DNA from: Cantharellus purpuraceus
Taxonomy: Eukaryota; Basidiomycota; Agaricomycetes; Cantharellales; Hydnaceae
Direction of reading: 5' to 3'
Length of the DNA stretch: 64,000 nt
NCBI GenBank assembly: GCA_025174535.1
Contig: JALBUN010000001.1
Span: 2,294,001 to 2,358,000, forward strand
The translations under genes were made by a program, and so were the position numbers. The notes under the pieces are model-generated. The model saw only the letters and a program-made list of their open reading frames with translations, had not been told where the DNA came from and ran no database searches. Below are positions 1 through 64,000 of the stretch, one piece after another (position 1 is the first letter of the stretch; each line of letters starts with the position of its first letter).

Positions 1-347
1 GATGACGAGGCCACAACAACAAGATACTCAATAAGTGAGAGCCGATAAGAAATAATGCCAGCTGGTACAGCGGATATCCTCAGTCTATACAGCTGTTTCT
101 GATAAATACATGGCACTTACCTGGTACAGCGGATATCCTCAGAGATCAAGCTGAGGGGATCACACTGCACCAAGGCGAGTCTTTATACTAAATGATGGAG
201 ACGGATAGGAGAACCAAGATAGGGGAGGAAAGATAGGGGAAGTGATAGGGGCAATGAAATAGGGGAGACGCACCCTGACAGGCTGCGCTGATAGGGGTGT
301 CAAGAGAAAATACTAAAAATAGAATATGACTTATTTGAACCCTGACA
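1..347 (-). repeat. 3' LTR of element A
   Basis: The LTR begins TGTCAGGG in sense and would end TCATCA; its last base lies just outside the window. It matches 6065-6411 without a visible difference. It contains a duplicated 20-bp block (around 62-82 and 121-141, with core GGTACAGCGGATATCCTCAG), which may be a regulatory repeat. Confidence 0.95.
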
Positions 348-360
348 TCACCTCCCTCTT
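348..360 (-). other. polypurine tract of element A
   Basis: In sense, AAGAGGGAGGTGA directly abuts the 3' LTR, the position and composition expected of the plus-strand DNA primer. Confidence 0.85.
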
Positions 361-400
361 AATGCATGTCGTCTCGATATGCACTATCGTCCCATCCATC

Positions 401-838
401 TCAAGAGAGACACACCCTGAAGCACTCTGCAAGGTCCCTTCTCACTCTCTGCCAAAGTAGAGCCCATGACGAGTGTTGATGGTGACTCTTCTCTGCCTTG
501 GGGTAAAGTGGGATGGTGAACTCTCCAGGGGATATGGGATTGTTAGTGCTGAAAACTGCCCCAAGTATCATCTCCCCTCCCTCATAGGTGACTTTACCGG
601 CGAGCCCTTGGAAGGCATATGGTATGTCATAGTTGCCGATGAATAGAGGGTCCCCGATGTAGTATGTCTGGCGTCTGGATGGATTACGATGCCAGAAGGG
701 GAAATGAACTTGTGGAGGTGGAGATGGGAGGTTATAATCCTCTACAGCACGTGCAGTATCCCTTGAGTCAACTGACCAAGTGATTGAGGGGTAGGAACGG
801 AGTGGGCGTAGAGGGGTGGATTCAGACTGGTAAGGCAT
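401..838 (-). CDS. accessory ORF (orf3) downstream of pol in element A
   Basis: Encodes 145 aa from an ATG 107 bp past the pol stop to a TAA-region stop 40 bp before the purine tract. I do not recognise a known domain. Its homologue is the 144-aa ORF of unit B at 9755-10189. Shared features, in the same order, are a W-S-[VL]-D motif near residues 20-25, a PPP[QR]V motif near 40, IGDP[LI]F near 65, Y-x-F shortly after, and a tryptophan-rich C-terminal part (W..LW / W..IW) ending in a cysteine-containing tail. There is no signal peptide or obvious membrane segment, so an envelope role is not supported. A TATA-like box lies 60 bp upstream of the ATG, between pol and this ORF. The same protein in two different element families argues for a kept function, either in the element cycle or captured from the host. 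Confidence 0.75.
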   Translation of the reverse strand: MPYQSESTPLRPLRSYPSITWSVDSRDTARAVEDYNLPSPPPQVHFPFWHRNPSRRQTYYIGDPLFIGNYDIPYAFQGLAGKVTYEGGEMILGAVFSTNNPISPGEFTIPLYPKAEKSHHQHSSWALLWQRVRRDLAECFRVCLS

Positions 839-897
839 GGTGGGTTGGGTAGTGATCGATGATGGTTTTACTGAGGAAGGGGAAGTGGATTCACTGG

Positions 898-905
898 CTT
901 ATATA
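898..905 (-). promoter_or_regulatory. TATA-like box upstream of orf3
   Basis: TATATAAG on the minus strand lies after the pol stop (945) and 60 bp before the orf3 ATG (838). This placement would allow a separate short mRNA for orf3, independent of the LTR promoter. Inferred from sequence and position only. Confidence 0.5.
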
Positions 906-944
906 CAGTTAGTGGAATTTCGGCATGGATGAATTTGGTGGGCG

Positions 945-2570
945 CTAAGCTTCACTGTGCCTATTCTGCGGCTCTGAAATGTGTCCAATACCACGTGTTG
1001 GGTTCCTGCCAGCTGTCCAATCAAAGAGGACCTGTTTGGGAGGTTCTGTGAAGTTCTCAAAGCGTCTGAAGGGAAGAGCCGCATAGGTGGCTGCCGAAAT
1101 ACGCCTTGGGGCTTCAGGATTTTCCTGATGGAAGTCTGCAATGCGCCTTCTAGCCCCACTGGCATCCTTAGCTGGGATCCAGAGGTCGTCAGCAGCTCCA
1201 TAGCCCTTCCAACGCACCAGGTATTCCAGTCTTCCTCGGAAAACTCTGCTGTCAAGGATCTTCTCAACTTCGTATTCCTGTACTCCATCTCGAATGACTG
1301 GAGGTGGTGGAGGAGATGACTGGCGTTCAGGGATGGGATCCTTTTCATAAGGACGGAGTAAGACAACAGAGAACACTGGATGAGTGCGGCCAAAGATTGG
1401 GGGAAGTCGTAGGCCATAGGCATTTCGTGAGACCACTTTATTAATCACATACGGTCCTAACCATTTGTGATCAAGTTTCTTGGTTGGACGGGTGGTGGTG
1501 ATATTTTGTGCATTGAGCCAGACCTTGTCACCAAGTTTGTATACTGGGGCTGCTTGCCGATGGGCATCATAGAATCGTGCCATATCATCTGCTGCCTTTT
1601 CCAGGGCGGAGCGAGCCTCAGTGGTGGCTGTCTCCATACGCTCAGTGAATTCTTCCAGTGCTTCAAGTCGTGTCTCTCGGATTGGCTCTAACCCAAGCCT
1701 TGGGTGTTGGCCTGTATCAAGCATGAAGGGGGTTGATTGTGTGGAGGAGTGGATGCGGTTGTTGTATGTGAATTCGGCAAGAGGAACCCACTCAATCCAG
1801 TCATCCTGGCGCTGATTGACGAAAAGCCTCAAGTATTGTTCAATTTCTTGATTGACCCTTTCCGTCTGACCATCGGTTTGTGGATGATATGCTGTGGATG
1901 CTGCAACCTTGATCCCCAAAAGCTTATTGAGCTCGCGCATAAATTGAGAGACAAACTGGGTGCCACGGTCACTGATGATCTCCTCAGGAAGGCCGTGGTG
2001 TTTCCACACATGGTCTCGGAAAAGTCGTGCAACTCCTATGGAGTTGATGTCAGAGGTGGTAGGGATAACATGTGCTCGTTTGGAAAGACGGTCCACAACG
2101 ACAAGGAGTGCATCATAGCCATGGCTGATGGGTAGTTCTACAATAAGGTCAACAGATATCACTTGCCACCTCCGATCTGGGACACGATTAGGCAGGAGTT
2201 TACCCATAGGAGGAGCAGGGAAAGTTTTTGTCCGATTGCAGAGGTCACATCCCTTGACGTATTTGGCAATGTATCGTCCAAATCCAGGCCACCAGTAGCT
2301 GCGGGATACAAGTTCTGTTGTTCTCCAGCGACCAGGGTGACCTGTAATGTGAGTATCGTGGTGTGCCCTTACAATGTCATGGCGCAATTTTGGGTCAAGA
2401 GGGACATATACCTTGCCACGATAGAGGACGAGTCCATTCTCCTCGGTCCATTCCTGTCCTCGTAAATTCAGAGAGGGGCCAAGTTCCTTAAGAGCCTTTA
2501 CAACCTTTTCATCTCTGTTGGTGCAATTCCGCACACGTTCCAGGAATATGTCTCCTTCTCCTGTGATCAT
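945..2570 (-). CDS. element A pol, integrase and chromodomain segment
   Basis: About 540 aa forming the C-terminal part of the polyprotein. The integrase zinc finger is visible (HDTHITGHPG then YVKGCDLCNRT, the HHCC type). The catalytic core keeps its three acids, in SVDLIV, SDRGTQF and TDGQTERVNQ. A chromodomain follows near the end (EYEVEKILDSR, LEYLVRWKGYG, LWIPA), which marks the element as a chromovirus and should direct insertion to modified histones. The segment is out of frame with RT/RNase H because of a one-base loss in a G run near 2672-2676. With that base it would join the upstream frame before residue 1, so its apparent ATG is not a true start. Confidence 0.9.
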   Translation of the reverse strand: MITGEGDIFLERVRNCTNRDEKVVKALKELGPSLNLRGQEWTEENGLVLYRGKVYVPLDPKLRHDIVRAHHDTHITGHPGRWRTTELVSRSYWWPGFGRYIAKYVKGCDLCNRTKTFPAPPMGKLLPNRVPDRRWQVISVDLIVELPISHGYDALLVVVDRLSKRAHVIPTTSDINSIGVARLFRDHVWKHHGLPEEIISDRGTQFVSQFMRELNKLLGIKVAASTAYHPQTDGQTERVNQEIEQYLRLFVNQRQDDWIEWVPLAEFTYNNRIHSSTQSTPFMLDTGQHPRLGLEPIRETRLEALEEFTERMETATTEARSALEKAADDMARFYDAHRQAAPVYKLGDKVWLNAQNITTTRPTKKLDHKWLGPYVINKVVSRNAYGLRLPPIFGRTHPVFSVVLLRPYEKDPIPERQSSPPPPPVIRDGVQEYEVEKILDSRVFRGRLEYLVRWKGYGAADDLWIPAKDASGARRRIADFHQENPEAPRRISAATYAALPFRRFENFTEPPKQVLFDWTAGRNPTRGIGHISEPQNRHSEA

Positions 2571-3817
2571 TTGAGCTTCTGGCCCTGGATAGGTGGATGT
2601 CGCATCGATGTGGAACAGCTCAGGGCCAAGAAGAATCTGGTTCTGGTTATCTTCCTCCCCCGCTTATGATCTACACGTCGTGAGAGGGCATCAGGTTTGG
2701 CTGAATGTCGTCCAGGACGGTGGATCAGTTCAAAGTCAAATCGAGAAAGGTATAGTGACCAGCGAGCTTGTCGACGATTGAGATTTTGAGCTGTACGGAA
2801 ATATGTGAGGTTTTGATGGTCGTTAAGGATTTCAATCTTGTATTTGGTCCCTTCCAAGATGTGGCGCCATTCTTCTAGTCCACGGATGACTGAGAGCAAT
2901 TCCTTATCATGGATGGCATAGTTGCGCTCTGCATCTGAAAGGCTCTTGGATACAAAACCTACCGGCCTCCATTTCTCATCGTCACAGAGTTGAGATAGAA
3001 CAGCACCTGTTGCATATGCTGAAGCATCTGTCTCTAGTCGAAAATGCTTGGTTTGATCTGGGAGGACAAGGATTGGAGTTGACGTGACAAGCTGCTTGAG
3101 TTTATCAAAGGCTTCTTGTTCTGGGCCATCAGGTATCCAAGACCACTGTGTATCTGCCTTTGTTAACCGATTCAGAGGCTTTGCGATATGTGAGAAGTCC
3201 TCAATGAAGCGACGATAGAAATTGATGAAACCCAGGAAGGATTTGACTTCTGTCACATTGCGCGGTGTGGGCCAGTCCCTGACTCCAGCCACCTTAACTG
3301 GGTCCATAGCTACCTGTCCCTGTGAGAGAATCAATCCAAGATAATCTACCTTCTGTTGCGAGAAAAGGCATTTCTCTGGTTTGAGGTACAGGTGGTTGGC
3401 CCAAAGAATTTCAAGGACAGATTGCACGATCGTGTGGTGTTGTTCTAGGGATTCAGTGAAAATGAGGATGTCGTCCATGAACACTACCATAGTGCCATCG
3501 TCAATGAGCTCCTTGAAAATGCCATTCATCATCGTCTGAAAGGTTGCTGGGCTGTTTGTGAGACCAAAGAACATGACCAGGGGTTCAAATAGACCACGAT
3601 TGGTTCGAAAGGCTGCCTTCCACTCATCGCCCTCTTTAATACGCACATTGTTATATCCCCATCGGATGTCAAGCTTGGTAAAGTACTTGGCATTGGCTGC
3701 GGCAATTTTATTCATGATGTCTGGTACCAGGGGTAGTGGGTAGGCGTTCTTGATTGTGATATCATTCAGCTTGCGGTAGTCTTGCACAAAACGAAGATTA
3801 CCGTCCTTCTTCTTCAC
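2567..3817 (-). CDS. element A pol, reverse transcriptase and RNase H segment
   Basis: About 416 aa. RT begins with KKKDGNLRFVQDYRKLN and keeps the polymerase site in the form VVFMDDILIF. RNase H shows its first acid in RLETDASAYATG and the NYAIHDKELLSVI block. The apparent ATG lies inside RT: the real frame enters from the protease segment through a run now of five Ts (near 3827-3831) that should be six. At the other end the frame runs off into nonsense after the G-run deletion, giving a false C-terminus. The polymerase and RNase H residues visible are intact. Confidence 0.9.
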   Translation of the reverse strand: MKKKDGNLRFVQDYRKLNDITIKNAYPLPLVPDIMNKIAAANAKYFTKLDIRWGYNNVRIKEGDEWKAAFRTNRGLFEPLVMFFGLTNSPATFQTMMNGIFKELIDDGTMVVFMDDILIFTESLEQHHTIVQSVLEILWANHLYLKPEKCLFSQQKVDYLGLILSQGQVAMDPVKVAGVRDWPTPRNVTEVKSFLGFINFYRRFIEDFSHIAKPLNRLTKADTQWSWIPDGPEQEAFDKLKQLVTSTPILVLPDQTKHFRLETDASAYATGAVLSQLCDDEKWRPVGFVSKSLSDAERNYAIHDKELLSVIRGLEEWRHILEGTKYKIEILNDHQNLTYFRTAQNLNRRQARWSLYLSRFDFELIHRPGRHSAKPDALSRRVDHKRGRKITRTRFFLALSCSTSMRHPPIQGQKLK

Positions 3818-4842
3818 AAAAAGACAGGGGATGCCATGGGTGACTTGGAAGGGCGTATACGATGATTCCGTAGGTTCTCCTCAAGGAATGCGTCCAACTC
3901 CTTCTGCTCATTTGGGGACATTGGATAGACCTTTGTGCTGAAGGGTTGTGCTCCTGGAGTGAGTTCAATAGCGTGGTCCCACAGTTTTCGAGGTGGAAGT
4001 TGGTCAAAGGACTCCTTTGCAAAAACATCCTTAAATCCCCAGTACGCCTTTGGGACAATCTCCTCAAAGGTTTTGACTGGAGTGGATTCTGCAGCCTTCT
4101 GTGCGAGCTGTTGAGAAACTGTTGAACCAGCATAGATATTCTCCAAGTCTTCTTCTACAAAGATAACAAATGTTCGGTCTCCCTCGTATTGGGGTTGCCC
4201 GTGTGAGTTCTTGCCATTTGAAGGAGTTGTACCAAGCGAATGCTCTTTGTGTTCTGGTACTTCTCCACATGAATCAGGGCAGCGAGTCATCTGTACCTTT
4301 CCTGTACGCCAGTCTACCTCTGGGTTGTGCTTCACAAGCCAGGTGTGCCAAACAATTATGCCAAAGGTTCCCAGGCTTGTGACTGAAAATGTGGCACGTT
4401 CAGTATGGGTCCCATATGTGCAGATGAGATCGACTTCTTCCTTGATTGAACCTGCTTCATTTGGGGTCCCATCAATGTTATAAACAGGTATGGCACGTGG
4501 TAGAGGGCGTGTTCGAAGTTTCTCTGCTTTGACATATTCTGCATCAATGAACATTCCTGTAGCACCACTATCGAGGAGTGCATCCACAGCTAGAGGGTAT
4601 CCAGTGTCTACCGAGTGGATTTTCATGGGAATTCTTGTACATCGACGGATGTCTGCAGATCGAAGGTAGAGACGAGGAGGGTCATCATGTTTAGCTGAAA
4701 GTTGAGAAGGGTTTTCAGGCATGGCTGTTTTGGTTTCAGTCTGATGGACAAGGGAGTGTGCGTGTAACATATCGCTTGTGAGCCCTACAGTACATGATTC
4801 AAGAACTGAAAACCGGTTTGTCAGGCAGGGCATGCTCTTCAC
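3814..4842 (-). CDS. element A pol, protease and start of RT
   Basis: About 340 aa in the -1 frame relative to gag. The aspartic protease site is visible as DALLDSGATGMFID. The segment ends in the first RT motif (SPMASPVFL) where a T-run deletion creates a stop. The frame overlaps the gag stop: the gag TGA at 4841-4839 shares bases with a GTG at 4842-4840. This suggests that pol is made by -1 frameshifting or reinitiation, although GTG as a start is unlikely in a fungus and the first ATG is four codons later. Confidence 0.85.
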   Translation of the reverse strand: MKSMPCLTNRFSVLESCTVGLTSDMLHAHSLVHQTETKTAMPENPSQLSAKHDDPPRLYLRSADIRRCTRIPMKIHSVDTGYPLAVDALLDSGATGMFIDAEYVKAEKLRTRPLPRAIPVYNIDGTPNEAGSIKEEVDLICTYGTHTERATFSVTSLGTFGIIVWHTWLVKHNPEVDWRTGKVQMTRCPDSCGEVPEHKEHSLGTTPSNGKNSHGQPQYEGDRTFVIFVEEDLENIYAGSTVSQQLAQKAAESTPVKTFEEIVPKAYWGFKDVFAKESFDQLPPRKLWDHAIELTPGAQPFSTKVYPMSPNEQKELDAFLEENLRNHRIRPSKSPMASPVFL

Positions 4843-5981
4843 TGCTGACTGGCCTGAAAATCCTGCTTCTCCTCTTGCTTTGGAATTACTGCCTTCTGCG
4901 CTTCTTCCTTGGCCTTCAGTGCAGCTGCTACTGACTCTGATATCATGCCTGCAATTGCTGTTTGTGTGAGATCAGCTCGGATACGTTCCTTGCGTGGTTC
5001 AGGGCATGCTGGGGATATATGGCCACGCTTTCCACAGTTATAGCACGTCCGAGTCTCAGTGCGATGGCGGTTGGAGTCAATATCCATAGGTGCAGCACCA
5101 TTAGAGGTTGCCAAGGTAGTTGGTACAGAGATGACTGGAGTGCTGTGAGGGCGGGATGGGGTAGAGCGGGCAGGAGTGAGGGAAGTCTGAGCACGTCTCA
5201 CTTCTAGAAGACGACGGTGGTTGCGGTCAATTTGACAGGCCGCTTCCTTCCATGCCTTGAGATCGGATGGGAGGGATGGCTGTGCATGGATCTTGTCAAG
5301 AATCATTGCAGGGAGCCCTCGGGCATAGGCATCTTCCAGTGCTGCATCATTAAACCCAGTCCTTCCTGCTAGTATCTCAAACTGTGCCGTGTATTCATCC
5401 GCTGACATGCCAGGTGTCATCCTAAGATCGTGTAGCTTTGTTCGTGCTGTTCGAGAGCGGTCAGGGTCCCCAAAAGCGTTCTCCACTTGCTTAATGAATT
5501 CCTCCAAGGTGGAGAGCGGTGAGGTCCTGTCAATGACTGCCTGTGTCTCATTGTGCACCCATACTTCAGCAGAACCTCCTGTCATAAAAGAGAGGGCATA
5601 GAGGATCTTGGTCCGCTCATCTGGGAAAGATGTAGGCTGGACTGCAATGGCAAGCCTGATAGAGCGAATGAAACCTTCCGTCTCTGCACGATCTCCATTG
5701 AATTTGGCTGGTTCAGCTGCCCTTATTGGGCGAACGGATGACGATGTAGGAGAAGGTGTGGGAAATGAGGTGGTCTGAGAGATGGTCTGTGCTGCAGCGA
5801 TGGCAGCAGCAGTGGCAGCATCTGCTAGGTTGTTCTGGACATTGGCGAACTGGCTTTGGAGGTGCTGGTTCTGGAGTTGCAGCTGCTGGAGCTGCTGCGC
5901 CTGGGTGTTGAACAAAGCTCGCAGAAAGCCACCACTTTCACCTAGAGTGTCCCAATAGGCTTCAGGGAGCTGATCGGTCAT
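4839..5981 (-). CDS. element A gag
   Basis: Intact 380-aa Gag from ATG at 5981 (MTDQLPEAYWDTLGE), 83 bp inside the 5' LTR. The N-terminal third has a glutamine-rich coiled-coil stretch (QAQQLQQLQLQNQHLQ), the middle is the retrotransposon capsid fold (AEPAKFNGDRAETEGFI, LEEFIKQVENAFGDPDRS), and the C-terminal part has one CCHC zinc knuckle (CYNCGKRGHISPACPEP) for RNA packaging. The length is normal for fungal chromoviruses and there are no internal stops. Confidence 0.92.
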   Translation of the reverse strand: MTDQLPEAYWDTLGESGGFLRALFNTQAQQLQQLQLQNQHLQSQFANVQNNLADAATAAAIAAAQTISQTTSFPTPSPTSSSVRPIRAAEPAKFNGDRAETEGFIRSIRLAIAVQPTSFPDERTKILYALSFMTGGSAEVWVHNETQAVIDRTSPLSTLEEFIKQVENAFGDPDRSRTARTKLHDLRMTPGMSADEYTAQFEILAGRTGFNDAALEDAYARGLPAMILDKIHAQPSLPSDLKAWKEAACQIDRNHRRLLEVRRAQTSLTPARSTPSRPHSTPVISVPTTLATSNGAAPMDIDSNRHRTETRTCYNCGKRGHISPACPEPRKERIRADLTQTAIAGMISESVAAALKAKEEAQKAVIPKQEEKQDFQASQQ

Positions 5982-6063
5982 GGTATCGGTGAAGTAGTTG
6001 ATAGGGAAAGTGTTATGGGGTGTGGGGTCGTCTTATGAGCTTGATCTTCTGTGAGGGCGACGC

Positions 6064-6411
6064 TGATGACGAGGCCACAACAACAAGATACTCAATAAGT
6101 GAGAGCCGATAAGAAATAATGCCAGCTGGTACAGCGGATATCCTCAGTCTATACAGCTGTTTCTGATAAATACATGGCACTTACCTGGTACAGCGGATAT
6201 CCTCAGAGATCAAGCTGAGGGGATCACACTGCACCAAGGCGAGTCTTTATACTAAATGATGGAGACGGATAGGAGAACCAAGATAGGGGAGGAAAGATAG
6301 GGGAAGTGATAGGGGCAATGAAATAGGGGAGACGCACCCTGACAGGCTGCGCTGATAGGGGTGTCAAGAGAAAATACTAAAAATAGAATATGACTTATTT
6401 GAACCCTGACA
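6064..6411 (-). repeat. 5' LTR of element A
   Basis: 348 bp with TG...CA ends in sense (TGTCAGGG ... TCATCA). Its right edge joins the interrupted gypsy C coding sequence. No tRNA-type primer site was recognised in the bases that follow it in sense (GCGTCGCCCTC), so priming may be of another kind. Confidence 0.93.
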
Positions 6412-6657
6412 CCTATGTTCCACATCAGTCTCATTTGACCATATGTGCCGAATGATGAGATGAGATTCCCAAAACAGGAAGCAAAGTCATTTTATGACTT
6501 TGGGAACGACAATGAGCAAGAGTGGCTTGTCAATGAAATCATTGCTCATCAATGGATAAATAAAGAACTTGAATTTCAAGTTCTATGGACGTTGGGAGAC
6601 ATCACCTGGGAACCTTACATGTCGTGTAAGGACCTAGAAGCTCTAGACAATATTTAG
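6412..6657 (+). pseudogene. gypsy C pol 3' end with chromodomain (copy C0)
   Basis: The last about 80 codons of a family C pol, cut at its 5' side by element A. After a frame disruption the chromodomain reads EWLVNEIIAHQWINKELEFQ and continues with VLWTLGDITWEPYMSCKDL, ending at TAG 6655-6657. The same region occurs at 62950-63145, where it is interrupted instead by LTR G2. Two perfect inverted repeats lie inside the coding sequence (6482-6502 and 6564-6584), a hallmark of this family. Confidence 0.85.
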
Positions 6658-7060
6658 AGCTTCAAGGGGTGACTTGAGCACAAGAACCACCTCATAGATG
6701 GTAGTTCTCAGAGAGACGGAGCCCCAAATATCTAATGGGGCTCAAGGGGGAGAAGTGAAACTACCAAGAATAAAGGTAGCTGCTAGTGGGATGCAACAAG
6801 GAGCTACCATCAATGATGGTAGCTCAATGAGAGGAGGAGGAACTACCTCAATTAATGGTAATTCCTAGATGAGGATAGAGCTGCCATAACAACAGGCAGC
6901 TCAATAGCAGTAAAAACTGCTCCCATAGGGAGCAGTTCACCGTCATGCTACTCATAGTAGCATGAAAGGGGTAAGTGATAATTAATTGCATTACACCCAC
7001 ATGACATAGTCACTGGAAAAATTCTCAATAAAGAATTTTTGAGCTCAGCTGTAAAAGGCT
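6658..7060 (+). repeat. hairpin array between pol and ORF3 of gypsy C
   Basis: Non-coding stretch with a series of separate perfect inverted repeats: 6719-6743 (arms of 7), 6801-6825 (GAGCTACCATC, arms of 11), 6878-6902 (arms of 8), 6915-6937 (AACTGCTCCC, arms of 10), 6943-6965 (TCATGCTACT, arms of 10), 7017-7040 (arms of 9). Loops are mostly 3-11 nt and each repeat has a different arm sequence. There is no long ORF here. Confidence 0.85.
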
Positions 7061-7072
7061 AGCGGTGCTTCT

Positions 7073-7835
7073 TTGAACCACCACAACCTCCCCTCCATCA
7101 AAATGTCATCTCCCAGAAGGGAGGTGATGGATGCTCAAGATGAGCATCCAATGGAAGTTGAACAAACTTTCACAGCGGCAGCACTGGCAACAAGTGCTGC
7201 AGATATGATCAGAGGTCATCAAGATGAGATGATCTGGAAAATCAGCAGATGGCATGGTGGTGCTGTCATCTATCACCCTCATGGGTGTAACAAGTGTGAC
7301 ACATGTATTGCACTCAATCGAGGCCCAAATGGGGGCTGACTATATCTTTCCACCAATGTGGTGGAAAGAGCATTAAGAGTTGCGTGGCCATGACTTATAC
7401 ATGACATTGAAGATGATGTCATGACACCTTATCATAAAGACTATAATAAGATGTATAAAGATAACTCAGACTTGTTCATGCAGGTCCAAGAACTCAAAGG
7501 ACTTCTTGACAATGAGAAGTCCAAAGTAACTCATCTCAGAGATGAGTTAAAAACACTGAAGGAGGCTGCAGATAGAGCACCTTCTACATTCAAAACCAAG
7601 CTCACGACAGTGTGCTTGGCCCCAGTAGCATCACTATTGTGTGCTATGGCAGGCAAATCATTGCCTGCCATTATGCCTTCACAACCTGTGGCTTCATTGT
7701 CATGGGAAATGATCAACATCACCAAAGAGGATGATCTCCTAAGCAAACTGCCTTGGGTCAACCCTCAAGGGTTCGAGGGTCAAAATTGGGACGATGCTCT
7801 TTGTACCCTGTCATGGGGTACAAACTTAATATGAA
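7073..7835 (+). pseudogene. gypsy C ORF3, N-terminal part (broken)
   Basis: Unrecognised protein downstream of pol in family C. One frame gives 88 aa from ATG 7073 (MSSPRREVMDAQDEHPMEVE from the internal Met, later CNKCDTCIALNRGPNGG with a CxxC pair). The next open block from 7421 gives a charged coiled coil (LFMQVQELKGLLDNEKSKVT) followed by a hydrophobic region. Near 7790 the sequence switches to family C protease-RT linker, so the C-terminal part is lost; a plausible C-terminal part is the ORF at 12161-12808. Several mini inverted repeats run through the coding sequence. Function unknown. Confidence 0.5.
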
Positions 7836-8740
7836 GAAGGAGTATTGGTGTGAATAAATGATGCCAAGGGGGTAACTCTAAACATGAGCTACCCACAACA
7901 CAGTCCTTCCCAAAAGAAGGACTAGACTCAGTAAAGGACCCCCCAATGGAGGATCCAAATAAGAGCATGAGGCAAATAGCTTCATCTCATAAGGATCAAC
8001 CACCTACATGGCTGATCAGTTGAGAGAAAAGAAAAGTACGCTGACCTATTCAGCAGCATACCCTTAGAACTTTCCCCATCTAGGAAAGTTAACCACAAGA
8101 TTAATCTTGTGGATCCTGACAAGTGAATACATTATCGCTTGCCTAAGTGCCCAGAACACTACTGAGCAGAACTTTCAGAGAAAGTTCTGCAATACACCAC
8201 TGCTAAGTGGTGGGTATCAGCTACAGCCTGACAGGCCATACCAATGCTATGCATTCCCAAGAAAAATGGGAAGCTCCGCACTGTGTTCAACTTGCACAAA
8301 CAGAATGACAATACAGTGAAGGACATAATGCCCTTCTCCAATCAGGACAACATCAGACACGATGTTGCCCGCTGTACATATCAATCAACTCAATATGTCT
8401 GAGGTGTACGAACAGATATGCGTCAGGCTGACGGATATACCCAAGATGGCATTTGCAACCGTCTTGGGGACATTTGTCAGCCAGGTCATGCAGCAAGGGG
8501 ACTGTAATGTCCCCTCGACATTTCAGCGGCTCATGACCACCATCTTCTGAGAATATATCAGAAGATTTGTCCATGTATAGTTCCTGAGCAAGGATAAGAT
8601 TGATCTATACTCAATGAGTATGGATTGCCGAGAGTGGAGATGACCTAGGTCATACCATGAAGTCCAACATTTCCTTGGACTAGTGCAGTATCTGGCACAC
8701 TATATGCCAGATATAACTGCATACACAACCCCATTATGGG
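7836..8740 (+). pseudogene. gypsy C protease-RT linker and RT remnant (copy C0)
   Basis: Matches 60053-60960 closely. Readable RT pieces include KVNHKINLVDPDK, PMLCIPKKNGKLRTVFNLH and a QDGICNRLGDIC region. Several TGA stops interrupt it, at least some where an arginine CGA is expected (for example after DPDK). The catalytic core is missing, and the sequence ends near 8740 at a junction where orientation reverses. Confidence 0.8.
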
Positions 8741-9017
8741 ACCAGTAGGTAGTCATAGTCATTGAATTTTGGTAATGGACCCATAAAGTCCATACCTATT
8801 GATTGCCAGGGCTGTTCAGGTACTGGCAAGCTATGAAGAAGCCCTATGGGCTTCTTCATACTGTCTTTATTCATTTGGCACTTTGCACACAAAGTGCAGA
8901 ATGATTTGACATCAGTGGTCATGCCTGGCCACCAGTACAACCAGGTGCCAATATTGAAGCCCATTGATGTCAATAACCCCAATTCTATTCGAGTTATTAC
9001 TGACAGCTCCAAGACTG
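8741..9017 (-). pseudogene. gypsy C integrase fragment, then RNase H scrap
   Basis: 8741-8945 on the minus strand is integrase: YWWPGMTTDVKSFCTLCAKC and MDFMGPLPKFNDYDYLLV, matching the plus-strand copy at 62020-62230. From about 8950 the text flips to plus-strand RNase H (ILKPIDVNNPNSIRVITD, as at 61070-61110). Neither is functional. The first flip lies next to a short palindrome (CCCATTATGGG). Confidence 0.75.
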
Positions 9018-9400
9018 TATTATGCTCTTCATTGGTGGGGACTTCTTCAGTTCCCATCATGATTCAGCCTGGGCCATTGAAGTCCAGGCATATTCCTAGC
9101 TTTCATAGGAATGGGGTACCGAGTATTACATCGTAATACTCAACATTGGTGACATCAAAGTATTCTTCAATGTCTCGACTACCATGATTTATGGTACTCC
9201 TGCTCCCAATGCACACTAATTGCAGTGCAATGGGTTGCTCTAGAACAAAGGTTTTCATACCTGTTGCACACATGAATTCAGGGGATATCATTATCCCCTC
9301 GCTCCCACTGTCTAATAGACAATGAGCAAGTGTTCCACCAATCTCCCAATACCTGGAGATTGTTTTACATATGAATTATCACAAACACTGGGATGAAGCA
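9018..9400 (-). pseudogene. gypsy C protease fragment
   Basis: Minus-strand retropepsin. The active site reads HCLLDSGSEGIMISPEF and the C-terminal part EYYDVILGTPFL. It is closely related to the copy at 53200-53520. It is joined backwards to RNase H at 9017 and ends before unit B. No intact ORF. Confidence 0.8.
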
Positions 9401-9627
9401 TGCCAATGTGGGGAAATCATTCCCCAAATGGACACTGTGGTTCATGACTGTGGCTGGCCCCCCCCAGAGCAGTCACTGGCCACCTGCCACAACCTCTGGG
9501 CAAGTCCACCCCTATCAGGGCAGACTGGTTTGACATCTGTGATACGGTGACGAGCCAGGACGCATCGAGGACGCATATCAAACCACTCTGACAGTCCAAC
9601 TCCACCAGCGCCTTTTCGTATCAAACT

Positions 9628-9636
9628 TTTAAATAG
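9628..9636 (+). promoter_or_regulatory. TATA-like box upstream of orf3 in unit B
   Basis: TTTAAATAG lies about 120 bp before the orf3 ATG, followed by a pyrimidine-rich leader. It parallels the TATA-like box before orf3 in element A. Inference from position. Confidence 0.4.
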
Positions 9637-9754
9637 CGCCACAACTCCCTCTCTACCTCAGTCTCTAATTCTAGCCATCGATCGTCACTCGTGTTTCATC
9701 ACCATCGATCATTATCAGCCTTCAATTCACACCAATCCTTTCATCATCATTCAC

Positions 9755-10189
9755 ATGGCTTCCAATTCTATTCCCCTCTCCAACATCTCTTCTAATAATA
9801 CGTCACACTGGTCTCTGGACACAGAGGACTATCAAAAATATGCCGAGCTCCATGGGCATGTTAAGCCACCTCCACGTGTCAAAATACTTCCAAAACCCTT
9901 TCAATGTCCAAGATCCCCACCATGTCTCTCTTATGCCATTGGCGATCCCATATTCTTTCACAATTCCGTTGAACCATATACATTCCTCAGCATTTCACCT
10001 CTATATCGTAACACGGATAGACGAGTCGAACATGAGGTAGAATTTCAGTCGCCATCGCAGACCTATCCTCCCACTTCAATCCAACTCAGGTTACATTGTG
10101 TCAGGCAAAGGGACCAAATACCCTTGGAATGGGATACCATATGGAGATGGATCACTAAGACAATAAGGAGTATTTGTTGTGGATGCTGA
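9755..10189 (+). CDS. orf3 homologue in unit B
   Basis: Intact 144-aa ORF (MASNSIPLSNISSNNTSHWS ...). It is homologous to the accessory ORF of element A: it keeps W-S-L-D, PPPRV, AIGDPIFF, Y-x-F and the W..IW C-terminal block ending SICCGC. No recognised domain. It has its own TATA-like box and sits in the 5' two-thirds of the unit. Two more copies are damaged: 25258-25469 on minus has lost its N-terminus to truncation, and one is split by copia at 46564 and 56777. Its survival as an open frame here suggests selection or youth. Confidence 0.7.
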   Translation: MASNSIPLSNISSNNTSHWSLDTEDYQKYAELHGHVKPPPRVKILPKPFQCPRSPPCLSYAIGDPIFFHNSVEPYTFLSISPLYRNTDRRVEHEVEFQSPSQTYPPTSIQLRLHCVRQRDQIPLEWDTIWRWITKTIRSICCGC

Positions 10190-10523
10190 CTGAAGTCCTC
10201 ATGTGACTCAGGGTCAATCTACCTTCGGAGCCGTATGGAAGATGGTATTGGTGGATGTTTCTATTGTTCTTTTATATGACTCACCCCTGTTTCATCTTAA
10301 TTCATTCATACACGACTTACTCATCCTTGTTCTATTTTGGTTCTTTTATTACTCATCACCCCCTATTCTTACAAAGATTACCCCTATCTGTCACTTCATT
10401 TCTCCATGATTTCCCCATTAGTAGTTCAACTTCACACACTTCATCAGCTGGCTTGATCAGCATTTCTTGCATCATATCGCATCATTTGCTCCTCATATTG
10501 TGTTGTTGTGCCCTGGGGATTTG

Positions 10524-10533
10524 TATATAAAAG
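10524..10533 (+). promoter_or_regulatory. TATA box of unit B
   Basis: TATATAAAAG, conserved in the copies at 24745 (minus) and 57414. It is followed by about 440 bp to the end of the unit, as in an LTR with U3 upstream and R/U5 downstream. Confidence 0.6.
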
Positions 10534-10989
10534 GGCACTAGTTTTTGCCTTTGGAATAAATCAACAAGTTTTCAGCCAATGCTCTAAAGTCAAAGTCCAT
10601 GCTCTAAGTCTACGCTCTACACTCTACATCACAATCCATCATCTCTACACTGAGGTAAAGCACCTTGGTTCAACGATCAGATTTCCCTCCGCCACCGAGA
10701 GGTTGCATCTCCTGAAACCAGCTTTCGCGTACCTCCCAACCAGGCTCTGCATTGTCATCCAGTCACAGAGCACGATCAGCCATCAGGACCGACCTTTTGC
10801 TCCCATCCTCATCCAACCACAGAGCACTATCTCACTTCCCTATTACTCAGTGCTACCTCTACCCCTCGACCTGATTGATCTTTGGAGTGCTGAACAACTG
10901 CGTTACACACCGTCTGTTTGCTAGGACCGTTGTGCACAGGCTTATAGGATCTATTCCTTAAGCAAACTGACAGCGCATTACATAATCAT

Positions 10990-12160
10990 CAGAGTTTGTG
11001 CACTTCAGCCAAAAGCAGCCACAGAAGGTTCTGACACCTTCCTGGACCTTCCACAAGGTTCCCTGGCCTTCTCTTTCCTTCCAGGGGCTTCCCTAAGCAC
11101 CAGGAATGTTCTCTGATTAGTTACATAAGCTAGATAGTCCATGTATATAAAAAGGGCTGCAACAGCAGTGCAAAAATAAGATCTTTTTACCACACACACA
11201 CAGCAGTGTCTACTCAAGCATTGAGTAATCATCACATAAGCATCACGCTTATATCAGCTACTCTTAGTGTATATTAACTTTGATTGACTCTCGGAGAAGC
11301 CAGAAGTTATTATATTACAAGTGCAGCAGGCTCTAATATTAATCAAACTCGGAGAAGAGGTTAATACGGAGTAACTGATTAGTGATTAACACACTACAAG
11401 CCCACTCGGAGTAGTAACTTGAAGTGTATTAATTGTTATTCATTGATCAAGAACCCTACACGTGTAATTGAGACTCTGAGGTTAGTCAAATTATCACGTA
11501 TCGGGCTATTGGTTATAATCAAGAATCTTGCACGTTTAATTGAGACTCTGAGGTTAGTCAGGTTAATACGTACTAGGCTATTGATTGGTCAAGAATACTG
11601 CACGTTTAATTGAGACTCTGAGGTTAGTCAGGTTAACACGTACTTTGCTATTGATTGGTTGGTTCAATTGTGGGCATTTCAATAAATCAACAACACAGTC
11701 TATTAACTCACCTCTTTGAGACAAGATTAATATCCCTTGATTGTTGATTCTATCATGGATACAGTGAATACGCTTGTTCAGAAGGAAGTGTTCAAGTGCG
11801 TATCTATCTTTTTACATTGAAGGGATTATTGTTAGCTTTAATCCACTCAACCCGCGGTACTAAGGCACTAGGTTACTTCCCCCTTTGAAGTATCTGAACC
11901 CTTGAACGCCTGTCAATCTTTGACTTTACATTGCATCAGCAGTAAAGCGTGAACTATATGTGACAAGCATAAATCTCTATTGCTTCACTTCCTGTGGCAA
12001 CATTGATTGTGATTGTTCACCGGAGTATAATTTCTTAATTGGGTTCTCCGTTAAAATAGTTTCAAGCTTATTGCTAGCCTTGAAAGGTCATACATCCTCA
12101 GGCTAAACTTAGATTGTGATTAATACCACAGTTTAGGTCGAAGTTCACGGTTCCAAAACA
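10990..12160 (+). repeat. LTR of family G2 (5' limit uncertain)
   Basis: Long LTR ending GGTTCCAAAACA at 12160, with a TATA box (TATATAAAAAG, 11144-11154). Its last about 840 bp match 63146-64000 in reverse. Three tandem units of 70-72 bp lie at about 11441-11660, each with the core GAGACTCTGAGGTTAGTCA. Inserted in gypsy C ORF3, which resumes at 12161. The 5' end could not be fixed; it may be hidden by unit B. Confidence 0.7.
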
Positions 12161-12808
12161 AATGGGGTCCCCCCAGCCATCTGACAGGAGTTGGATGGTA
12201 CTATGAACTTGTCCAATGTGGACAAATGGATGTGGCTGCAAAAGGCCACTCCTAAGAAGGGTTCTTCTGTGTTCAAGAAGAACCTCTGGACTATGTTCCA
12301 GAATCCCAGCCATGGGAATTATTGACCAGTGGTCAAAAGTTCTCACCAACTCTTGGTGACACCTTTCACATTTCAATCACTGGAGCATATGATTGGGGGA
12401 ATTGCTCCTGAACTAGAGCTTGCACTCTGGTTTGGGCAATCAGGAGGCATCACCCCCGATTGTGCTGCTATCTTAGAGGAGTTTGCTAAACACATCGCCT
12501 CTGGAGCAGCTTTTAACCAGCCTGCCAGGGTTGGTAAGCAGGGGCAGGAGACTCAAGGAGTCTCCCAAGCAGCTCATAAATCTGCTAAATGCTCTCTTGC
12601 TGAGTGTTTAGGTCATGATCAACTTAATTGTGACCTTGATCAGGATGCTGCAGTAGCAATTGCATCCTCCTCATCCATTCAAGTGGATGAGGATACCGTA
12701 ATGACATCAGGGATGACCGAGAGCCATCCCCCTCTGGAGTTGTATGATCAAGACAATCATATGGACACTGACTCATTGGAGCAGCTTCATAAGGAGCTGT
12801 ATGATTAA
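12161..12808 (+). pseudogene. gypsy C ORF3, C-terminal part
   Basis: Open from 12329 to 12808 (159 aa); comparison with the minus copy at 38006-38623 shows that the true frame also covers 12161-12328 with shifts (TPKKGSSVFKKNLWTMFQNP). Conserved blocks: ELxLALWFGxSGGITP, HIASGAAFNQPARVGK, a SSSSIQVDED acidic stretch, and LxEQLHKELYD at the end. Three copies in the window share them. No known domain recognised. It ends just before a purine tract and LTR J, so it is the last gene of family C. Perfect inverted repeats sit inside the coding region (12260-12284, 12547-12565, 12669-12692). Confidence 0.6.
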
Positions 12809-12837
12809 AAAGTACTGAATGAGATTGTGCCTCATTC

Positions 12838-12850
12838 AAAAAGGGGAGGG
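12838..12850 (+). other. polypurine tract before LTR J
   Basis: AAAAAGGGGAGGG directly precedes the TG of LTR J. The same arrangement is present on the minus strand at 37270 and, with one substitution, at 38006. This ties LTR J to the C-family ORF3. Confidence 0.8.
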
Positions 12851-13122
12851 TGTAAGTACCCAAGGTACTTACTTACTATAGCATATAATTATAATTAATG
12901 TATGCAGCATTCCATTAAGGAATGCTGTCTTCTTGGTAGATATATACGCCCATAGGGTGCATATGTATAGTTATTATGTAAGCCAGTGGACCCAAGTACA
13001 CGTGTGGGTCCACATATAGTAGACAGACCTTAGTAAACAACCACACTGTACAGCACACATCACATAACCAATATACTTGGTTGAGTTCTGTGTAACAGTG
13101 TGAAATAAGGCACCAATTTACA
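12851..13122 (+). repeat. LTR J (3' LTR of gypsy C)
   Basis: 272 bp, TGTAAGTACC ... TTTACA. Contains four perfect inverted repeats: 12852-12872, 12905-12927 (CAGCATTCC), 12986-13013 (GTGGACCCA) and a degenerate one near 12950. Copies: 36997-37269 and 37730-38005 on minus, 39575-39854 on plus. Confidence 0.85.
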
Positions 13123-13391
13123 TATCTGAACCCTTGAAAACCCATCAATCTTGACTTTACATTGCATCAGCAGTAAAGCATGAACTACACATGATGAGCA
13201 TATATCTCTATTGCTTCACTTCCTGTGGCAATATAGATTGTGATTGTTCACCAGAGTATAATTTCTTAATTGGGTTCTCTGTTAAAATAGTTTCAAGCTT
13301 ATTGCTAGCCTTGAAAAGTCATACATCCTCAGGCTAAACTTAGATTGTGATTAACACCACAGTTTAGGTTGAAGTTCACATTTCCAAAACA
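13123..13391 (+). repeat. 3' fragment of an LTR of family G2
   Basis: Matches 11890-12160 with about ten differences, ending TTTCCAAAACA. Its 5' part is cut by LTR J. The next 134 bp (13392-13525) are the 3' flank of taf5. Confidence 0.75.
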
Positions 13392-13525
13392 GTCTACAGA
13401 GCTGCTAGACTCAAGTTCTGTTAATTTCTGGGCATGTACAGTTAGTTGAGATGTGGTTAAAAAGGTACAGTGTCAGACAAAAAATAAAAGAGATTGTATA
13501 CAAACAGAGAATGAGAAAAGATATG

Positions 13526-16316
13526 CTATGTTTGATCAGCAGATAAAAAGGGTCCAGAAACAAGGCATAGGTTACGAGGAGTGAACTGAACATTGATAAT
13601 TGGTGTCCGTTTGGTAGGGAATGTTGAAAGCAAATCAGTGCTATAGTAGAGGAATATTCAGTTACATGACATGTCAGGGAAGCTATGTAACGTACCTCTC
13701 AAGACATTCCTCATCGGCAGATAGCCCTCCAGGACCTTTGATGTCCCAACAGCGCACAGTCCAGTCCGAACCTCCACTCACAAGTAAGGAAGATTCTGCA
13801 CTGAATGCAAGCGAGTATATAGATGCAGTATGTCCGGTCATCTTTTTGATTCTGCGCCCAGAACCAAGATCCCACAGATTAATAGCCAGATCTTCACCTA
13901 CAAATTTCGTTCAGGATTTGTAGGTTAACTACGCACAAGTTGGAATAATCTAGTCTGACCTGCGCTGGCAAGATATCGCCCATCGGGACTCATGGCCAGT
14001 GACGATAGGGCACCTTGATGACCCACGAAGACCCGTAGACAGGCACCCTTTTGAACATCCCACAACCGACATGTCCAGTCACTTGAGCCGGTTGCCAAAT
14101 ACAAGGAATTTGGATGAAAGCGAACACACTAATCTTAATCATTTTAACCCAAATTTATGCGCAGCAATTGAGATATTACACACATCGACGTCACTGAGAT
14201 GTCCAGCATAGACTCGTAGTGCTGATACTCGGTCTGTAGACCACAGCCTTGCAGTTCGATCCCTGCTTCCAGTGGCAAAATATATTCCCATTGGACTCCA
14301 TTGCGCATCCCAGACTGGGCCTTGGTGACCTCGATAAGCTACGACGTTGGTCAATGTGTCCATAGACCAGAGACGAGCGGTGGAATCGGCAGAGGAGGAC
14401 AGAAGATATCGGGGAGGAGCAGCCGAACCGCTTAGAGGATCAAATGATACCGAGTAGACAGGGCCGCTATGTCCAACTAGTTTGCGTGTCGTAGTGCCAA
14501 CTTTCTCCCTCACTCTGCGAAGCGATACAGCTGAAATGAAGTATTTTGAGGAGACGACAGGTTGAAAACGACCATTAGTCACTCACAGTCTCGAATGGTA
14601 GATTCTTGAAAGTCACTGCGCATGCCTCTCAACTTCTCCTGCTTCAAACTAAATAATCGAATATAACTCTCAGCGAACCCAGCTGCCATCAGCGTAGAGT
14701 CTATGGAAAACGTTGAGCAAGGAACGCTTGCGATATTGTTAGCCAATGGCTCTATCATTAAACAGAAGTCTGCAACGACGCACCCATCAGCAGCGTCGTG
14801 TAATGTATATGCACAAATGCTCGGCAAAGCCTTGGCCCGAGCCGCCGTCGATTGCCTATCAAATCCATGGATGTCTATATCACCTGTAAGTGATGATGGG
14901 TCCAGCTTGATACGTTTCCGTGCATCTCTGACTTTATCCATTTCTCTCTGTATGTCGACGGTGCGGAATTGAGAAGGTCGCGGAAGAAGCTCGTTCGCAG
15001 ATGGGGTCATAATACCAGCGGGAACTACGCCAAACGGAAAAGGCAGATCATACTGAGAGCCCCCGCTCACTTCAGGATCGAAACCATTCATTTGCTGCTC
15101 TCTGAGTCGTCGTTCTGCCTCCTGACGTAGAGTGTCATCTACAGGTGCAGGGCCTAATTTCAGGCTGCCACGAGATGCGTTGAAGGTTTGTGGATCCATT
15201 GCTCGAGAAAGGTCTGCGGTACCATTGACTTGAGTCAAAGCGGACAACAAACCAGTTGATTCTTCGCAAGCATGGGTAGTGATGGAAGTCGAGCTAGATG
15301 CCATCACTAAAACACGTCAATGGCCTTCGTCAGCAAAAGAAGCAGATGCTGCCCCACCATCAAACTGAACATGATTATTCACAACACGCATGACAGCTGC
15401 CCGACCCCGCCTCCCTCTTTCGCCGGCAAAGCCGTGCCCAGCACCAGGTGCCTCCCCTCCTGAACCCTCCGTCAACCAGCCAATAAGAAGTCCAAATCCT
15501 GATCTACTCATCCGGACAGCGTATTTTTCGTTTCGATATTTCTGGGCGACCTCATCACTTTGGACATGGGCAGGGAGCAGAAGAGTAGCCAAATGATGGA
15601 GTGTGCCAGCGTGAGAGGGTGACAATGACGGGGAATAGTTATCAAAAAAGGAGATCGCTGTCGGAAAGATATCAAACAGAATGCGTGTGGCGCACGTGTT
15701 TACTGACCTGCATCCTTGAATCCAAACTCGATCAAGTCGAGATAAAAATGGACAAATATTGGGAATAGAATGGGTCGAAACTCAGGCTGCAGCAAGTAAA
15801 TTATCGTGGTAAAGGACGAAGGTGCTTGGAACACACCTGGTACATGTCAAGTGATCCATCTACCCACATCTCCAAGTCTTTGAAACCTTCGGCCTTGTCT
15901 GTGGGATCCAACGAAAGCGCCTCCTCCGCTCCGGTAGCACCTAAGCTGGCTAATAGTTTGGCTAATCCGGGTGTCCCAGGCATACTTGCCACCGCGCTTT
16001 CCAATAAGTTTAGGCTCTGCTCAGCATCAGACATGGCATTCCCTGTCTCACTGCTGGCAGAGGTGACATGGGGGGCAATTTTTTTTACCAGTTCCACTGG
16101 ATTCACCTGAGCTTTATTTCTGGAACGAGTGGTCCTCGCGTTTTCGTTAGGCGTCCCAGATTCCATTTCTTCCCGCATCGTTTGTTCTGTTTTTCTAAAC
16201 CCTCTTGATCGCAGGTAGTCCAGAAACACTCTATCAGCATTGGCACTGCCATCATGAGAGCCCGTGTTAGCTGGGGACGATGGCTCAGGTGTATGATCTC
16301 CCGGAGTGGCTGACAT
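13526..16316 (-). CDS. taf5: TFIID subunit 5 (TAF5), WD40 protein
   Basis: Eight exons: 16316-15837, 15786-15708, 15657-15358, 15306-14587, 14530-14184, 14128-13960, 13897-13696, 13640-13526. They join in frame to 803 aa; all introns are GT-AG, 50-62 bp. The protein has a LisH motif near residues 27-52 (VFLDYLRSRGFRKTEQTMRE), the TAF5 N-terminal NTD2 domain from about 145 (GFKDLEMWVDGSLDMY then PEFRPILFPIFVHFYLDLIE), and WD40 repeats in the C-terminal half (RKLVGHSGPVYSVSFDP, YRGHQGPVWDAQWSP, GHLSDVD). The end DLLSTFPTKRTPI is typical of TAF5. It is a scaffold of TFIID, needed for RNA polymerase II initiation. An apparent TGA near 15320 lies in intron 3 (GTGGGG donor, CTGAC branch site). Start ATG 16316 is the first in the frame. 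It lies 401 bp downstream of the mdv1 stop on the same strand. Confidence 0.95.
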
Positions 16317-16717
16317 GCTTCAGTACGGTCTGTATGGATGCGCCTAGAGTGTAATAGCGGTGACCGGTGACCGTTGTGGGCGCTCCTGGACGCTAGTGTA
16401 CATAGTGCAAACGCTATCTTGCAGCTTCTACTGTACGGCATTGAAACCTTTTGGGTCTCTGTAAGATAGCCACACCAACTAGTGGAGATGCGAAACATGC
16501 GATCAGAAATTCATGAATCATACATGACACAACTTAGGCTATGTACAAATAAATATATAACTCTATGGTTTGAAGCCTTGTTTTTCTCACAAATGAATCA
16601 CCCTGAAATTCAGTGTATGAATGACGAGGAGCAAAGGATGTATTTTTTTCTTCACCCCATTAGTAGAAAAGAGGTTTGGAAAGAATGGGAACAGTCTGTA
16701 TTTATGGCCGCAACTAC
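16317..16717. other. intergenic region between mdv1 and taf5
   Basis: 401 bp that must hold the mdv1 3' end and the taf5 promoter. It is AT-rich around 16520-16700, with no clear ORF, repeat or TATA box at a fixed distance from the taf5 ATG. Confidence 0.6.
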
Positions 16718-19369
16718 TTATATGGCCCAAATTTTCACAGTAGCATCTCTGCCACCTGACGTCATGAATGTGTCCATGTATCGCACTCGTTCGGTAGGAC
16801 TGGTATGACCATTGGTAGTCAACGTTGAATGTTGCATTGTCGTACGGTTATATATCTAAGATCCGAGGGAAAGTATCTGTCAGGTATGTGTTGCAAGACA
16901 ATTATATTCATATATATATCTCACCTTGACACCATTTTCTCCAGCACATGCTACTACCTTCCGAGTATCGAACTGAAGAGAAGTGACGCCATGTTCATAC
17001 CTGAGAGTTTCAAAAAACCGGCCAGTGCGGATGTCCCATATCTAGACATCAGGGCGTGGGTAACTTAAATGGGAGGGAAAAACTTCGAAGGATACCCTAA
17101 TGGTCTTGTCAAGACTACCACTGACGATCTGAAATGTGTCTATGTCGCAAGCGACGCAAGTCACAGGACCCGTATGACCCATGAGAGTTCGCGAGACAGA
17201 TCCAGTACGCACTGGGTGACACGTGTGAGTTAGGAAAGACAAAGAGTAGACACAATGCAGGACTGACTGTCCCACATCCGGACAGCTCCATCCCCGCTGC
17301 CGCTAATGAGGCCTTCATAAACGATCTGTAGCCCACCGACAAAGTCATCGTACATATCCCAGCTGCCGTCAGCGTATGGTGGAGTAGGGACTGAAAACAT
17401 TCCTGCTGCGGCTGCAGCACCTTTAATGAGACCAGGGGCAATACCAGAAGCACTTAATGGTGCATAAAATGACTGAGTGGATGCAGGATGAGCGATGGCC
17501 CAAAGGATATCCATCGCGAGGACACATTGTCCAGTGTTCATGTCCCATTGACGTATAGTTTTATCGGAAGCTCCTGTGACCTGGGAAAAGATGGAAGCGG
17601 TGGAGAGTGAGCCATGGATGTGCGCGCTTCGTTTGCGGGGGCCTTACCAAAACATTCCCCTCGAAGAAAAGCGAAGACACTGGCTGACTGTGTCCTTCTA
17701 GCGTTCTGATACAAGCTCCGTCACTTCCAGATGATCCACCGAGTGCTGTCGCATCCCTGATCAGTTCGGAGTTCTGGCCAACCAATTCCGTGCGCGTGGT
17801 TTCTTTCTCATAACTCTCAACTTCAATTTTACGCAGATCCCAGATGTGCACGTTCGTGTCTGCACAACCGGTGAGACACAGTTGATCCTCTACCTGTAGG
17901 CATTTAACAACTCCACGGTGCCCTCTGAGGCGCCCCACATCTTCGCCGGAGCAAAGATCCCACAGGCGAACAGTTTCGTCTTGTGATGCTGTCACCAGAA
18001 ATCCGTAAGGCTCATTGAAGTCTAGAGCGACGATCGGCGCAGTGTGGGAAGATAACGTCTATATTGCAAATAAGATGTCATGGGTCACTCTCTCGGCCAC
18101 GCACTCACCATGAATGCTACACCCGGCGGTAGTTCGTGATGCTCAGACGGGAGGAAAGCTGGGCCTGGCAGGCATCCATACGTCAGAGGAACCCCAGTGA
18201 TGGAGCTGAATCACCTCGTCGTCTTCGAGATATCATGGGTGGTATCATGTCCTTCGCAGTTAGTAAAGGATGTGATGCTTGCTCGAATCTCTCGCGTTCC
18301 CGCACCCCTTCAACTTGTACGAAAATATATCTTCATGGTTGAACACGCAAGAAGATTTACCACGTACGCTCGTCATCAAGCTCAAGTTCATCTTCCTGAA
18401 GCTTGAGAAGATCCTGTTCCAAACGATTCCGAATAGTATCCAGTGCCGTGATTTTGTGCGTTATCTCAGATATCTCTGAGCTAATCAGCGCCTTAGGGAT
18501 GGTAAACATGAGACTCAACCACAGAACACTGAAGACACTTACTCGACGAACATGAATATTTTCCTTGTCACGGAGGATTTCATCAGCCTGTCGTTCAAGC
18601 TCTTCCTTCCCGAAGGATATTCCCGCACTCAGACTTTGTCTGCCTCGTCGTTTTGGTTTCCATTTACTTTTTTTCTTCCCGACGAGGACGACGTTTTCTT
18701 CCTCGCTTGCTTCGGTTGTCACCAGATCCTCATCCTCCAGTAACTCTCGAACATTACTCGCGGGCTTCTTCAGTCCTAGCGGTGATACATCAACGTCAAC
18801 ATTTCTGGCCTGCCTCCTCCGCATCTTGCCCTTAGCAGCGCTGGGAATGGTAGCCTTGAAACCACGCAAAAGACTAACGTCAGACGCGACACCTCCCAGT
18901 TCCGGTACGTCTTCTTGTAGAAGTTCAGGTGCGGCTTCAATAATTTGAAGGTCGCGAGACGTGACGCGACGTGATCCAAGATTCAAACGCATTGGTGATC
19001 TACCCAACGTAGCGAAACCGAGCTGGCGAGATACTTCCCCAGCCCCATCGCTACGTCGCGATGAAGAAGCGGCGGCATTGATCATGCGTGGTGTCATGAT
19101 AACGGGAGCGACTAGAAGTAAGATTAATGGTGGTAAATGAAAGTAAAATAGGACGCCGTACAGTCAGCAAGGATCCTAGCTGAGTCGGTCTTTCGGTGGT
19201 TAAAGGGCGCGAACATCGCTTTGGACATGATCTCAAGCTTTCCTGTAACGGAAGAAGAATGAGTAGAAGGCAAAGCTGAGGAGCTGGACTCTGCAACAGG
19301 GTCCAATGCATCGCGGGTATTTTTGCTTCGTGTTCCAGGATTCGATTGCCCATGTGAGCTTGAGCTCAT
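16718..19369 (-). CDS. mdv1: mitochondrial fission WD40 protein, MDV1/CAF4 type
   Basis: Ten exons: 19369-19162, 19111-18543, 18491-18368, 18313-18215, 18164-18109, 18058-17648, 17580-17268, 17211-17096, 17041-16925, 16855-16718. They join in frame to 716 aa with GT-AG introns of 50-69 bp. The N-terminal half is low in structure, then a coiled coil starts near residue 260 (ALISSEISEITHKITALDTI). Seven WD40 blades fill the C-terminal half, for example DETVRLWDLCSGEDVGRLRG, VTGASDKTIRQWDMNTGQC, GHTGPVTCV...SGSLDKTIR and TSGGRDATVKIWAI at the end. In yeast the family bridges Fis1 and the dynamin Dnm1 on the outer mitochondrial membrane. The symbol follows the yeast family and CAF4 is equally possible. 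The start is the first ATG of exon 1 (MSSSSHGQS). Confidence 0.92.
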
Positions 19370-20406
19370 GGATGTGCACGCTTCGGTTTGTGCGCGACTG
19401 CCGCAACCAATTATCTATATTCCCACGATTTCAGGTATATTCAAACACAGCGATAGCACAGGTAGTGCTTCCAAAATGCTAGCGCTCAGCCGTTGCTTCT
19501 ACCTCTATAAGCACCCTCCAGCTGTCGTTCGTCCAATACAATAGGACTACCTCTCTGTCAAAAAATGCGGTAGCAGAGCTTCCAGCCCGCTAGCACTGAA
19601 ACCTGACGTGTGATGTCCTATAGTGTTAATGATATAACTTGCTTTGATATTTGCTAGGTAGCAAGCCACGACCTGGTCGAACCAGTCCAATGACTGATGT
19701 TATCAGCAAAGCCGCGGCTTTCTAGGTGATGTCGAATTAGACACCAAGTGACATATGGTTTCAAGCATACGCCCGTGTTGTCCAAATTGATATTGACTCT
19801 GCCATAATGATGAGACATGGTCTTTCAACAACTGTAACTTGCGAATATACTGGGCGATAGGCAGGCATCTTGCCTAGATTGAACACGGGATATCTTACAA
19901 CATGACCTGGGCCGTGATAGGCCGTCCTGGCCACCTCATCTGACAACAACGCACCCAAGACAGCGCAACCTCCGATACTCGTCGTTAGCCTCCAAATCAG
20001 TCAGCCCGCGATGTCAACTTGTTCTCCCGAAGCCTATGACCTTTGTAATGTTGTCTGAGTTGTAAATGGGCCGGCAATGTCGAAGGAGAAATAGAAGGTC
20101 CTGATTTAAGCCTGAATAACTGTGCATCTGTTGCAGCTGAAGCTCATGGATCTATTGTGGAATTGACATGTATGGCAACAGTCAAGGGAAAATATGATAA
20201 GCAGCAGGCTTTAGGACACAATACCTATACCAAAATGCTTAGGCCTCCAAGAAACTGGCTCTACTAGAAAGCAGTAGTGATTGAGATTGAGGGGAATTAC
20301 ATGATGTTCATAATTGCGACCAGTAGGGGTTGTTAGTCACCACAACATGTCCAGTTCTACCCATGCCTCAGGTCAAAGACTCTGATTCTTGCACTTTCAA
20401 TGACAT
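19370..20406. other. non-coding region upstream of mdv1
   Basis: No ORF longer than about 65 codons with any recognisable content, no LTR ends and no match to the other families seen here. The part next to 19369 presumably holds the mdv1 promoter. The rest looks like ordinary decayed intergenic DNA. Confidence 0.5.
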
Positions 20407-20792
20407 TGTTACACACTAGGTCTGATGGGGGGTTGGACTTTGGGGTCAGAGTTGGAGTGGGTCATGGTGATCAGAACAGACTTGGCTTCAGCTTATGCGC
20501 TGTGCCCTCACTAATACCAGTGTCTGAGATTTCAGAGATGGAGTACAACTCAGCTAGTTTTGGATCAGACTTAGGACCTAGACATGATTTGATATTTGAA
20601 CTGGGGAATGAAGTCCTCAGCAGTGTGACTTAAATAATAATAATTACTCTGGTGAAGTGTCTCCAAGGCCAACAGCCTTATGAGTATGTCCAGGTCCAAC
20701 AGGGATGGATGGGTGGGAACAGCAGTGATGATTGGATGGACTAATGGAGATGTGACAATTTCCAAATGGAGTACAGATCTCATATGTGTGGG
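20407..20792 (+). repeat. truncated LTR F
   Basis: Starts TGTTACACACTAGG like the intact LTR F copies but stops before the conserved ATAGTCATAACA end. It carries many CpG-to-TpG changes, so it is old. It runs directly into a purine-rich sequence. Confidence 0.75.
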
Positions 20793-22080
20793 GAGGAGGA
20801 GGAAGTGGAACAGAGACAGAAGGAGGAAGAGGAAGTAGAACAGAGATGGAAGGAGGAAAAGGAGGAATAGAGATGGAAGGAGGAAGAGGAAGTGAAATGG
20901 AGATAGAAGGAGGAAGAGGCAGAGGTGGAGCAGGCCTGCAAGGTCAAGGAGCTGGAGGCCACAATGGAGGCCATGAAGTTGAAGGAAGTGGAGGAGCAGA
21001 CATGCAAACTAGAGGTGACCATGGAGATAGAGGAGGAGGTGACTGGAGCGGAAGTGACAAGTCACCAGGGAGTCCAAGCAGATGCAGACCACTGAGGTCA
21101 CCATTATCTCAGTTACACAGATGGAGTCATCCCATCCTGCTCCTGCTCCACCAGCACGCTCACTGGTGCATTCTCAGCCATGGCTGTTGTTCATGGTGGG
21201 CACAGCTGAAGAGGATGATGTGGCGGAGGCAGAGAAGGAAGAAGTGGGGGTAAATCTGGCAGCAGATGTGGAGCCCAACCTGCTCTCAAATTGCTATGAG
21301 GAAATGGCCTGGGTGGAGGTGGTTGAAGACTGTAAGCAGGTGGAGCTGTATGCTGCCACAACAAAGAATCTTGAGGTCGCAGTCTTCTTGTTGAAGACAT
21401 ACCCAAGTGAGGCTACAGTGAAGCATGAAGAGGAGTGGAGGGTGATATGGCGTAAAGTGGAGGACCGGTTAATAGTGACTCATAAAAAGGTGTTGTGTGT
21501 TGCCAGGTCAGCAATCAAGCTTCATAAGCATGAGATGGAGAAGACTGCAGCAGAGTAACAGGACAAGGAGGAGAGGGAGAATTTGGAGGCCACATCAAAA
21601 AGGAGTGGACCACCCAAGACTCTGGTTCTGGCAGAGCCATTTGGCAGGCCCAGCATCATATGCAACTTGTGTTGCAACACAGGTGTTCAATGTATATGGC
21701 CTACTGGCCCAACCCAGTGACTTCAATCCTACAAATGGTGTCAGGGTCAGAAAGAAGGGTGTAGGATTGATGGAAAATTTGACCCTCAGAGCCAGAGTGT
21801 CAAGCCCCAGCCTGTGGCATAAGGAGAGATGGAGAAGAAGTCAGAGGAGTGTCCAACAAAAAGGCAGCAGACAGAGAGGGGTGCCATTACAGCTGGGGGG
21901 AGTGGTGTTGGATTGGAAGGGGTGATGACTGGTGCAGGTATGGGGCATGTTACAGTGCCTAAAAGCACTGTAGGCCAGCTTATAAAGCTGGTCAGTCTGC
22001 AGTCAGAGCATCTGCATCAGAGACAGAAGCTGAGGTGGTTAAGGGGAAGGGGAAAAGAAAGTGGGATGTATAACTTGTAG
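20793..22080 (+). pseudogene. decayed coiled-coil / cysteine-cluster protein gene
   Basis: The sequence opens with strongly purine-biased DNA that reads in one frame as Glu/Lys-rich coiled coil (EEEEVEQRQKEEEEVEQR). Further on, another frame gives an acidic then helical region (MVGTAEEDDVAEAEKEEVGV, WRKVEDRLIVTHKKVLCVAR) and, near 21650-21760, a cysteine cluster (CNLCCNTGVQCIW, then WCQGQKEGC after a stop). The order coiled coil plus Cx2C...C cluster resembles the gene at 31491-32382. Several stops and frame changes show that it is dead. No function is known to me. Confidence 0.4.
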
Positions 22081-22261
22081 AAATAAAATAGATTTTGAAC
22101 ATTATTTCAGAGCAGACTAAAAGTAATGAGACTTGTACTGTTTGAAGATGAAGTTTGGATTGGGTGGTGTTTTCAGAAATCAGACTGTGAATGTAATATG
22201 AAGAATAATGTGAAATAATAGGATCAGAGTTGATTATAAGACTTAAGGATTCATAAGAAGA

Positions 22262-24317
22262 GTTTATTTGGATAAGCAGAATGAAAATCAGAGATGAATT
22301 TGGATGTGTGATCAAGTTTGGACATGGAGATCCATGAAGATTCTTCATTGGTGCCTTTGTATCCAGTCCATTTGACTAGGTACTGGGGTTTACACTTGTA
22401 TCAACAATCAATCTTTGAGTCAAGAATCTTGGATATCTCATATTCATTGCCTTCGATGATGATCAGAGGGGGTGGAGATTGGGTGCAACAGGGGATCTCA
22501 TTAGTAGTAGCAGGTTCAAGCATTGATATGTGAAACACTGGATGAACTGCTCAGAAGTGGTCAGAAAGTCAGAGGGTGAAGGACCTACTACCAGTGTGAG
22601 TGATGACCTCATAAGGATCTAAGAATTTCTCAGAGAGTTTCTTGGACAGATGGGTGGTCTGGAAATGTTCAGCCTTGACAAATACTTTGTCTCTGATCTG
22701 CAGGTCCAGAGGTGGAGCATGTCTGCAGAGACTTGGTATTTCTGGGCATTGGAGATGGTTTCTTGGAGATGTTGGTGTAGTTGGTCGAGGTCGGTCACAA
22801 ATTGGCAGGCTTTGGTAGAGGTGAGTTCTTTCTTGGAGTGAATGGAGATATTTGGGTGGTACTTTGTTAGTGAAGGGTGAGATGCCAGTAGTTGCATTCA
22901 GAGCATTGTTGTAGGCAAACTCTGTGATTGGAAGTAGATCAGCCCAGTTGTCTTGTTGATAGTTACAGTAGACTTGGAGATATTGTTCCAAGGACTGATT
23001 CATGAGTTCTGTTTGTCTGTCTCCTTGTTATGACTATATTCATTAACGCCCAGATCCCCATCCGATCCACTCAGATCCCCGCGCATATGAAATCTATACT
23101 CCATTTGGAAACCGCTACGTCTCCATTTTCCTGTCTGATTGTCACCGCCGATTCCACCCATCCATCTCCAGTTCCAATTGATGCATCAGCATCACCATAG
23201 GAACCTGGACATCCATCCCCGTCAGACTCGACATACTCACGTAAGGCCATCGGCCTCGGAGACCCATCACCGGAGTAATTATTATTATATTTCAAATATG
23301 TATTTAAGTTGCCCGACTGGGGACTTCATTCCCCAGTTCGAATATTGAATCACGCCTAGCTCCTAAGTCCGATCCTAACTCTCTAAGTACTCCGTCTCCG
23401 AAATCTCGGACACCGGTATTAGTGAGGGCGCAGCACATAAGCTGAAGCCAAGTCCGTTCTGACCCCCACGACGTACTCCAACCCTGACCCAACCTCTGAC
23501 CCAACCTCCGACCCAACCTCCGACCCAACCTCCGATCCAATCTCCGACCCCCAATCGGACCTAGTGCGTAACACTCCTTTGGGATGATAACCCAAGGTGA
23601 AGTGAAGTCTCATGTCAAGAGCCTTTCCTAATGTTTGGAAAAAGGAGGACACAAACTCCAAGCCCCAATCAGATGTAACATGTGATGGAACTCTGTGTTT
23701 AGAGAATGCATGGAGGACAAACAGCTTGGCTAGCAAGGTGGAGGTGATAGTGTCATGCATCGGAATGAATAATGACTGTTTAGTGAATCTGTCAACAATC
23801 ACAAGTATAGTGTCATATCTGAGTGATGGGGGAAGCTTCTCTATGAAGTCCATGGAGATGGAGTTCCACAGTTGCTCCAGTACTAGAAGCTGCTTGAGCA
23901 AGTTGGTCAATGTCCATGATGGTCATAGTTTGGAGTGTAGGAATCATGAGGGTGGATGCTCATAGGGATGATGCCAGCTGCTCATTAGTAAACACAGGGT
24001 GAAAGCTGTGTGGATTTACAGTGGCATAGTCACTACTTCCCTCTTTAGGGTAGATGTCCCAGCATCTAGTTAATGCATCAGGTTTAGCTCCAAGTCAGAA
24101 ATGGATGACAAGGTTAAACTGAGAAAGATATTCAGACCACCAGACTTGTCTCCAGGTAAGGAGTTTTGTCATGGAGAAGTACTCCAGGTTCTTGTGATCT
24201 GTTATGACATCAACCAGATCAGAGGGGCCCTCGAGGTAGTGTCTCCATATCCAGAGAGCTTCATAGATGGCAAGGGGCTCTTTGTCATGGATATCATAAT
24301 TCAGTTCAGGGGGCGTT
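22262..24317 (-). pseudogene. gypsy H pol remnant, copy 1 (RNase H to chromodomain)
   Basis: From 24317 down: RNase H (ELNYDIHDKEPLAIYEALW, DVITDHKNLEYFSMTKLL), integrase core from 23910 (NSISMDFIEKLPPS, LVIVDRFTKQSLFIP), then LTR F, then the rest of integrase (MNQSLEQYLQVYCNYQQDNW) and a degraded chromodomain near 22540-22340. The integrase zinc-finger region is deleted. Unit B abuts the 5' side. Several stops; not functional. Confidence 0.8.
23026..23573 (-). repeat. solo LTR F in gypsy H integrase
   Basis: 548 bp from TGTTACGCACTAGG to ATAGTCATAACA in sense, flanked by the 5-bp direct repeat CTCCT (23021-23025 and 23574-23578). Removing it rejoins integrase frame GYHPKG / DRQTE. It contains a run of related ACCTCCGACCCA-type short repeats near its 5' end. 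Confidence 0.92.
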
Positions 24318-25470
24318 GTCAGTTTGCTTGTGGAATAGATCCTATAAGCCTGCACGCAACGGTCCTAGCAAACAGACGGTGTGTAACGCAGTTGTTCAGC
24401 ACGCCAAAGAACAATCAGGTCGAGGGGTAGGAGTAGCACTGAGTAACAGGAAAGTGTAATATGAGGATGGGAGCGAAAAGGGACAGTCCAGATGGTTGAT
24501 CATGCTCTGTGACTGGATGACAATGGGGAGCCTGGTTGGGAGGTATGCGAAAGCTGGTTTCAGGAGATGCAACCTCTCGGTGGCGGAGGGAAATCTGATT
24601 GTTGAACCAAGGTGCCCTACCTCAGTGTAGAGCAGGTGGATTGTGATGTAGAGCATAGAGCATAGACTTAGAGTGTGGACTTTGACTTTAGAGTGTTGGC
24701 TGAAAACTTGTTGATTGATCCAAAAGGCAAAAACTAGCGCCCTTTTATATACAAATCCCCAGGGCACAACAACACAATATGAGGAGCAAATGATGCAATA
24801 TGATGCAAGAAATGCTGATCAAGCCAGCTGACGAAGTGTGTGAAGTTGAACTACTAATGGGGAAATCATGGAGAAATGAAGCGACAGATAGGGGTAATCT
24901 TTGTAAGAATAGGGGGTGATGAGTAATAAAAGAACCAAAAATAGAACAAGGATGAGTAAGTTGTGTATGAATGAATTAAAAGATGAAACAGGGGTGAGTC
25001 ATATAAAAGAACAATAGAAATGTCCACCAATACCATCTTCCATACGGCTCTGAAGGTAGGTTGACCCTGAGTCACATGAGGACTTCAGTCAGCATCCACA
25101 ACAAATACTCCTTATTGTCTTAGTGATCCGTCTCCATATGGTATCCCGTTCCAAGGGTATTTGGTCCCTTTGCCTGACACAATGTAACCTGAGTCGGATT
25201 GAAGTGGGAGGATAGGTTGGTGATGGCGACTGAAATTCTACCTCACGTTCGACTCTTCTATCCGATATAGAGGCGAAATGCCAAGGAATGTATATGGTTC
25301 AATGGAATTGTGAAAGAATATGGAATCGCCAATGGCATAAGAGAGACATGGTGGGGATCTTGGACATTGAAAGAGTTTTGGAAGTATTTTGACACGTGGA
25401 GGTGGCTTAACATGCCCGTGGAGCTCAGTGTATTTTTGATAGTCCTCTGTGTCCAGAGACCAGTGTGACA
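24318..25470 (-). mobile_element. unit B copy, 5'-truncated
   Basis: Ends AAACTGACA at 24318 in sense. It carries the TATA box and most of orf3 (broken frames at 25258-25469), but stops in orf3 at about 25470 next to plus-strand gypsy H gag. The lost 5' part and the change of strand of the neighbouring H sequence mark a rearrangement at 25470. Confidence 0.75.
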
Positions 25471-26400
25471 TGAACCAGATACCTTCGACGGATCCGATTC
25501 CCGCAAACTCCAGCCTTTCTTCACACAATGTACCCTCAATTTCCATGACCGTCCTGATGCATTCTCCGATGATAGTGCTAAAGTTACTTATGCTCTATCC
25601 TATTTGAAGGGAACTGCACTTGACTGGTTTGAACCCACCCTAACCTCTGATTCCGAAGCCTCTTGGCTAGACGACTACTCCGAGTTCGTGTCCGAGTTGA
25701 AAACCAACTTTGGACCTCATGACCTGGAGGCCGAACTCAAGAATCTCCGAATGCGTGATAACCAGAGGATCACTAAGTATCTAGTTGATTTCAATCGACT
25801 AGCTGCTCGTGTCCAATGGGGAAACGCTGCACTCCGACACCAGTTATACAATGGCCTCCCGTCCTGGATTAAGGACAAGGTCGCCAGAGTAGGCAAACCC
25901 GTCACCCTAGCCGAACTCCAGACTCTAGCACAGTCCATCAATGCTTGGTACTGGGAATGACACTCCGAGGTAGCTCGTGAGACCGCCTCAGGCAAGAACC
26001 AGGACAAGTCCAATGACAAGGGCAAGTCCACCTCATCCTCTAACACCCAGGGCAGCGACAACAAGAAGCAGCCAACTCCGGTAAATCCAGAAACCCCAGA
26101 TCCACCCCCACAGCCTCTACCTCCGGAACTCCAAACCAGACCCTCGACCTCTCTACCAAGCTTGGTAAAGACGGTAAACTTACTCTACAGGAACGACAAC
26201 GTCATATCGAGCAGAATCTCTGCCTCTTCTGTGGACGAATAGGTCACATTGCCAAGGATTGTCCAAAGACCACCTCTGCAGCCACGAAAGCCCATGCTGC
26301 CTCGATGGACAACAAGTCTGACAAGAGCTCCAAAGCCAAGGCTACGGAGCCAAAAAAATTATAAGCAACCCTCCGACTCCGGCACCGAACAAGGGTTGCG
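25471..26400 (+). pseudogene. gypsy H gag
   Basis: Retrotransposon capsid followed by a zinc knuckle. The capsid reads DTFDGSDSRKLQPFFTQC, ALSYLKGTALDWFEP and WLDDYSEFVSELKTNFGPH. After a TGA (25958-25960) comes a Lys/Ser-rich linker with a frame change, then [17 protein letters not shown] (CCHC). The N-terminus is missing because unit B abuts at 25470. It is followed by protease 26401 onward. Confidence 0.82.
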
Positions 26401-29400
26401 TTGAACTCATCGGTGTTTTCGCGGAGCTACGTCTCAACGCATCCGCTCTGTCTGATCCTAACTCCTTGACACTCCGACTTACCTCCGATCTCATTCCCTT
26501 AACTCCGATCCCAACCTTAGTGGACTCTGGTTCCACTCACTGTTTCCTCGACACTTCGTTTGTCTCAGGACATCATCTCCAGTCTAAAGACATCACTCCG
26601 ATTCCGTTACGGCTTTTCGATGGATCCTCTAACTCTGTTATCAATTCCACAATCGAATTGCCACTCCATTTTCCTACGGGAGAAACCCACTCCATTACTT
26701 TCTATGTAACTCCGTTGGATGTTAGTTGCTTGGCAGTTCTGGGACACAACTGGCTCACCCGCTACAATCCATTGATTGACTGGGTATTGGGCAGCATCTC
26801 GTTCCAAACTCTGATAGAGACTAAATCCCCGGCGCCACCCGAGTTGGTAGCATTAGCTCCACTCAACTCCATAACTCCGTCTCTGCCCGTTGCTCCAAAA
26901 ATAGCTTTCATCAATGTGGCAGCCTTCGCCCATGACTCTTCCCGAGCCGACACGCAAACATTCAAGTTGTTCATCTCCTCAACAGTTCCAAAGAACTCTG
27001 AGGACCCTCCGGTCGACATGAAAAATGTTCCAACCGAATATCACGAATTCACGGACGTCTTTAGCAAAACCTGTGCTGACACACTACCTGCTCACAAGCC
27101 GTATGATTTGAAGATTGAAATGGAAGATGGGACATCTCCTCCTTTCAGTCCAATCTACTCCTTGTCCCAGAGCAAACTCCAGGCTCTTCGAGAATTCATC
27201 AATGAGCACCTATCTTATGGTTTCATCCGGCCGACCCGATCTCCAGGCGGTGCTCCAGTCCTTTTCATTCGGAAAAAAGACGGATCCCTCCAACTTTGCG
27301 TCGATTTCAGGGGTCTCAATAAAATCACCAAAAAAGACCGTTATCCACTTCCTCACATCTCCAATTTGCTCGACAGTCCTCGAAAGGCTCGATTCTTCAC
27401 CAAAATCGATCTCCGGCATGCTTACCACCTTGAAGGTGATGAATGGAAGACCGCGTTTCGCACTCGCTATGGCTTGTTCAAGTGGTGCGTTATGCCCTTT
27501 GGACTTACCAACGCTCCAGCAGCATTCCAGCGTCTTATGAACGACATCTTCTCCGACCTCCTGGATATATGTGTCCTCGTGTACTTGGACGATATCCTGA
27601 TATACTCCAACAACTCCGATGAACACAGCAACCATGTCCGTGAAGTCCTTCTCCGACTCTGGAAGCACAAGCTGTATGCTCAAGCCGACAAATGTTCTTT
27701 CCATGAGAGCACGGTCGAGTACCTCGGATATATATTGTCTCCAAACGGACTTACTATGGACTCCAGCAAAGTCCAGGTAATACAGGATTGGCCAGAACCT
27801 TGCAAAGTCAAGGATGTGCAATCCTTCTTAGGATTTGCCAATTTCTATAGGCGTTTCATATTCAATTACTCTGATCTCACAGTTCCACTGACTCGTTTAA
27901 CTCGTAAAGGAACTCCATGGGAGTTCTTGGACTCCTGTCAGACATCCTTCGAAACGTTAAAGAGAGCTTTCATCACAGCTCTGGTCTTATCCCAATGGAA
28001 CCCTGGATCCCCGATCATTGTAGAAACTGACGCCTCCGACTACACACTAGCAGCCATCCTATCAACCGTCTCTCCAACAGATAATGAGGTCCACCCAATA
28101 GCTTTCCACTCCCAGACTTTCACTCCGGTGGAACTCAACTACAATGTCCATGATAAAGAACTACTCGCAATCTTTGAAGCTTTCAAGTCCTGGCGACCTT
28201 ACCTCGAAGTGTATGGGAATCACCTTTTCCCTATCAAATTCCATTTATGCAGCACCAATGTGCTATTCTTTGCTTTTCCATTCCTAAATATCAGCATATA
28301 TTTGATGCTTGTACCTGGAATGGACTTATTCAAATATTCTCTATTTTTCCATATTTTTCTGGGAATATTCCATGCAGAACTCGGCCCAGAATCATTTATT
28401 TCTGCTGTGCTACAGTTGTGGACCCATAGGCGCCCACAAACCTTCGCGCAGCCGGCTCTCCCCTTTTGGACCAGGCATTTGGCCTCAATTCAAGCTCAGA
28501 TGTCTCTGATCAATAAATATTCTCTAACTTAACAACCACAGCCTCTCAGGGCACTATTTTCCGTGGAGATCATCACATGACATGTGGCTATCCATGGCTG
28601 TCCAAACCAGTGCAGAAAACAGGGTGGACACCCTTCTTTTGCCTGATCAGTGCCTAGCTCAGGGATCAGATCAGCTGATGGGTGATCAAATCAGGTGATT
28701 GCCTTGGAATATTCTACCCCTTTCCATAACATTCTAGCTGTTTCCTTCTATTATTAGATAGAACTTTCCAGAACCATTATTCAGCTCCTGATCAGTGTTA
28801 GTGCTGTGATCAGATCCTGTGATTGGCTTGGAATATTCTACCCCTTTCTTCCACCTTCCACAACCTTCCAGTAGCTTCCATCTATTAATAGGTAGAATAT
28901 TCCAGAAGCATTAGTCAGCCCCTGTAAATACAATATATAAGGAGGCCATTCTGCCTCTGAAAGAAGAACATATCATCATATTCTACCCATCTTCTGCACA
29001 CCAGTGTGACTAGAGTGACATACAGTGTCATCCTCTATCTCAGTAACTGTTGATTACCAGTTCAAGGATCTTTTACAGTTGTGTAACTGTACTTGATTGC
29101 ACTCGAAGTAGTGATATTCCTGCTTTGGGCGTGAGTGTAGTATCTGCCTCACATGACTACGAATCTACAGGGTGAGATTGTCTGTCGATAGTCCTGCCAT
29201 TAGTGCTCTTGTTTAAGTAACTAGTGTGTACTGCCTTTGCAGAGCATTAGAAGCTTGAACTTGTGTGAAGCAGTTGCTAGACTACTTCACACATTGCTGT
29301 TACCCGCTTCTGAGTGCCACTGGTTGGACGGTTGGATTCATCCACCTACTTCCTTTAGCCTCTAAGTGCATTCCCATCTTTTTGGAATATCTGGACCCCT

Positions 29401-31432
29401 AAGCGTCCGTGAACTCTAGACTCTGGAAGTCTTATTCATTTCTTGCTGCTAAGAAACGTATTACCTTTCTGCGTATAGTCTGCATTGACCAATACAAAGG
29501 ATTGTAACCAAAGTACAAACGTTAAATTGTTTCTGGAGTTGTGCTGCAGCAGGGTTTGATATTCTTCTCAGCTGTTCATTCACGGAATTGTGGTGATTTA
29601 GAGTTTGCCCTAACACCATAATTTTGCGGGTTCCAAAACACGAAGGATCCCCAACTCCAGTCAATGTCATCACAGACCACAAGAACCTTGAAAACTTTCC
29701 AACTACCAAACTCCTTACACAGCGGCAAGCCCGCTGGTCCGAATTCCTGTCCCAGTTCAATCTGGTAATCCGATTCCGTCCTGGCAAACTCGGTACAAAA
29801 CCAGACTCATTAACTAGACGATGGGACGTCTATCCTAAAGAGGGAGGAAATAATTATGCAGCAGTAAATCCGCATAATTTTAGGCCTGTGTTCACTAATG
29901 AACAGTTAATGGCATCCCTCCGAGCTACAACGTTCTACTCCCCAATCCTCCAAGCAGCCATCACTATGGACGTTGACACACTCCACTCCGATATCCGATC
30001 TGCACTCCGATCAGATCCAGCCATCTCCAATCATCTCAATAAACCAACCAATCGCTGGTCCATTGACTTGGAAGGCTTACTCCGTCTAGACAACCACATC
30101 TACATTCCTGATGTGAACAATCTCCGACTCCACATACTCCAGAATAAACATGACCATCCGATCTCCGGTCATTTTGGACAAAACCAAACTATAGACCTAA
30201 TCAGGCGAGACTACGTCTGGCCCGAACTCCGTGGTTCCGTTAAGTCCTACATCAAATCATGTACCACTTGTATGCGCTCAAAGTCACAGAGACATTGTCC
30301 TTATGGACTACTCAAGCAACTCCCCGTTCTGGAGAGGCCATGGAACTCCATATCCATGGACTTCATCGAGAAGCTTCCAGCTTCCTCCGGTTACGACACC
30401 ATCCTAGTTATCGTGGATCGCCTCACCAAGCAGTCCATTTTCATTCCTACAATCGACATCATCACAGCTCCTATGCTTGCAAAATTATTCATGCTCCATG
30501 TCTTCTCCAAGCATGGAGTTCCATCACACATTACCTCCGACCGAGGTACGGAGTTCATGTCCTCTTTCTTCCGAACCCTCGGAAAGGCCTTGGACATTAA
30601 ACTCCACTTCACCTCTGGATACCATCCGGAAGCCGATGGACAAACCGAACGAATGAACCAGACTTTGGAACAGTACCTCCGAGTCTATTGCAACTACCAA
30701 CAGGACAACTGGTCCAACTTACTCCCACTCACAGAATTTGCGTATAATAATGCTCCGAACGCCACTACTGGCTTATCTCCATTCTTTGCCAACAAGGGTT
30801 ACCACCCAAACATCTACGTACATCTGGAACGAGACCTCGCTTCTTCAAGAGCTTGAGACTTCACTGTGGATCTCCATGAACTCCACCAGCATCTCCGAAA
30901 GACCATCTCTGATGCCCAACTCCATTACTCCACCTCCACTGACTGCCGTCGATCTCCGGCTCCGGACTTCAAGGTTGGAGACAAGGTTTTCGTCAAATCT
31001 GACAGCATACGTACTACGAGACCTTCCAAGAAACTATCGGAGAAATATCTTGGTCCTTTCGAAATCATCGCTCAAGCAGGCTCTAACTCCTTTACCCTCC
31101 GTCTCCAAGAAAGCATGCGCTCCATACACCCCGTCTTCCACGTCTCCATGCTCAAACCATCAACTCCAGATCCATTCTCCGGTCGAGAACCAACTCCAGT
31201 TCCTCCTGTCATCATAGATGGAGAACTGGAGTACAAATTATCAGCGATTCTGGACTCCAAGATCAACAAGAGACAAAAATGTAAACTGCAATACCTTGTC
31301 AGGTGGGCAGGATATGAAGGAACAGACGAAGAAACTTCCTGGCTACCAGCTTTGGAATTAGGACATGCGATGGAGATCATCTCCGATTTCCACACGGCCT
31401 ATCCTCATAAACCTGGTCCCATTTTGCCTTAA
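26401..31432 (+). pseudogene. gypsy H pol (chromovirus), split by solo LTR G
   Basis: Near-complete pol. Protease site LVDSGSTHCFLDTSFV; RT with [33 protein letters not shown] and the polymerase motif VYLDDILIYS; RNase H (VETDASDYTLAAIL). It breaks at 28209 for LTR G and resumes at 29641 (VITDHKNLENFPTTKLLTQR). Integrase follows with its zinc finger (ISGHFGQNQT, SCTTCMRSK) and core (SMDFIEKLP, SDRGTEFMSS, ADGQTERMNQ), then a chromodomain (LEYKLSAILDSKI, LQYLVRWAGYEG, TSWLPALEL). Defects beside the LTR: one TGA at 30856 in place of an expected CGA, and a few residues missing after RHAYH in RT. The stop is at 31432. Confidence 0.9.
28210..29640 (+). repeat. solo LTR G in gypsy H RNase H
   Basis: 1431 bp, TGTATGGGAA ... 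GGTTCCAAAACA, with the 5-bp direct repeat CGAAG on both sides (28205-28209, 29641-29645). A TATA-like box (AATATATAAGG) lies near 28930. The copy at 50513-51892 differs mainly by a 51-bp deletion. Confidence 0.95.
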
Positions 31433-31490
31433 TTCACTCCATTTTCTCCAAGAAACTCCAATTGATCATTCATCACATTCTCTAACTACA

Positions 31491-32382
31491 TCAAGACTCC
31501 ATGATCTCCGACTCCCCTACATCCGATTCCTCAGAACCCCCATCCACTGTCCCCCCCTTCTCTGAAATCTCCTGCTCCGGAATCTCCGACTCCAGTCTCT
31601 GATCCTCAAGCATCCTGTCGATCTCCTCCCATGGCCTCCACTCCTCGTCATCCAACCCATTGAAGTTATCCGTGGTATCCCAAGACCCAGAGGAGTTTGA
31701 GTCCATGTTGTATACAGCACCCAGGAGTTCCAGCTTCAATGAGTCCAACTCCCCTTGGAGTGGACCCCATCTCGGTTCCGTCATGTAGTGATGGAACATT
31801 CCCATGAGCTCACCCAAATGAGCCTCAATGCCCTGAAGGGCCACGATTGTTCCTTCACCATGATCGGACACGTTGATCAAACGATGAGCCACCGCAGCCG
31901 AGTTGAGGCTGACGTCCTGCACGGCCTCTACCAACGCTGGTGGTATTGACTCGACCCCAGGACCTGAGGACATGGTCCGCATCCTATGGTGTTTGGGAGA
32001 TGGATCCGCTGCACTTACACCCTCCTTGCGATCATGTTTGCGTCGCGGAGGAGCGCTGCCTTTCACCTCGCATTTCAGCCAGGTACTCTGGCACACAATA
32101 CAGGAGTGAGATTTTCCAGTCTAAAAACAAAAAGAGAAAATCAACGAGGTCCAGCTTGGACTCCTCGTTGAGGTCTCGGACAACCTCCTTGCCTTTGACG
32201 GCTACTTGCGACGTGGCCCTCCTCTTCACAGCCTCCGCTCTGACTCATGCGGCCTCAGCGACCCTCACGTGAGCTGCCTCTTTCTTCTTCTCCTCCTCTG
32301 CCTTCTTCTCCACGGCATCAGCCTCAGCGATCGACTGGTCCAATTTGGCGCATTGTTGGCAAAGTTCCTCAGCGGAAGGCAT
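31491..32382 (-). pseudogene. lineage-specific coiled-coil / CxxC protein gene (nearly intact)
   Basis: From ATG 32382 the protein starts MPSAEELCQQCAKLDQSIAE, continues as a charged helix, has one TGA (after EAA, likely from CGA), and then a small intron somewhere in about 32110-32170 (TTTTTAG acceptor). The next exon gives a cysteine cluster (CIVCQSTWLKCEVKGSAPPR) and a 200-aa helical and acidic C-terminal part ending EIMES at 31491. I do not know a function. The general plan (coiled coil, Cx2C...C cluster, acidic tail) is one I have seen among Agaricomycete hypothetical proteins. The single stop may mean a recent pseudogene or a longer intron. Confidence 0.55.
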
Positions 32383-32568
32383 AGTAGATGGTGGTAAGAG
32401 ATAAGGAATGAGGTAATATGTTTTAATAAGGGCCCCGCCTTGTGCGCCAATTCAACTGCATATACCTGCAACTTTCCCACGGTACTGACTAAGATCTCGT
32501 GGGCTCGATCTAGAAGGGAGATACTGTTACATCCTGTAACACCGAGTTCCGGTCTCCGGATTCCATCT

Positions 32569-32808
32569 CCACCTCCATCAACTCCACCTCCATCAACTCC
32601 ACCTCCATCAACTCCACCTCCATCAACTCCACCTCCATCAACTCCACCTCCATCAACTCCACCTCCATCAACTCCACCTCCATCAACTCCACCTCCATCA
32701 ACTCCACCTCCATCAACTCCACCTCCATCAACTCCACCTCCATCAACTCCACCTCCATCAACTCCACCTCCATCAACTCCACCTCCATCAACTCCACCTC
32801 CATCAACT
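32569..32808. repeat. perfect minisatellite, 16 x 15 bp
   Basis: Sixteen exact copies of CCACCTCCATCAACT with no visible variant. Because 15 is a multiple of 3, several frames stay open across it: (PPPST)n on plus, (VDGGG)n and (MEVEL)n on minus. It lies upstream of the CxxC gene. None of the frames has other evidence of being coding. Confidence 0.97.
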
Positions 32809-33340
32809 CTGGACCCCACCATTGTTCTCCTCATTAGTAGTCTTCTTCTTATGGGTTACAACAACCGCTATACTTTCTAATTGTTTAGTATTAGTTAGAA
32901 CATGAGTCCAAACTCCGAACTCCTTTCCATGTTGTATTCCATATTAGTCTTATTGTCTTATCGCTTTTAGTTTTACCATTCAATTCTCTACATACTTATA
33001 CGGGCTACTTCTTGTATGTTACAGTAGTTCGTATATCGACTAAGATTCCCCATCAGCTTCTTGGTTACTAGCTTCTTGACAAGTATCTTCTTGACAAGTC
33101 GAACTCCAGATCTTTGATCCAACTCCATACTCCGAACTCCGAAATAATGGACCGACGATTCGAGGGGGTGCAACACATAAGTTGAAGCCAAGTCCACTTG
33201 ATCTGACTCAATAGTTATCTGTCCCCATCTGTCTCCAGTTGAACTGGAACAGTAAAGTCCCATCCCCTTCCTCACTAGTATCCGAACACCAGCTACTCCT
33301 TTAAACTCTGAGTTTTCAGCACTTAACACTATATTCATCA
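32809..33340. other. unassigned region with a scrap of LTR F
   Basis: No gene. 33165-33205 matches the internal LTR F segment (CACATAAG.TGAAGCCAAG). A TGTTACA direct repeat near 32525 and 33016 might mark ends of another LTR, but there is no target duplication to support it. Confidence 0.4.
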
Positions 33341-34977
33341 GTGAAATTCCATTGGATACCCTTCCTAGTAAGCTGGGTGAGTGGAATGGTAATATCAGAG
33401 TTGTGGATGAAGTGTCAGTAGAAGTTAGCAAATCCTAGGAATGACTGTATGTCCTTGACTTTCCATGGTTCCAGCCCTTCCTGTATGGCTCTGACTTTGT
33501 CATTGGACATTGTCAATCCTGTAGGGGATAGGATATAGCCTAGATACTCAATGGAGTCAGAGTGGAATTCACATTTGTTGGCATGGGTGAAAAGCCCATG
33601 TTGACAGAGACATCAGAGCACCTCTCAGACATGTGTCCAATGTTCATCTTCATTATCCAAATATACCAAGATGTCATCCAAGTAAATGAGGATGGTAACA
33701 TTGAGGAGATCAGCAAAGGTGTCATTCATGAACCACTGGAAGGTGGCTGGAGCATTGGTTAGTCCAAAGGGCATGATGCACCATTCAAAAGATCCATATA
33801 AAGTGCAAAGGTCATTTTCCATTTGTCATCTTTGTGGATATGCACCAAATGATAGACATGTTGGAGATCTATTTTGGAATAGATCTGGGCTTTGTGCAGA
33901 CTCTCAAGCAGGTCCATGGTATGGGGTATTGGGTACTGGTCATTCTTGGTGCTTTTGTTGAGTCCATGGAAATCCACACATAAATGGAGTGATCTGTCCT
34001 TCTTGCAGACAAATAGGACCAGGGCTGCATGGGGAGATAAGGATGGGCAGATGAAGCCTGTAGCCAAATTCTCATCTATGAACATTCAGAGGGTGAGGAG
34101 TTCTTTTGGGATAGAGAGTAGATAAGACCAAGCAGAGGGATAGAGTCATTGTCCAACTCAATCTTGAGATCATATGGCCAGTGTTCCATTAGAGAGTCAG
34201 CTTTGGACTTGCTGAACACATCAGTGAACTCATGATACCCCTTAGGAACCATAGATAGGTCTGGTGGAGTAGATTGAGTGGAGCATGTGGTGAGCAGGAT
34301 TAGATTGAATAGGTGAACCTGGAACATTTGAGATCCATCCAGTTTGCTCAGTCAGGTGAAGGCCATAGCATCCATCATTGATATAGATGGAGGGGTAGGT
34401 GGAGTATCTATTGGAGTGGAGTCAGTGGAGGTGGAGAATGATTGCACCTATAGTTGCTGATGATGTCAAGGGTGACACAGCCTATACTGGGGAGCAGAAT
34501 GTGATATGACCCAATGCCCAGTCAATTGACAGATTGTAGCAGGTGAGCCAATTGTGTCCTAGGACTACAGAACAGCTGGAATCAAGCAGAGTAACATAGA
34601 ATGTAATGGTCTGGATTTCTCTGACAGAAAAATGGATGGACAGATCTATAGCTTGTGAAATAATAGCATTAGTAGTGCCATCAAATAATCAGAGTGGAAT
34701 CAGAGTTATAGGGTATGTATGGAGTTTATGTAGATCGGAAAAGCAAGAATCAAGGGAACAATGAGTAGAACCAGAATCAATTAAAGCTTGTATAGCAGTG
34801 TTGGAAATGGATGGAGTGGATGAGAAGGGTAAGGAGTCAGAATGTGAAAGAGCAGATGTGTTCAGGCAGACCTCAACCTATGCAGAGACTAGAGGACTGC
34901 CTACTATTTTTCTGAGTAAGTTGCCTTGTTGCAATCCTTGGCTTGGTGACCAGCCCTTCCACAGAACTGTTACACAC

Positions 34978-35548
34978 TAGGTCTGATTGGGGGTCAGAGA
35001 TTGGGTTGGAGATTGGGTTGGAGATCGAGGTCAGAGGTTGGAGATCGAGGTCAGAGGTTGGAGATCGAGGTCAGAGGTTGGGTCAGAGTCGGAGTACGTC
35101 GTGGGGGTCGGAACGGACTTGGCTTCAGCTTATGTGCTGCACCCTCACTGATACCGGTGTCCGAGATTTCAGAGATGGAGTACGACTTAGAGAGTTAGGA
35201 TCGGACTTAGGAACTAGGTGTGATTCGATATTCAAACTGGGGAATGAAGTCCCCAGTCGGACAACTTAAATACATATTTGAAATCTAATAATAATTACTC
35301 CGGTGATGGGTCTCCGAGGCTGACGGCCTTACATGAGCTTGTCCGAGTCCGACGGGGACGGATGTCTGGGTTCCTATGGTGATGCTGATGCATCAATCGG
35401 AACCGGAGATGGATGGGCGGAATCGGCGGTGACAATCAGACAGGTAAATGGAGACGTAGCGGTTTCCAAATGGAGTATAGATTTCATGTGCGCGGGGATC
35501 TGAGTGGATCGGACAGGGATCTGGACGTTAATGAATATAGTCATAACA
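34978..35548 (+). repeat. solo LTR F in gypsy H zinc knuckle
   Basis: 571 bp, TGTTACACACTAGG ... TAGTCATAACA, direct repeat AGAAC on both sides (34973-34977, 35549-35553). It carries a threefold 21-bp-like repeat (GGAGATCGAGGTCAGAGGTT) at about 35020-35085, which makes it the longest F copy. Confidence 0.93.
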
Positions 35549-35980
35549 AGAACAAACAGAGATTGTTATCCATGCAGTGCTGGCATTCCTGTTGGGTAAG
35601 TTTGCCATCCTTACCCAGTTTGGTGGAGAGGTCCAGAGCACTCTTGCAAACTCTGGAGTTGTTGCTGAAACTGGAGTTGTTCTGACTGGAACTGGATGCT
35701 GTGGCATTGCTAGTGTTTGACTTTTGATCAGAGTTGCTGGGGGCCTTCTTGTCAGACCCCTTGTTGGACTTGGGGGTCTTGTCTAATGATTTGTCTGACT
35801 TATTGTTAGTCAAATTTTCATGGGAGACCTTGGATTGATGTTCCCAGTAACAGGCATCGATGGATTGGGTGAGTTTGCAAAGGTGACCAGGGTGTTCAGT
35901 TTCCTGACATGTGATATCTTGTCCTTGATGCAGGATGGGAGGCCAACATAAAATTGACATCGGAGTGCAGTGTCACCCCA

Positions 35981-36408
35981 TGTTATGCACTAGTCCGGTG
36001 GGGGAGGGGGGTTGGAGCTTGGGTCAGAGTTTGGGGTCAGAGTCAGAGTGGGTGTTGGGGTGTGTTGTGGGGGTCAGAACAGACTTGGCTTCAGCTTATG
36101 TGCTGCACCCTCACTAATACCTATGTCCAAGATTTTGGAGATGGAGTACAACTTAGATTCAGATTGGACTTAGGAGCTAGGCATGATTTGATATACAACT
36201 TAAATACATATTTGAAATCTAATAATAATTACTCTGGTGATAGATCTCCAAGGCCGACAGCCTTACATGAATATGTCCAAGTCCAATGGGGACAGATGGG
36301 TGGAGTCATGATGATGATTGGATGGACTACAGGAGATATACGGTTTCCTAATGGAGTATAGATTTCATATGCATGGGGATCTGGGCATTAATGAATATAG
36401 TCATAACA
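35981..36408 (+). repeat. solo LTR F in gypsy H gag, short form
   Basis: 428 bp with direct repeat CCCCA (35976-35980, 36409-36413). It has internal deletions and CpG decay, so it is older than the copy at 34978. Confidence 0.9.
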
Positions 36409-36996
36409 CCCCATTGGACCTTTGGGGCAAGCTGCTGGAAGTTTACAATGTACTTAGCAAATTTGTGGTTTTCCTTCATCCATAGTCAGTCAAATTCATT
36501 TTCATCATCAGCCTTGGGGTTGTAGGGGCCAAAGTTGGTCCAAAGTTTGGAGATGAATTTGGAGTAGTCTTCTGACCATATCAGGTCATTGGAGTCATCC
36601 ATGAGTGCTGGTTTGAAATAATCCAGCCCAGTGCCCTTGAGATAGGACATGGCAAAAATAACTTTTGCCCAATTGGATGTGAATGCATTGGGGCAATTGT
36701 GGAAGTTCAACTGGCATTGTACTAGGAATGGTTGTAGTTTGCATGGATTGGAGCCATTGAAAGGGTCAGGTTCTTGGACTTTGGTCTGGGACTTAGAAAC
36801 CTGTGGGGTATGGATGCTGCTGGCAAGCAGGGAGATGGCTTGTGTCAGATTTGAGGAGGACAGTGTCATCCTCCTCATTGACAGCCTCTATATGGCTCAT
36901 CAGCTCTTTGATGACCTCAGGAATGGTGTCAATGCTGGGGGCAGGCACCTCAATTGTTTGTGTGCATTTGGAGTTGGTGGTGGAGCATGGCATTAG

Positions 36997-37269
36997 TGTA
37001 AGGTTGGACTTGGTTCACACTGACACAGAACTCAACCAAGATATATTGGTTGTGCTATGTGCAACAGTGGTGTAGTAAAATCTAAGTTACTCTAACTACA
37101 CGTGGACCCACACATATACTTGGGTCCACTTGATTATATAATAACTGTACATATGCACTCTATGGGTGCATATATCTATCAAGAAAACAGCATTCCTTAA
37201 GGGAATGCTGTATATACAAGTATATATTATATATTATTCTATAGTAAGTAAGTACCTAGGGTATTTACA
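36997..37269 (-). repeat. LTR J (3' LTR of a gypsy C copy)
   Basis: 273 bp; starts TGTAAATACC at 37269 in sense, directly after a purine tract at 37270-37282, and ends at 36997 in gypsy H gag. It keeps the LTR hairpins in altered form. Confidence 0.82.
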
Positions 37270-37729
37270 CCCTCCCCTTTTTGAATAAGGCATGACCTCA
37301 TTCACCACTCAATTGTACAGCTCCTTATAGAGCTATTCAGACAAATCAGTGTCCATATGATCATCTTGATCATATGGCTCTGGAGGGGGATGGCTTTCAG
37401 TCATCCCCATCATTGTCATAGTATCCTCATCCACTTGAATGGATGAGGAGGAGGCAACCACTAACACAATGTCTCAATCAAGGTCATGATCAAGCTGGTT
37501 GTGAACTAAATGCTCAGCAAGGGAGTGTTTAGCAGCTTTCTGGGCTGCTTGAGAGGCTCCTAGAGCCTCTTGTTTTTGCTTACCAACCCTGGCAGGTTGG
37601 TTAAATGCCCTTCCAGAGGCGATGTGATTTGCAAACACCTCTCTAGTATGATGGCATGATTGGGGTGATACCTCCCATTCACCCAAGCCAGATTGTGAGC
37701 TTCAGTTCAGTATGTTCTTTGGGGGGATG
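37270..37729 (-). pseudogene. gypsy C ORF3 C-terminal fragment
   Basis: Third copy of the ORF3 end: SGRAFNQPARVGK, SLAEHLVHNQLDHDLD, then a stop and ASSSSIQVDEDTM, ending LYKELYN. Interrupted on its 5' side at 37730 by another LTR J, so one C element landed in another. Confidence 0.75.
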
Positions 37730-38005
37730 TGTAAATGCATGTCTTAGTTCACACTGTTGCACAGAACTCAACCAAGTATATTGGTTGGGCAATGTGTGTA
37801 CAGTGTGGTAGTTAACTAAGTTCTATCTACTACATGTGGACCAACACATGTACTTGGGTCCACTGGCTTATATAATACTATACATATGCACCCTATGGGT
37901 GCATATATCTACCAAGAAGACAGCATTCCTTAATGGAAAGCTGCATACATTAATTATGACTATATAACTACATACTATAGTAAGTAAGTACCCTGGGTAC
38001 TTACA
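37730..38005 (-). repeat. LTR J (3' LTR of a second gypsy C copy)
   Basis: 276 bp, TGTAAGTACCC in sense from 38005 to TTTACA at 37730. It follows a C-family ORF3 and purine tract. Confidence 0.82.
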
Positions 38006-38628
38006 CCCTTCCCTTTTTGAATGAGACACAATCTCATTCAATACTTCTTAATCATACAGCTTCTTATGAAGCTGTTCCGACAAGTTGGTGTCCATATGGT
38101 CATCTTGTTCATATGGTTCTGGAAGGGGATGGCTCTCAGTTGTCCCTGATGTGGTTGCAGTATCCTCATCCACTTGAATGGATGAGGAGGATGCAATTGC
38201 TACTGCAGCATCCCGATCAAATTCACGATTAAGTTGATTGTGACCTAAATGCTCAGCAAGAGAGTGTTTAGCAGCTTTATGAGCTGCTTGGAAGACTCCC
38301 TGAGTCTCCTGCTTCACTTACCAACCCTAGCAGGCTGGTTAAAAGCTGCTCCAGAGGCGATGCATTTAGCAAACTCCTCTATTATAGCAGCGTGATTGGG
38401 GGTGATGCCTCCTGATCCCCCAAACCAGAGCACAAGCTCTAATTCAGTATGTTCTTTGAGGGAGTGATTCCCCCAATCATATGCTCCAGTGACTGAAGCG
38501 TGAAAGGTGTCACCAAGAGTTGGTGAGAACTTTTGACCACTGGTCAATAATCCCCAGTGGCTGGGATTCTGGAACATAGTCCGGAGGTTCTTCTTGAATG
38601 CAGCAGAACCCTTCTTGGGAGTGGCCTT
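38006..38628 (-). pseudogene. gypsy C ORF3 C-terminal part, best-preserved copy
   Basis: Two overlapping frames give MFQNPSHWGLLTSGQKFSPT, then ELVLWFGGSGGITPNHAAII, SGAAFNQPARVGK, SLAEHLGHNQLN, SSSSIQVDED and LSEQLHKKLYD. One frameshift at 38314-38317. The 5' side continues past LTR E at 39406-39490. It allows correction of the frame in the copy at 12161. Confidence 0.7.
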
Positions 38629-39405
38629 TGTTATTGGGGAGTAAGTCCACTAACTCACTTCGGACTTACTCCATGAGCAATAGAGCTGAAATCATAGGAG
38701 AAGAGTGATAAAGGGGATAGGGGGACAGGAGCATATAGGAGGCTCAGGAGGTTTGGAGGGGCGAAGGGGGTAAAGGAGGATGGTTACAGGAATTGAATAG
38801 GGAACAGGAGAAGCCCCTGTGAGTTCCAGAACTTCCTGGACAATATTTTGCTTTTATTTTCATCATTTCATCATCATGGACACTCCCCCCCATCATTATC
38901 TCATCATCCATCCCATCATCGACTCAGGACATTCACAAATGACTTCATTCATTCATAGGACTTAGTATCATATATAAATCACGTCTGTAATGCACTTGAA
39001 AAGACAGAGTAATTATCTCTCATATATTCTGTCTGTGTGTCTGAATTTATTCATATCTGGAATAACTCCAGAACGAACGCATATTTCTATTAGCTTTTGC
39101 ATATTCTATTATAATATTGCATATCCACTCGAATCTCGAATTATGAAGCCACACAATCACTGGCTACGTTTTTATTAAGCCTTTACTCGAAATCGAATCA
39201 CTTACTCCTGCTACCTGCTGAATTAGCTTGTATCCAGACGAGGAATTATCCAAATCACTCCAAACTTCACACAAAGATACTATTCAAGCTTGACTCTCAC
39301 ACGACTGTACATATATCGTGTTCCCATTACTGCTCCATTTTTTATTCAACTTCTACTCGTCACTACACCCCAGCAAGGCAATTAATCACATCATTTATAA
39401 CAACA
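38629..39405. repeat. solo LTR E in gypsy C ORF3
   Basis: 777 bp, TGTTATTGGGG ... TAACAACA, with direct repeat GCCTT (38624-38628, 39406-39410). Excision restores GTGGCCTTTTGCAGCC exactly as in the intact copy near 12240. A diverged relative in the opposite orientation is at 57860-58682. Confidence 0.9.
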
Positions 39406-39574
39406 GCCTTTTGCAGCCACATCCAGATGTCCATATTGGAAGTTCATAGTACCATCCAACTCCTGTCAGATGGCTGGGGGGACCCCATTAGGGTTTACTT
39501 GCCACCCCTGTATGAGGGCAAGTGTGTCTACCTGTGTGGTTGGTAGAGTGACAATAAGACTTGTGTTATCAGTG

Positions 39575-39854
39575 TGTAAGTACCCAAGGTACTTACTTAC
39601 TATAGTATGTAGTTAGATAGTTATAATTAGTGTATGCAGCATTCCATTAAGGAATGCTGTCTTCTTGATAGATATATGCACCCATAGGGTGCATATGTAT
39701 AGCTATTATGTAAGCCAGTGGACCCAAGTACACATGTGGGTCCACATATAGCAGATAGAAAAACTTAGTAACCACCACACTGTACAGCACATTGCCCAAC
39801 CAATAACTTGGTTGAGTTCTGTGCAACAGTGTGAACTAAGACACCCAATTAACA
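39575..39854 (+). repeat. 5' LTR (LTR J) of the large gypsy C element
   Basis: 280 bp, TGTAAGTACCC ... ATTAACA. It is not preceded by a purine tract but is followed by leader sequence and a gag start, so it is read as a 5' LTR. The element it begins continues, with nested insertions, to at least 63145. Confidence 0.75.
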
Positions 39855-40052
39855 CTTTTTGAACTTCCAAAGGAAGAATCAATTGATTCTTCCTCATTAT
39901 TGAAGTTTTCTAGTCAATACTAGAAAGCTGGCTGTTGCTGGTGTACAGACATATACCAACCCCCCCAGTCACTCATATAAGTGAGCAACTAGTAGACTAA
40001 CTTAATTAGCCTACAAAGATAAAAGAAAGAAAGGAGTCATCATAATGATGAC
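39855..40052 (+). other. gypsy C leader with inverted repeats
   Basis: Untranslated leader between the LTR and gag. Inverted repeats include GGAAGAATC/GATTCTTCC (about 39873-39894), TTTCTAGT/ACTAGAAA and TCATCAT/ATGATGA (near 40036-40050). No primer site recognised. Confidence 0.6.
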
Positions 40053-40578
40053 TGTTATGACTATATTCATTAATGCCCAGATCCCCATCCAATCCACTCA
40101 GATCCCTGCGCATATGAAATCTATACTCCATTGAAACCGCCGCGTCTCCATTTACCTGTCCGATTGTCACTGCTGATTCCACCCATCTGCCTCCGGTTCC
40201 GATTGATGCATCAGCATCACCATAGGAACCCAGACATCCATCCCCATCGGACTCGGACATACTCATGTAAGGCTGTCGGCCTCGGAGACCCATCACCGGA
40301 GTAATTATTATTAGATTTCAAATATGTATTTAAGTTGTCCGACTGGGGACTTCATTCCCCAGTTTGAATATCGAATCACGCCTAGTTCCTAAGTCCAATC
40401 CTAACTCTCTAAGTCGTACTCCATCTCCAAAATCTCGGACACTGGTATTAGTGAGGGCGCAGCACATAAGCTGAAGCCAAGTCCTGTTCCGACCCCCACG
40501 ATGTACACAACTCCTTCTCCGACTCTGACCCGACCTCCAACCCAATCTCTGACCTCCAATTGGACCTAGTGCGTAACA
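40053..40578 (-). repeat. solo LTR F in gypsy C leader
   Basis: 526 bp; direct repeat ATGAC at 40048-40052 and 40579-40583. It lies exactly at the gag ATG of family C. Confidence 0.93.
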
Positions 40579-40728
40579 ATGACTCGCAGTAGAGTGAGTC
40601 ATGCTGGCAGCGCACAGGACATCATAAATGATGAATGGCAGCACATAGCCAGCAGCAGAAGCTCCCAGGAAGGGGAACTATACCCTAGAGAAGTTGCAGG
40701 GACTTCTCGTAAGGAAGACTCTAGAAGA
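40579..40728 (+). pseudogene. gypsy C gag N-terminus
   Basis: Open frame MTRSRVSHAGSAQDIINDEW continuing to SRKEDSRR, then cut by the copia 5' LTR at 40729. The rest of this gag is on the minus strand at 54875-53960, as predicted by the inversion. Confidence 0.65.
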
Positions 40729-40882
40729 TGTTGGAATGCACTGAAGGTCCCTGGAAAGTTTGGTATGATATGGATTATTCTGTGAGAAGATATGAGTGTT
40801 TTATGTGTTACAATTTCGCTTTTTTGCTGAGTTTGTATTTTGGCTTATCTAATAACATATAACTTCCCTTTTGAGCTCTACA
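40729..40882 (+). repeat. copia 5' LTR
   Basis: 154 bp, TGTTGGAATGC ... GAGCTCTACA. Followed by GGGCATGGGCCCC, a slightly mutated form of the primer site seen in the copy at 56622. Confidence 0.92.
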
Positions 40883-41662
40883 GGGCATGGGCCCCGGCCT
40901 CCAGCTCTAAACAGTTGTTCCAACATACTTATATCATCAAAATCCTCTCATTTCCATCCACCTTTTCCAACCCACTCATCCCCCATTAAACAACAACTTC
41001 AACCTCAATCACACTTCACTTTTTGGCCCACCACATCCTCCCTTTCCCCCTCAGTTTCTCCCAGCAGTCATCTCTTCAGCCTCCAAAGGGTTTCAGCTTC
41101 CAGTGGTGAGAAAGGATCCCTCCTCATTGCCTAGTGTTACAAAGCCACAACCCTGGCCTTAGTTCCCCGGTTGACTGAGGCCTCTTGTTAACCTTGGGTG
41201 CTGGAGTCTGTGGTCTGCAGACTCATAACAGTTCACCTGATTTGCGGCGAGGTTGTGCCATCTCATTCTGAGTCCTGTTGTCCCTGAAGTTGCTGGGAGT
41301 TGATTGGTGCCATTTGGACCATTTCTTCTATCCTCAGGACCCCTCTGGACAACTCAGGACCGCTTTTGGACACCCTAGGACTATTACCTCTCAGATTTGG
41401 TGCTCTGCACTTATTCTTACTCCCCTGCACTTCCTGTGTGCGTACCACCCCCCACATCTTGCCCACGCAGTGTTTGCACCCGCTATAACCACCTTACAAC
41501 ACTGCGAACCTATCCTATCACACGTTCACTTGCAATTCTCAAAAAGTGCATTTGGACTTGAATACGCTTAGCCAAACTTTACTCGTATCTCACCCAATTC
41601 ATCTACTTCATACCTATCCCTCACTGCACATACCTATCCCTCACTGCACATACCTATAAACT

Positions 41663-42862
41663 ATGTCTACAACCACCTCCAACGACGATACTCCGTCACC
41701 TAAGTTCCCCATGCCCTCAGACTCAAATTATCATGACTGGGCATTCAACACGACTGCAAGGTTGCGTTCAAAGGGCTTGTGGATGCTTGTCAATGGCAAG
41801 AAGAAGCGCCCCACTGAACCTGCAGACGTGGAGAAATGGGAACTAGATCAGGAGGTAGCAGCTGGACTCATTGCGTCAACCTTGGAACAAGGGCAGCAAG
41901 TTCATGTTCAGGGATTAGAGGACGATCCGGTGAAAATGTGGGAGGCTCTGCACAAGGTTCATGTTCAGAAGCAGGCAGGCACTCGCTTCAATGCCTATGA
42001 CGCACTCTTCAATATACGGAAGGCTCCTGATGAGACGCTTCAGTCACTGATTGGTCGTGTCAGCTCTGCCATGCAACTCTGCCAGAATCTTCGTCCATCT
42101 GATGGCTCATATACCCTAGCCAGACAGGACGAGGAGCTGGTGATCATGACACTCATTAGAGCCCTTCCTGAGGAGTTTGACAGCTTCACGTCCGTGTTAC
42201 TGCTTCAAAAGAACGTCAACAAGGCCAAAGTTATTGAAGCCTTTATCACGGAGGAGAACAACCGTCTGCACCGTTCTGTTCAATCAGCCATGCTATCCAA
42301 CAAACCACCTGCTTCAACACCTCCTAAATGGTGCAACTTCTGTGAAGCATCCACTCATAACATGGATGTCTGCTTTTCTCTAGCCAATGCCAAGAAGGCA
42401 AATCTGGAGCGCAGACAGACAGCTAAGCAGGAGAAGAAGCAGAAGCAGAAGGCTAAGCAGGTGGATGGATCTACCTCCTCTGTTGTTGAAGTCGCAGGAT
42501 CGGCATTCACCACTGCAAGCATTTCCTCTCTCCCTCATCACGCACTTGTCTCTGATACCAATTCCCTTTGGTGCACTGATTCAGGAGCCTCATTACATAT
42601 GACTCCAAATCGCCATTGGTTTAAGGAGCTCAAACCTCATAGGGCTCCCATTGAATTGGCGGACAATAGTGTTGTGTACTCTGAAGGGATTGGCACGGTG
42701 ATGTTTTGCCCAAATGATCCAAACTTGAAACCTATACTGTTCAGCAATGTACTCTATGTTCCCAAACTTGCAAACAATCCTCTCACTCCTCTTCTTGACC
42801 ATGCACCGTCAGATTCGTGTGGAAATCATAGGAGCGGTTGTCAAATTCTACAAGTTGGGTAA
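41663..42862 (+). CDS. copia gag and protease
   Basis: Open frame from ATG 41663 (MSTTTSNDDTPSPKFPMPSD). Capsid of the copia type (DSNYHDWAFNTTARLRSKGL, MWEALHKVHVQ), a CCHC-like knuckle (WCNFCEASTHNMDVCF), a basic linker and the protease site LWCTDSGASLHMTPNRH. A frameshift near 42760 ends the useful frame in nonsense, and the integrase frame starts at 42747. The truncated minus copy at 54876-56776 covers the same gag. Confidence 0.88.
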   Translation: MSTTTSNDDTPSPKFPMPSDSNYHDWAFNTTARLRSKGLWMLVNGKKKRPTEPADVEKWELDQEVAAGLIASTLEQGQQVHVQGLEDDPVKMWEALHKVHVQKQAGTRFNAYDALFNIRKAPDETLQSLIGRVSSAMQLCQNLRPSDGSYTLARQDEELVIMTLIRALPEEFDSFTSVLLLQKNVNKAKVIEAFITEENNRLHRSVQSAMLSNKPPASTPPKWCNFCEASTHNMDVCFSLANAKKANLERRQTAKQEKKQKQKAKQVDGSTSSVVEVAGSAFTTASISSLPHHALVSDTNSLWCTDSGASLHMTPNRHWFKELKPHRAPIELADNSVVYSEGIGTVMFCPNDPNLKPILFSNVLYVPKLANNPLTPLLDHAPSDSCGNHRSGCQILQVG

Positions 42863-43511
42863 ACTGATATGTACTGCGACAGTCAAGGGGAGACTGGCAT
42901 ACCTGGATGGCAACACGCTCTCACACACTGCACACATTGCTGCGTCCAAGTCACTGGATCTACAACTATGGCACCGTCGCTTTGGGCATCTGGGGATTGA
43001 TGCTGTCAAACAGCTAGTCACGCAAAATATGGTGGAGGGGATGGACATCACATCAGACAATCCATTCCCCAAAATCTGCAAAGCGTGCATTCATGGCAAA
43101 CAACACCGTGATTCATTCCCCAAGAAAGCCTCCTTCAGGGCCTCCGACATTCTTGAACTCATTCATTCTGACGTTCATGGTCCATTGAAGGTGCCCACTG
43201 CACGGGGATTTAGGTACTGGATCACATTCATTGACGACAAATCTCGTTTTGTGAGCCTGTACTTGATCAAGACCAAGGACCAGGCGTTAGACATGTTCAA
43301 GCAGTTCAAAGCACTGGTGGAGAACCAGACTGACAAACGGATCAAAACCCTGAGAGATGACAAAGGAGGAGAATACTCATTGCACCAGTTCTCTTTCCTG
43401 ACCATGTCCTCTGGGATCTTCAGGCAAAAGACTGCACCAGGCACACCACAGCAGAATGGAGTTGCAGAGCGCTACAACAGGACTCTGGAAGAAGGTGTTA
43501 TATCCATGCTA
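42747..43511 (+). pseudogene. copia integrase, N-terminal and catalytic part
   Basis: The HHCC finger (LWHRRFGHLG, CKACIHGKQHRD) and core are intact: LELIHSDVHGP, LRDDKGGEYS, PQQNGVAERYNRT hold the three acids. The frame stops because of the insert at 43512. Beyond the insert it continues with KLGPSFWGEAALAFTLLHNC at 44090. Confidence 0.87.
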
Positions 43512-44076
43512 GACGCTTGTTCGGAATCATGTCAGTATACAATATTCTGATGTATAGGAGATATACATCAGGATTTCAATGATACATAAAGCCAGGGAGT
43601 TACAATTTGGATATCTTAAAAGATTTCGGATGTGTGAAATTTTCATAAATATAAACATATATTCTATATTTTAATAAACTTTAAAAGATGAGATATTTGC
43701 TTGAGATGAACATAATCATTTACATGGATATAATAGGAATGTCTGTATTAATATAATTGGTATTATATAGGGTATTTAGATATACAAATACCAGGTGGGG
43801 ATTAAAGATAGTTCAAATTATGTTACAAGTATTGTATAAGAAAGAATCAATGATATTTGGATGTTCCTTCAAGAGAGTTGCCACCACTAAATGGGGAAAA
43901 AACAATTATTTTTGAGAATTATACCAAAATATCAAAATATGTTTTAATCTAGTATATTGTGTAAAATTTGAGAATCATGTTGAAATATGAAAATAAGTTT
44001 GAATTGAAGTGTATTGTATAAAATTTGAGGAAAATAGGTTGTACATACGTATTTGTTGTATTTCTGAACAAGCGTC
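43512..44076. mobile_element. AT-rich 565-bp MITE-like insert
   Basis: Flanked by exact 11-bp terminal inverted repeats, GACGCTTGTTC and GAACAAGCGTC. A 3-bp direct repeat CTA/TTA surrounds it. Removing it and one repeat restores the copia frame (ISML / HDTKLGPSFW). Size, AT richness and a TTA-type 3-bp duplication point to a PIF/Harbinger (Tourist-like) MITE. No ORF. Confidence 0.7.
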
Positions 44077-46402
44077 TTACATGATACCAAACTAGGTCCT
44101 TCTTTCTGGGGAGAAGCAGCCTTAGCATTCACTCTTCTCCACAACTGCTCTCCCACTTCTGCGCTTTCCCATGGGACTCCATATGAAGCCTGGCACGGTC
44201 ACAAGCCATCTGTTGCACATTTCAGGGTATTTGGCTCCACTGCGTTTGTCCATGTCCCCAAATCTAAAAGACGCCACCTTGAATCACACTCTACCAAGTG
44301 TGTCATGATTGGATATGAAACTGGGACTAAGGCATGGCAACTGTGGGACCCAGTCGGAAGGAGGGTATTGATAAGCAGGGATGTCATTTTTGATGAATCT
44401 GGTCACCCACATACATCCACCACGCACAATCCACCACAGCAACTTGTGCAACTTCCTGATGATGTGGCCATTCACCAGACCTCTACTTCCCCTCCAGTTA
44501 TTCCTCCAGCTACCCCCTTTACTACCATTGCCAGACGTTGCAACACCATCCCCTACATCCCCTCCACCATCCCCATCTCCACCTCTACCACCTGACCCAC
44601 CTCTGAGACGTTCAACACGCATCCACATCCCTCCCCAACCATGGTGGCTTGTCCCAAATGCTGCCCAGTACAGGAATCCTCCACTCGAGTCAGAGGGAAG
44701 AGATGATCCAACTGAGGGGGTGGACGATGCCCAGAATGAGGGGGTGGAACAGGCTGAATCTGCCATACCATCTGTCCAACATCCACTTCAGGAACCTGTC
44801 AACCTCAGCAATGCTCCTGACCTCCCTGAACCATCCACTTATCAGGAAGCCATGTCTAGAGTTGATGCACCATGGTGGAGAGAGTCCTGCAATGATGAAT
44901 ATCAGTCGCTCATGGACAACAATGTTTGGACGGTGGTGGACCTCCCTGCAGGGAAGAAGGCCGTGGGATCCAAATGAGTATTCAGACTTAAGAAGCACCC
45001 TGATGGATCCATTGAGTGCTTCAGATCTAGAGTGGTTGCAAAAGGATACACGCAGAAGGCAGGGATTGACTTCACGGAAACATTTGCCCCTGTTGTGAGA
45101 TTCAACACGCTCAGAGTGCTCCTGGCCATCACCGCCCTTGAGGATCTGGAATTGGACCAAGTTGACTTCAAATCTGCCTATTTGAATGGTGATATTGAAG
45201 AAGAGGTCTACATGGAACTTCCAGAAGGGTACAAGCAGGGAGACAAGGTCGGGAGACTGAACAAGGCCATCTACGGAACCAGGCAAGGAGGAAACAGGTG
45301 GCATGCCAAACTGGATGATGCTTTCCATCACATGGGATTCACCAGATCCAAAGTGGACAGCTGCCTTTACCTCTACATCCAAGGACCCATCAAAGTCTAC
45401 ATCCCCGTCTACGTTGACGATCAGCTCATGGCATGCAACAGTCGCACCCATCTTGACAAAGTAAAGCTTGAGCTGTCGCAACACTTCAAAATGAAGGACA
45501 TGGGACCTGCCAGGTACATTGTTGGTCTGGAAATCCACAGGGACAGGAGAAAGAGGACGTTGCACCTTAACCAGCACAAGTATGCACTGGATGTTTTGAA
45601 GCGGTTCAACATGGAGAATTGCAAGCCAGTGTCTACCCCTCTTGATCCAGGCTGTCATCTCTCCAAGGATCTCTGTCCACAGTCAAAGGAGGACGTTGAG
45701 GCTATGAGAGGTGTTCCGTACCTTGCCGCTGTTGGGAGCCTGAATTACCTTGCGATTGGAACCAGACCGGACATTGCACATGCAGTTGGTGAACTTTGAC
45801 AATTCAACTCAAATCCTGGTTTAGGTCATTGGAAGGCGGTGCAGCACATGCTCAAATATCTCAAGGGGACTACCGAACTGGGATTGACGTATTGACCTCC
45901 AGACCCTGGCTCCCAAGCGATGCTCCAGGCCTACTGTGATGCCAACTATGCAGGGGATGAGGATAGGAGACGGTCAATGACTGGATACGCCTTCTTCATT
46001 GGTGGAGCAGCAGTCAGTTGGAGCAGCAAATGACAACCAACAGTGGCAACATCCTCATCTGATGCTGAATACATGTCAGCCAACTTTGCGGGACGTGAAG
46101 CCATGTGGTTGAAACAGTTGCTGACTGAACTTGGCTACCATCTTCCTCCAGTTACGCTTTATTGCGACAGCCAACCTGCCATTGCCATATCCAAGAACCC
46201 TGAACATCACTCCAGGATGAAGCACATTGATGTCATGTATCACTGGTTGAGGGAAAAGGTGGAAAGGAGATTGCTGAAACTTCAGTTTGTGCCGACACAT
46301 GAGATGGTAGCTGATGTGCTAACCAAGAGTCTGGTGGGTGCTAAGCATGTGAAGTTCAGAGATGGATTGGGTATTTGGAGCATTGAAGGGACGCTTCATT
46401 GA
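44077..46402 (+). pseudogene. copia integrase C-terminus, RT and RNase H
   Basis: Starts with SFWGEAALAFTLLHNC, then the linker, then RT: VVAKGYTQKAGIDFTETFAP, DFKSAYLNGDIEEEVYMELP and the active site VYVDDQLMAC. RNase H has YCDANYAGDEDRRRSMTGYA, SSSDAEYMSANFAG and ADVLTKSLVGAKH. Stops: TGA at 44976, 45797, 45893 and 46031; at least the last (WSSK*QPT) fits CGA decay. The stop is TGA at 46400-46402, just before the purine tract GAGGGGG. Confidence 0.9.
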
Positions 46403-46409
46403 GGGGGTG

Positions 46410-46563
46410 TGTTGGAATGCACTGAAGGTCCCTGGAAAGTTTGGTATGATATGGATTATTCTGTGAGAAGATATGAGTGTTTTATGTGTTACAAGTTTGC
46501 TTTTTTGCTGAGTTTGTATTTTGGCTTATCTAATAACATATAACTTCGCTTTTGAGCTCTACA
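46410..46563 (+). repeat. copia 3' LTR
   Basis: 154 bp, preceded by GAGGGGGTG. It ends GAGCTCTACA, followed by GTATTTTGAC, which is unit B orf3 read backwards. Confidence 0.92.
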
Positions 46564-46904
46564 GTATTTTGACATGTGGAGGTGGCTTAACATGCCCGTG
46601 GAGCTCGGTGTATTTTTGATAGTCCTCTGTGTCCAGAGACCAGTGTGACGTATTATTAGAAGAGATGTTGGAGAGGGGAATAGAATTGGAAGCCATGTGA
46701 ATGATGATGAAAGGATTAGTGTGAATCAAAGGCTAATAATGATTGATGGTGATGAAACATGAGTGATGATCAATGGCTAGAATTAGAGACTGAGGTAGAG
46801 AGGGAGTTGCAGCGCTATTTAAAAGTTTGGTACGAAAAGATGCTGGCGGAGTTGGACTGTCAGAGTGGTTCGATATACATTCCTCAATGCGTCCTGGCTC
46901 GTCA
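46564..46904 (-). mobile_element. unit B, left half (inverted)
   Basis: Sense runs from 46904 (TGACGAGCC) through the TATA-like box to orf3 residues around 45, ending ...TCAAAATAC at 46564 where copia begins. The other half of the same unit is at 56777 on the plus strand. The left target side is gypsy D integrase (HIRVS). Confidence 0.85.
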
Positions 46905-47473
46905 ACAGTGACACCCTAATGTGGATAATACCGTATTTCTTGGCTAACCATCCCAATCCCATAACGATGGGAGCACCATTGTCCATTACTATTTCAGCCA
47001 CTGCCCTCCACCTGCAGAGGATATGGTTAAAAATGAATTTTCCTACTGCCATACCCATCTCCTTCCTCCACACATCCCACTCAGCATATGCAGAAAGGCT
47101 ACATCGCCCTTGACAGATGTATCGATACCCTTGAGCTATGGGCATGAGGATCGTGACCAGGAATACCTTCATGAAGAGAGTCACTGGTACTGAAATAGTT
47201 CGCCATCCATCTGTGGCCCCCACTCATGTGAGATTTGAGGCTTCGTGTATAGATTCATCAAGTGCAAGAAGTAGTAAGCCATGGAATCCACCGTGGCATT
47301 GAACTGTGGGCGCTCATGACCCAATAACAAACGACATGCCCCTTTGACCGGCCCATCCTTCATCCTTAGTCCCTTCTGCATTAAGCCATTCATTTCATGC
47401 TGGATCCAGGTTGTTACCCATACACCCATGTCTAGAGCCGCATCTATCCACTCTTCAGCCCTTTCTTCTGACT
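46905..47473 (-). pseudogene. gypsy D integrase N-terminal half
   Basis: Readable: RPQFNATVDSMAYYFLHLMN before the core, then EWDVWRKEMGMAVGKFIFNH, EIVMDNGAPIVMGLGWLAKK, KYGIIHIRVS. The core continues at 58709 on the opposite strand (PYNKQANGIVECSHH). The zinc finger region lies before LTR F. Confidence 0.82.
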
Positions 47474-47990
47474 TGTTATGTACTAGGTCCGAATGGGGGT
47501 CGGAGGTTGGGTCGGAGTCAGAGAGGGAATCAGGGTACGTCATGGGGGTCGGAACGGACTTGGCTTCAGCTTATGTGCTGCGCCCTCACTAATACCGGTG
47601 TCTGAGATTTTGGAGACAGAGTATGACTTAGATAGTTAGGATCGGACTTAGGAACTAGGTGTGATTCAATATTCAACCTGGGGATGAAGTCCCCAGTCGG
47701 ACAGCTTAAATACATATTTGAAATCTAATAATAATTACTCCGGTGATGGGTCTCCGAGGCCGACGGCCTTACATGAGTATGTCCGAGGTCCGACAGGGAT
47801 GGATGTTTGGGTTCCTATGGTGATGCTGATGCATCAATCGGGACCGGAGACGGATGGGCGAGATTCAGCGGTGACAATCAGACAGATAAATGGAGACGTG
47901 ACAGTTTCCAAATGGAGTATAGATTTCATATGCGTGGGGATCTGAGTGGTTCGGATGGGGATCTGGGCGTTAATGAATATAGTCATAACA
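47474..47990 (+). repeat. solo LTR F in gypsy D pol
   Basis: 517 bp, TGTTATGTACTAGG ... TAGTCATAACA, direct repeat TGACT at 47469-47473 and 47991-47995. Confidence 0.94.
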
Positions 47991-50507
47991 TGACTCCTCC
48001 TCATCTTCACTATCCTCCAAGGAAGCCTGTCATCGCAATAGACCGTCAGGTCCAACATGCTCCTTCCCTGGTACATGGACTAGGGTGAAGTCAAACAGTA
48101 GAATGGCGGCAATCCATTGGTTGATCATGGCATTGGGCTGTACATCAGGGTTGTTCAACATGCCTTTGATGTACTTTGCATTGACCTCAACTTGAAACAT
48201 CAGAAGGCCAACTAGGTAAAGCCTGGCTGCATGCAATGCCTGAAACAGCCCATACAGTTCCAGTTTCGACTGAGAATAGTTAGCCTCTCATGCATTCCAG
48301 CACAAGGAGCCAAATCGGGCTGGGAGACACTCTCCAGACTCGCCCATCTGCAACAAAACCCATCCTACACCAATAGTCGACAAATCCACTGCGAGAATAA
48401 CAGGTCTGCCACACCTATAGTCAATGGACACCAATGGTGGTAACCTATTCATTGTGTCCTTCAAGGCCTGCATTGCCCCCGCCGCTTCATTGCTCCAACG
48501 AAATTCGACATGTTTCTTAGTCAAATCTGTGAGCAGCTGCGCTATTTCTGTGAAGTGTTCGATGAAGATCCACACTGTCCACAAGTGCCAAGGAAGCCTC
48601 TAACTTCCAATGCTGACTTACATGGCGGCCAGGTGAGGACCTTCTTGATTTTGGAAAGGTCAGGGGCCCGCCCTTGAGCATTGCAACGAATGCCCGTGAC
48701 AAGAACATCTGGTACCGCAATCAACAATTTTGGACCAGAAATGGTTACACCGGCATACTCAAGGCGGTGAAGAACTCGATGTACATCAACCAGATGTTCC
48801 CACACAAAACAACGGATGCCTGGGTTAGCCTTGAGAACTTCCGGCTGCCCAGCACTGTCCAAATAATATGAGGTGGGGCCAAGAATGATGACATCATCAA
48901 TGAAAGGTCTGGCATCTGGCTCATACTGCAGTATGAACTCCATATCTGCCTGAAAAATAGGGACCGAGTTTGTCCATCCCATAGGAAGGACTGTAAGGTG
49001 ATGGGGTCCCAGCGGCATCTGGAAGGTGGTGAGGTCTCTTGATTCCTCGGCTAATGGGCGATGATCATATCCCATGAACACATTGGCCAGGGTATAAATC
49101 GCTCTGCCCCCACATCGTTCCATGAAGGTCTCCACTCCTGGTGGTAGGCTGGCATCTTTCACTGTGACCACATTAAGTGGCTGTAAATCATGAACTGGGT
49201 GCAGGGCACTGTTCTTTTTGACCACACAGAACCAGCGAGATCAATAGGACAATGTAGATGGTTCATAAACACCTGATGAGATTTTGTTGCGTATGATGAT
49301 ATCAACAATGTGATTGAAGAGCCCAGGAGGAATTGGGTAGTTTCTCTGCACCCATGGTTCGTGTTCGACCGTTGGAATGATCACTGGTGGGGAGTACTCG
49401 TCCTTGAAACATCCCTTTTCTGCCTCTGTCCAAGCTAAAGCCTGTTCTTTCTCCTTTAGGATGTTAAATACTAGTTTTATTTCCTCATCCCACAGGAAAC
49501 TGCTAGATGAGACTCCCAAGGCCTCCCACCAGTCTCTGGTCAATCTTTTTCCAAACTGTTGAGTGGGTGTTAGCAGAACTAACGTTGTTATGGGGTCTTC
49601 TGGGAAGTGGCATTTCGCTCGAGCATGCATGGGCATCATCGTTGGGATGGGGCAGACTTTCTGCTCCACTCGTTTGTACACCAAAACTTCTTGTGATGGG
49701 GCATACTGCGCCAAGACTGACCCCACCTTGATAGGTCCTCCAGACGTCCTGATATTACTACTGGATCCCAGTCTAAATCAGGTGTTGTGTGTAATATGTG
49801 TGTTTTAGCAACTCGAGGAGGTGGGGCATATGGTCACGTGTGAACCACAGTTGTGATCGTCTCATCCTCTTGACTATGCAGAATCAGAGAGTCCGTTTGG
49901 CCTAATACTTCTAATCCTGCAACAAATTTGAAGGGCCGTCCTAGCAAGAGCTTGTACAGGGCAGGATTGACGACATGTGCCTGAACGTGAAAGGTGAGAC
50001 CTCCCACAGCAACTGGTAGTTCCTGGCAAAGTCCTAGAGTACTAGCATCACCGCCGTTTGCGTCCTCCATTGTTAATCACATGGAGCAGTCCACAATCAC
50101 TCCCAGTATGCATACCACATCCTCATGAACACAATGGAAGATCCTGAGTCCAGCAACACTGACACAGCCAACCCCTTAATGATAGTGTCAACTTCCCTTA
50201 GAGGTAACAACTTTTACAAAGGAGTTCCACTGGTACACAGATGGGGGCAGTCTTGATTCGTGTTGCAGTGAGTGCCTTGGGGTCAACCGCAGATGATCCA
50301 GTCTCTAATGCTGTACAGGTTGTCTTGCACAGGTTCACCATGCCTTTGTGCATATCCATACTGGTGCTCAACAGGTGTTTCAAAGACACTGTCACTGGTG
50401 TATCTGGTGCCTGTTGTAGGACAGTGTTGGTGAGATTTGGATCTTCGATTTTTGACTTAAAGGAATATTGAGGTGGTTGCCAGGTTGTTTGTACTGCTGG
50501 CACAGGG
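47991..50507 (-). pseudogene. gypsy D protease, RT and RNase H
   Basis: Reads from 50507 down: gag/protease linker (QPPQYSFKSKIEDPNLTNTV), retropepsin (VLLDSGSSIV, LLLGRPFKFVAGLEV), RT (ALHPVHDLQPLNVVTVKDAS, GPHHLTVLPMGWTNSVPIFQ and polymerase site PFIDDVIILGP), RNase H (ILAVDLSTIGVGW, FDFTLVHVPGKEHVGPDGLL). The IDD variant is usual for this subgroup. There are about five stops or shifts. Solo LTR G abuts the 5' side at 50508-50512. Confidence 0.82.
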
Positions 50508-50512
50508 GAAGT

Positions 50513-51892
50513 TGTTTTGGAACCCGCAAAATTATGGTGTTAGGGCAAACTCTAAATCACCACAATTCCGTGAATTTAACGTTTGTACTTTGGTTACAAT
50601 CCTTTGTATTGGTCAATGCAGACTATACGCAGAAAGGTAATACGTTTCTTAGCAGCAAGAAATGAATAAGACTTCCAGAGTCTAGAGTTCACGGACGCTT
50701 AGGGGTCCAGATATTCCAAAAAGAGGGGAATGCACTTAGAGGCTAAAGGAAGTAGGTGGATGAATCCAACCGTCCAACCAGTGGCACTCAGAAGCAGGTA
50801 ACAGCAATGTGTGAAGTAGTCTAGCAACTGCTTCACACAAGTTCAAGCTTCTAATGCTCTGCAAAGGCAGTACACACTAGTTACTTAAACAAGAGCACTA
50901 ATGGCAGGACTATTGACAGACAATCTCACCCTGTAGATTCGTAGTCACGTGAGGCAGATACTACACTCACGCCCAAAGCAGGAATATCACTACTTCAAGT
51001 GCAATCAAGTACAGTTACACAACTGTAAAAGATCCTTGAACTGGTAATCAACAGTTACTGAGATAGAGGATGACACTGTATGTCACTCTAGTCACACTGG
51101 TGTGCAGAAGATGGGTAGAATATGATGATATGTTATTCTTTCAGAGGCAGAATGGCCTCCTTATATATTGTATTTACAGGGGCTGACTAATGCTTCTGGA
51201 ATATTCTACCTATTAATAGATGGAAACTACTGGAAGGTTGTGGAAGGTGGAAGAAAGGGGTAGAATATTCCAAGCCAATCACAGGATCTGATCACAGCAC
51301 TAACACTGATCAGGAGCTGAATAATGGTTCTGGAAAGTTCTATCTAATAATAGAGGGAAACAGCTAGAATGTTATGGAAAGGGGTAGAATATTCCAAGGC
51401 AATCACCTGATTTGATCACCCATCAGCTGATCTGATCCCTGAGCTAGGCACTGATCAGGCAAAAAGAAGGGTGTCCACCCTGTTTTCTGCACTGGTTTGG
51501 ACAGCCATGGATAGCCACATGTCAGGTGATGATCTGCATGGAAAATAGTGCCCTGAGAGGCTGTGGTTGTTAAGTTACAGAATATTTATTGATCAGAGAC
51601 ATCTGAGCTTGAATTGAGGCCAAATGCCTGGTCCAAAAGGGGAGAGCCGGCTGCGCGAAGGTTTGTGGGCGCCTATGGGTCCACAACTGTAGCACAGCAG
51701 AAATAAATGATTCTGAGCTGAGTTCTGCATGGAATATTCCCGAAAAAATATGGAAAAATAGAGAATATTTGAATAAGTCCATTCCAGGTACAAGCATCAA
51801 ATATATGCTGATATTTAGGAATGGAAAAGCAAAGAATAGCACATTGGTGCTGCATAAATGGAATTTGATAGGGAAAAGGTGGTTCCCATACA
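50513..51892 (-). repeat. solo LTR G in gypsy D gag
   Basis: 1380 bp, same ends as 28210-29640, direct repeat GAAGT (50508-50512, 51893-51897). Relative to the other copy it lacks 51 bp just before the last 60-70 bp, between short TTAAATT/TTCATT matches. Confidence 0.94.
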
Positions 51893-52544
51893 GAAGTCGT
51901 AGCACCAGTTCAGGTAGTTACTACAGCCTCATCCTGGACCTCTTTGATTTCTACTATGTATGCCTCTGCCCGGCCCTCACAACCACCAGTCTCCATATAG
52001 AATAAACTGCCGTCCCTGGGAGGCACATCCTGTTTGGTTGGTTTCTCTATGTTACTTCTGGAATCCGAACAGGGTTGGTCACCCACCGCTAGGTACAATG
52101 AGGTTTGCTTAGGAGCTCCATCATCTATCCATGTCGATGGCAGCATGTGGGGGTTCTCAGAGTAGAATTTATCAATGACATACTGCAGCCTGTTTGGGTG
52201 GTTCTCAATCCAAGCATTATTGGGCCACCTATACCATGAATCTTGTATGATGATTTTCCCTTCCTGAACATATTGTGCTGCAATGCCACACTGTTTTGTC
52301 CAGCAACCAGGCCGACGACAGAAACCACAAGTCTTTGGAGCCGGATCTCCTGGGAATGATCCCTGTGGCTGAAATGCAAAGGTGTGAGTGCCAGGGAACA
52401 GTCCTGATGGAGGCGGATAGTTGCAGAGGCCGCGTTTGGTGGAACATAGACTGCAGGTCCAGGGAATCTCATGGCCATAGCTGGCAGGGTGATGATTAGT
52501 TTCGCATATACAACTGCATAAAACGGCTCCATGACCTGTAGTGA
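51893..52544 (-). pseudogene. gypsy D gag
   Basis: From ATG 52532 (MEPFYAVVYAKLIITLPAMA), with a proline-rich region and, after a frame change, a cysteine cluster CGFCRRPGCWTKQC (a CX2CX4CX4C form in place of CCHC) and EGKIIIQDSWYRWPNNAW. Cut by LTR G at 51892. Confidence 0.7.
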
Positions 52545-53025
52545 GTTTAATTTTGTTACCAGTTACTGTACTTTGCTTTTTCTTACTTACTTGTTTCCTT
52601 TATTCTCGATGTTGTTTAGATCTGGTTTCAGAGAGAGAGAGTGAGAGAAAGAGAGGCTGCACAACTCCTGCCCTTGTCGTTATTTGCCAGGTCTTTTTAT
52701 TTACAACAGAGACAATAGGGTGAACTGTGTGGAACAGTGGGGAATGGGTGGAATGGAACAGACAATGGAGCATGTGGAACAGGTGGGACGGGTGGTACAG
52801 AACAGACAATAGAGTATGTGGAAATGTGGAACGGATAGTGTGGAAGTGGATATTGGAGTTCGTGACACATGGAAGCGGAATTGACACCCGTCCTATCTGT
52901 TTTATAGTGATCATGAACAAGTAGAGGAAAGAAAATAGAAAAGAGAGAAGGAAATTAAAGAAAAGGAGATCAAAGAAAAAGACTGAAAACTTGTGATCTT
53001 CACTAGAGAGCGGCACTCTCTTACA
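52545..53025 (-). repeat. 5' LTR of gypsy D (3' end deleted)
   Basis: Starts TGTAAGAGAGTGCC at 53025 in sense and matches 59449-59960. It lacks the last about 80 bp present in the 3' LTR and has a single copy of the 85-bp block duplicated there. 5 bp before it (CTTGT in sense) nearly match the TTGTG after the 3' LTR. Confidence 0.82.
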
Positions 53026-54875
53026 ACAAGACAAAGCTATTCACCTCATGCTCTTATTTGGATCATCCATTGGGTGTCCTTTACTGAGTCTAGCCCTTCT
53101 TTTAGGAAGGACTGCATTGTGGGTAGCTCATGTTTAGAGTTACCCCCTTGGCATCATTTATTCATGCCAATACTCCTTCATATTGAGTTTATACCCTGTG
53201 ATGGGGTACGAAGAGCATTGGTATTATGCTCTCCATTGGTGGGGACTTCTTCAGTTCCCATCATGATTTGGCCTGGGCCATTAAAGTCCAAGCATATTCC
53301 TAGCTTTCATAGGAATGGGGTACCGAGTATTACATCGTAATACTCAATGTTGGTGACATCGAAGTATTCTTCAATGTCCCAACTACCAAACTTTATGGTA
53401 GTGTAAGTACCATAATTTATGGTACTCCTACTCCCAATGCACGCTAATTGCAGTGTGATGGGTTGCTCTAGTGTGAAGGTTTTCATACCTGTCGCGCATG
53501 TGAATTCAGGGGATATCATTACCCAGAGATTGTTTTATTATTTATGCGTGGCCTATTGGGTCATGCTGTCAACTTCTGTCAGCTCCTATGATTATACATA
53601 GGTTCAGTTGATTTGTCAATGCTGACAGCAGCTATATGCAGCTGTTGTGATTCCCTGCTTCTTGGGAATCTTATTGCACTACAGAAACACACTGCATAGG
53701 TGTGTTTTGGTGGAATTCAATCATTGGGTCAAATTTGTATTGCATTAGAGCAATACATTGGCATAGCCTCCTTTTCAGGGGTGTCATCTTGGTCGTCTCA
53801 TTCGTATGGGGCAACCTCCTCATCCCATTCATCTGCTACTTCTATAGCTGACAATTTTTCGTCTAGATGGTCCTTGGGATCATCCATTGCTTCTTCATGT
53901 TCTCCCTCTATCAGGGAGAATCTGTCTACATTGTCCTCCACTATGTGTGAGGACACATCCTTTCAGACCACAGCTGACCTTACGTTGCCCTTTAGTTTGG
54001 GGCAGTTGGGTTGCATGTGACCTGTCTGGCCACATTTGTAGCACACAATGTTACTGGTAACATTGTTCAATCGATCACCACTCGCATGTGCTGGTGGCTT
54101 CAATTGATAATTACCTTTAAAGGGGTAATTGTTGGAATTGGACCTGGAGCTTCCATTATGGGATTCCAACCTCAACACACTCACTTGTCATGAGTGTGTG
54201 TTGGGAGCCATATACACTTGTCCATGGGGCATGGGTCAACTCCCTGTATTCATCATACCAGTAGTTCTATTGACTACTGGCCTATGGTTATGGAGGACAC
54301 ATTAGTCGCATTCTCCAGGCATCACATACCATGGTGGTATTGCGTCACTTCCTCTATCATTTGAGCAGTTTCATACAACTGCTCGATACTGCTAAATTCA
54401 GCATTGAAGCCCTTCTTAAGGACTTCTTGTCTCAGAGGTTCATGCAGTTATGAACCTCTTCCTGTACATGTATGCATCCGGCAGCATTATCATGCGACCT
54501 GCATACTTATCTAGGTTGTTCATTAATTCATGAACAGTCCTTTGACCCTGTATTACTGAGTCAAATTTATTTGACACATGATGATGCATCAGGTTGTGTA
54601 GGAATCTATGCTGCAATCCTTGGATTGCAGTTTCCAGGGTCCAGTCTTGGACTGCCCTTATCGTAGTGTTCTACATTCCTGTAGAACCATTCCTGGGCCT
54701 TGCCTTTAAGGTGAGTGCCTAAGTACAATAGCTGAAACTTTGCACTTGATGGCCCTAGTAGATTATTCATCTTCAGCCATTGTAGCATACCTGCTCATGG
54801 CGGGTGTCTCCTGAAAGGCCTGCTGCTCATATGCACTGATAACTGTTCAGCACATGTCACAACTGTCAGTTTAAT
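53026..54875 (-). pseudogene. gypsy C gag and protease (inverted part of the large C element)
   Basis: From 54875 down: capsid (MLQWLKMNNLLGPSSAKFQL, THLKGKAQEWFYRNV), zinc knuckle (VCYKCGQTGHMQPNCPKLKG at about 54050), acidic linker, protease (53519-53307: MISPEFTCATGMKTFTLEQP, EYYDVILGTPFL) and the protease-RT linker ending at 53026, where gypsy D starts. RT of the same element resumes on the other strand at 60053. Stops are frequent. Inverted repeats such as AGTACCATAA/TTATGGTACT (near 53407-53426) are present. Confidence 0.82.
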
Positions 54876-56776
54876 GTGCATGATGAGGAGAGGGAATGCT
54901 TGCGGTGGTAAATGCCAATCCTGCAACTTCAACAACAGAGGAGGTAGATTCATCTGCCTGCTTTGCCTTCTGCTTCTGCTTCTTCTCCTGCTTAGCTGTC
55001 TGTCTGCACTCCAATTTGCCTTCTTGGCATTGGCTAGAGCAAAGCAAACATTGGTGTTGTGAGTGGATGCTTGGCAGAAGTTGCACCATTTAGAGGATGT
55101 TGAAGCAGGTGGCTTGTTGGACAGCATGGCTGATCGAACAGAACAATGCAGACAGTTGTTCTCCTCCATGATAAAGGCTTCAATAACTTTGGCCTTGTTA
55201 ATGTCCTTTTGAAGCAGTAACACAGACATGAAGCTGTCAAACTCTTCAGGAAGGGCTCTAATGAGTGTCATGATCACCAGGTCTTCATCCTGTCTGGCCA
55301 GGGTATATGAGCCATCAGATGGACAAAGGTTCTGGCAGAGTTGCATGGCAGAGCTGACACGACCAATCAGTGACTGGAGTGTCTCATCAGAAGCCTTCCG
55401 TATATTGAAGAGTGCATCATAGGCATTGAAACAAGTGCCTGCCTGCTTCTGAACGTGGACCTTGTGCAGCACCTCCCACATTTTCACCGGATCATCCTCT
55501 AATCCCTGAACATGAACTTGCTGCCCTTGTTCCAAGGTTGAGGCAATGAGTCCAGCTGCTACCTCCTGATCCATTTCCCATTTCTCCATGGCTGCAGGTT
55601 CAGTGGGGTGCTTCTTCTTGCCATTGACAAGCATCCACAAGCCCTTTGAAATGTAACCTAGCAGTCATGTTGAATGCCCAGTCATGATAATTTGAGTCTG
55701 AGAGGATGGGGAAGTTAGGAGAGGGAGTGTGATGGTTGGAGGTGGTTGTAGACATGGTCTAGAGGTGTGTGCAGCAAGGGATAGGTATGACTAGATGATT
55801 TGGGTGAGATATGAATGAAGATTGGTTGAGTGTATAAGAGTCCAAATGCAGATATTGATAATTGCAAGTGAAGGGATGATAGGAGGGATAGGTATGAAGT
55901 AGATGAATTGGGTGAGATACGAGTAAAGTTTGGCTAAGTGTATTCAAGTCCAAATGCACTTTTTGAGAATTGCAAGTGAACGTGTGATAGGATAGGTTCG
56001 CAGTGTTGTAAGGTGGTTATAGCGGGTGCAAACACTGCGTGGGCAAGATGTGGGGGGTGGTACGCACACAGGAAGTGCAGGGGAGTAAGAATAAGTGCAG
56101 AGCACCAAATCTGAGAGGTAATAGTCCTAGGGTGTCCAAAAGCGGTCCTGAGTTGTCCAGAGGGGTCCTGAGGATAGAAGAAATGGTCCAAATGGCACCA
56201 ATCAACTCCCAGCAACTTCAGGGACAACAGGACTCAGAATGAGATGGCACAACCTCGCCGCAAATCAGGTGAACTGTTATGAGTCTGCAGACCACAGACT
56301 CCAGCACCCAAGGTTAACAAGAGGCCTCAGTCAACCGGGGAACTAAGGCCAGGGTTGTGGCTTTGTAACACTAGGCAATGAGGAGGGATCCTTTCTCACC
56401 ACTGGAACCTGAAACCCTTTGGAGGCTGAAGAGATGACTGCTGGGAGAAACTGAGGGGGAAAGGGAGGATGTGGTGGGCCAAAAAGTGAAGTGTGATTGA
56501 GGTTGAAGTTGTTGTTTAATGGGGGATGAGTGGGTTGGAAAAGGTGGATGGAAATGAGAGGATTTTGATGATATAAGTATGTTGGAACAACTGTTTAGAG
56601 CTGGAGGCCGGGGCCCATAACCTGTAGAGCTCAAAAGGGAAGTTATATGTTATTAGATAAGCCAAAATACAAACTCAGCAAAAAAGCGAAATTGTAACAC
56701 ATAAAACACTCATATCTTCTCACAGAATAATCCATATCATACCAAACTTTCCAGGGACCTTCAGTGCATTCCAACA
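54876..56776 (-). mobile_element. copia copy 2, truncated (recombinant)
   Basis: 5' LTR 56776-56623 (154 bp), leader, gag (ATG region near 55755; open block 55640-54876: LEQGQQVHVQGLEDDPVKMW, WCNFCQASTHNTNVCFALAN). It ends at about 54876, equivalent to 42545 of copy 1, next to gypsy C gag, with no 3' LTR. Right flank AACAC matches AATAC at 46568-46564 in reverse. Confidence 0.9.
56609..56622 (-). other. copia primer binding site of half-tRNA type
   Basis: In sense, right after the LTR end CTCTACA comes GGTTATGGGCCCCG. It is complementary to the anticodon stem-loop region of initiator tRNA-Met (contains the complement of CAU) and resembles the primer site of Drosophila copia, which uses an internal tRNA fragment. 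Confidence 0.7.
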
Positions 56777-57859
56777 AACACTTCCAAAACTCTTTCAATG
56801 TCCAAGATCCCCACCATGTCTCTCTTATGCCATTGGTGATCCTATATTCTTTCATGATTCTGTTGAACCATATACATTCCTCGGTATTTCACCTCTATAT
56901 CAGATAGAAGAGTCGAACATGAGGTAGAGTTTCAGTCGCCATCGCTGACCTATCCTCCCACTTCAATCCGACTCAGGTTACATCGTGTCAGGCAAAGGGA
57001 CCAAATACCCTTGGAACGGGATACCATATGGAGACGTATCACCAAGACAATAAGGAGTATTTGTTGTGGATGCTGACTGAAGTCCTCATGTGACTCAGGG
57101 TCAATTTACCTTTGGAGCCATAGGGAAGATGGTATTGGTGGATGTTTCTATTGTTCTTTTATATGACTCACCCCTGTTTCATCTTTTAATTCATTCATAC
57201 ACGACTTACTCATCCTTGTTCTATTTTTGGTTCTTTTATTACTCATCACCCCCTATTCTTACAAAGATTACCCCTATCTGTCACTTCATTTCTCCATGAT
57301 TTCCCCATTAGTAGTTTAACTTCACACACTTCATCAGCTGGCTTGATCAGCATTTCTGGCATCATATTGCATCATTTGCTCCTCATATTGTGTTGTTGTG
57401 CCCTGGGAATTTGTATATAAAAGGGTGCTAGTTTTTGCCTTTTGAATCAATCAACAAGTTTTCAGCCAATGCTCTAAAGTCAAAGTCCATGCTCTAAGTC
57501 TACGCTCTACACTCTACGCTCTACACTCTACGCTCTACATCACAATCCATCAGCTCTACACTGAGGTAAAGCACCTTGGTTCAATGATCAGATTTCCCTC
57601 TGCCACCGAGAGGTCACATCTCCTGAAACCAGCTTTCGCATACCTCCCAACCGGGCTCCCCATTGTCATCCAGTCACAGAGCATGATCAGCCATCTGGAC
57701 CGTCCTTTTTGCTCCCATCCTCATCCAACCACAGAGCACTATTTCACTTTCCTGTTATTCAGTGCTACCTCTACCCCTCGACCTGATTGATCTTTGGAGT
57801 GCTGAACAACTGCATTACACACCGTCTGTTTGCTAGGACTGTTGCGCGCAGGTTTATAG
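56777..57859 (+). mobile_element. unit B, right half
   Basis: Continues orf3 from the codons after the copia insertion (CTTCCAAAACTCTTTC...), with a short deletion in orf3, then the TATA box (57414-57423) and the 3' part. Interrupted at 57860 by LTR E. The last 21 bp are at 58688-58708, ending AAACCGACA. A CTCTACACTCTACG-type short tandem repeat lies at about 57505-57540. Confidence 0.85.
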
Positions 57860-58682
57860 TGTTAAGAAAAGATATGGAGGGGTGTTGTGGGTGAGTGTAA
57901 AATGATGGTGAGGGATGGTGGCGAAGTAGATTTTGAATAGGGGAGCAATTACTGCAAGGATGCAGATATATGCGGGGTCGATGGAAAGATATTGTTTAGT
58001 AGAGTAATGTTACCAAATATCAGAATATTTGGTTAAAAACTGGGACTTCTGCGAAATATTTGAGCAGAAATGGGAATAGCAACACTTCGAAAAAGTGTTT
58101 GCTTAATAGAAATGGATGTAATGATCCAAATCGTTCGTAATTTGAGATAGCAATAGTTGATGCAATATCCTAATGGGATATGCAAAAGATTTCCAATCGA
58201 ATAGGTCGTTTAGGAGTTATTCCAGGAACGACAGAAAGTTGACACAAGCTGTTTGTTTGCAGCTTGGAAGGGATTAAGAGTAATGAATCTCCTTATTGAT
58301 ACTCGTACACAGTTGTAGTTAATATACAATTTGACAATCACATGATAAAAAAACCTTTTAGTAAGATTGAAACATATGATAAAAGAAATGATGTGGATAC
58401 TGATAATATGTGATGTCATGGGGAAAAACTTTTTACAGAGAAAGGAGTTTTTACCCGTTTGACTTGAGGTTTATGACGAATGAAAATCATCATAATACCT
58501 CCCTTTTTGAGTAGTAACCACCCCCGTAGAACGAAAGGATGGCTCACAAAATAAAATCGAAAAACACCTTCTCCTCATCCCTTAATCAAAAAATTCCCAA
58601 ACTTTTCACAACTTTTTCTTATCATAAAACTCCCCCTTCTTGCTCCAATAGATTGTAATATTCCTTGAATAAATTCTTGACA
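57860..58682. repeat. solo LTR E-like element in unit B
   Basis: 823 bp, TGTTAAGAAAAG ... TTCTTGACA, direct repeat TATAG (57855-57859, 58683-58687). Shares blocks such as ATATGCAAAAG and GGAGTTATTCCAG with the reverse complement of 38629-39405, so it is a distant relative. Confidence 0.85.
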
Positions 58683-58708
58683 TATAGGATCTATTCCTTA
58701 AGCAAACC

Positions 58709-59417
58709 GACACCGTACAACAAGCAGGCCAATGGCATTGTCGAGTGTAGTCACCATACCATTCACAAATCCTTACTCAAAGCCTGTGGCAACAATGTCT
58801 CACAATGGCCTGATCTGGTTCCACACATTTTTTGGGCAGACAGGGTAAGGATTTGCAAGGCCACAGGACTATCCCCTTTTTTTATCGCACATGGAATCAA
58901 ACCCGTCCTTCCCTTCAATCTCGCCAAAGCCACTTATCTGGTGCCCAAGATAACAGCACCTTTAACAGACACTGCACTGCTGGAGGTACACTGTCATTAG
59001 CTGCAGAAACACCCAGAGGACCTACGCAGGGTAGAGAGAGGCATCACTGAAGCACGCTATCGTTCCAGGGCTCAATTTGAGAAGGACTACGAAAACCTGA
59101 TTAAAGATTATGCATTTGAAGCCGGCTCCCTAGTTCTCATGCACAACTCCTCTGTAGAATCCTCCCACAGCCAAAAAGACAAGCCGCGATATGTAGGACC
59201 AATGGTCGTGGTCTGGCAATCACGCAACAGGTCATACATATTGGCGGAACTTAATGGTGCAGTGTCCAAATTACCTTTCACAGGGTCTCACCTGGTCCCC
59301 TATCATCCTCGTTCCCCAACCGAAGTCCCAGTCATGTCCTTTGTCAAGCCATATGATATACCAGGGGATGACAACCTACTGTTGTTTGACACCAACCATT
59401 CAAAGGAAGATGAGTAA
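58709..59417 (+). pseudogene. gypsy D integrase C-terminal half
   Basis: PYNKQANGIVECSHHTIHKS (third catalytic acid in GIVE), FWADRVRICKATGLSPFFIA, then a stop and FEKDYENLIKDYAFEAGSLV, KPRYVGPMVVVWQSRNRSYI; the stop is at 59415-59417. It joins logically to the minus-strand half ending at 46905. No chromodomain. Confidence 0.85.
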
Positions 59418-59429
59418 GGAGTTTGCTGC

Positions 59430-59448
59430 GAAAATAGGGAGTAGCGGA
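59430..59448 (+). other. polypurine tract of gypsy D
   Basis: AAAATAGGGAGTAGCGGA directly precedes the LTR start TGTAAGAGAG. Confidence 0.65.
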
Positions 59449-60047
59449 TGTAAGAGAGCGCCACTCTCTAGTGGAAGATCACAAGTTTTCAGTCTTTTTC
59501 TTTGATCTCCTTTTCTTTAATTTCCTTCTCTCTTTTCTATTTTCTTTCCTCTATTTGTTCATGATCACTATAAAACAGATAGGATGGGTATCAATTCCAC
59601 TTCCATGTGTCACAAACTCCAATATCCGCTTCTGCACTCTCTGTTCCACATTTCCACATACTCTATTGTCTGTGCCATACCACCCATTCCACATGCTCCA
59701 TTGTCTGTTCCATTCCACCTGTTCCCCACTGTTCCACACAGTTCACCCTATTGTCTGTGCCATACCACCCATTCCACATGCTCCATTGTCTGTTCCATTC
59801 CACCTGTTCCCCACTGTTCCACACAGTTCACCCTATTGTCTCTGTTGTAATAAAAAGACCCAGCAAATAATGACAAGGGCAGGATCTCCCCCTCTCTTTC
59901 TCTTGCTCTCTCTCTCTACCAGATCTAAACAACATCGAGAATAAAGGAAACAAGTAAGTAAGAAAAAGTGAAGTACAGTAAACAGAAAGATAAAAGCGAA
60001 GACCGGACCTTATTTGTTTTCTCCCTAGGGCAACATCCCTCCTTACA
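59449..60047 (+). repeat. 3' LTR of gypsy D
   Basis: 599 bp, TGTAAG ... CTTACA (6-bp inverted ends). An 85-bp block starting ATTGTCTGTGCC is duplicated in tandem at 59665-59834. TTGTG follows, then gypsy C sequence. Confidence 0.88.
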
Positions 60048-60052
60048 TTGTG

Positions 60053-60960
60053 GAGGATCAACTGCCTACATGGCTGATCAAGATCCCTCAGTTGAGGGAT
60101 CAATGGAAAGAAAAGTATGCTGACCTATTTGGCACCATACCATTAGAACTTTCCCCATTTAGGGAAATTAACCACAAGATTAATCTTGTGGATCCTGACA
60201 AGTGAATACATTATTGCTTGCCTAAGTGTCCAGAGCACTACCAAGCAGAACTTTCAGAGAAAGTCCTGTGATACACCACTGCTAAATGGTGGGTATCAGC
60301 TACAGCCTGGCAGGCTGTACCAATGCTATGCATTCGCAAGAAAAATGGGAAGCTCCACACTGTGTTCAACTTGTGCGAACAGAATGATAAATACGGTGAA
60401 GGATGTAACACCCTTCCCTGATCAGGACAACATCAGACACAATGTTGCCTGCTGTACATATAGATCTAAACTTGATATGTCTGAGGTGTATGAACAGATA
60501 TGCATCAGACCAACAGATATACCCAAGACGGCATTTGCAACCATCTTGGGGACATTTGTCAGTCAAGTCATGCAGCAAGGGGACTGCAATGCCCCCTCAA
60601 CATTTCAGCGGCTCATGACTGCCATCTTCCAAGAATATATTTGAAGATTCATCCATGTATATCTGGACAACATATTTGTGTACTCTCATACTATACAAGA
60701 GCATGAACATCACCTAGAGATGGTGTTCACCAAGCTCAGGAAAGCACATATGTTCCTGAGCAAGGATAAGATTGATCTATACTCAATGAGTATGGATTGC
60801 CTTGGTCATCTAATAGATGACCAAGGCGTGCAAGCAGACACTGATAAAATGCAGCGAATATGAGAGTGGAGACAACCTAGGTCATACCACAAAGTCCAAC
60901 ATTTTCTTGGACTAGTGCAGTATCTGGTGCACTATATGTCAGACATAACTGCATACACAA
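60053..60960 (+). pseudogene. gypsy C reverse transcriptase
   Basis: Readable with stops: PLELSPFREINHKINLVDPD, LCIRKKNGKLHTVFNL, TAFATILGTFVSQVMQQG, then YLDNIFVYSHTIQEHEHH, where the usual YLDD has become YLDN, and SMDCLGHLIDDQGVQADTDK. TGA stops at 60203 and 60642 fit CGA decay. The 14-bp-arm inverted repeat 60799-60827 (GCCTTGGTCATCTA) lies within CLGHLIDDQG. Confidence 0.82.
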
Positions 60961-61533
60961 CCCCTTTATCGGGTTGTGCTCGTAATAATTGTCCATTCTT
61001 ATGGATGCTGCTGCTGGAGAAATGCTTTGAAAGCATCAAGCTCCTAGCATGTAGGGCTCTAATATTGAAGCCCATCAATGTGAATAACCCCAATACTATT
61101 TGGGTTATTACTGATGGCTCCAAGACTGGAGTCAGAGCTGTCTATGGACAAGGAAAAGATTGGCAGACCTGTTGGCCTGCCAGATTCCTATCCAAGAAAT
61201 TTAGTGCTGCACAACAGCACTATAAGACCCACAAGCACGAGACTATAGCTGTGCTCAAAGCCCTAATGAGATGGGAAGATAAGCTACTAGGACAAAAATT
61301 CATCCTAGTAACTGACCACAAGGGTCTCGAATACTTTGAGACCCAAAAGAACCTGTCTCCTAGACAGATTAGGTGGTGGGAGTTCTTATCCCGTTTCAAC
61401 TTCACCACCCTGCATATAGACAGGGTAGAGAACAAAGTAGCGGATTGTCTATCATGCTACTATGCTGATGACTCCCCAACAGAGTCATCCCAACTACATC
61501 TACATGAGCGCAGATGTACGTCTCAACCCTGAA
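60961..61533 (+). pseudogene. gypsy C RNase H
   Basis: Open from 60915 to 61532: ILKPINVNNPNTIWVITDGS (first acid), ARFLSKKFSAAQQHYKTHKH, ETIAVLKALMRWEDKLLGQK, VTDHKGLEYFETQKNLSPRQ. Inverted repeats at 61202-61222, 61285-61310 and 61322-61344. Confidence 0.85.
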
Positions 61534-61979
61534 GGAGAACTGCTCCCCACAGAACAGTTTGTTGAGATCAGGACAGCAGCAGTCACCTTCAGATGACTGC
61601 TGGAGAAAAAAGAAAACAGAGTGCTAGAAGCTGAAGCACTCAATGTTCAAACAGAATTATTGAACGATGATTCTAATTCCTCTAAAGAAATAAAGGATGT
61701 TGGAGTGATGTCATCAGATGATGACAGAACACCATTGCGATCCCATGTTGAGCATGGGATCAACCTCATGCAGATTGTATGAGGTGCATATAGAAAGGAT
61801 ACTGTCCTTTCTAAGGTGCTGAAAGCACCTAAAGAGAATGCATGATTTGGCATGCGTGATGGTCTAATATGGACCAAAAATATATACAAATGCAATGTCG
61901 TCTGTATACCCTGCTCAGTGTTCCTGAAGGGGAGGGAGGGGGCTGGTTGAGATAATAATCAACCATGTGCACCAAGTAG
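61534..61979 (+). pseudogene. gypsy C RNase H-integrase linker
   Basis: Mostly broken frames between RNase H and integrase, dense in inverted repeats (61577-61602 CAGCAGTCA; CCCATG..CATGGG near 61741; GAAAGGA..TCCTTTC near 61793; GGTGCT..AGCACC near 61817). No separate gene. Confidence 0.6.
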
Positions 61980-63145
61980 TTGCCATTTTGGTCAACTAAA
62001 GACCGTGAATTACATTCAACGGTTGTACTGGTGGCCAGGCATGACCACCAATGTCAAATCATTCTGCACTTCATGTGCTCAGTGCCAAATGAATAAAGAC
62101 AGTACGAAGAAACCCACAGGGCTTCTTCATAGCTTACCAGTACTGGAATGGCCCTGGCAATCGATAGGTATGGACTTTATGGGTCCATTACCAAAATTGA
62201 ATGACTATGACTACCTACTGGTAGTCATAGATCACTTCACATTGCAGGTACATATAATACCTACAAACATGCATGTAACAGCAAAAGGAGTAGCATGGCT
62301 ATTCCTTAAAGAAGTTGTACACCTTCATGGCGTACCAGACTTGATTGTGTCTGATCGAGATTCAAAATTCATGTCTATCTTTTGGTGTGAACTACAGCGG
62401 ATAATGGGAGTGAAACTCCTCATATCCACAGTGTTCCATCTGCAAATGGATGGAGTAATGGAACAAGTGAATCATTCCATTGGCCAATTACTTTGTACCA
62501 TTGTATGAAGTGATCAGAAGGATTGGGCACACAAGTGTCCAATGGTGGAGTTTGCGCTAAACTCCAACATAAGCTCAACAACGGGGTTTACTCCGTTTGA
62601 GCTTAACCATGGGTATATGCCTAGAATAGGCATGCCCATTAACAATGACACCAAGTTCAAGGGTGTCAAACAATTTGCACAGCAGGCCCAAATAAACCTG
62701 CTAGTGGTGCACAACACAATTATAGAAAGTCACATTGTTCAGACATTTCATGCCAATAAGAAATGTTGGGAAGGTTCAACCTTCCAGACAGGTGACAAAG
62801 TCTACCTCTCAACAAAAAACTTGACTCTACCTAAGGGTAGAACCAGCAAACTAGTGCCCAAGTATATTGGGCCCTATAAAGTAATCAAAGCCCATAATAA
62901 AGCTTCGACAGTGACACTGGAACTGCCACCAGAACTAGTAGGCATATTATGCCTACGTTCTACATCAGTCTCATTCGACCATATGTGCCAAATTATGAGA
63001 TGAGATTCCCAAAATGGGAAGTGAAGGCATTTTACGACTTTGGGAATGATGACAAGCAGGAGTGGCTCATTGATGAAATCATCACTCATTGATGGATAAG
63101 TGATAAAGAACTTGAATTTCAAGTTCTATGGACATTGGGAGACAT
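61980..63145 (+). pseudogene. gypsy C integrase and start of chromodomain
   Basis: Zinc-finger end (LYWWPGMTTNVKSFCTSCAQ), catalytic core with its acids (IGMDFMGPLPK, IVSDRDSKFMSIFW, MDGVMEQVNHSIG), a TGA at 62506, then MVEFALNSNISSTTGFTPFE and the GPY-like region KLVPKYIGPYKVIKAH. The chromodomain starts near 63055 and is cut by LTR G2 at 63146. Inverted repeats 62205-62230 and 62769-62785 lie in coding sequence. Confidence 0.85.
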
Positions 63146-64000
63146 TGTTTTGGAACCGTGAACTTCAACCCAAACTGTGGTGTTAATCACAATCTAAGTT
63201 TAGCCTGAGGATGTATGACCTTTCAAGGCTAGCAATAAGCTTGAAACTATTTTAATGGAGAACCCAATTGAGAAATTATACTCCGGTGAACAATCACAAT
63301 CAATGTTGCCACAGGAAGTGAAGTAATAGAGATTTATGCTTGTCACATATAGTTCACGCTTTACTGCTGATGCGATGTAAAGTCAAAGATTGACAGGCAT
63401 TCAAGGGTTCAGATACTTCAAAGGGGGAAGTAACCTAGTGCCTTAGTACCGTGGGTTGAGTGGATTAAAGCTAACAATAATCCCTTCAACGTAAAAAGAT
63501 AGATACGCACTTGAACACTTCCTTCTGAACAAGCGTATTCACTGTACGTGTTTATCCGTGATAGAATCAACAGTCAAGGGATATTAATCTCGTCTCAAAG
63601 AGGTGAGTTAATAGACTGTGTTGTTGATTTATTGAAATGCCCACAATTGAACCAACCGATCAATAGCAAAGTACATGTTAACCTGACTAACCTCAGAGTC
63701 TCAATTAAACGTGCAGTATTCTTGACCAATCAATAGCCTAGTACGTATTAACCTGACTAACCTCAGAGTCTCAATTAAATGTGCAAGATTCTTGATTATA
63801 ACCAATAGCCCGATACGTGATAATTTGACTAACCTCAGAGTCTCAATTACACGTGTAAGGTTCTTGATCAATGAATAACAATTAATACACTTCAAGTTAC
63901 TGCTCCGAGTGGGCTTGTAGTGTGTTAATTACTAATCAGTTACTCTGTATTAACCTCTTCTCCAAGTTTGATTAATATTAGAGCCTGCTGCGCTTGTAAT
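63146..64000 (-). repeat. LTR G2 (runs off the window)
   Basis: Begins as the complement of GGTTCCAAAACA and matches 11340-12160 in reverse, including the 70-bp tandem units (63680-63880). Inserted in the gypsy C chromodomain; the flank is GACAT (63141-63145). The other end is beyond the window. Confidence 0.85.

Follow-up and report, generated by a model that had tools for sequence, protein, structure and literature searches.

Genomes of RNA viruses can be organised by genome-scale ordered RNA structure, which folds well above shuffled sequences, and where structure of a sense RNA is selected, stems may be long and may contain wobble pairs and bulges. Complementary perfect stems have usually been taken as a sign of selection on RNA. 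Work on microRNA and rRNA loci indicated that template switching is able to create hairpins and also to perfect them, and in the relevant passages loop inversion is expected to give such a process its strongest support (PMC8794818). The same passages describe rRNA loop inversions tied to stem correction as extremely rare. Among LTR retrotransposons, the plant Sireviruses, of the Ty1/copia type, are described in passages of two papers as carrying recurring similar palindromic motifs in the LTR and in other non-coding DNA (PMC10760457, PMC2829016). The literature searched, which comprised title listings and some passages, yielded no hairpin-saturated gypsy element. Here we describe the saturation by perfect palindromes, real and strong, of a Ty3/gypsy retrotransposon, family C, broken copies of which lie in the window, i.e., the whole stretch of 64,000 nt that was analysed. 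Since its very strong palindromy comes without wobble or covariation and with flipped loops, it permits a direct comparison of selection with an origin by mutation.

Family C and its parts in the window

Judged by its domains, family C is a Ty3/gypsy-type LTR retrotransposon. Pfam matches comprise RNase H (PF17917, PF17919), the integrase zinc domain (PF17921), SH3_Tf2-1 (PF24626) and a zinc knuckle. The RT_RNaseH match reaches 1.9e-26 and is followed, 3′ of RNase H, by Integrase_H2C2 at 4.3e-15; the integrase core is weak (rve 2e-4, below cut-off), and RVT_1 scores 29.5 bits in the broken window copy, just under the cut-off of 29.6. The order of reverse transcriptase (RT) and RNase H, then integrase, is that of Ty3/gypsy elements, and so are the TG...CA LTR and the purine tract, both read by eye, the LTR being repeated in the window. 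The segment 6439-6654 looks by eye like the chromodomain that chromoviruses have at the integrase end, without a Pfam match.

All window copies are broken and rearranged. A first stretch at 6412..9375, with 28 perfect hairpins (arm of at least 8, loop of at most 10), joins the end of pol and the 3′ region (6412-7835, + strand) to an RT part (8028-8579, + strand) and then to integrase and protease parts on the − strand. Within this 3′ region, about ten hairpins follow each other at a spacing of 24-45 bases in 6613-6965, and several of them are variants of one theme, GAGCTACC...GGTAGCTC, whose differences come in pairs, in the manner of an old array. The stretch adjoins, at 6412, an element of family A (1-6411), whose 347-bp ends (1-347 and 6065-6411) are 100% identical, which points to a recent insertion.

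A second site holds the hairpin-rich end of a frame downstream of pol (12161..12808, + strand; open at 12326-12805, no Pfam match), the purine tract AAAAAGGGGAGGG (12838-12850, + strand) and a C LTR, TGTAAG...TTTACA (12851-13122, + strand), with a 9-bp hairpin from 12852. What the first-pass annotation named LTR J is LTR only in part, at 12851-13122. Two tandem J units (LTR plus frame end), 79% alike, lie on the − strand at 37009..38462. Another C LTR (39571-39864, + strand) is followed, as far as the adjacent element, by sequence rich in hairpins, and the two together (39571..40053, + strand) contain 7 of them. The gag part with its zinc knuckle and a protease part are found at 53220..54687 on the − strand (13 hairpins), and RT, RNase H, integrase and an SH3-like part at 60053..63145 on the + strand (18 hairpins, many within codons). 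The latter stretch includes the longest hairpin of the window (60799..60827, arm of 14, loop of 1), inside RT codons, and a hairpin with an arm of 11 and a loop of 4 (62205..62230) in the integrase codons for YDYLLVVI, residues that are kept in relatives.

The frame or frames between pol and the 3′ LTR (7055-7831 and 12161-12808) have no Pfam match above cut-off; a DUF6175 match of 0.0037 to 7394-7831 is below its own. One of these frames looks coiled-coil by eye. A 270-bp repeat of another family (11891-12160, 13123-13391 and 63146-63415) adjoins C exactly at 12160/12161, at 13122/13123, where the C LTR ends, and at 63145/63146. Elsewhere, 32564-32809 is a near-perfect short tandem repeat with offsets of 60 and 120 bases.

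Excess, form and decay of the hairpins

With arms of at least 8 and loops of at most 10, the window contains 96 perfect inverted repeats, compared with 10.7 ± 3.0 in 10 dinucleotide shuffles; a recount placed the start of 86 of the 96 in C stretches and that of the other 10 in other DNA. When maximal inverted repeats (arm of at least 8, loop of at most 12, overlaps kept) were counted, the C stretches (10,480 nt) gave 87 against 1.8 in local shuffles (Poisson P ~1e-111), whereas the rest of the window (50,754 nt), which harbours several other LTR families, gave 11 against 7.6 (Poisson P 0.15). The excess over shuffles and over other families, proposed from a first reading and with reserve as to the latter, thus holds within the window. 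All nine hairpins quoted at that time are present exactly where they had been placed, seven with the arm length then given; two arms had been underestimated, as the hairpin at 6801-6825 has an arm of 12 and a loop of 1 (quoted as 11 and 3), and the one quoted as 12669-12692 with an arm of 9 is 12668-12693, with an arm of 10 and a loop of 6. The stretch 36997-39575, also called hairpin-rich, is so only in part, with no hairpin between 38188 and 39576.

The excess extends to coding DNA, where 11 C frames, two of which may not be coding, hold 26 hairpins versus 1.83 under synonymous-codon shuffling within the frame; 9 frames of the other families hold 0 versus 1.61. Protein relatives were aligned in three sets (115, 120 and 120 sequences, being the best 120 of 296 for RNase H and the best 120 of 642 for the second integrase set); one of the relatives matches at 78% over 85% of the integrase query, another at 78% over 83% of the RNase H query. 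In the arms, 68 of 85 C residues fit the conserved columns, compared with 273 of 348 outside them (P 0.88). Arm residues match the relatives as often as others do, so the hairpins arose with the protein kept; no protein footprint of a block replacement of arms is seen.

The hairpins are short and simple in form. A search opened to loops of up to 60 showed no excess beyond loops of ~11, and most spans fall within 19-29 nt, centred on 21-26. Stems end abruptly: beyond their outer end, pairing is 19-30% at distances of 2-12 versus a background of 26%, and only 1 of 78 continues past a mismatch. Where stems are shared among copies, 369 of the 377 positions have a Watson-Crick pair as their most frequent one, none has G.T, 4 have A.C and 4 another pair. 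Folding of C exceeds that of shuffles, with a mean z of -3.57 for the sense and -3.20 for the antisense strand (48 windows), a difference of -0.37 ± 0.21, the corresponding values for the other families being -0.53 and -0.35 (45 windows). On the sense strand of the 3′ region and of the RNase H part, the loops are rich in A, a bias that the sequence outside the hairpins shows as well.

The host genome assembly searched (40.15 Mb, 50 contigs) is rich in family C, a first look having yielded 109 candidates for RT, 183 for the 3′ region, 152 for integrase and 466 for the LTR, 40 of each being scored. Contigs C1 (end), C35 and C37 carry the same C copies, identical in score, which suggests duplicated regions. 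Five copy alignments were built, of 33, 35, 29, 7 and 14 rows (at least 60% coverage of the segment, duplicates removed), those of RT being thin, with 7 and 14 rows including the reference. Hairpin density is kept in all five: averaged over copies, there are 11.3 hairpins per kb for the 3′ region, 8.4 for the LTR piece, 4.2 for integrase, and 5.8 and 6.7 for RT/RNase H. The copies have a median identity of 89-93% to that of the window, with one LTR copy as low as 78%. No closer sister family appeared among 150 scored of 1,065 candidates in the host genome, where identities drop from 55% and more in C copies to 37-43% in other families; likewise, none of the 54 + 66 pattern matches in viral contigs and prokaryote genome contigs was confirmed as DNA of a related element.

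Differences among C copies are mostly transitions, and in the aligned copies 35-40% of CpG cells have changed versus 2-12% in other contexts, a strong CpG decay from which family C would probably be methylated. The two arms do not covary among copies: at the 70 stem pairs that vary, their alleles are independent, with a mean phi of 0.006 ± 0.025. The first-pass annotation would have counted such a result against its own proposal; the test is little informative on the evolution of the source element, because transitions, chiefly those at CpG, make up most of the differences between copies. Dominated by transitions and CpG changes, and with independent arm alleles, the copies look like neutrally decaying descendants of a source in which the hairpins were already present. 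Two-sided stem changes, 103 of 105 of which were Watson-Crick (185 by transitions in a later count), were dropped as evidence, since a Watson-Crick pair hit by two transitions necessarily becomes another Watson-Crick pair and since a CpG on both arms changes in ~35-40% of cells.

Loop inversions between unchanged arms

A scan of the copies for clusters of transversions revealed loops that are reversed in place while the arms remain unchanged. In the 3′ region, the hairpin AACTGCTCCC-ATA-GGGAGCAGTT (6915..6937) has a TAT loop in 2 other aligned copies, and TGGATGCTCA-AGA-TGAGCATCCA (7128..7150) a TCT loop in one other copy. The same AGA to TCT change is found in one other copy of the RT hairpin GCAGAACTTTC-AGA-GAAAGTTCTGC (8166..8190), and in integrase the hairpin ATGCCTA-GAA-TAGGCAT (62617..62633) has a TTC loop in two other copies, a flip that, as read by eye, alters two integrase residues. 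The LTR hairpin ATATGCACCC-ATA-GGGTGCATAT (39674..39696) carries TAT in 4 aligned copies. A 4-base loop between shorter arms is also flipped, from GGGT to ACCC, in 2 copies.

Genome-wide, exact matches to the LTR hairpin number 101 in the unflipped and 35 in the flipped state (35/136), and the 3′-region hairpin at 6915..6937 has, with at most one mismatch, 53 matches to the unflipped pattern (48 of them with an ATA loop) and 7 to the flipped one, all counted without polarity and not all independent, as some lie in apparent duplicated regions (C1/C35/C37, C20). In the alignments, 9 of 289 triloop cells show an exact 3-base inversion, compared with 2 of 59,495 cells elsewhere (Fisher P 7e-20); by site, these are 4 of 11 loops and 2 of 2,592 windows elsewhere (Fisher P 3e-9), both non-triloop cases being in a single AT-rich, poorly aligned copy. 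A looser rule, which does not require an exact reverse of the commonest loop, gives 5 of 13 triloop hairpins and 10 of 352 cells clearly inverted; a sixth case at integrase column 810 (TCA/TGA), which would bring the raw count to 6 hairpins and 11 cells, was rejected because one substitution suffices. Transversions otherwise amount to 0.4-1.1% per site per copy. Among loops of 4-11 (48 hairpins, 1,086 cells), the one inversion match (2 cells) was rejected as an artefact of a near-palindromic loop, and no flip was accepted for loops of 5-11. An apparent inversion in L014 falls within a TG repeat and was dropped, and one-base loops, complemented in 3 of 137 cells and 2 of 6 hairpins, were too few for use.

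Copies with a flip in common are mostly no more alike than other pairs, so that flips recur or recombine; the exceptions are one pair near the 90th percentile of likeness (0.695 vs 0.700) and one of six LTR pairs above it (0.733 vs 0.719). Half-changed LTR loops were absent among the matches listed (~100 of 156 and of 273), which fits a flip in a single step. In the single readable pair, the LTR hairpins on either side of a C integrase (C48:2023403, exact, and C48:2034578, with one mismatch) lie on the same strand and are both flipped, in agreement with a flip that preceded insertion. Neighbouring LTR hairpins of unlike loop state also exist, as in C49:427319 (flipped) and C49:427936 (unflipped), and similarly at C5:1022083/1022682 and C15:986567/987166. 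These in-place loop inversions are the footprint of template switching.

Origin of the palindromes and comparison with known systems

We place at about even chances the explanation that strand switching during the copying of C writes its palindromes and perfects them, with the protein preserved. Copying of the family, most likely reverse transcription, would switch strands at short quasi-palindromes; each switch would copy one arm from the other strand and leave the arms perfectly complementary and, at tight loops, could invert the loop. A near-palindrome, once existing, would be perfected and maintained in this way and, as only protein-tolerated changes would survive in coding DNA, palindromes would accumulate there largely via synonymous change. 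A DNA-copying process is what would be expected from the lack of wobble, the abrupt stem ends and the similar folding of both strands. Because the excess is confined to C in the window, we infer that the switching agent is the reverse transcriptase of the element and not host replication. Presumably the arms were built by the same switching that flips the loops, though the flips alone do not prove a common cause. Of what template switching predicts, loop inversion between unchanged arms was found, in loops of 3 and one of 4, and one-step correction of several stem mismatches was not: none of the 11 two-sided stem changes that involve transversions gave a Watson-Crick pair, the arms being already perfect in the source, which left little correction to be observed. 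Also against strand switching are the near absence of flips in loops longer than 3, the lack of a protein footprint of arm replacement and its failure to explain why C alone should be affected.

The main rival is selection for perfect hairpins whose folding is required on both strands or in DNA; such hairpins might, for instance, keep sense and antisense transcripts apart, shield the RNA from RNA interference or structure single-stranded cDNA. We regard this rival as unlikely, though well ahead of the other alternatives. It would account for the absence of wobble (no G.T among the shared pairs), since only Watson-Crick pairs work on both strands, and it agrees with the strong folding both ways and with an excess in coding DNA that preserves the protein. 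However, the loop inversions require a strand-switch mechanism anyway, and the codon phase is not what synonymous choice would give. The phases 3-3, 2-2 and 1-1 occur as 4:9:7 for arms of at least 8 (n=20), 8:15:12 for arms of at least 7 (n=35) and 12:10:16 over all copies (38 centres), and sites writable by synonymous choice with an arm of 8 as 21:132:170 (n=323). The 3-3 phase is above the purely synonymous expectation of 21/323 (P 0.037 for 4/20, P 0.0015 for 8/35), and equal phases are compatible with the observed ones (P 0.15 for arms of at least 8, 0.13 for arms of at least 7). Codon phase lies between the synonymous-only and the unconstrained expectations and is not decisive; as the rarely writable phase is over-represented, the hairpins are not simply placed where synonyms permit. 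Switching and selection for hairpins may both act.

Selection for secondary structure of the sense RNA, as in packaging or genome-scale ordered structure, was the other route offered by the first-pass annotation next to template switching; the loop inversions back the latter, and we consider the former improbable. Strong sense-strand folding relative to the other families speaks for it, as do A-rich loops on that strand, though these are shared by the sequence outside the hairpins. The hairpins do not look like an ordinary selected sense-RNA structure because wobble is absent, bulges and extensions are scarce (1 of 78 stems) and the antisense strand folds almost equally. Furthermore, one-sided transition decay in stems leaves A.C 638 and G.T 540 times, so wobble is not favoured, and neither compensatory covariation among copies nor tolerated wobble was observed. 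A source of small RNAs was a further target of selection that the first-pass annotation proposed.

Similarly improbable is a host process of replication or repair that perfects and flips palindromes in resident copies, C being merely old or heavily palindromic. Chloroplast DNA, according to passages of one study, commonly has small inversions associated with hairpins (PMC12371153), and the unlike loop states of neighbouring LTR hairpins on C49, C5 and C15 would fit such events in place. Against this, no excess is seen in the other families that reside in the window, the arms of resident copies are uncorrected and decay independently on both sides, and the flipped pair on C48, the only readable one, fits a flip before insertion. 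Finally, chance, composition or the multiplication of one inserted repeat has next to no probability and is refuted for the family as a whole, since composition and codon shuffles exclude chance and the arms, as noted at first reading, are mostly unrelated and often within conserved codons, even if some adjacent hairpins of the 3′ region have the theme GAGCTACC...GGTAGCTC in common.

Returning to strand switching, a broader proposal, to which we give slightly less than even weight, is that a retroelement lineage continually rewrites its own genome into perfect short palindromes, hairpin saturation being a self-maintaining, heritable signature of copying and loop orientation a record of the switches. 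If the palindromes are indeed of mutational origin, family C would offer a natural system, high in copy number, for the study of template switching, and would caution that an excess of hairpins in a retroelement need not imply an RNA function.

Family C resembles ordinary fungal Ty3/gypsy elements in its RNase H, integrase zinc domain, SH3_Tf2-1, zinc knuckle and TG...CA LTR, and differs from them by the extra frame without Pfam match between pol and the 3′ LTR and by its palindrome saturation, the lack of which in ordinary elements is judged from the other families of the window only. With RNA viruses of ordered structure it shares folding well above shuffles along the element, but not their structural repertoire, having short, simple, perfect hairpins only, no wobble and little strand preference. 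Sireviruses, in the passages on them, are likewise LTR retrotransposons with hairpin-forming palindromes (PMC10760457, PMC2829016), whereas C has gypsy-type domains and, in place of a recurring palindromic motif, arms that differ and extend to coding DNA. As in the small inversions of chloroplasts in the passages cited (PMC12371153), a short stretch is inverted at a hairpin, theirs in organelle DNA and those of C in a nuclear retrotransposon, integrase codons included. Perfect arms, loop inversions and a presumed Watson-Crick correction are shared with the template-switch hairpins described in the relevant passages of PMC8794818. In contrast to those loci, C is a whole mobile element with several hairpins per kb and one loop flipped in 35 of 136 matches, a rate that does not simply follow their pattern, because the rRNA inversions with stem correction are described there as extremely rare.
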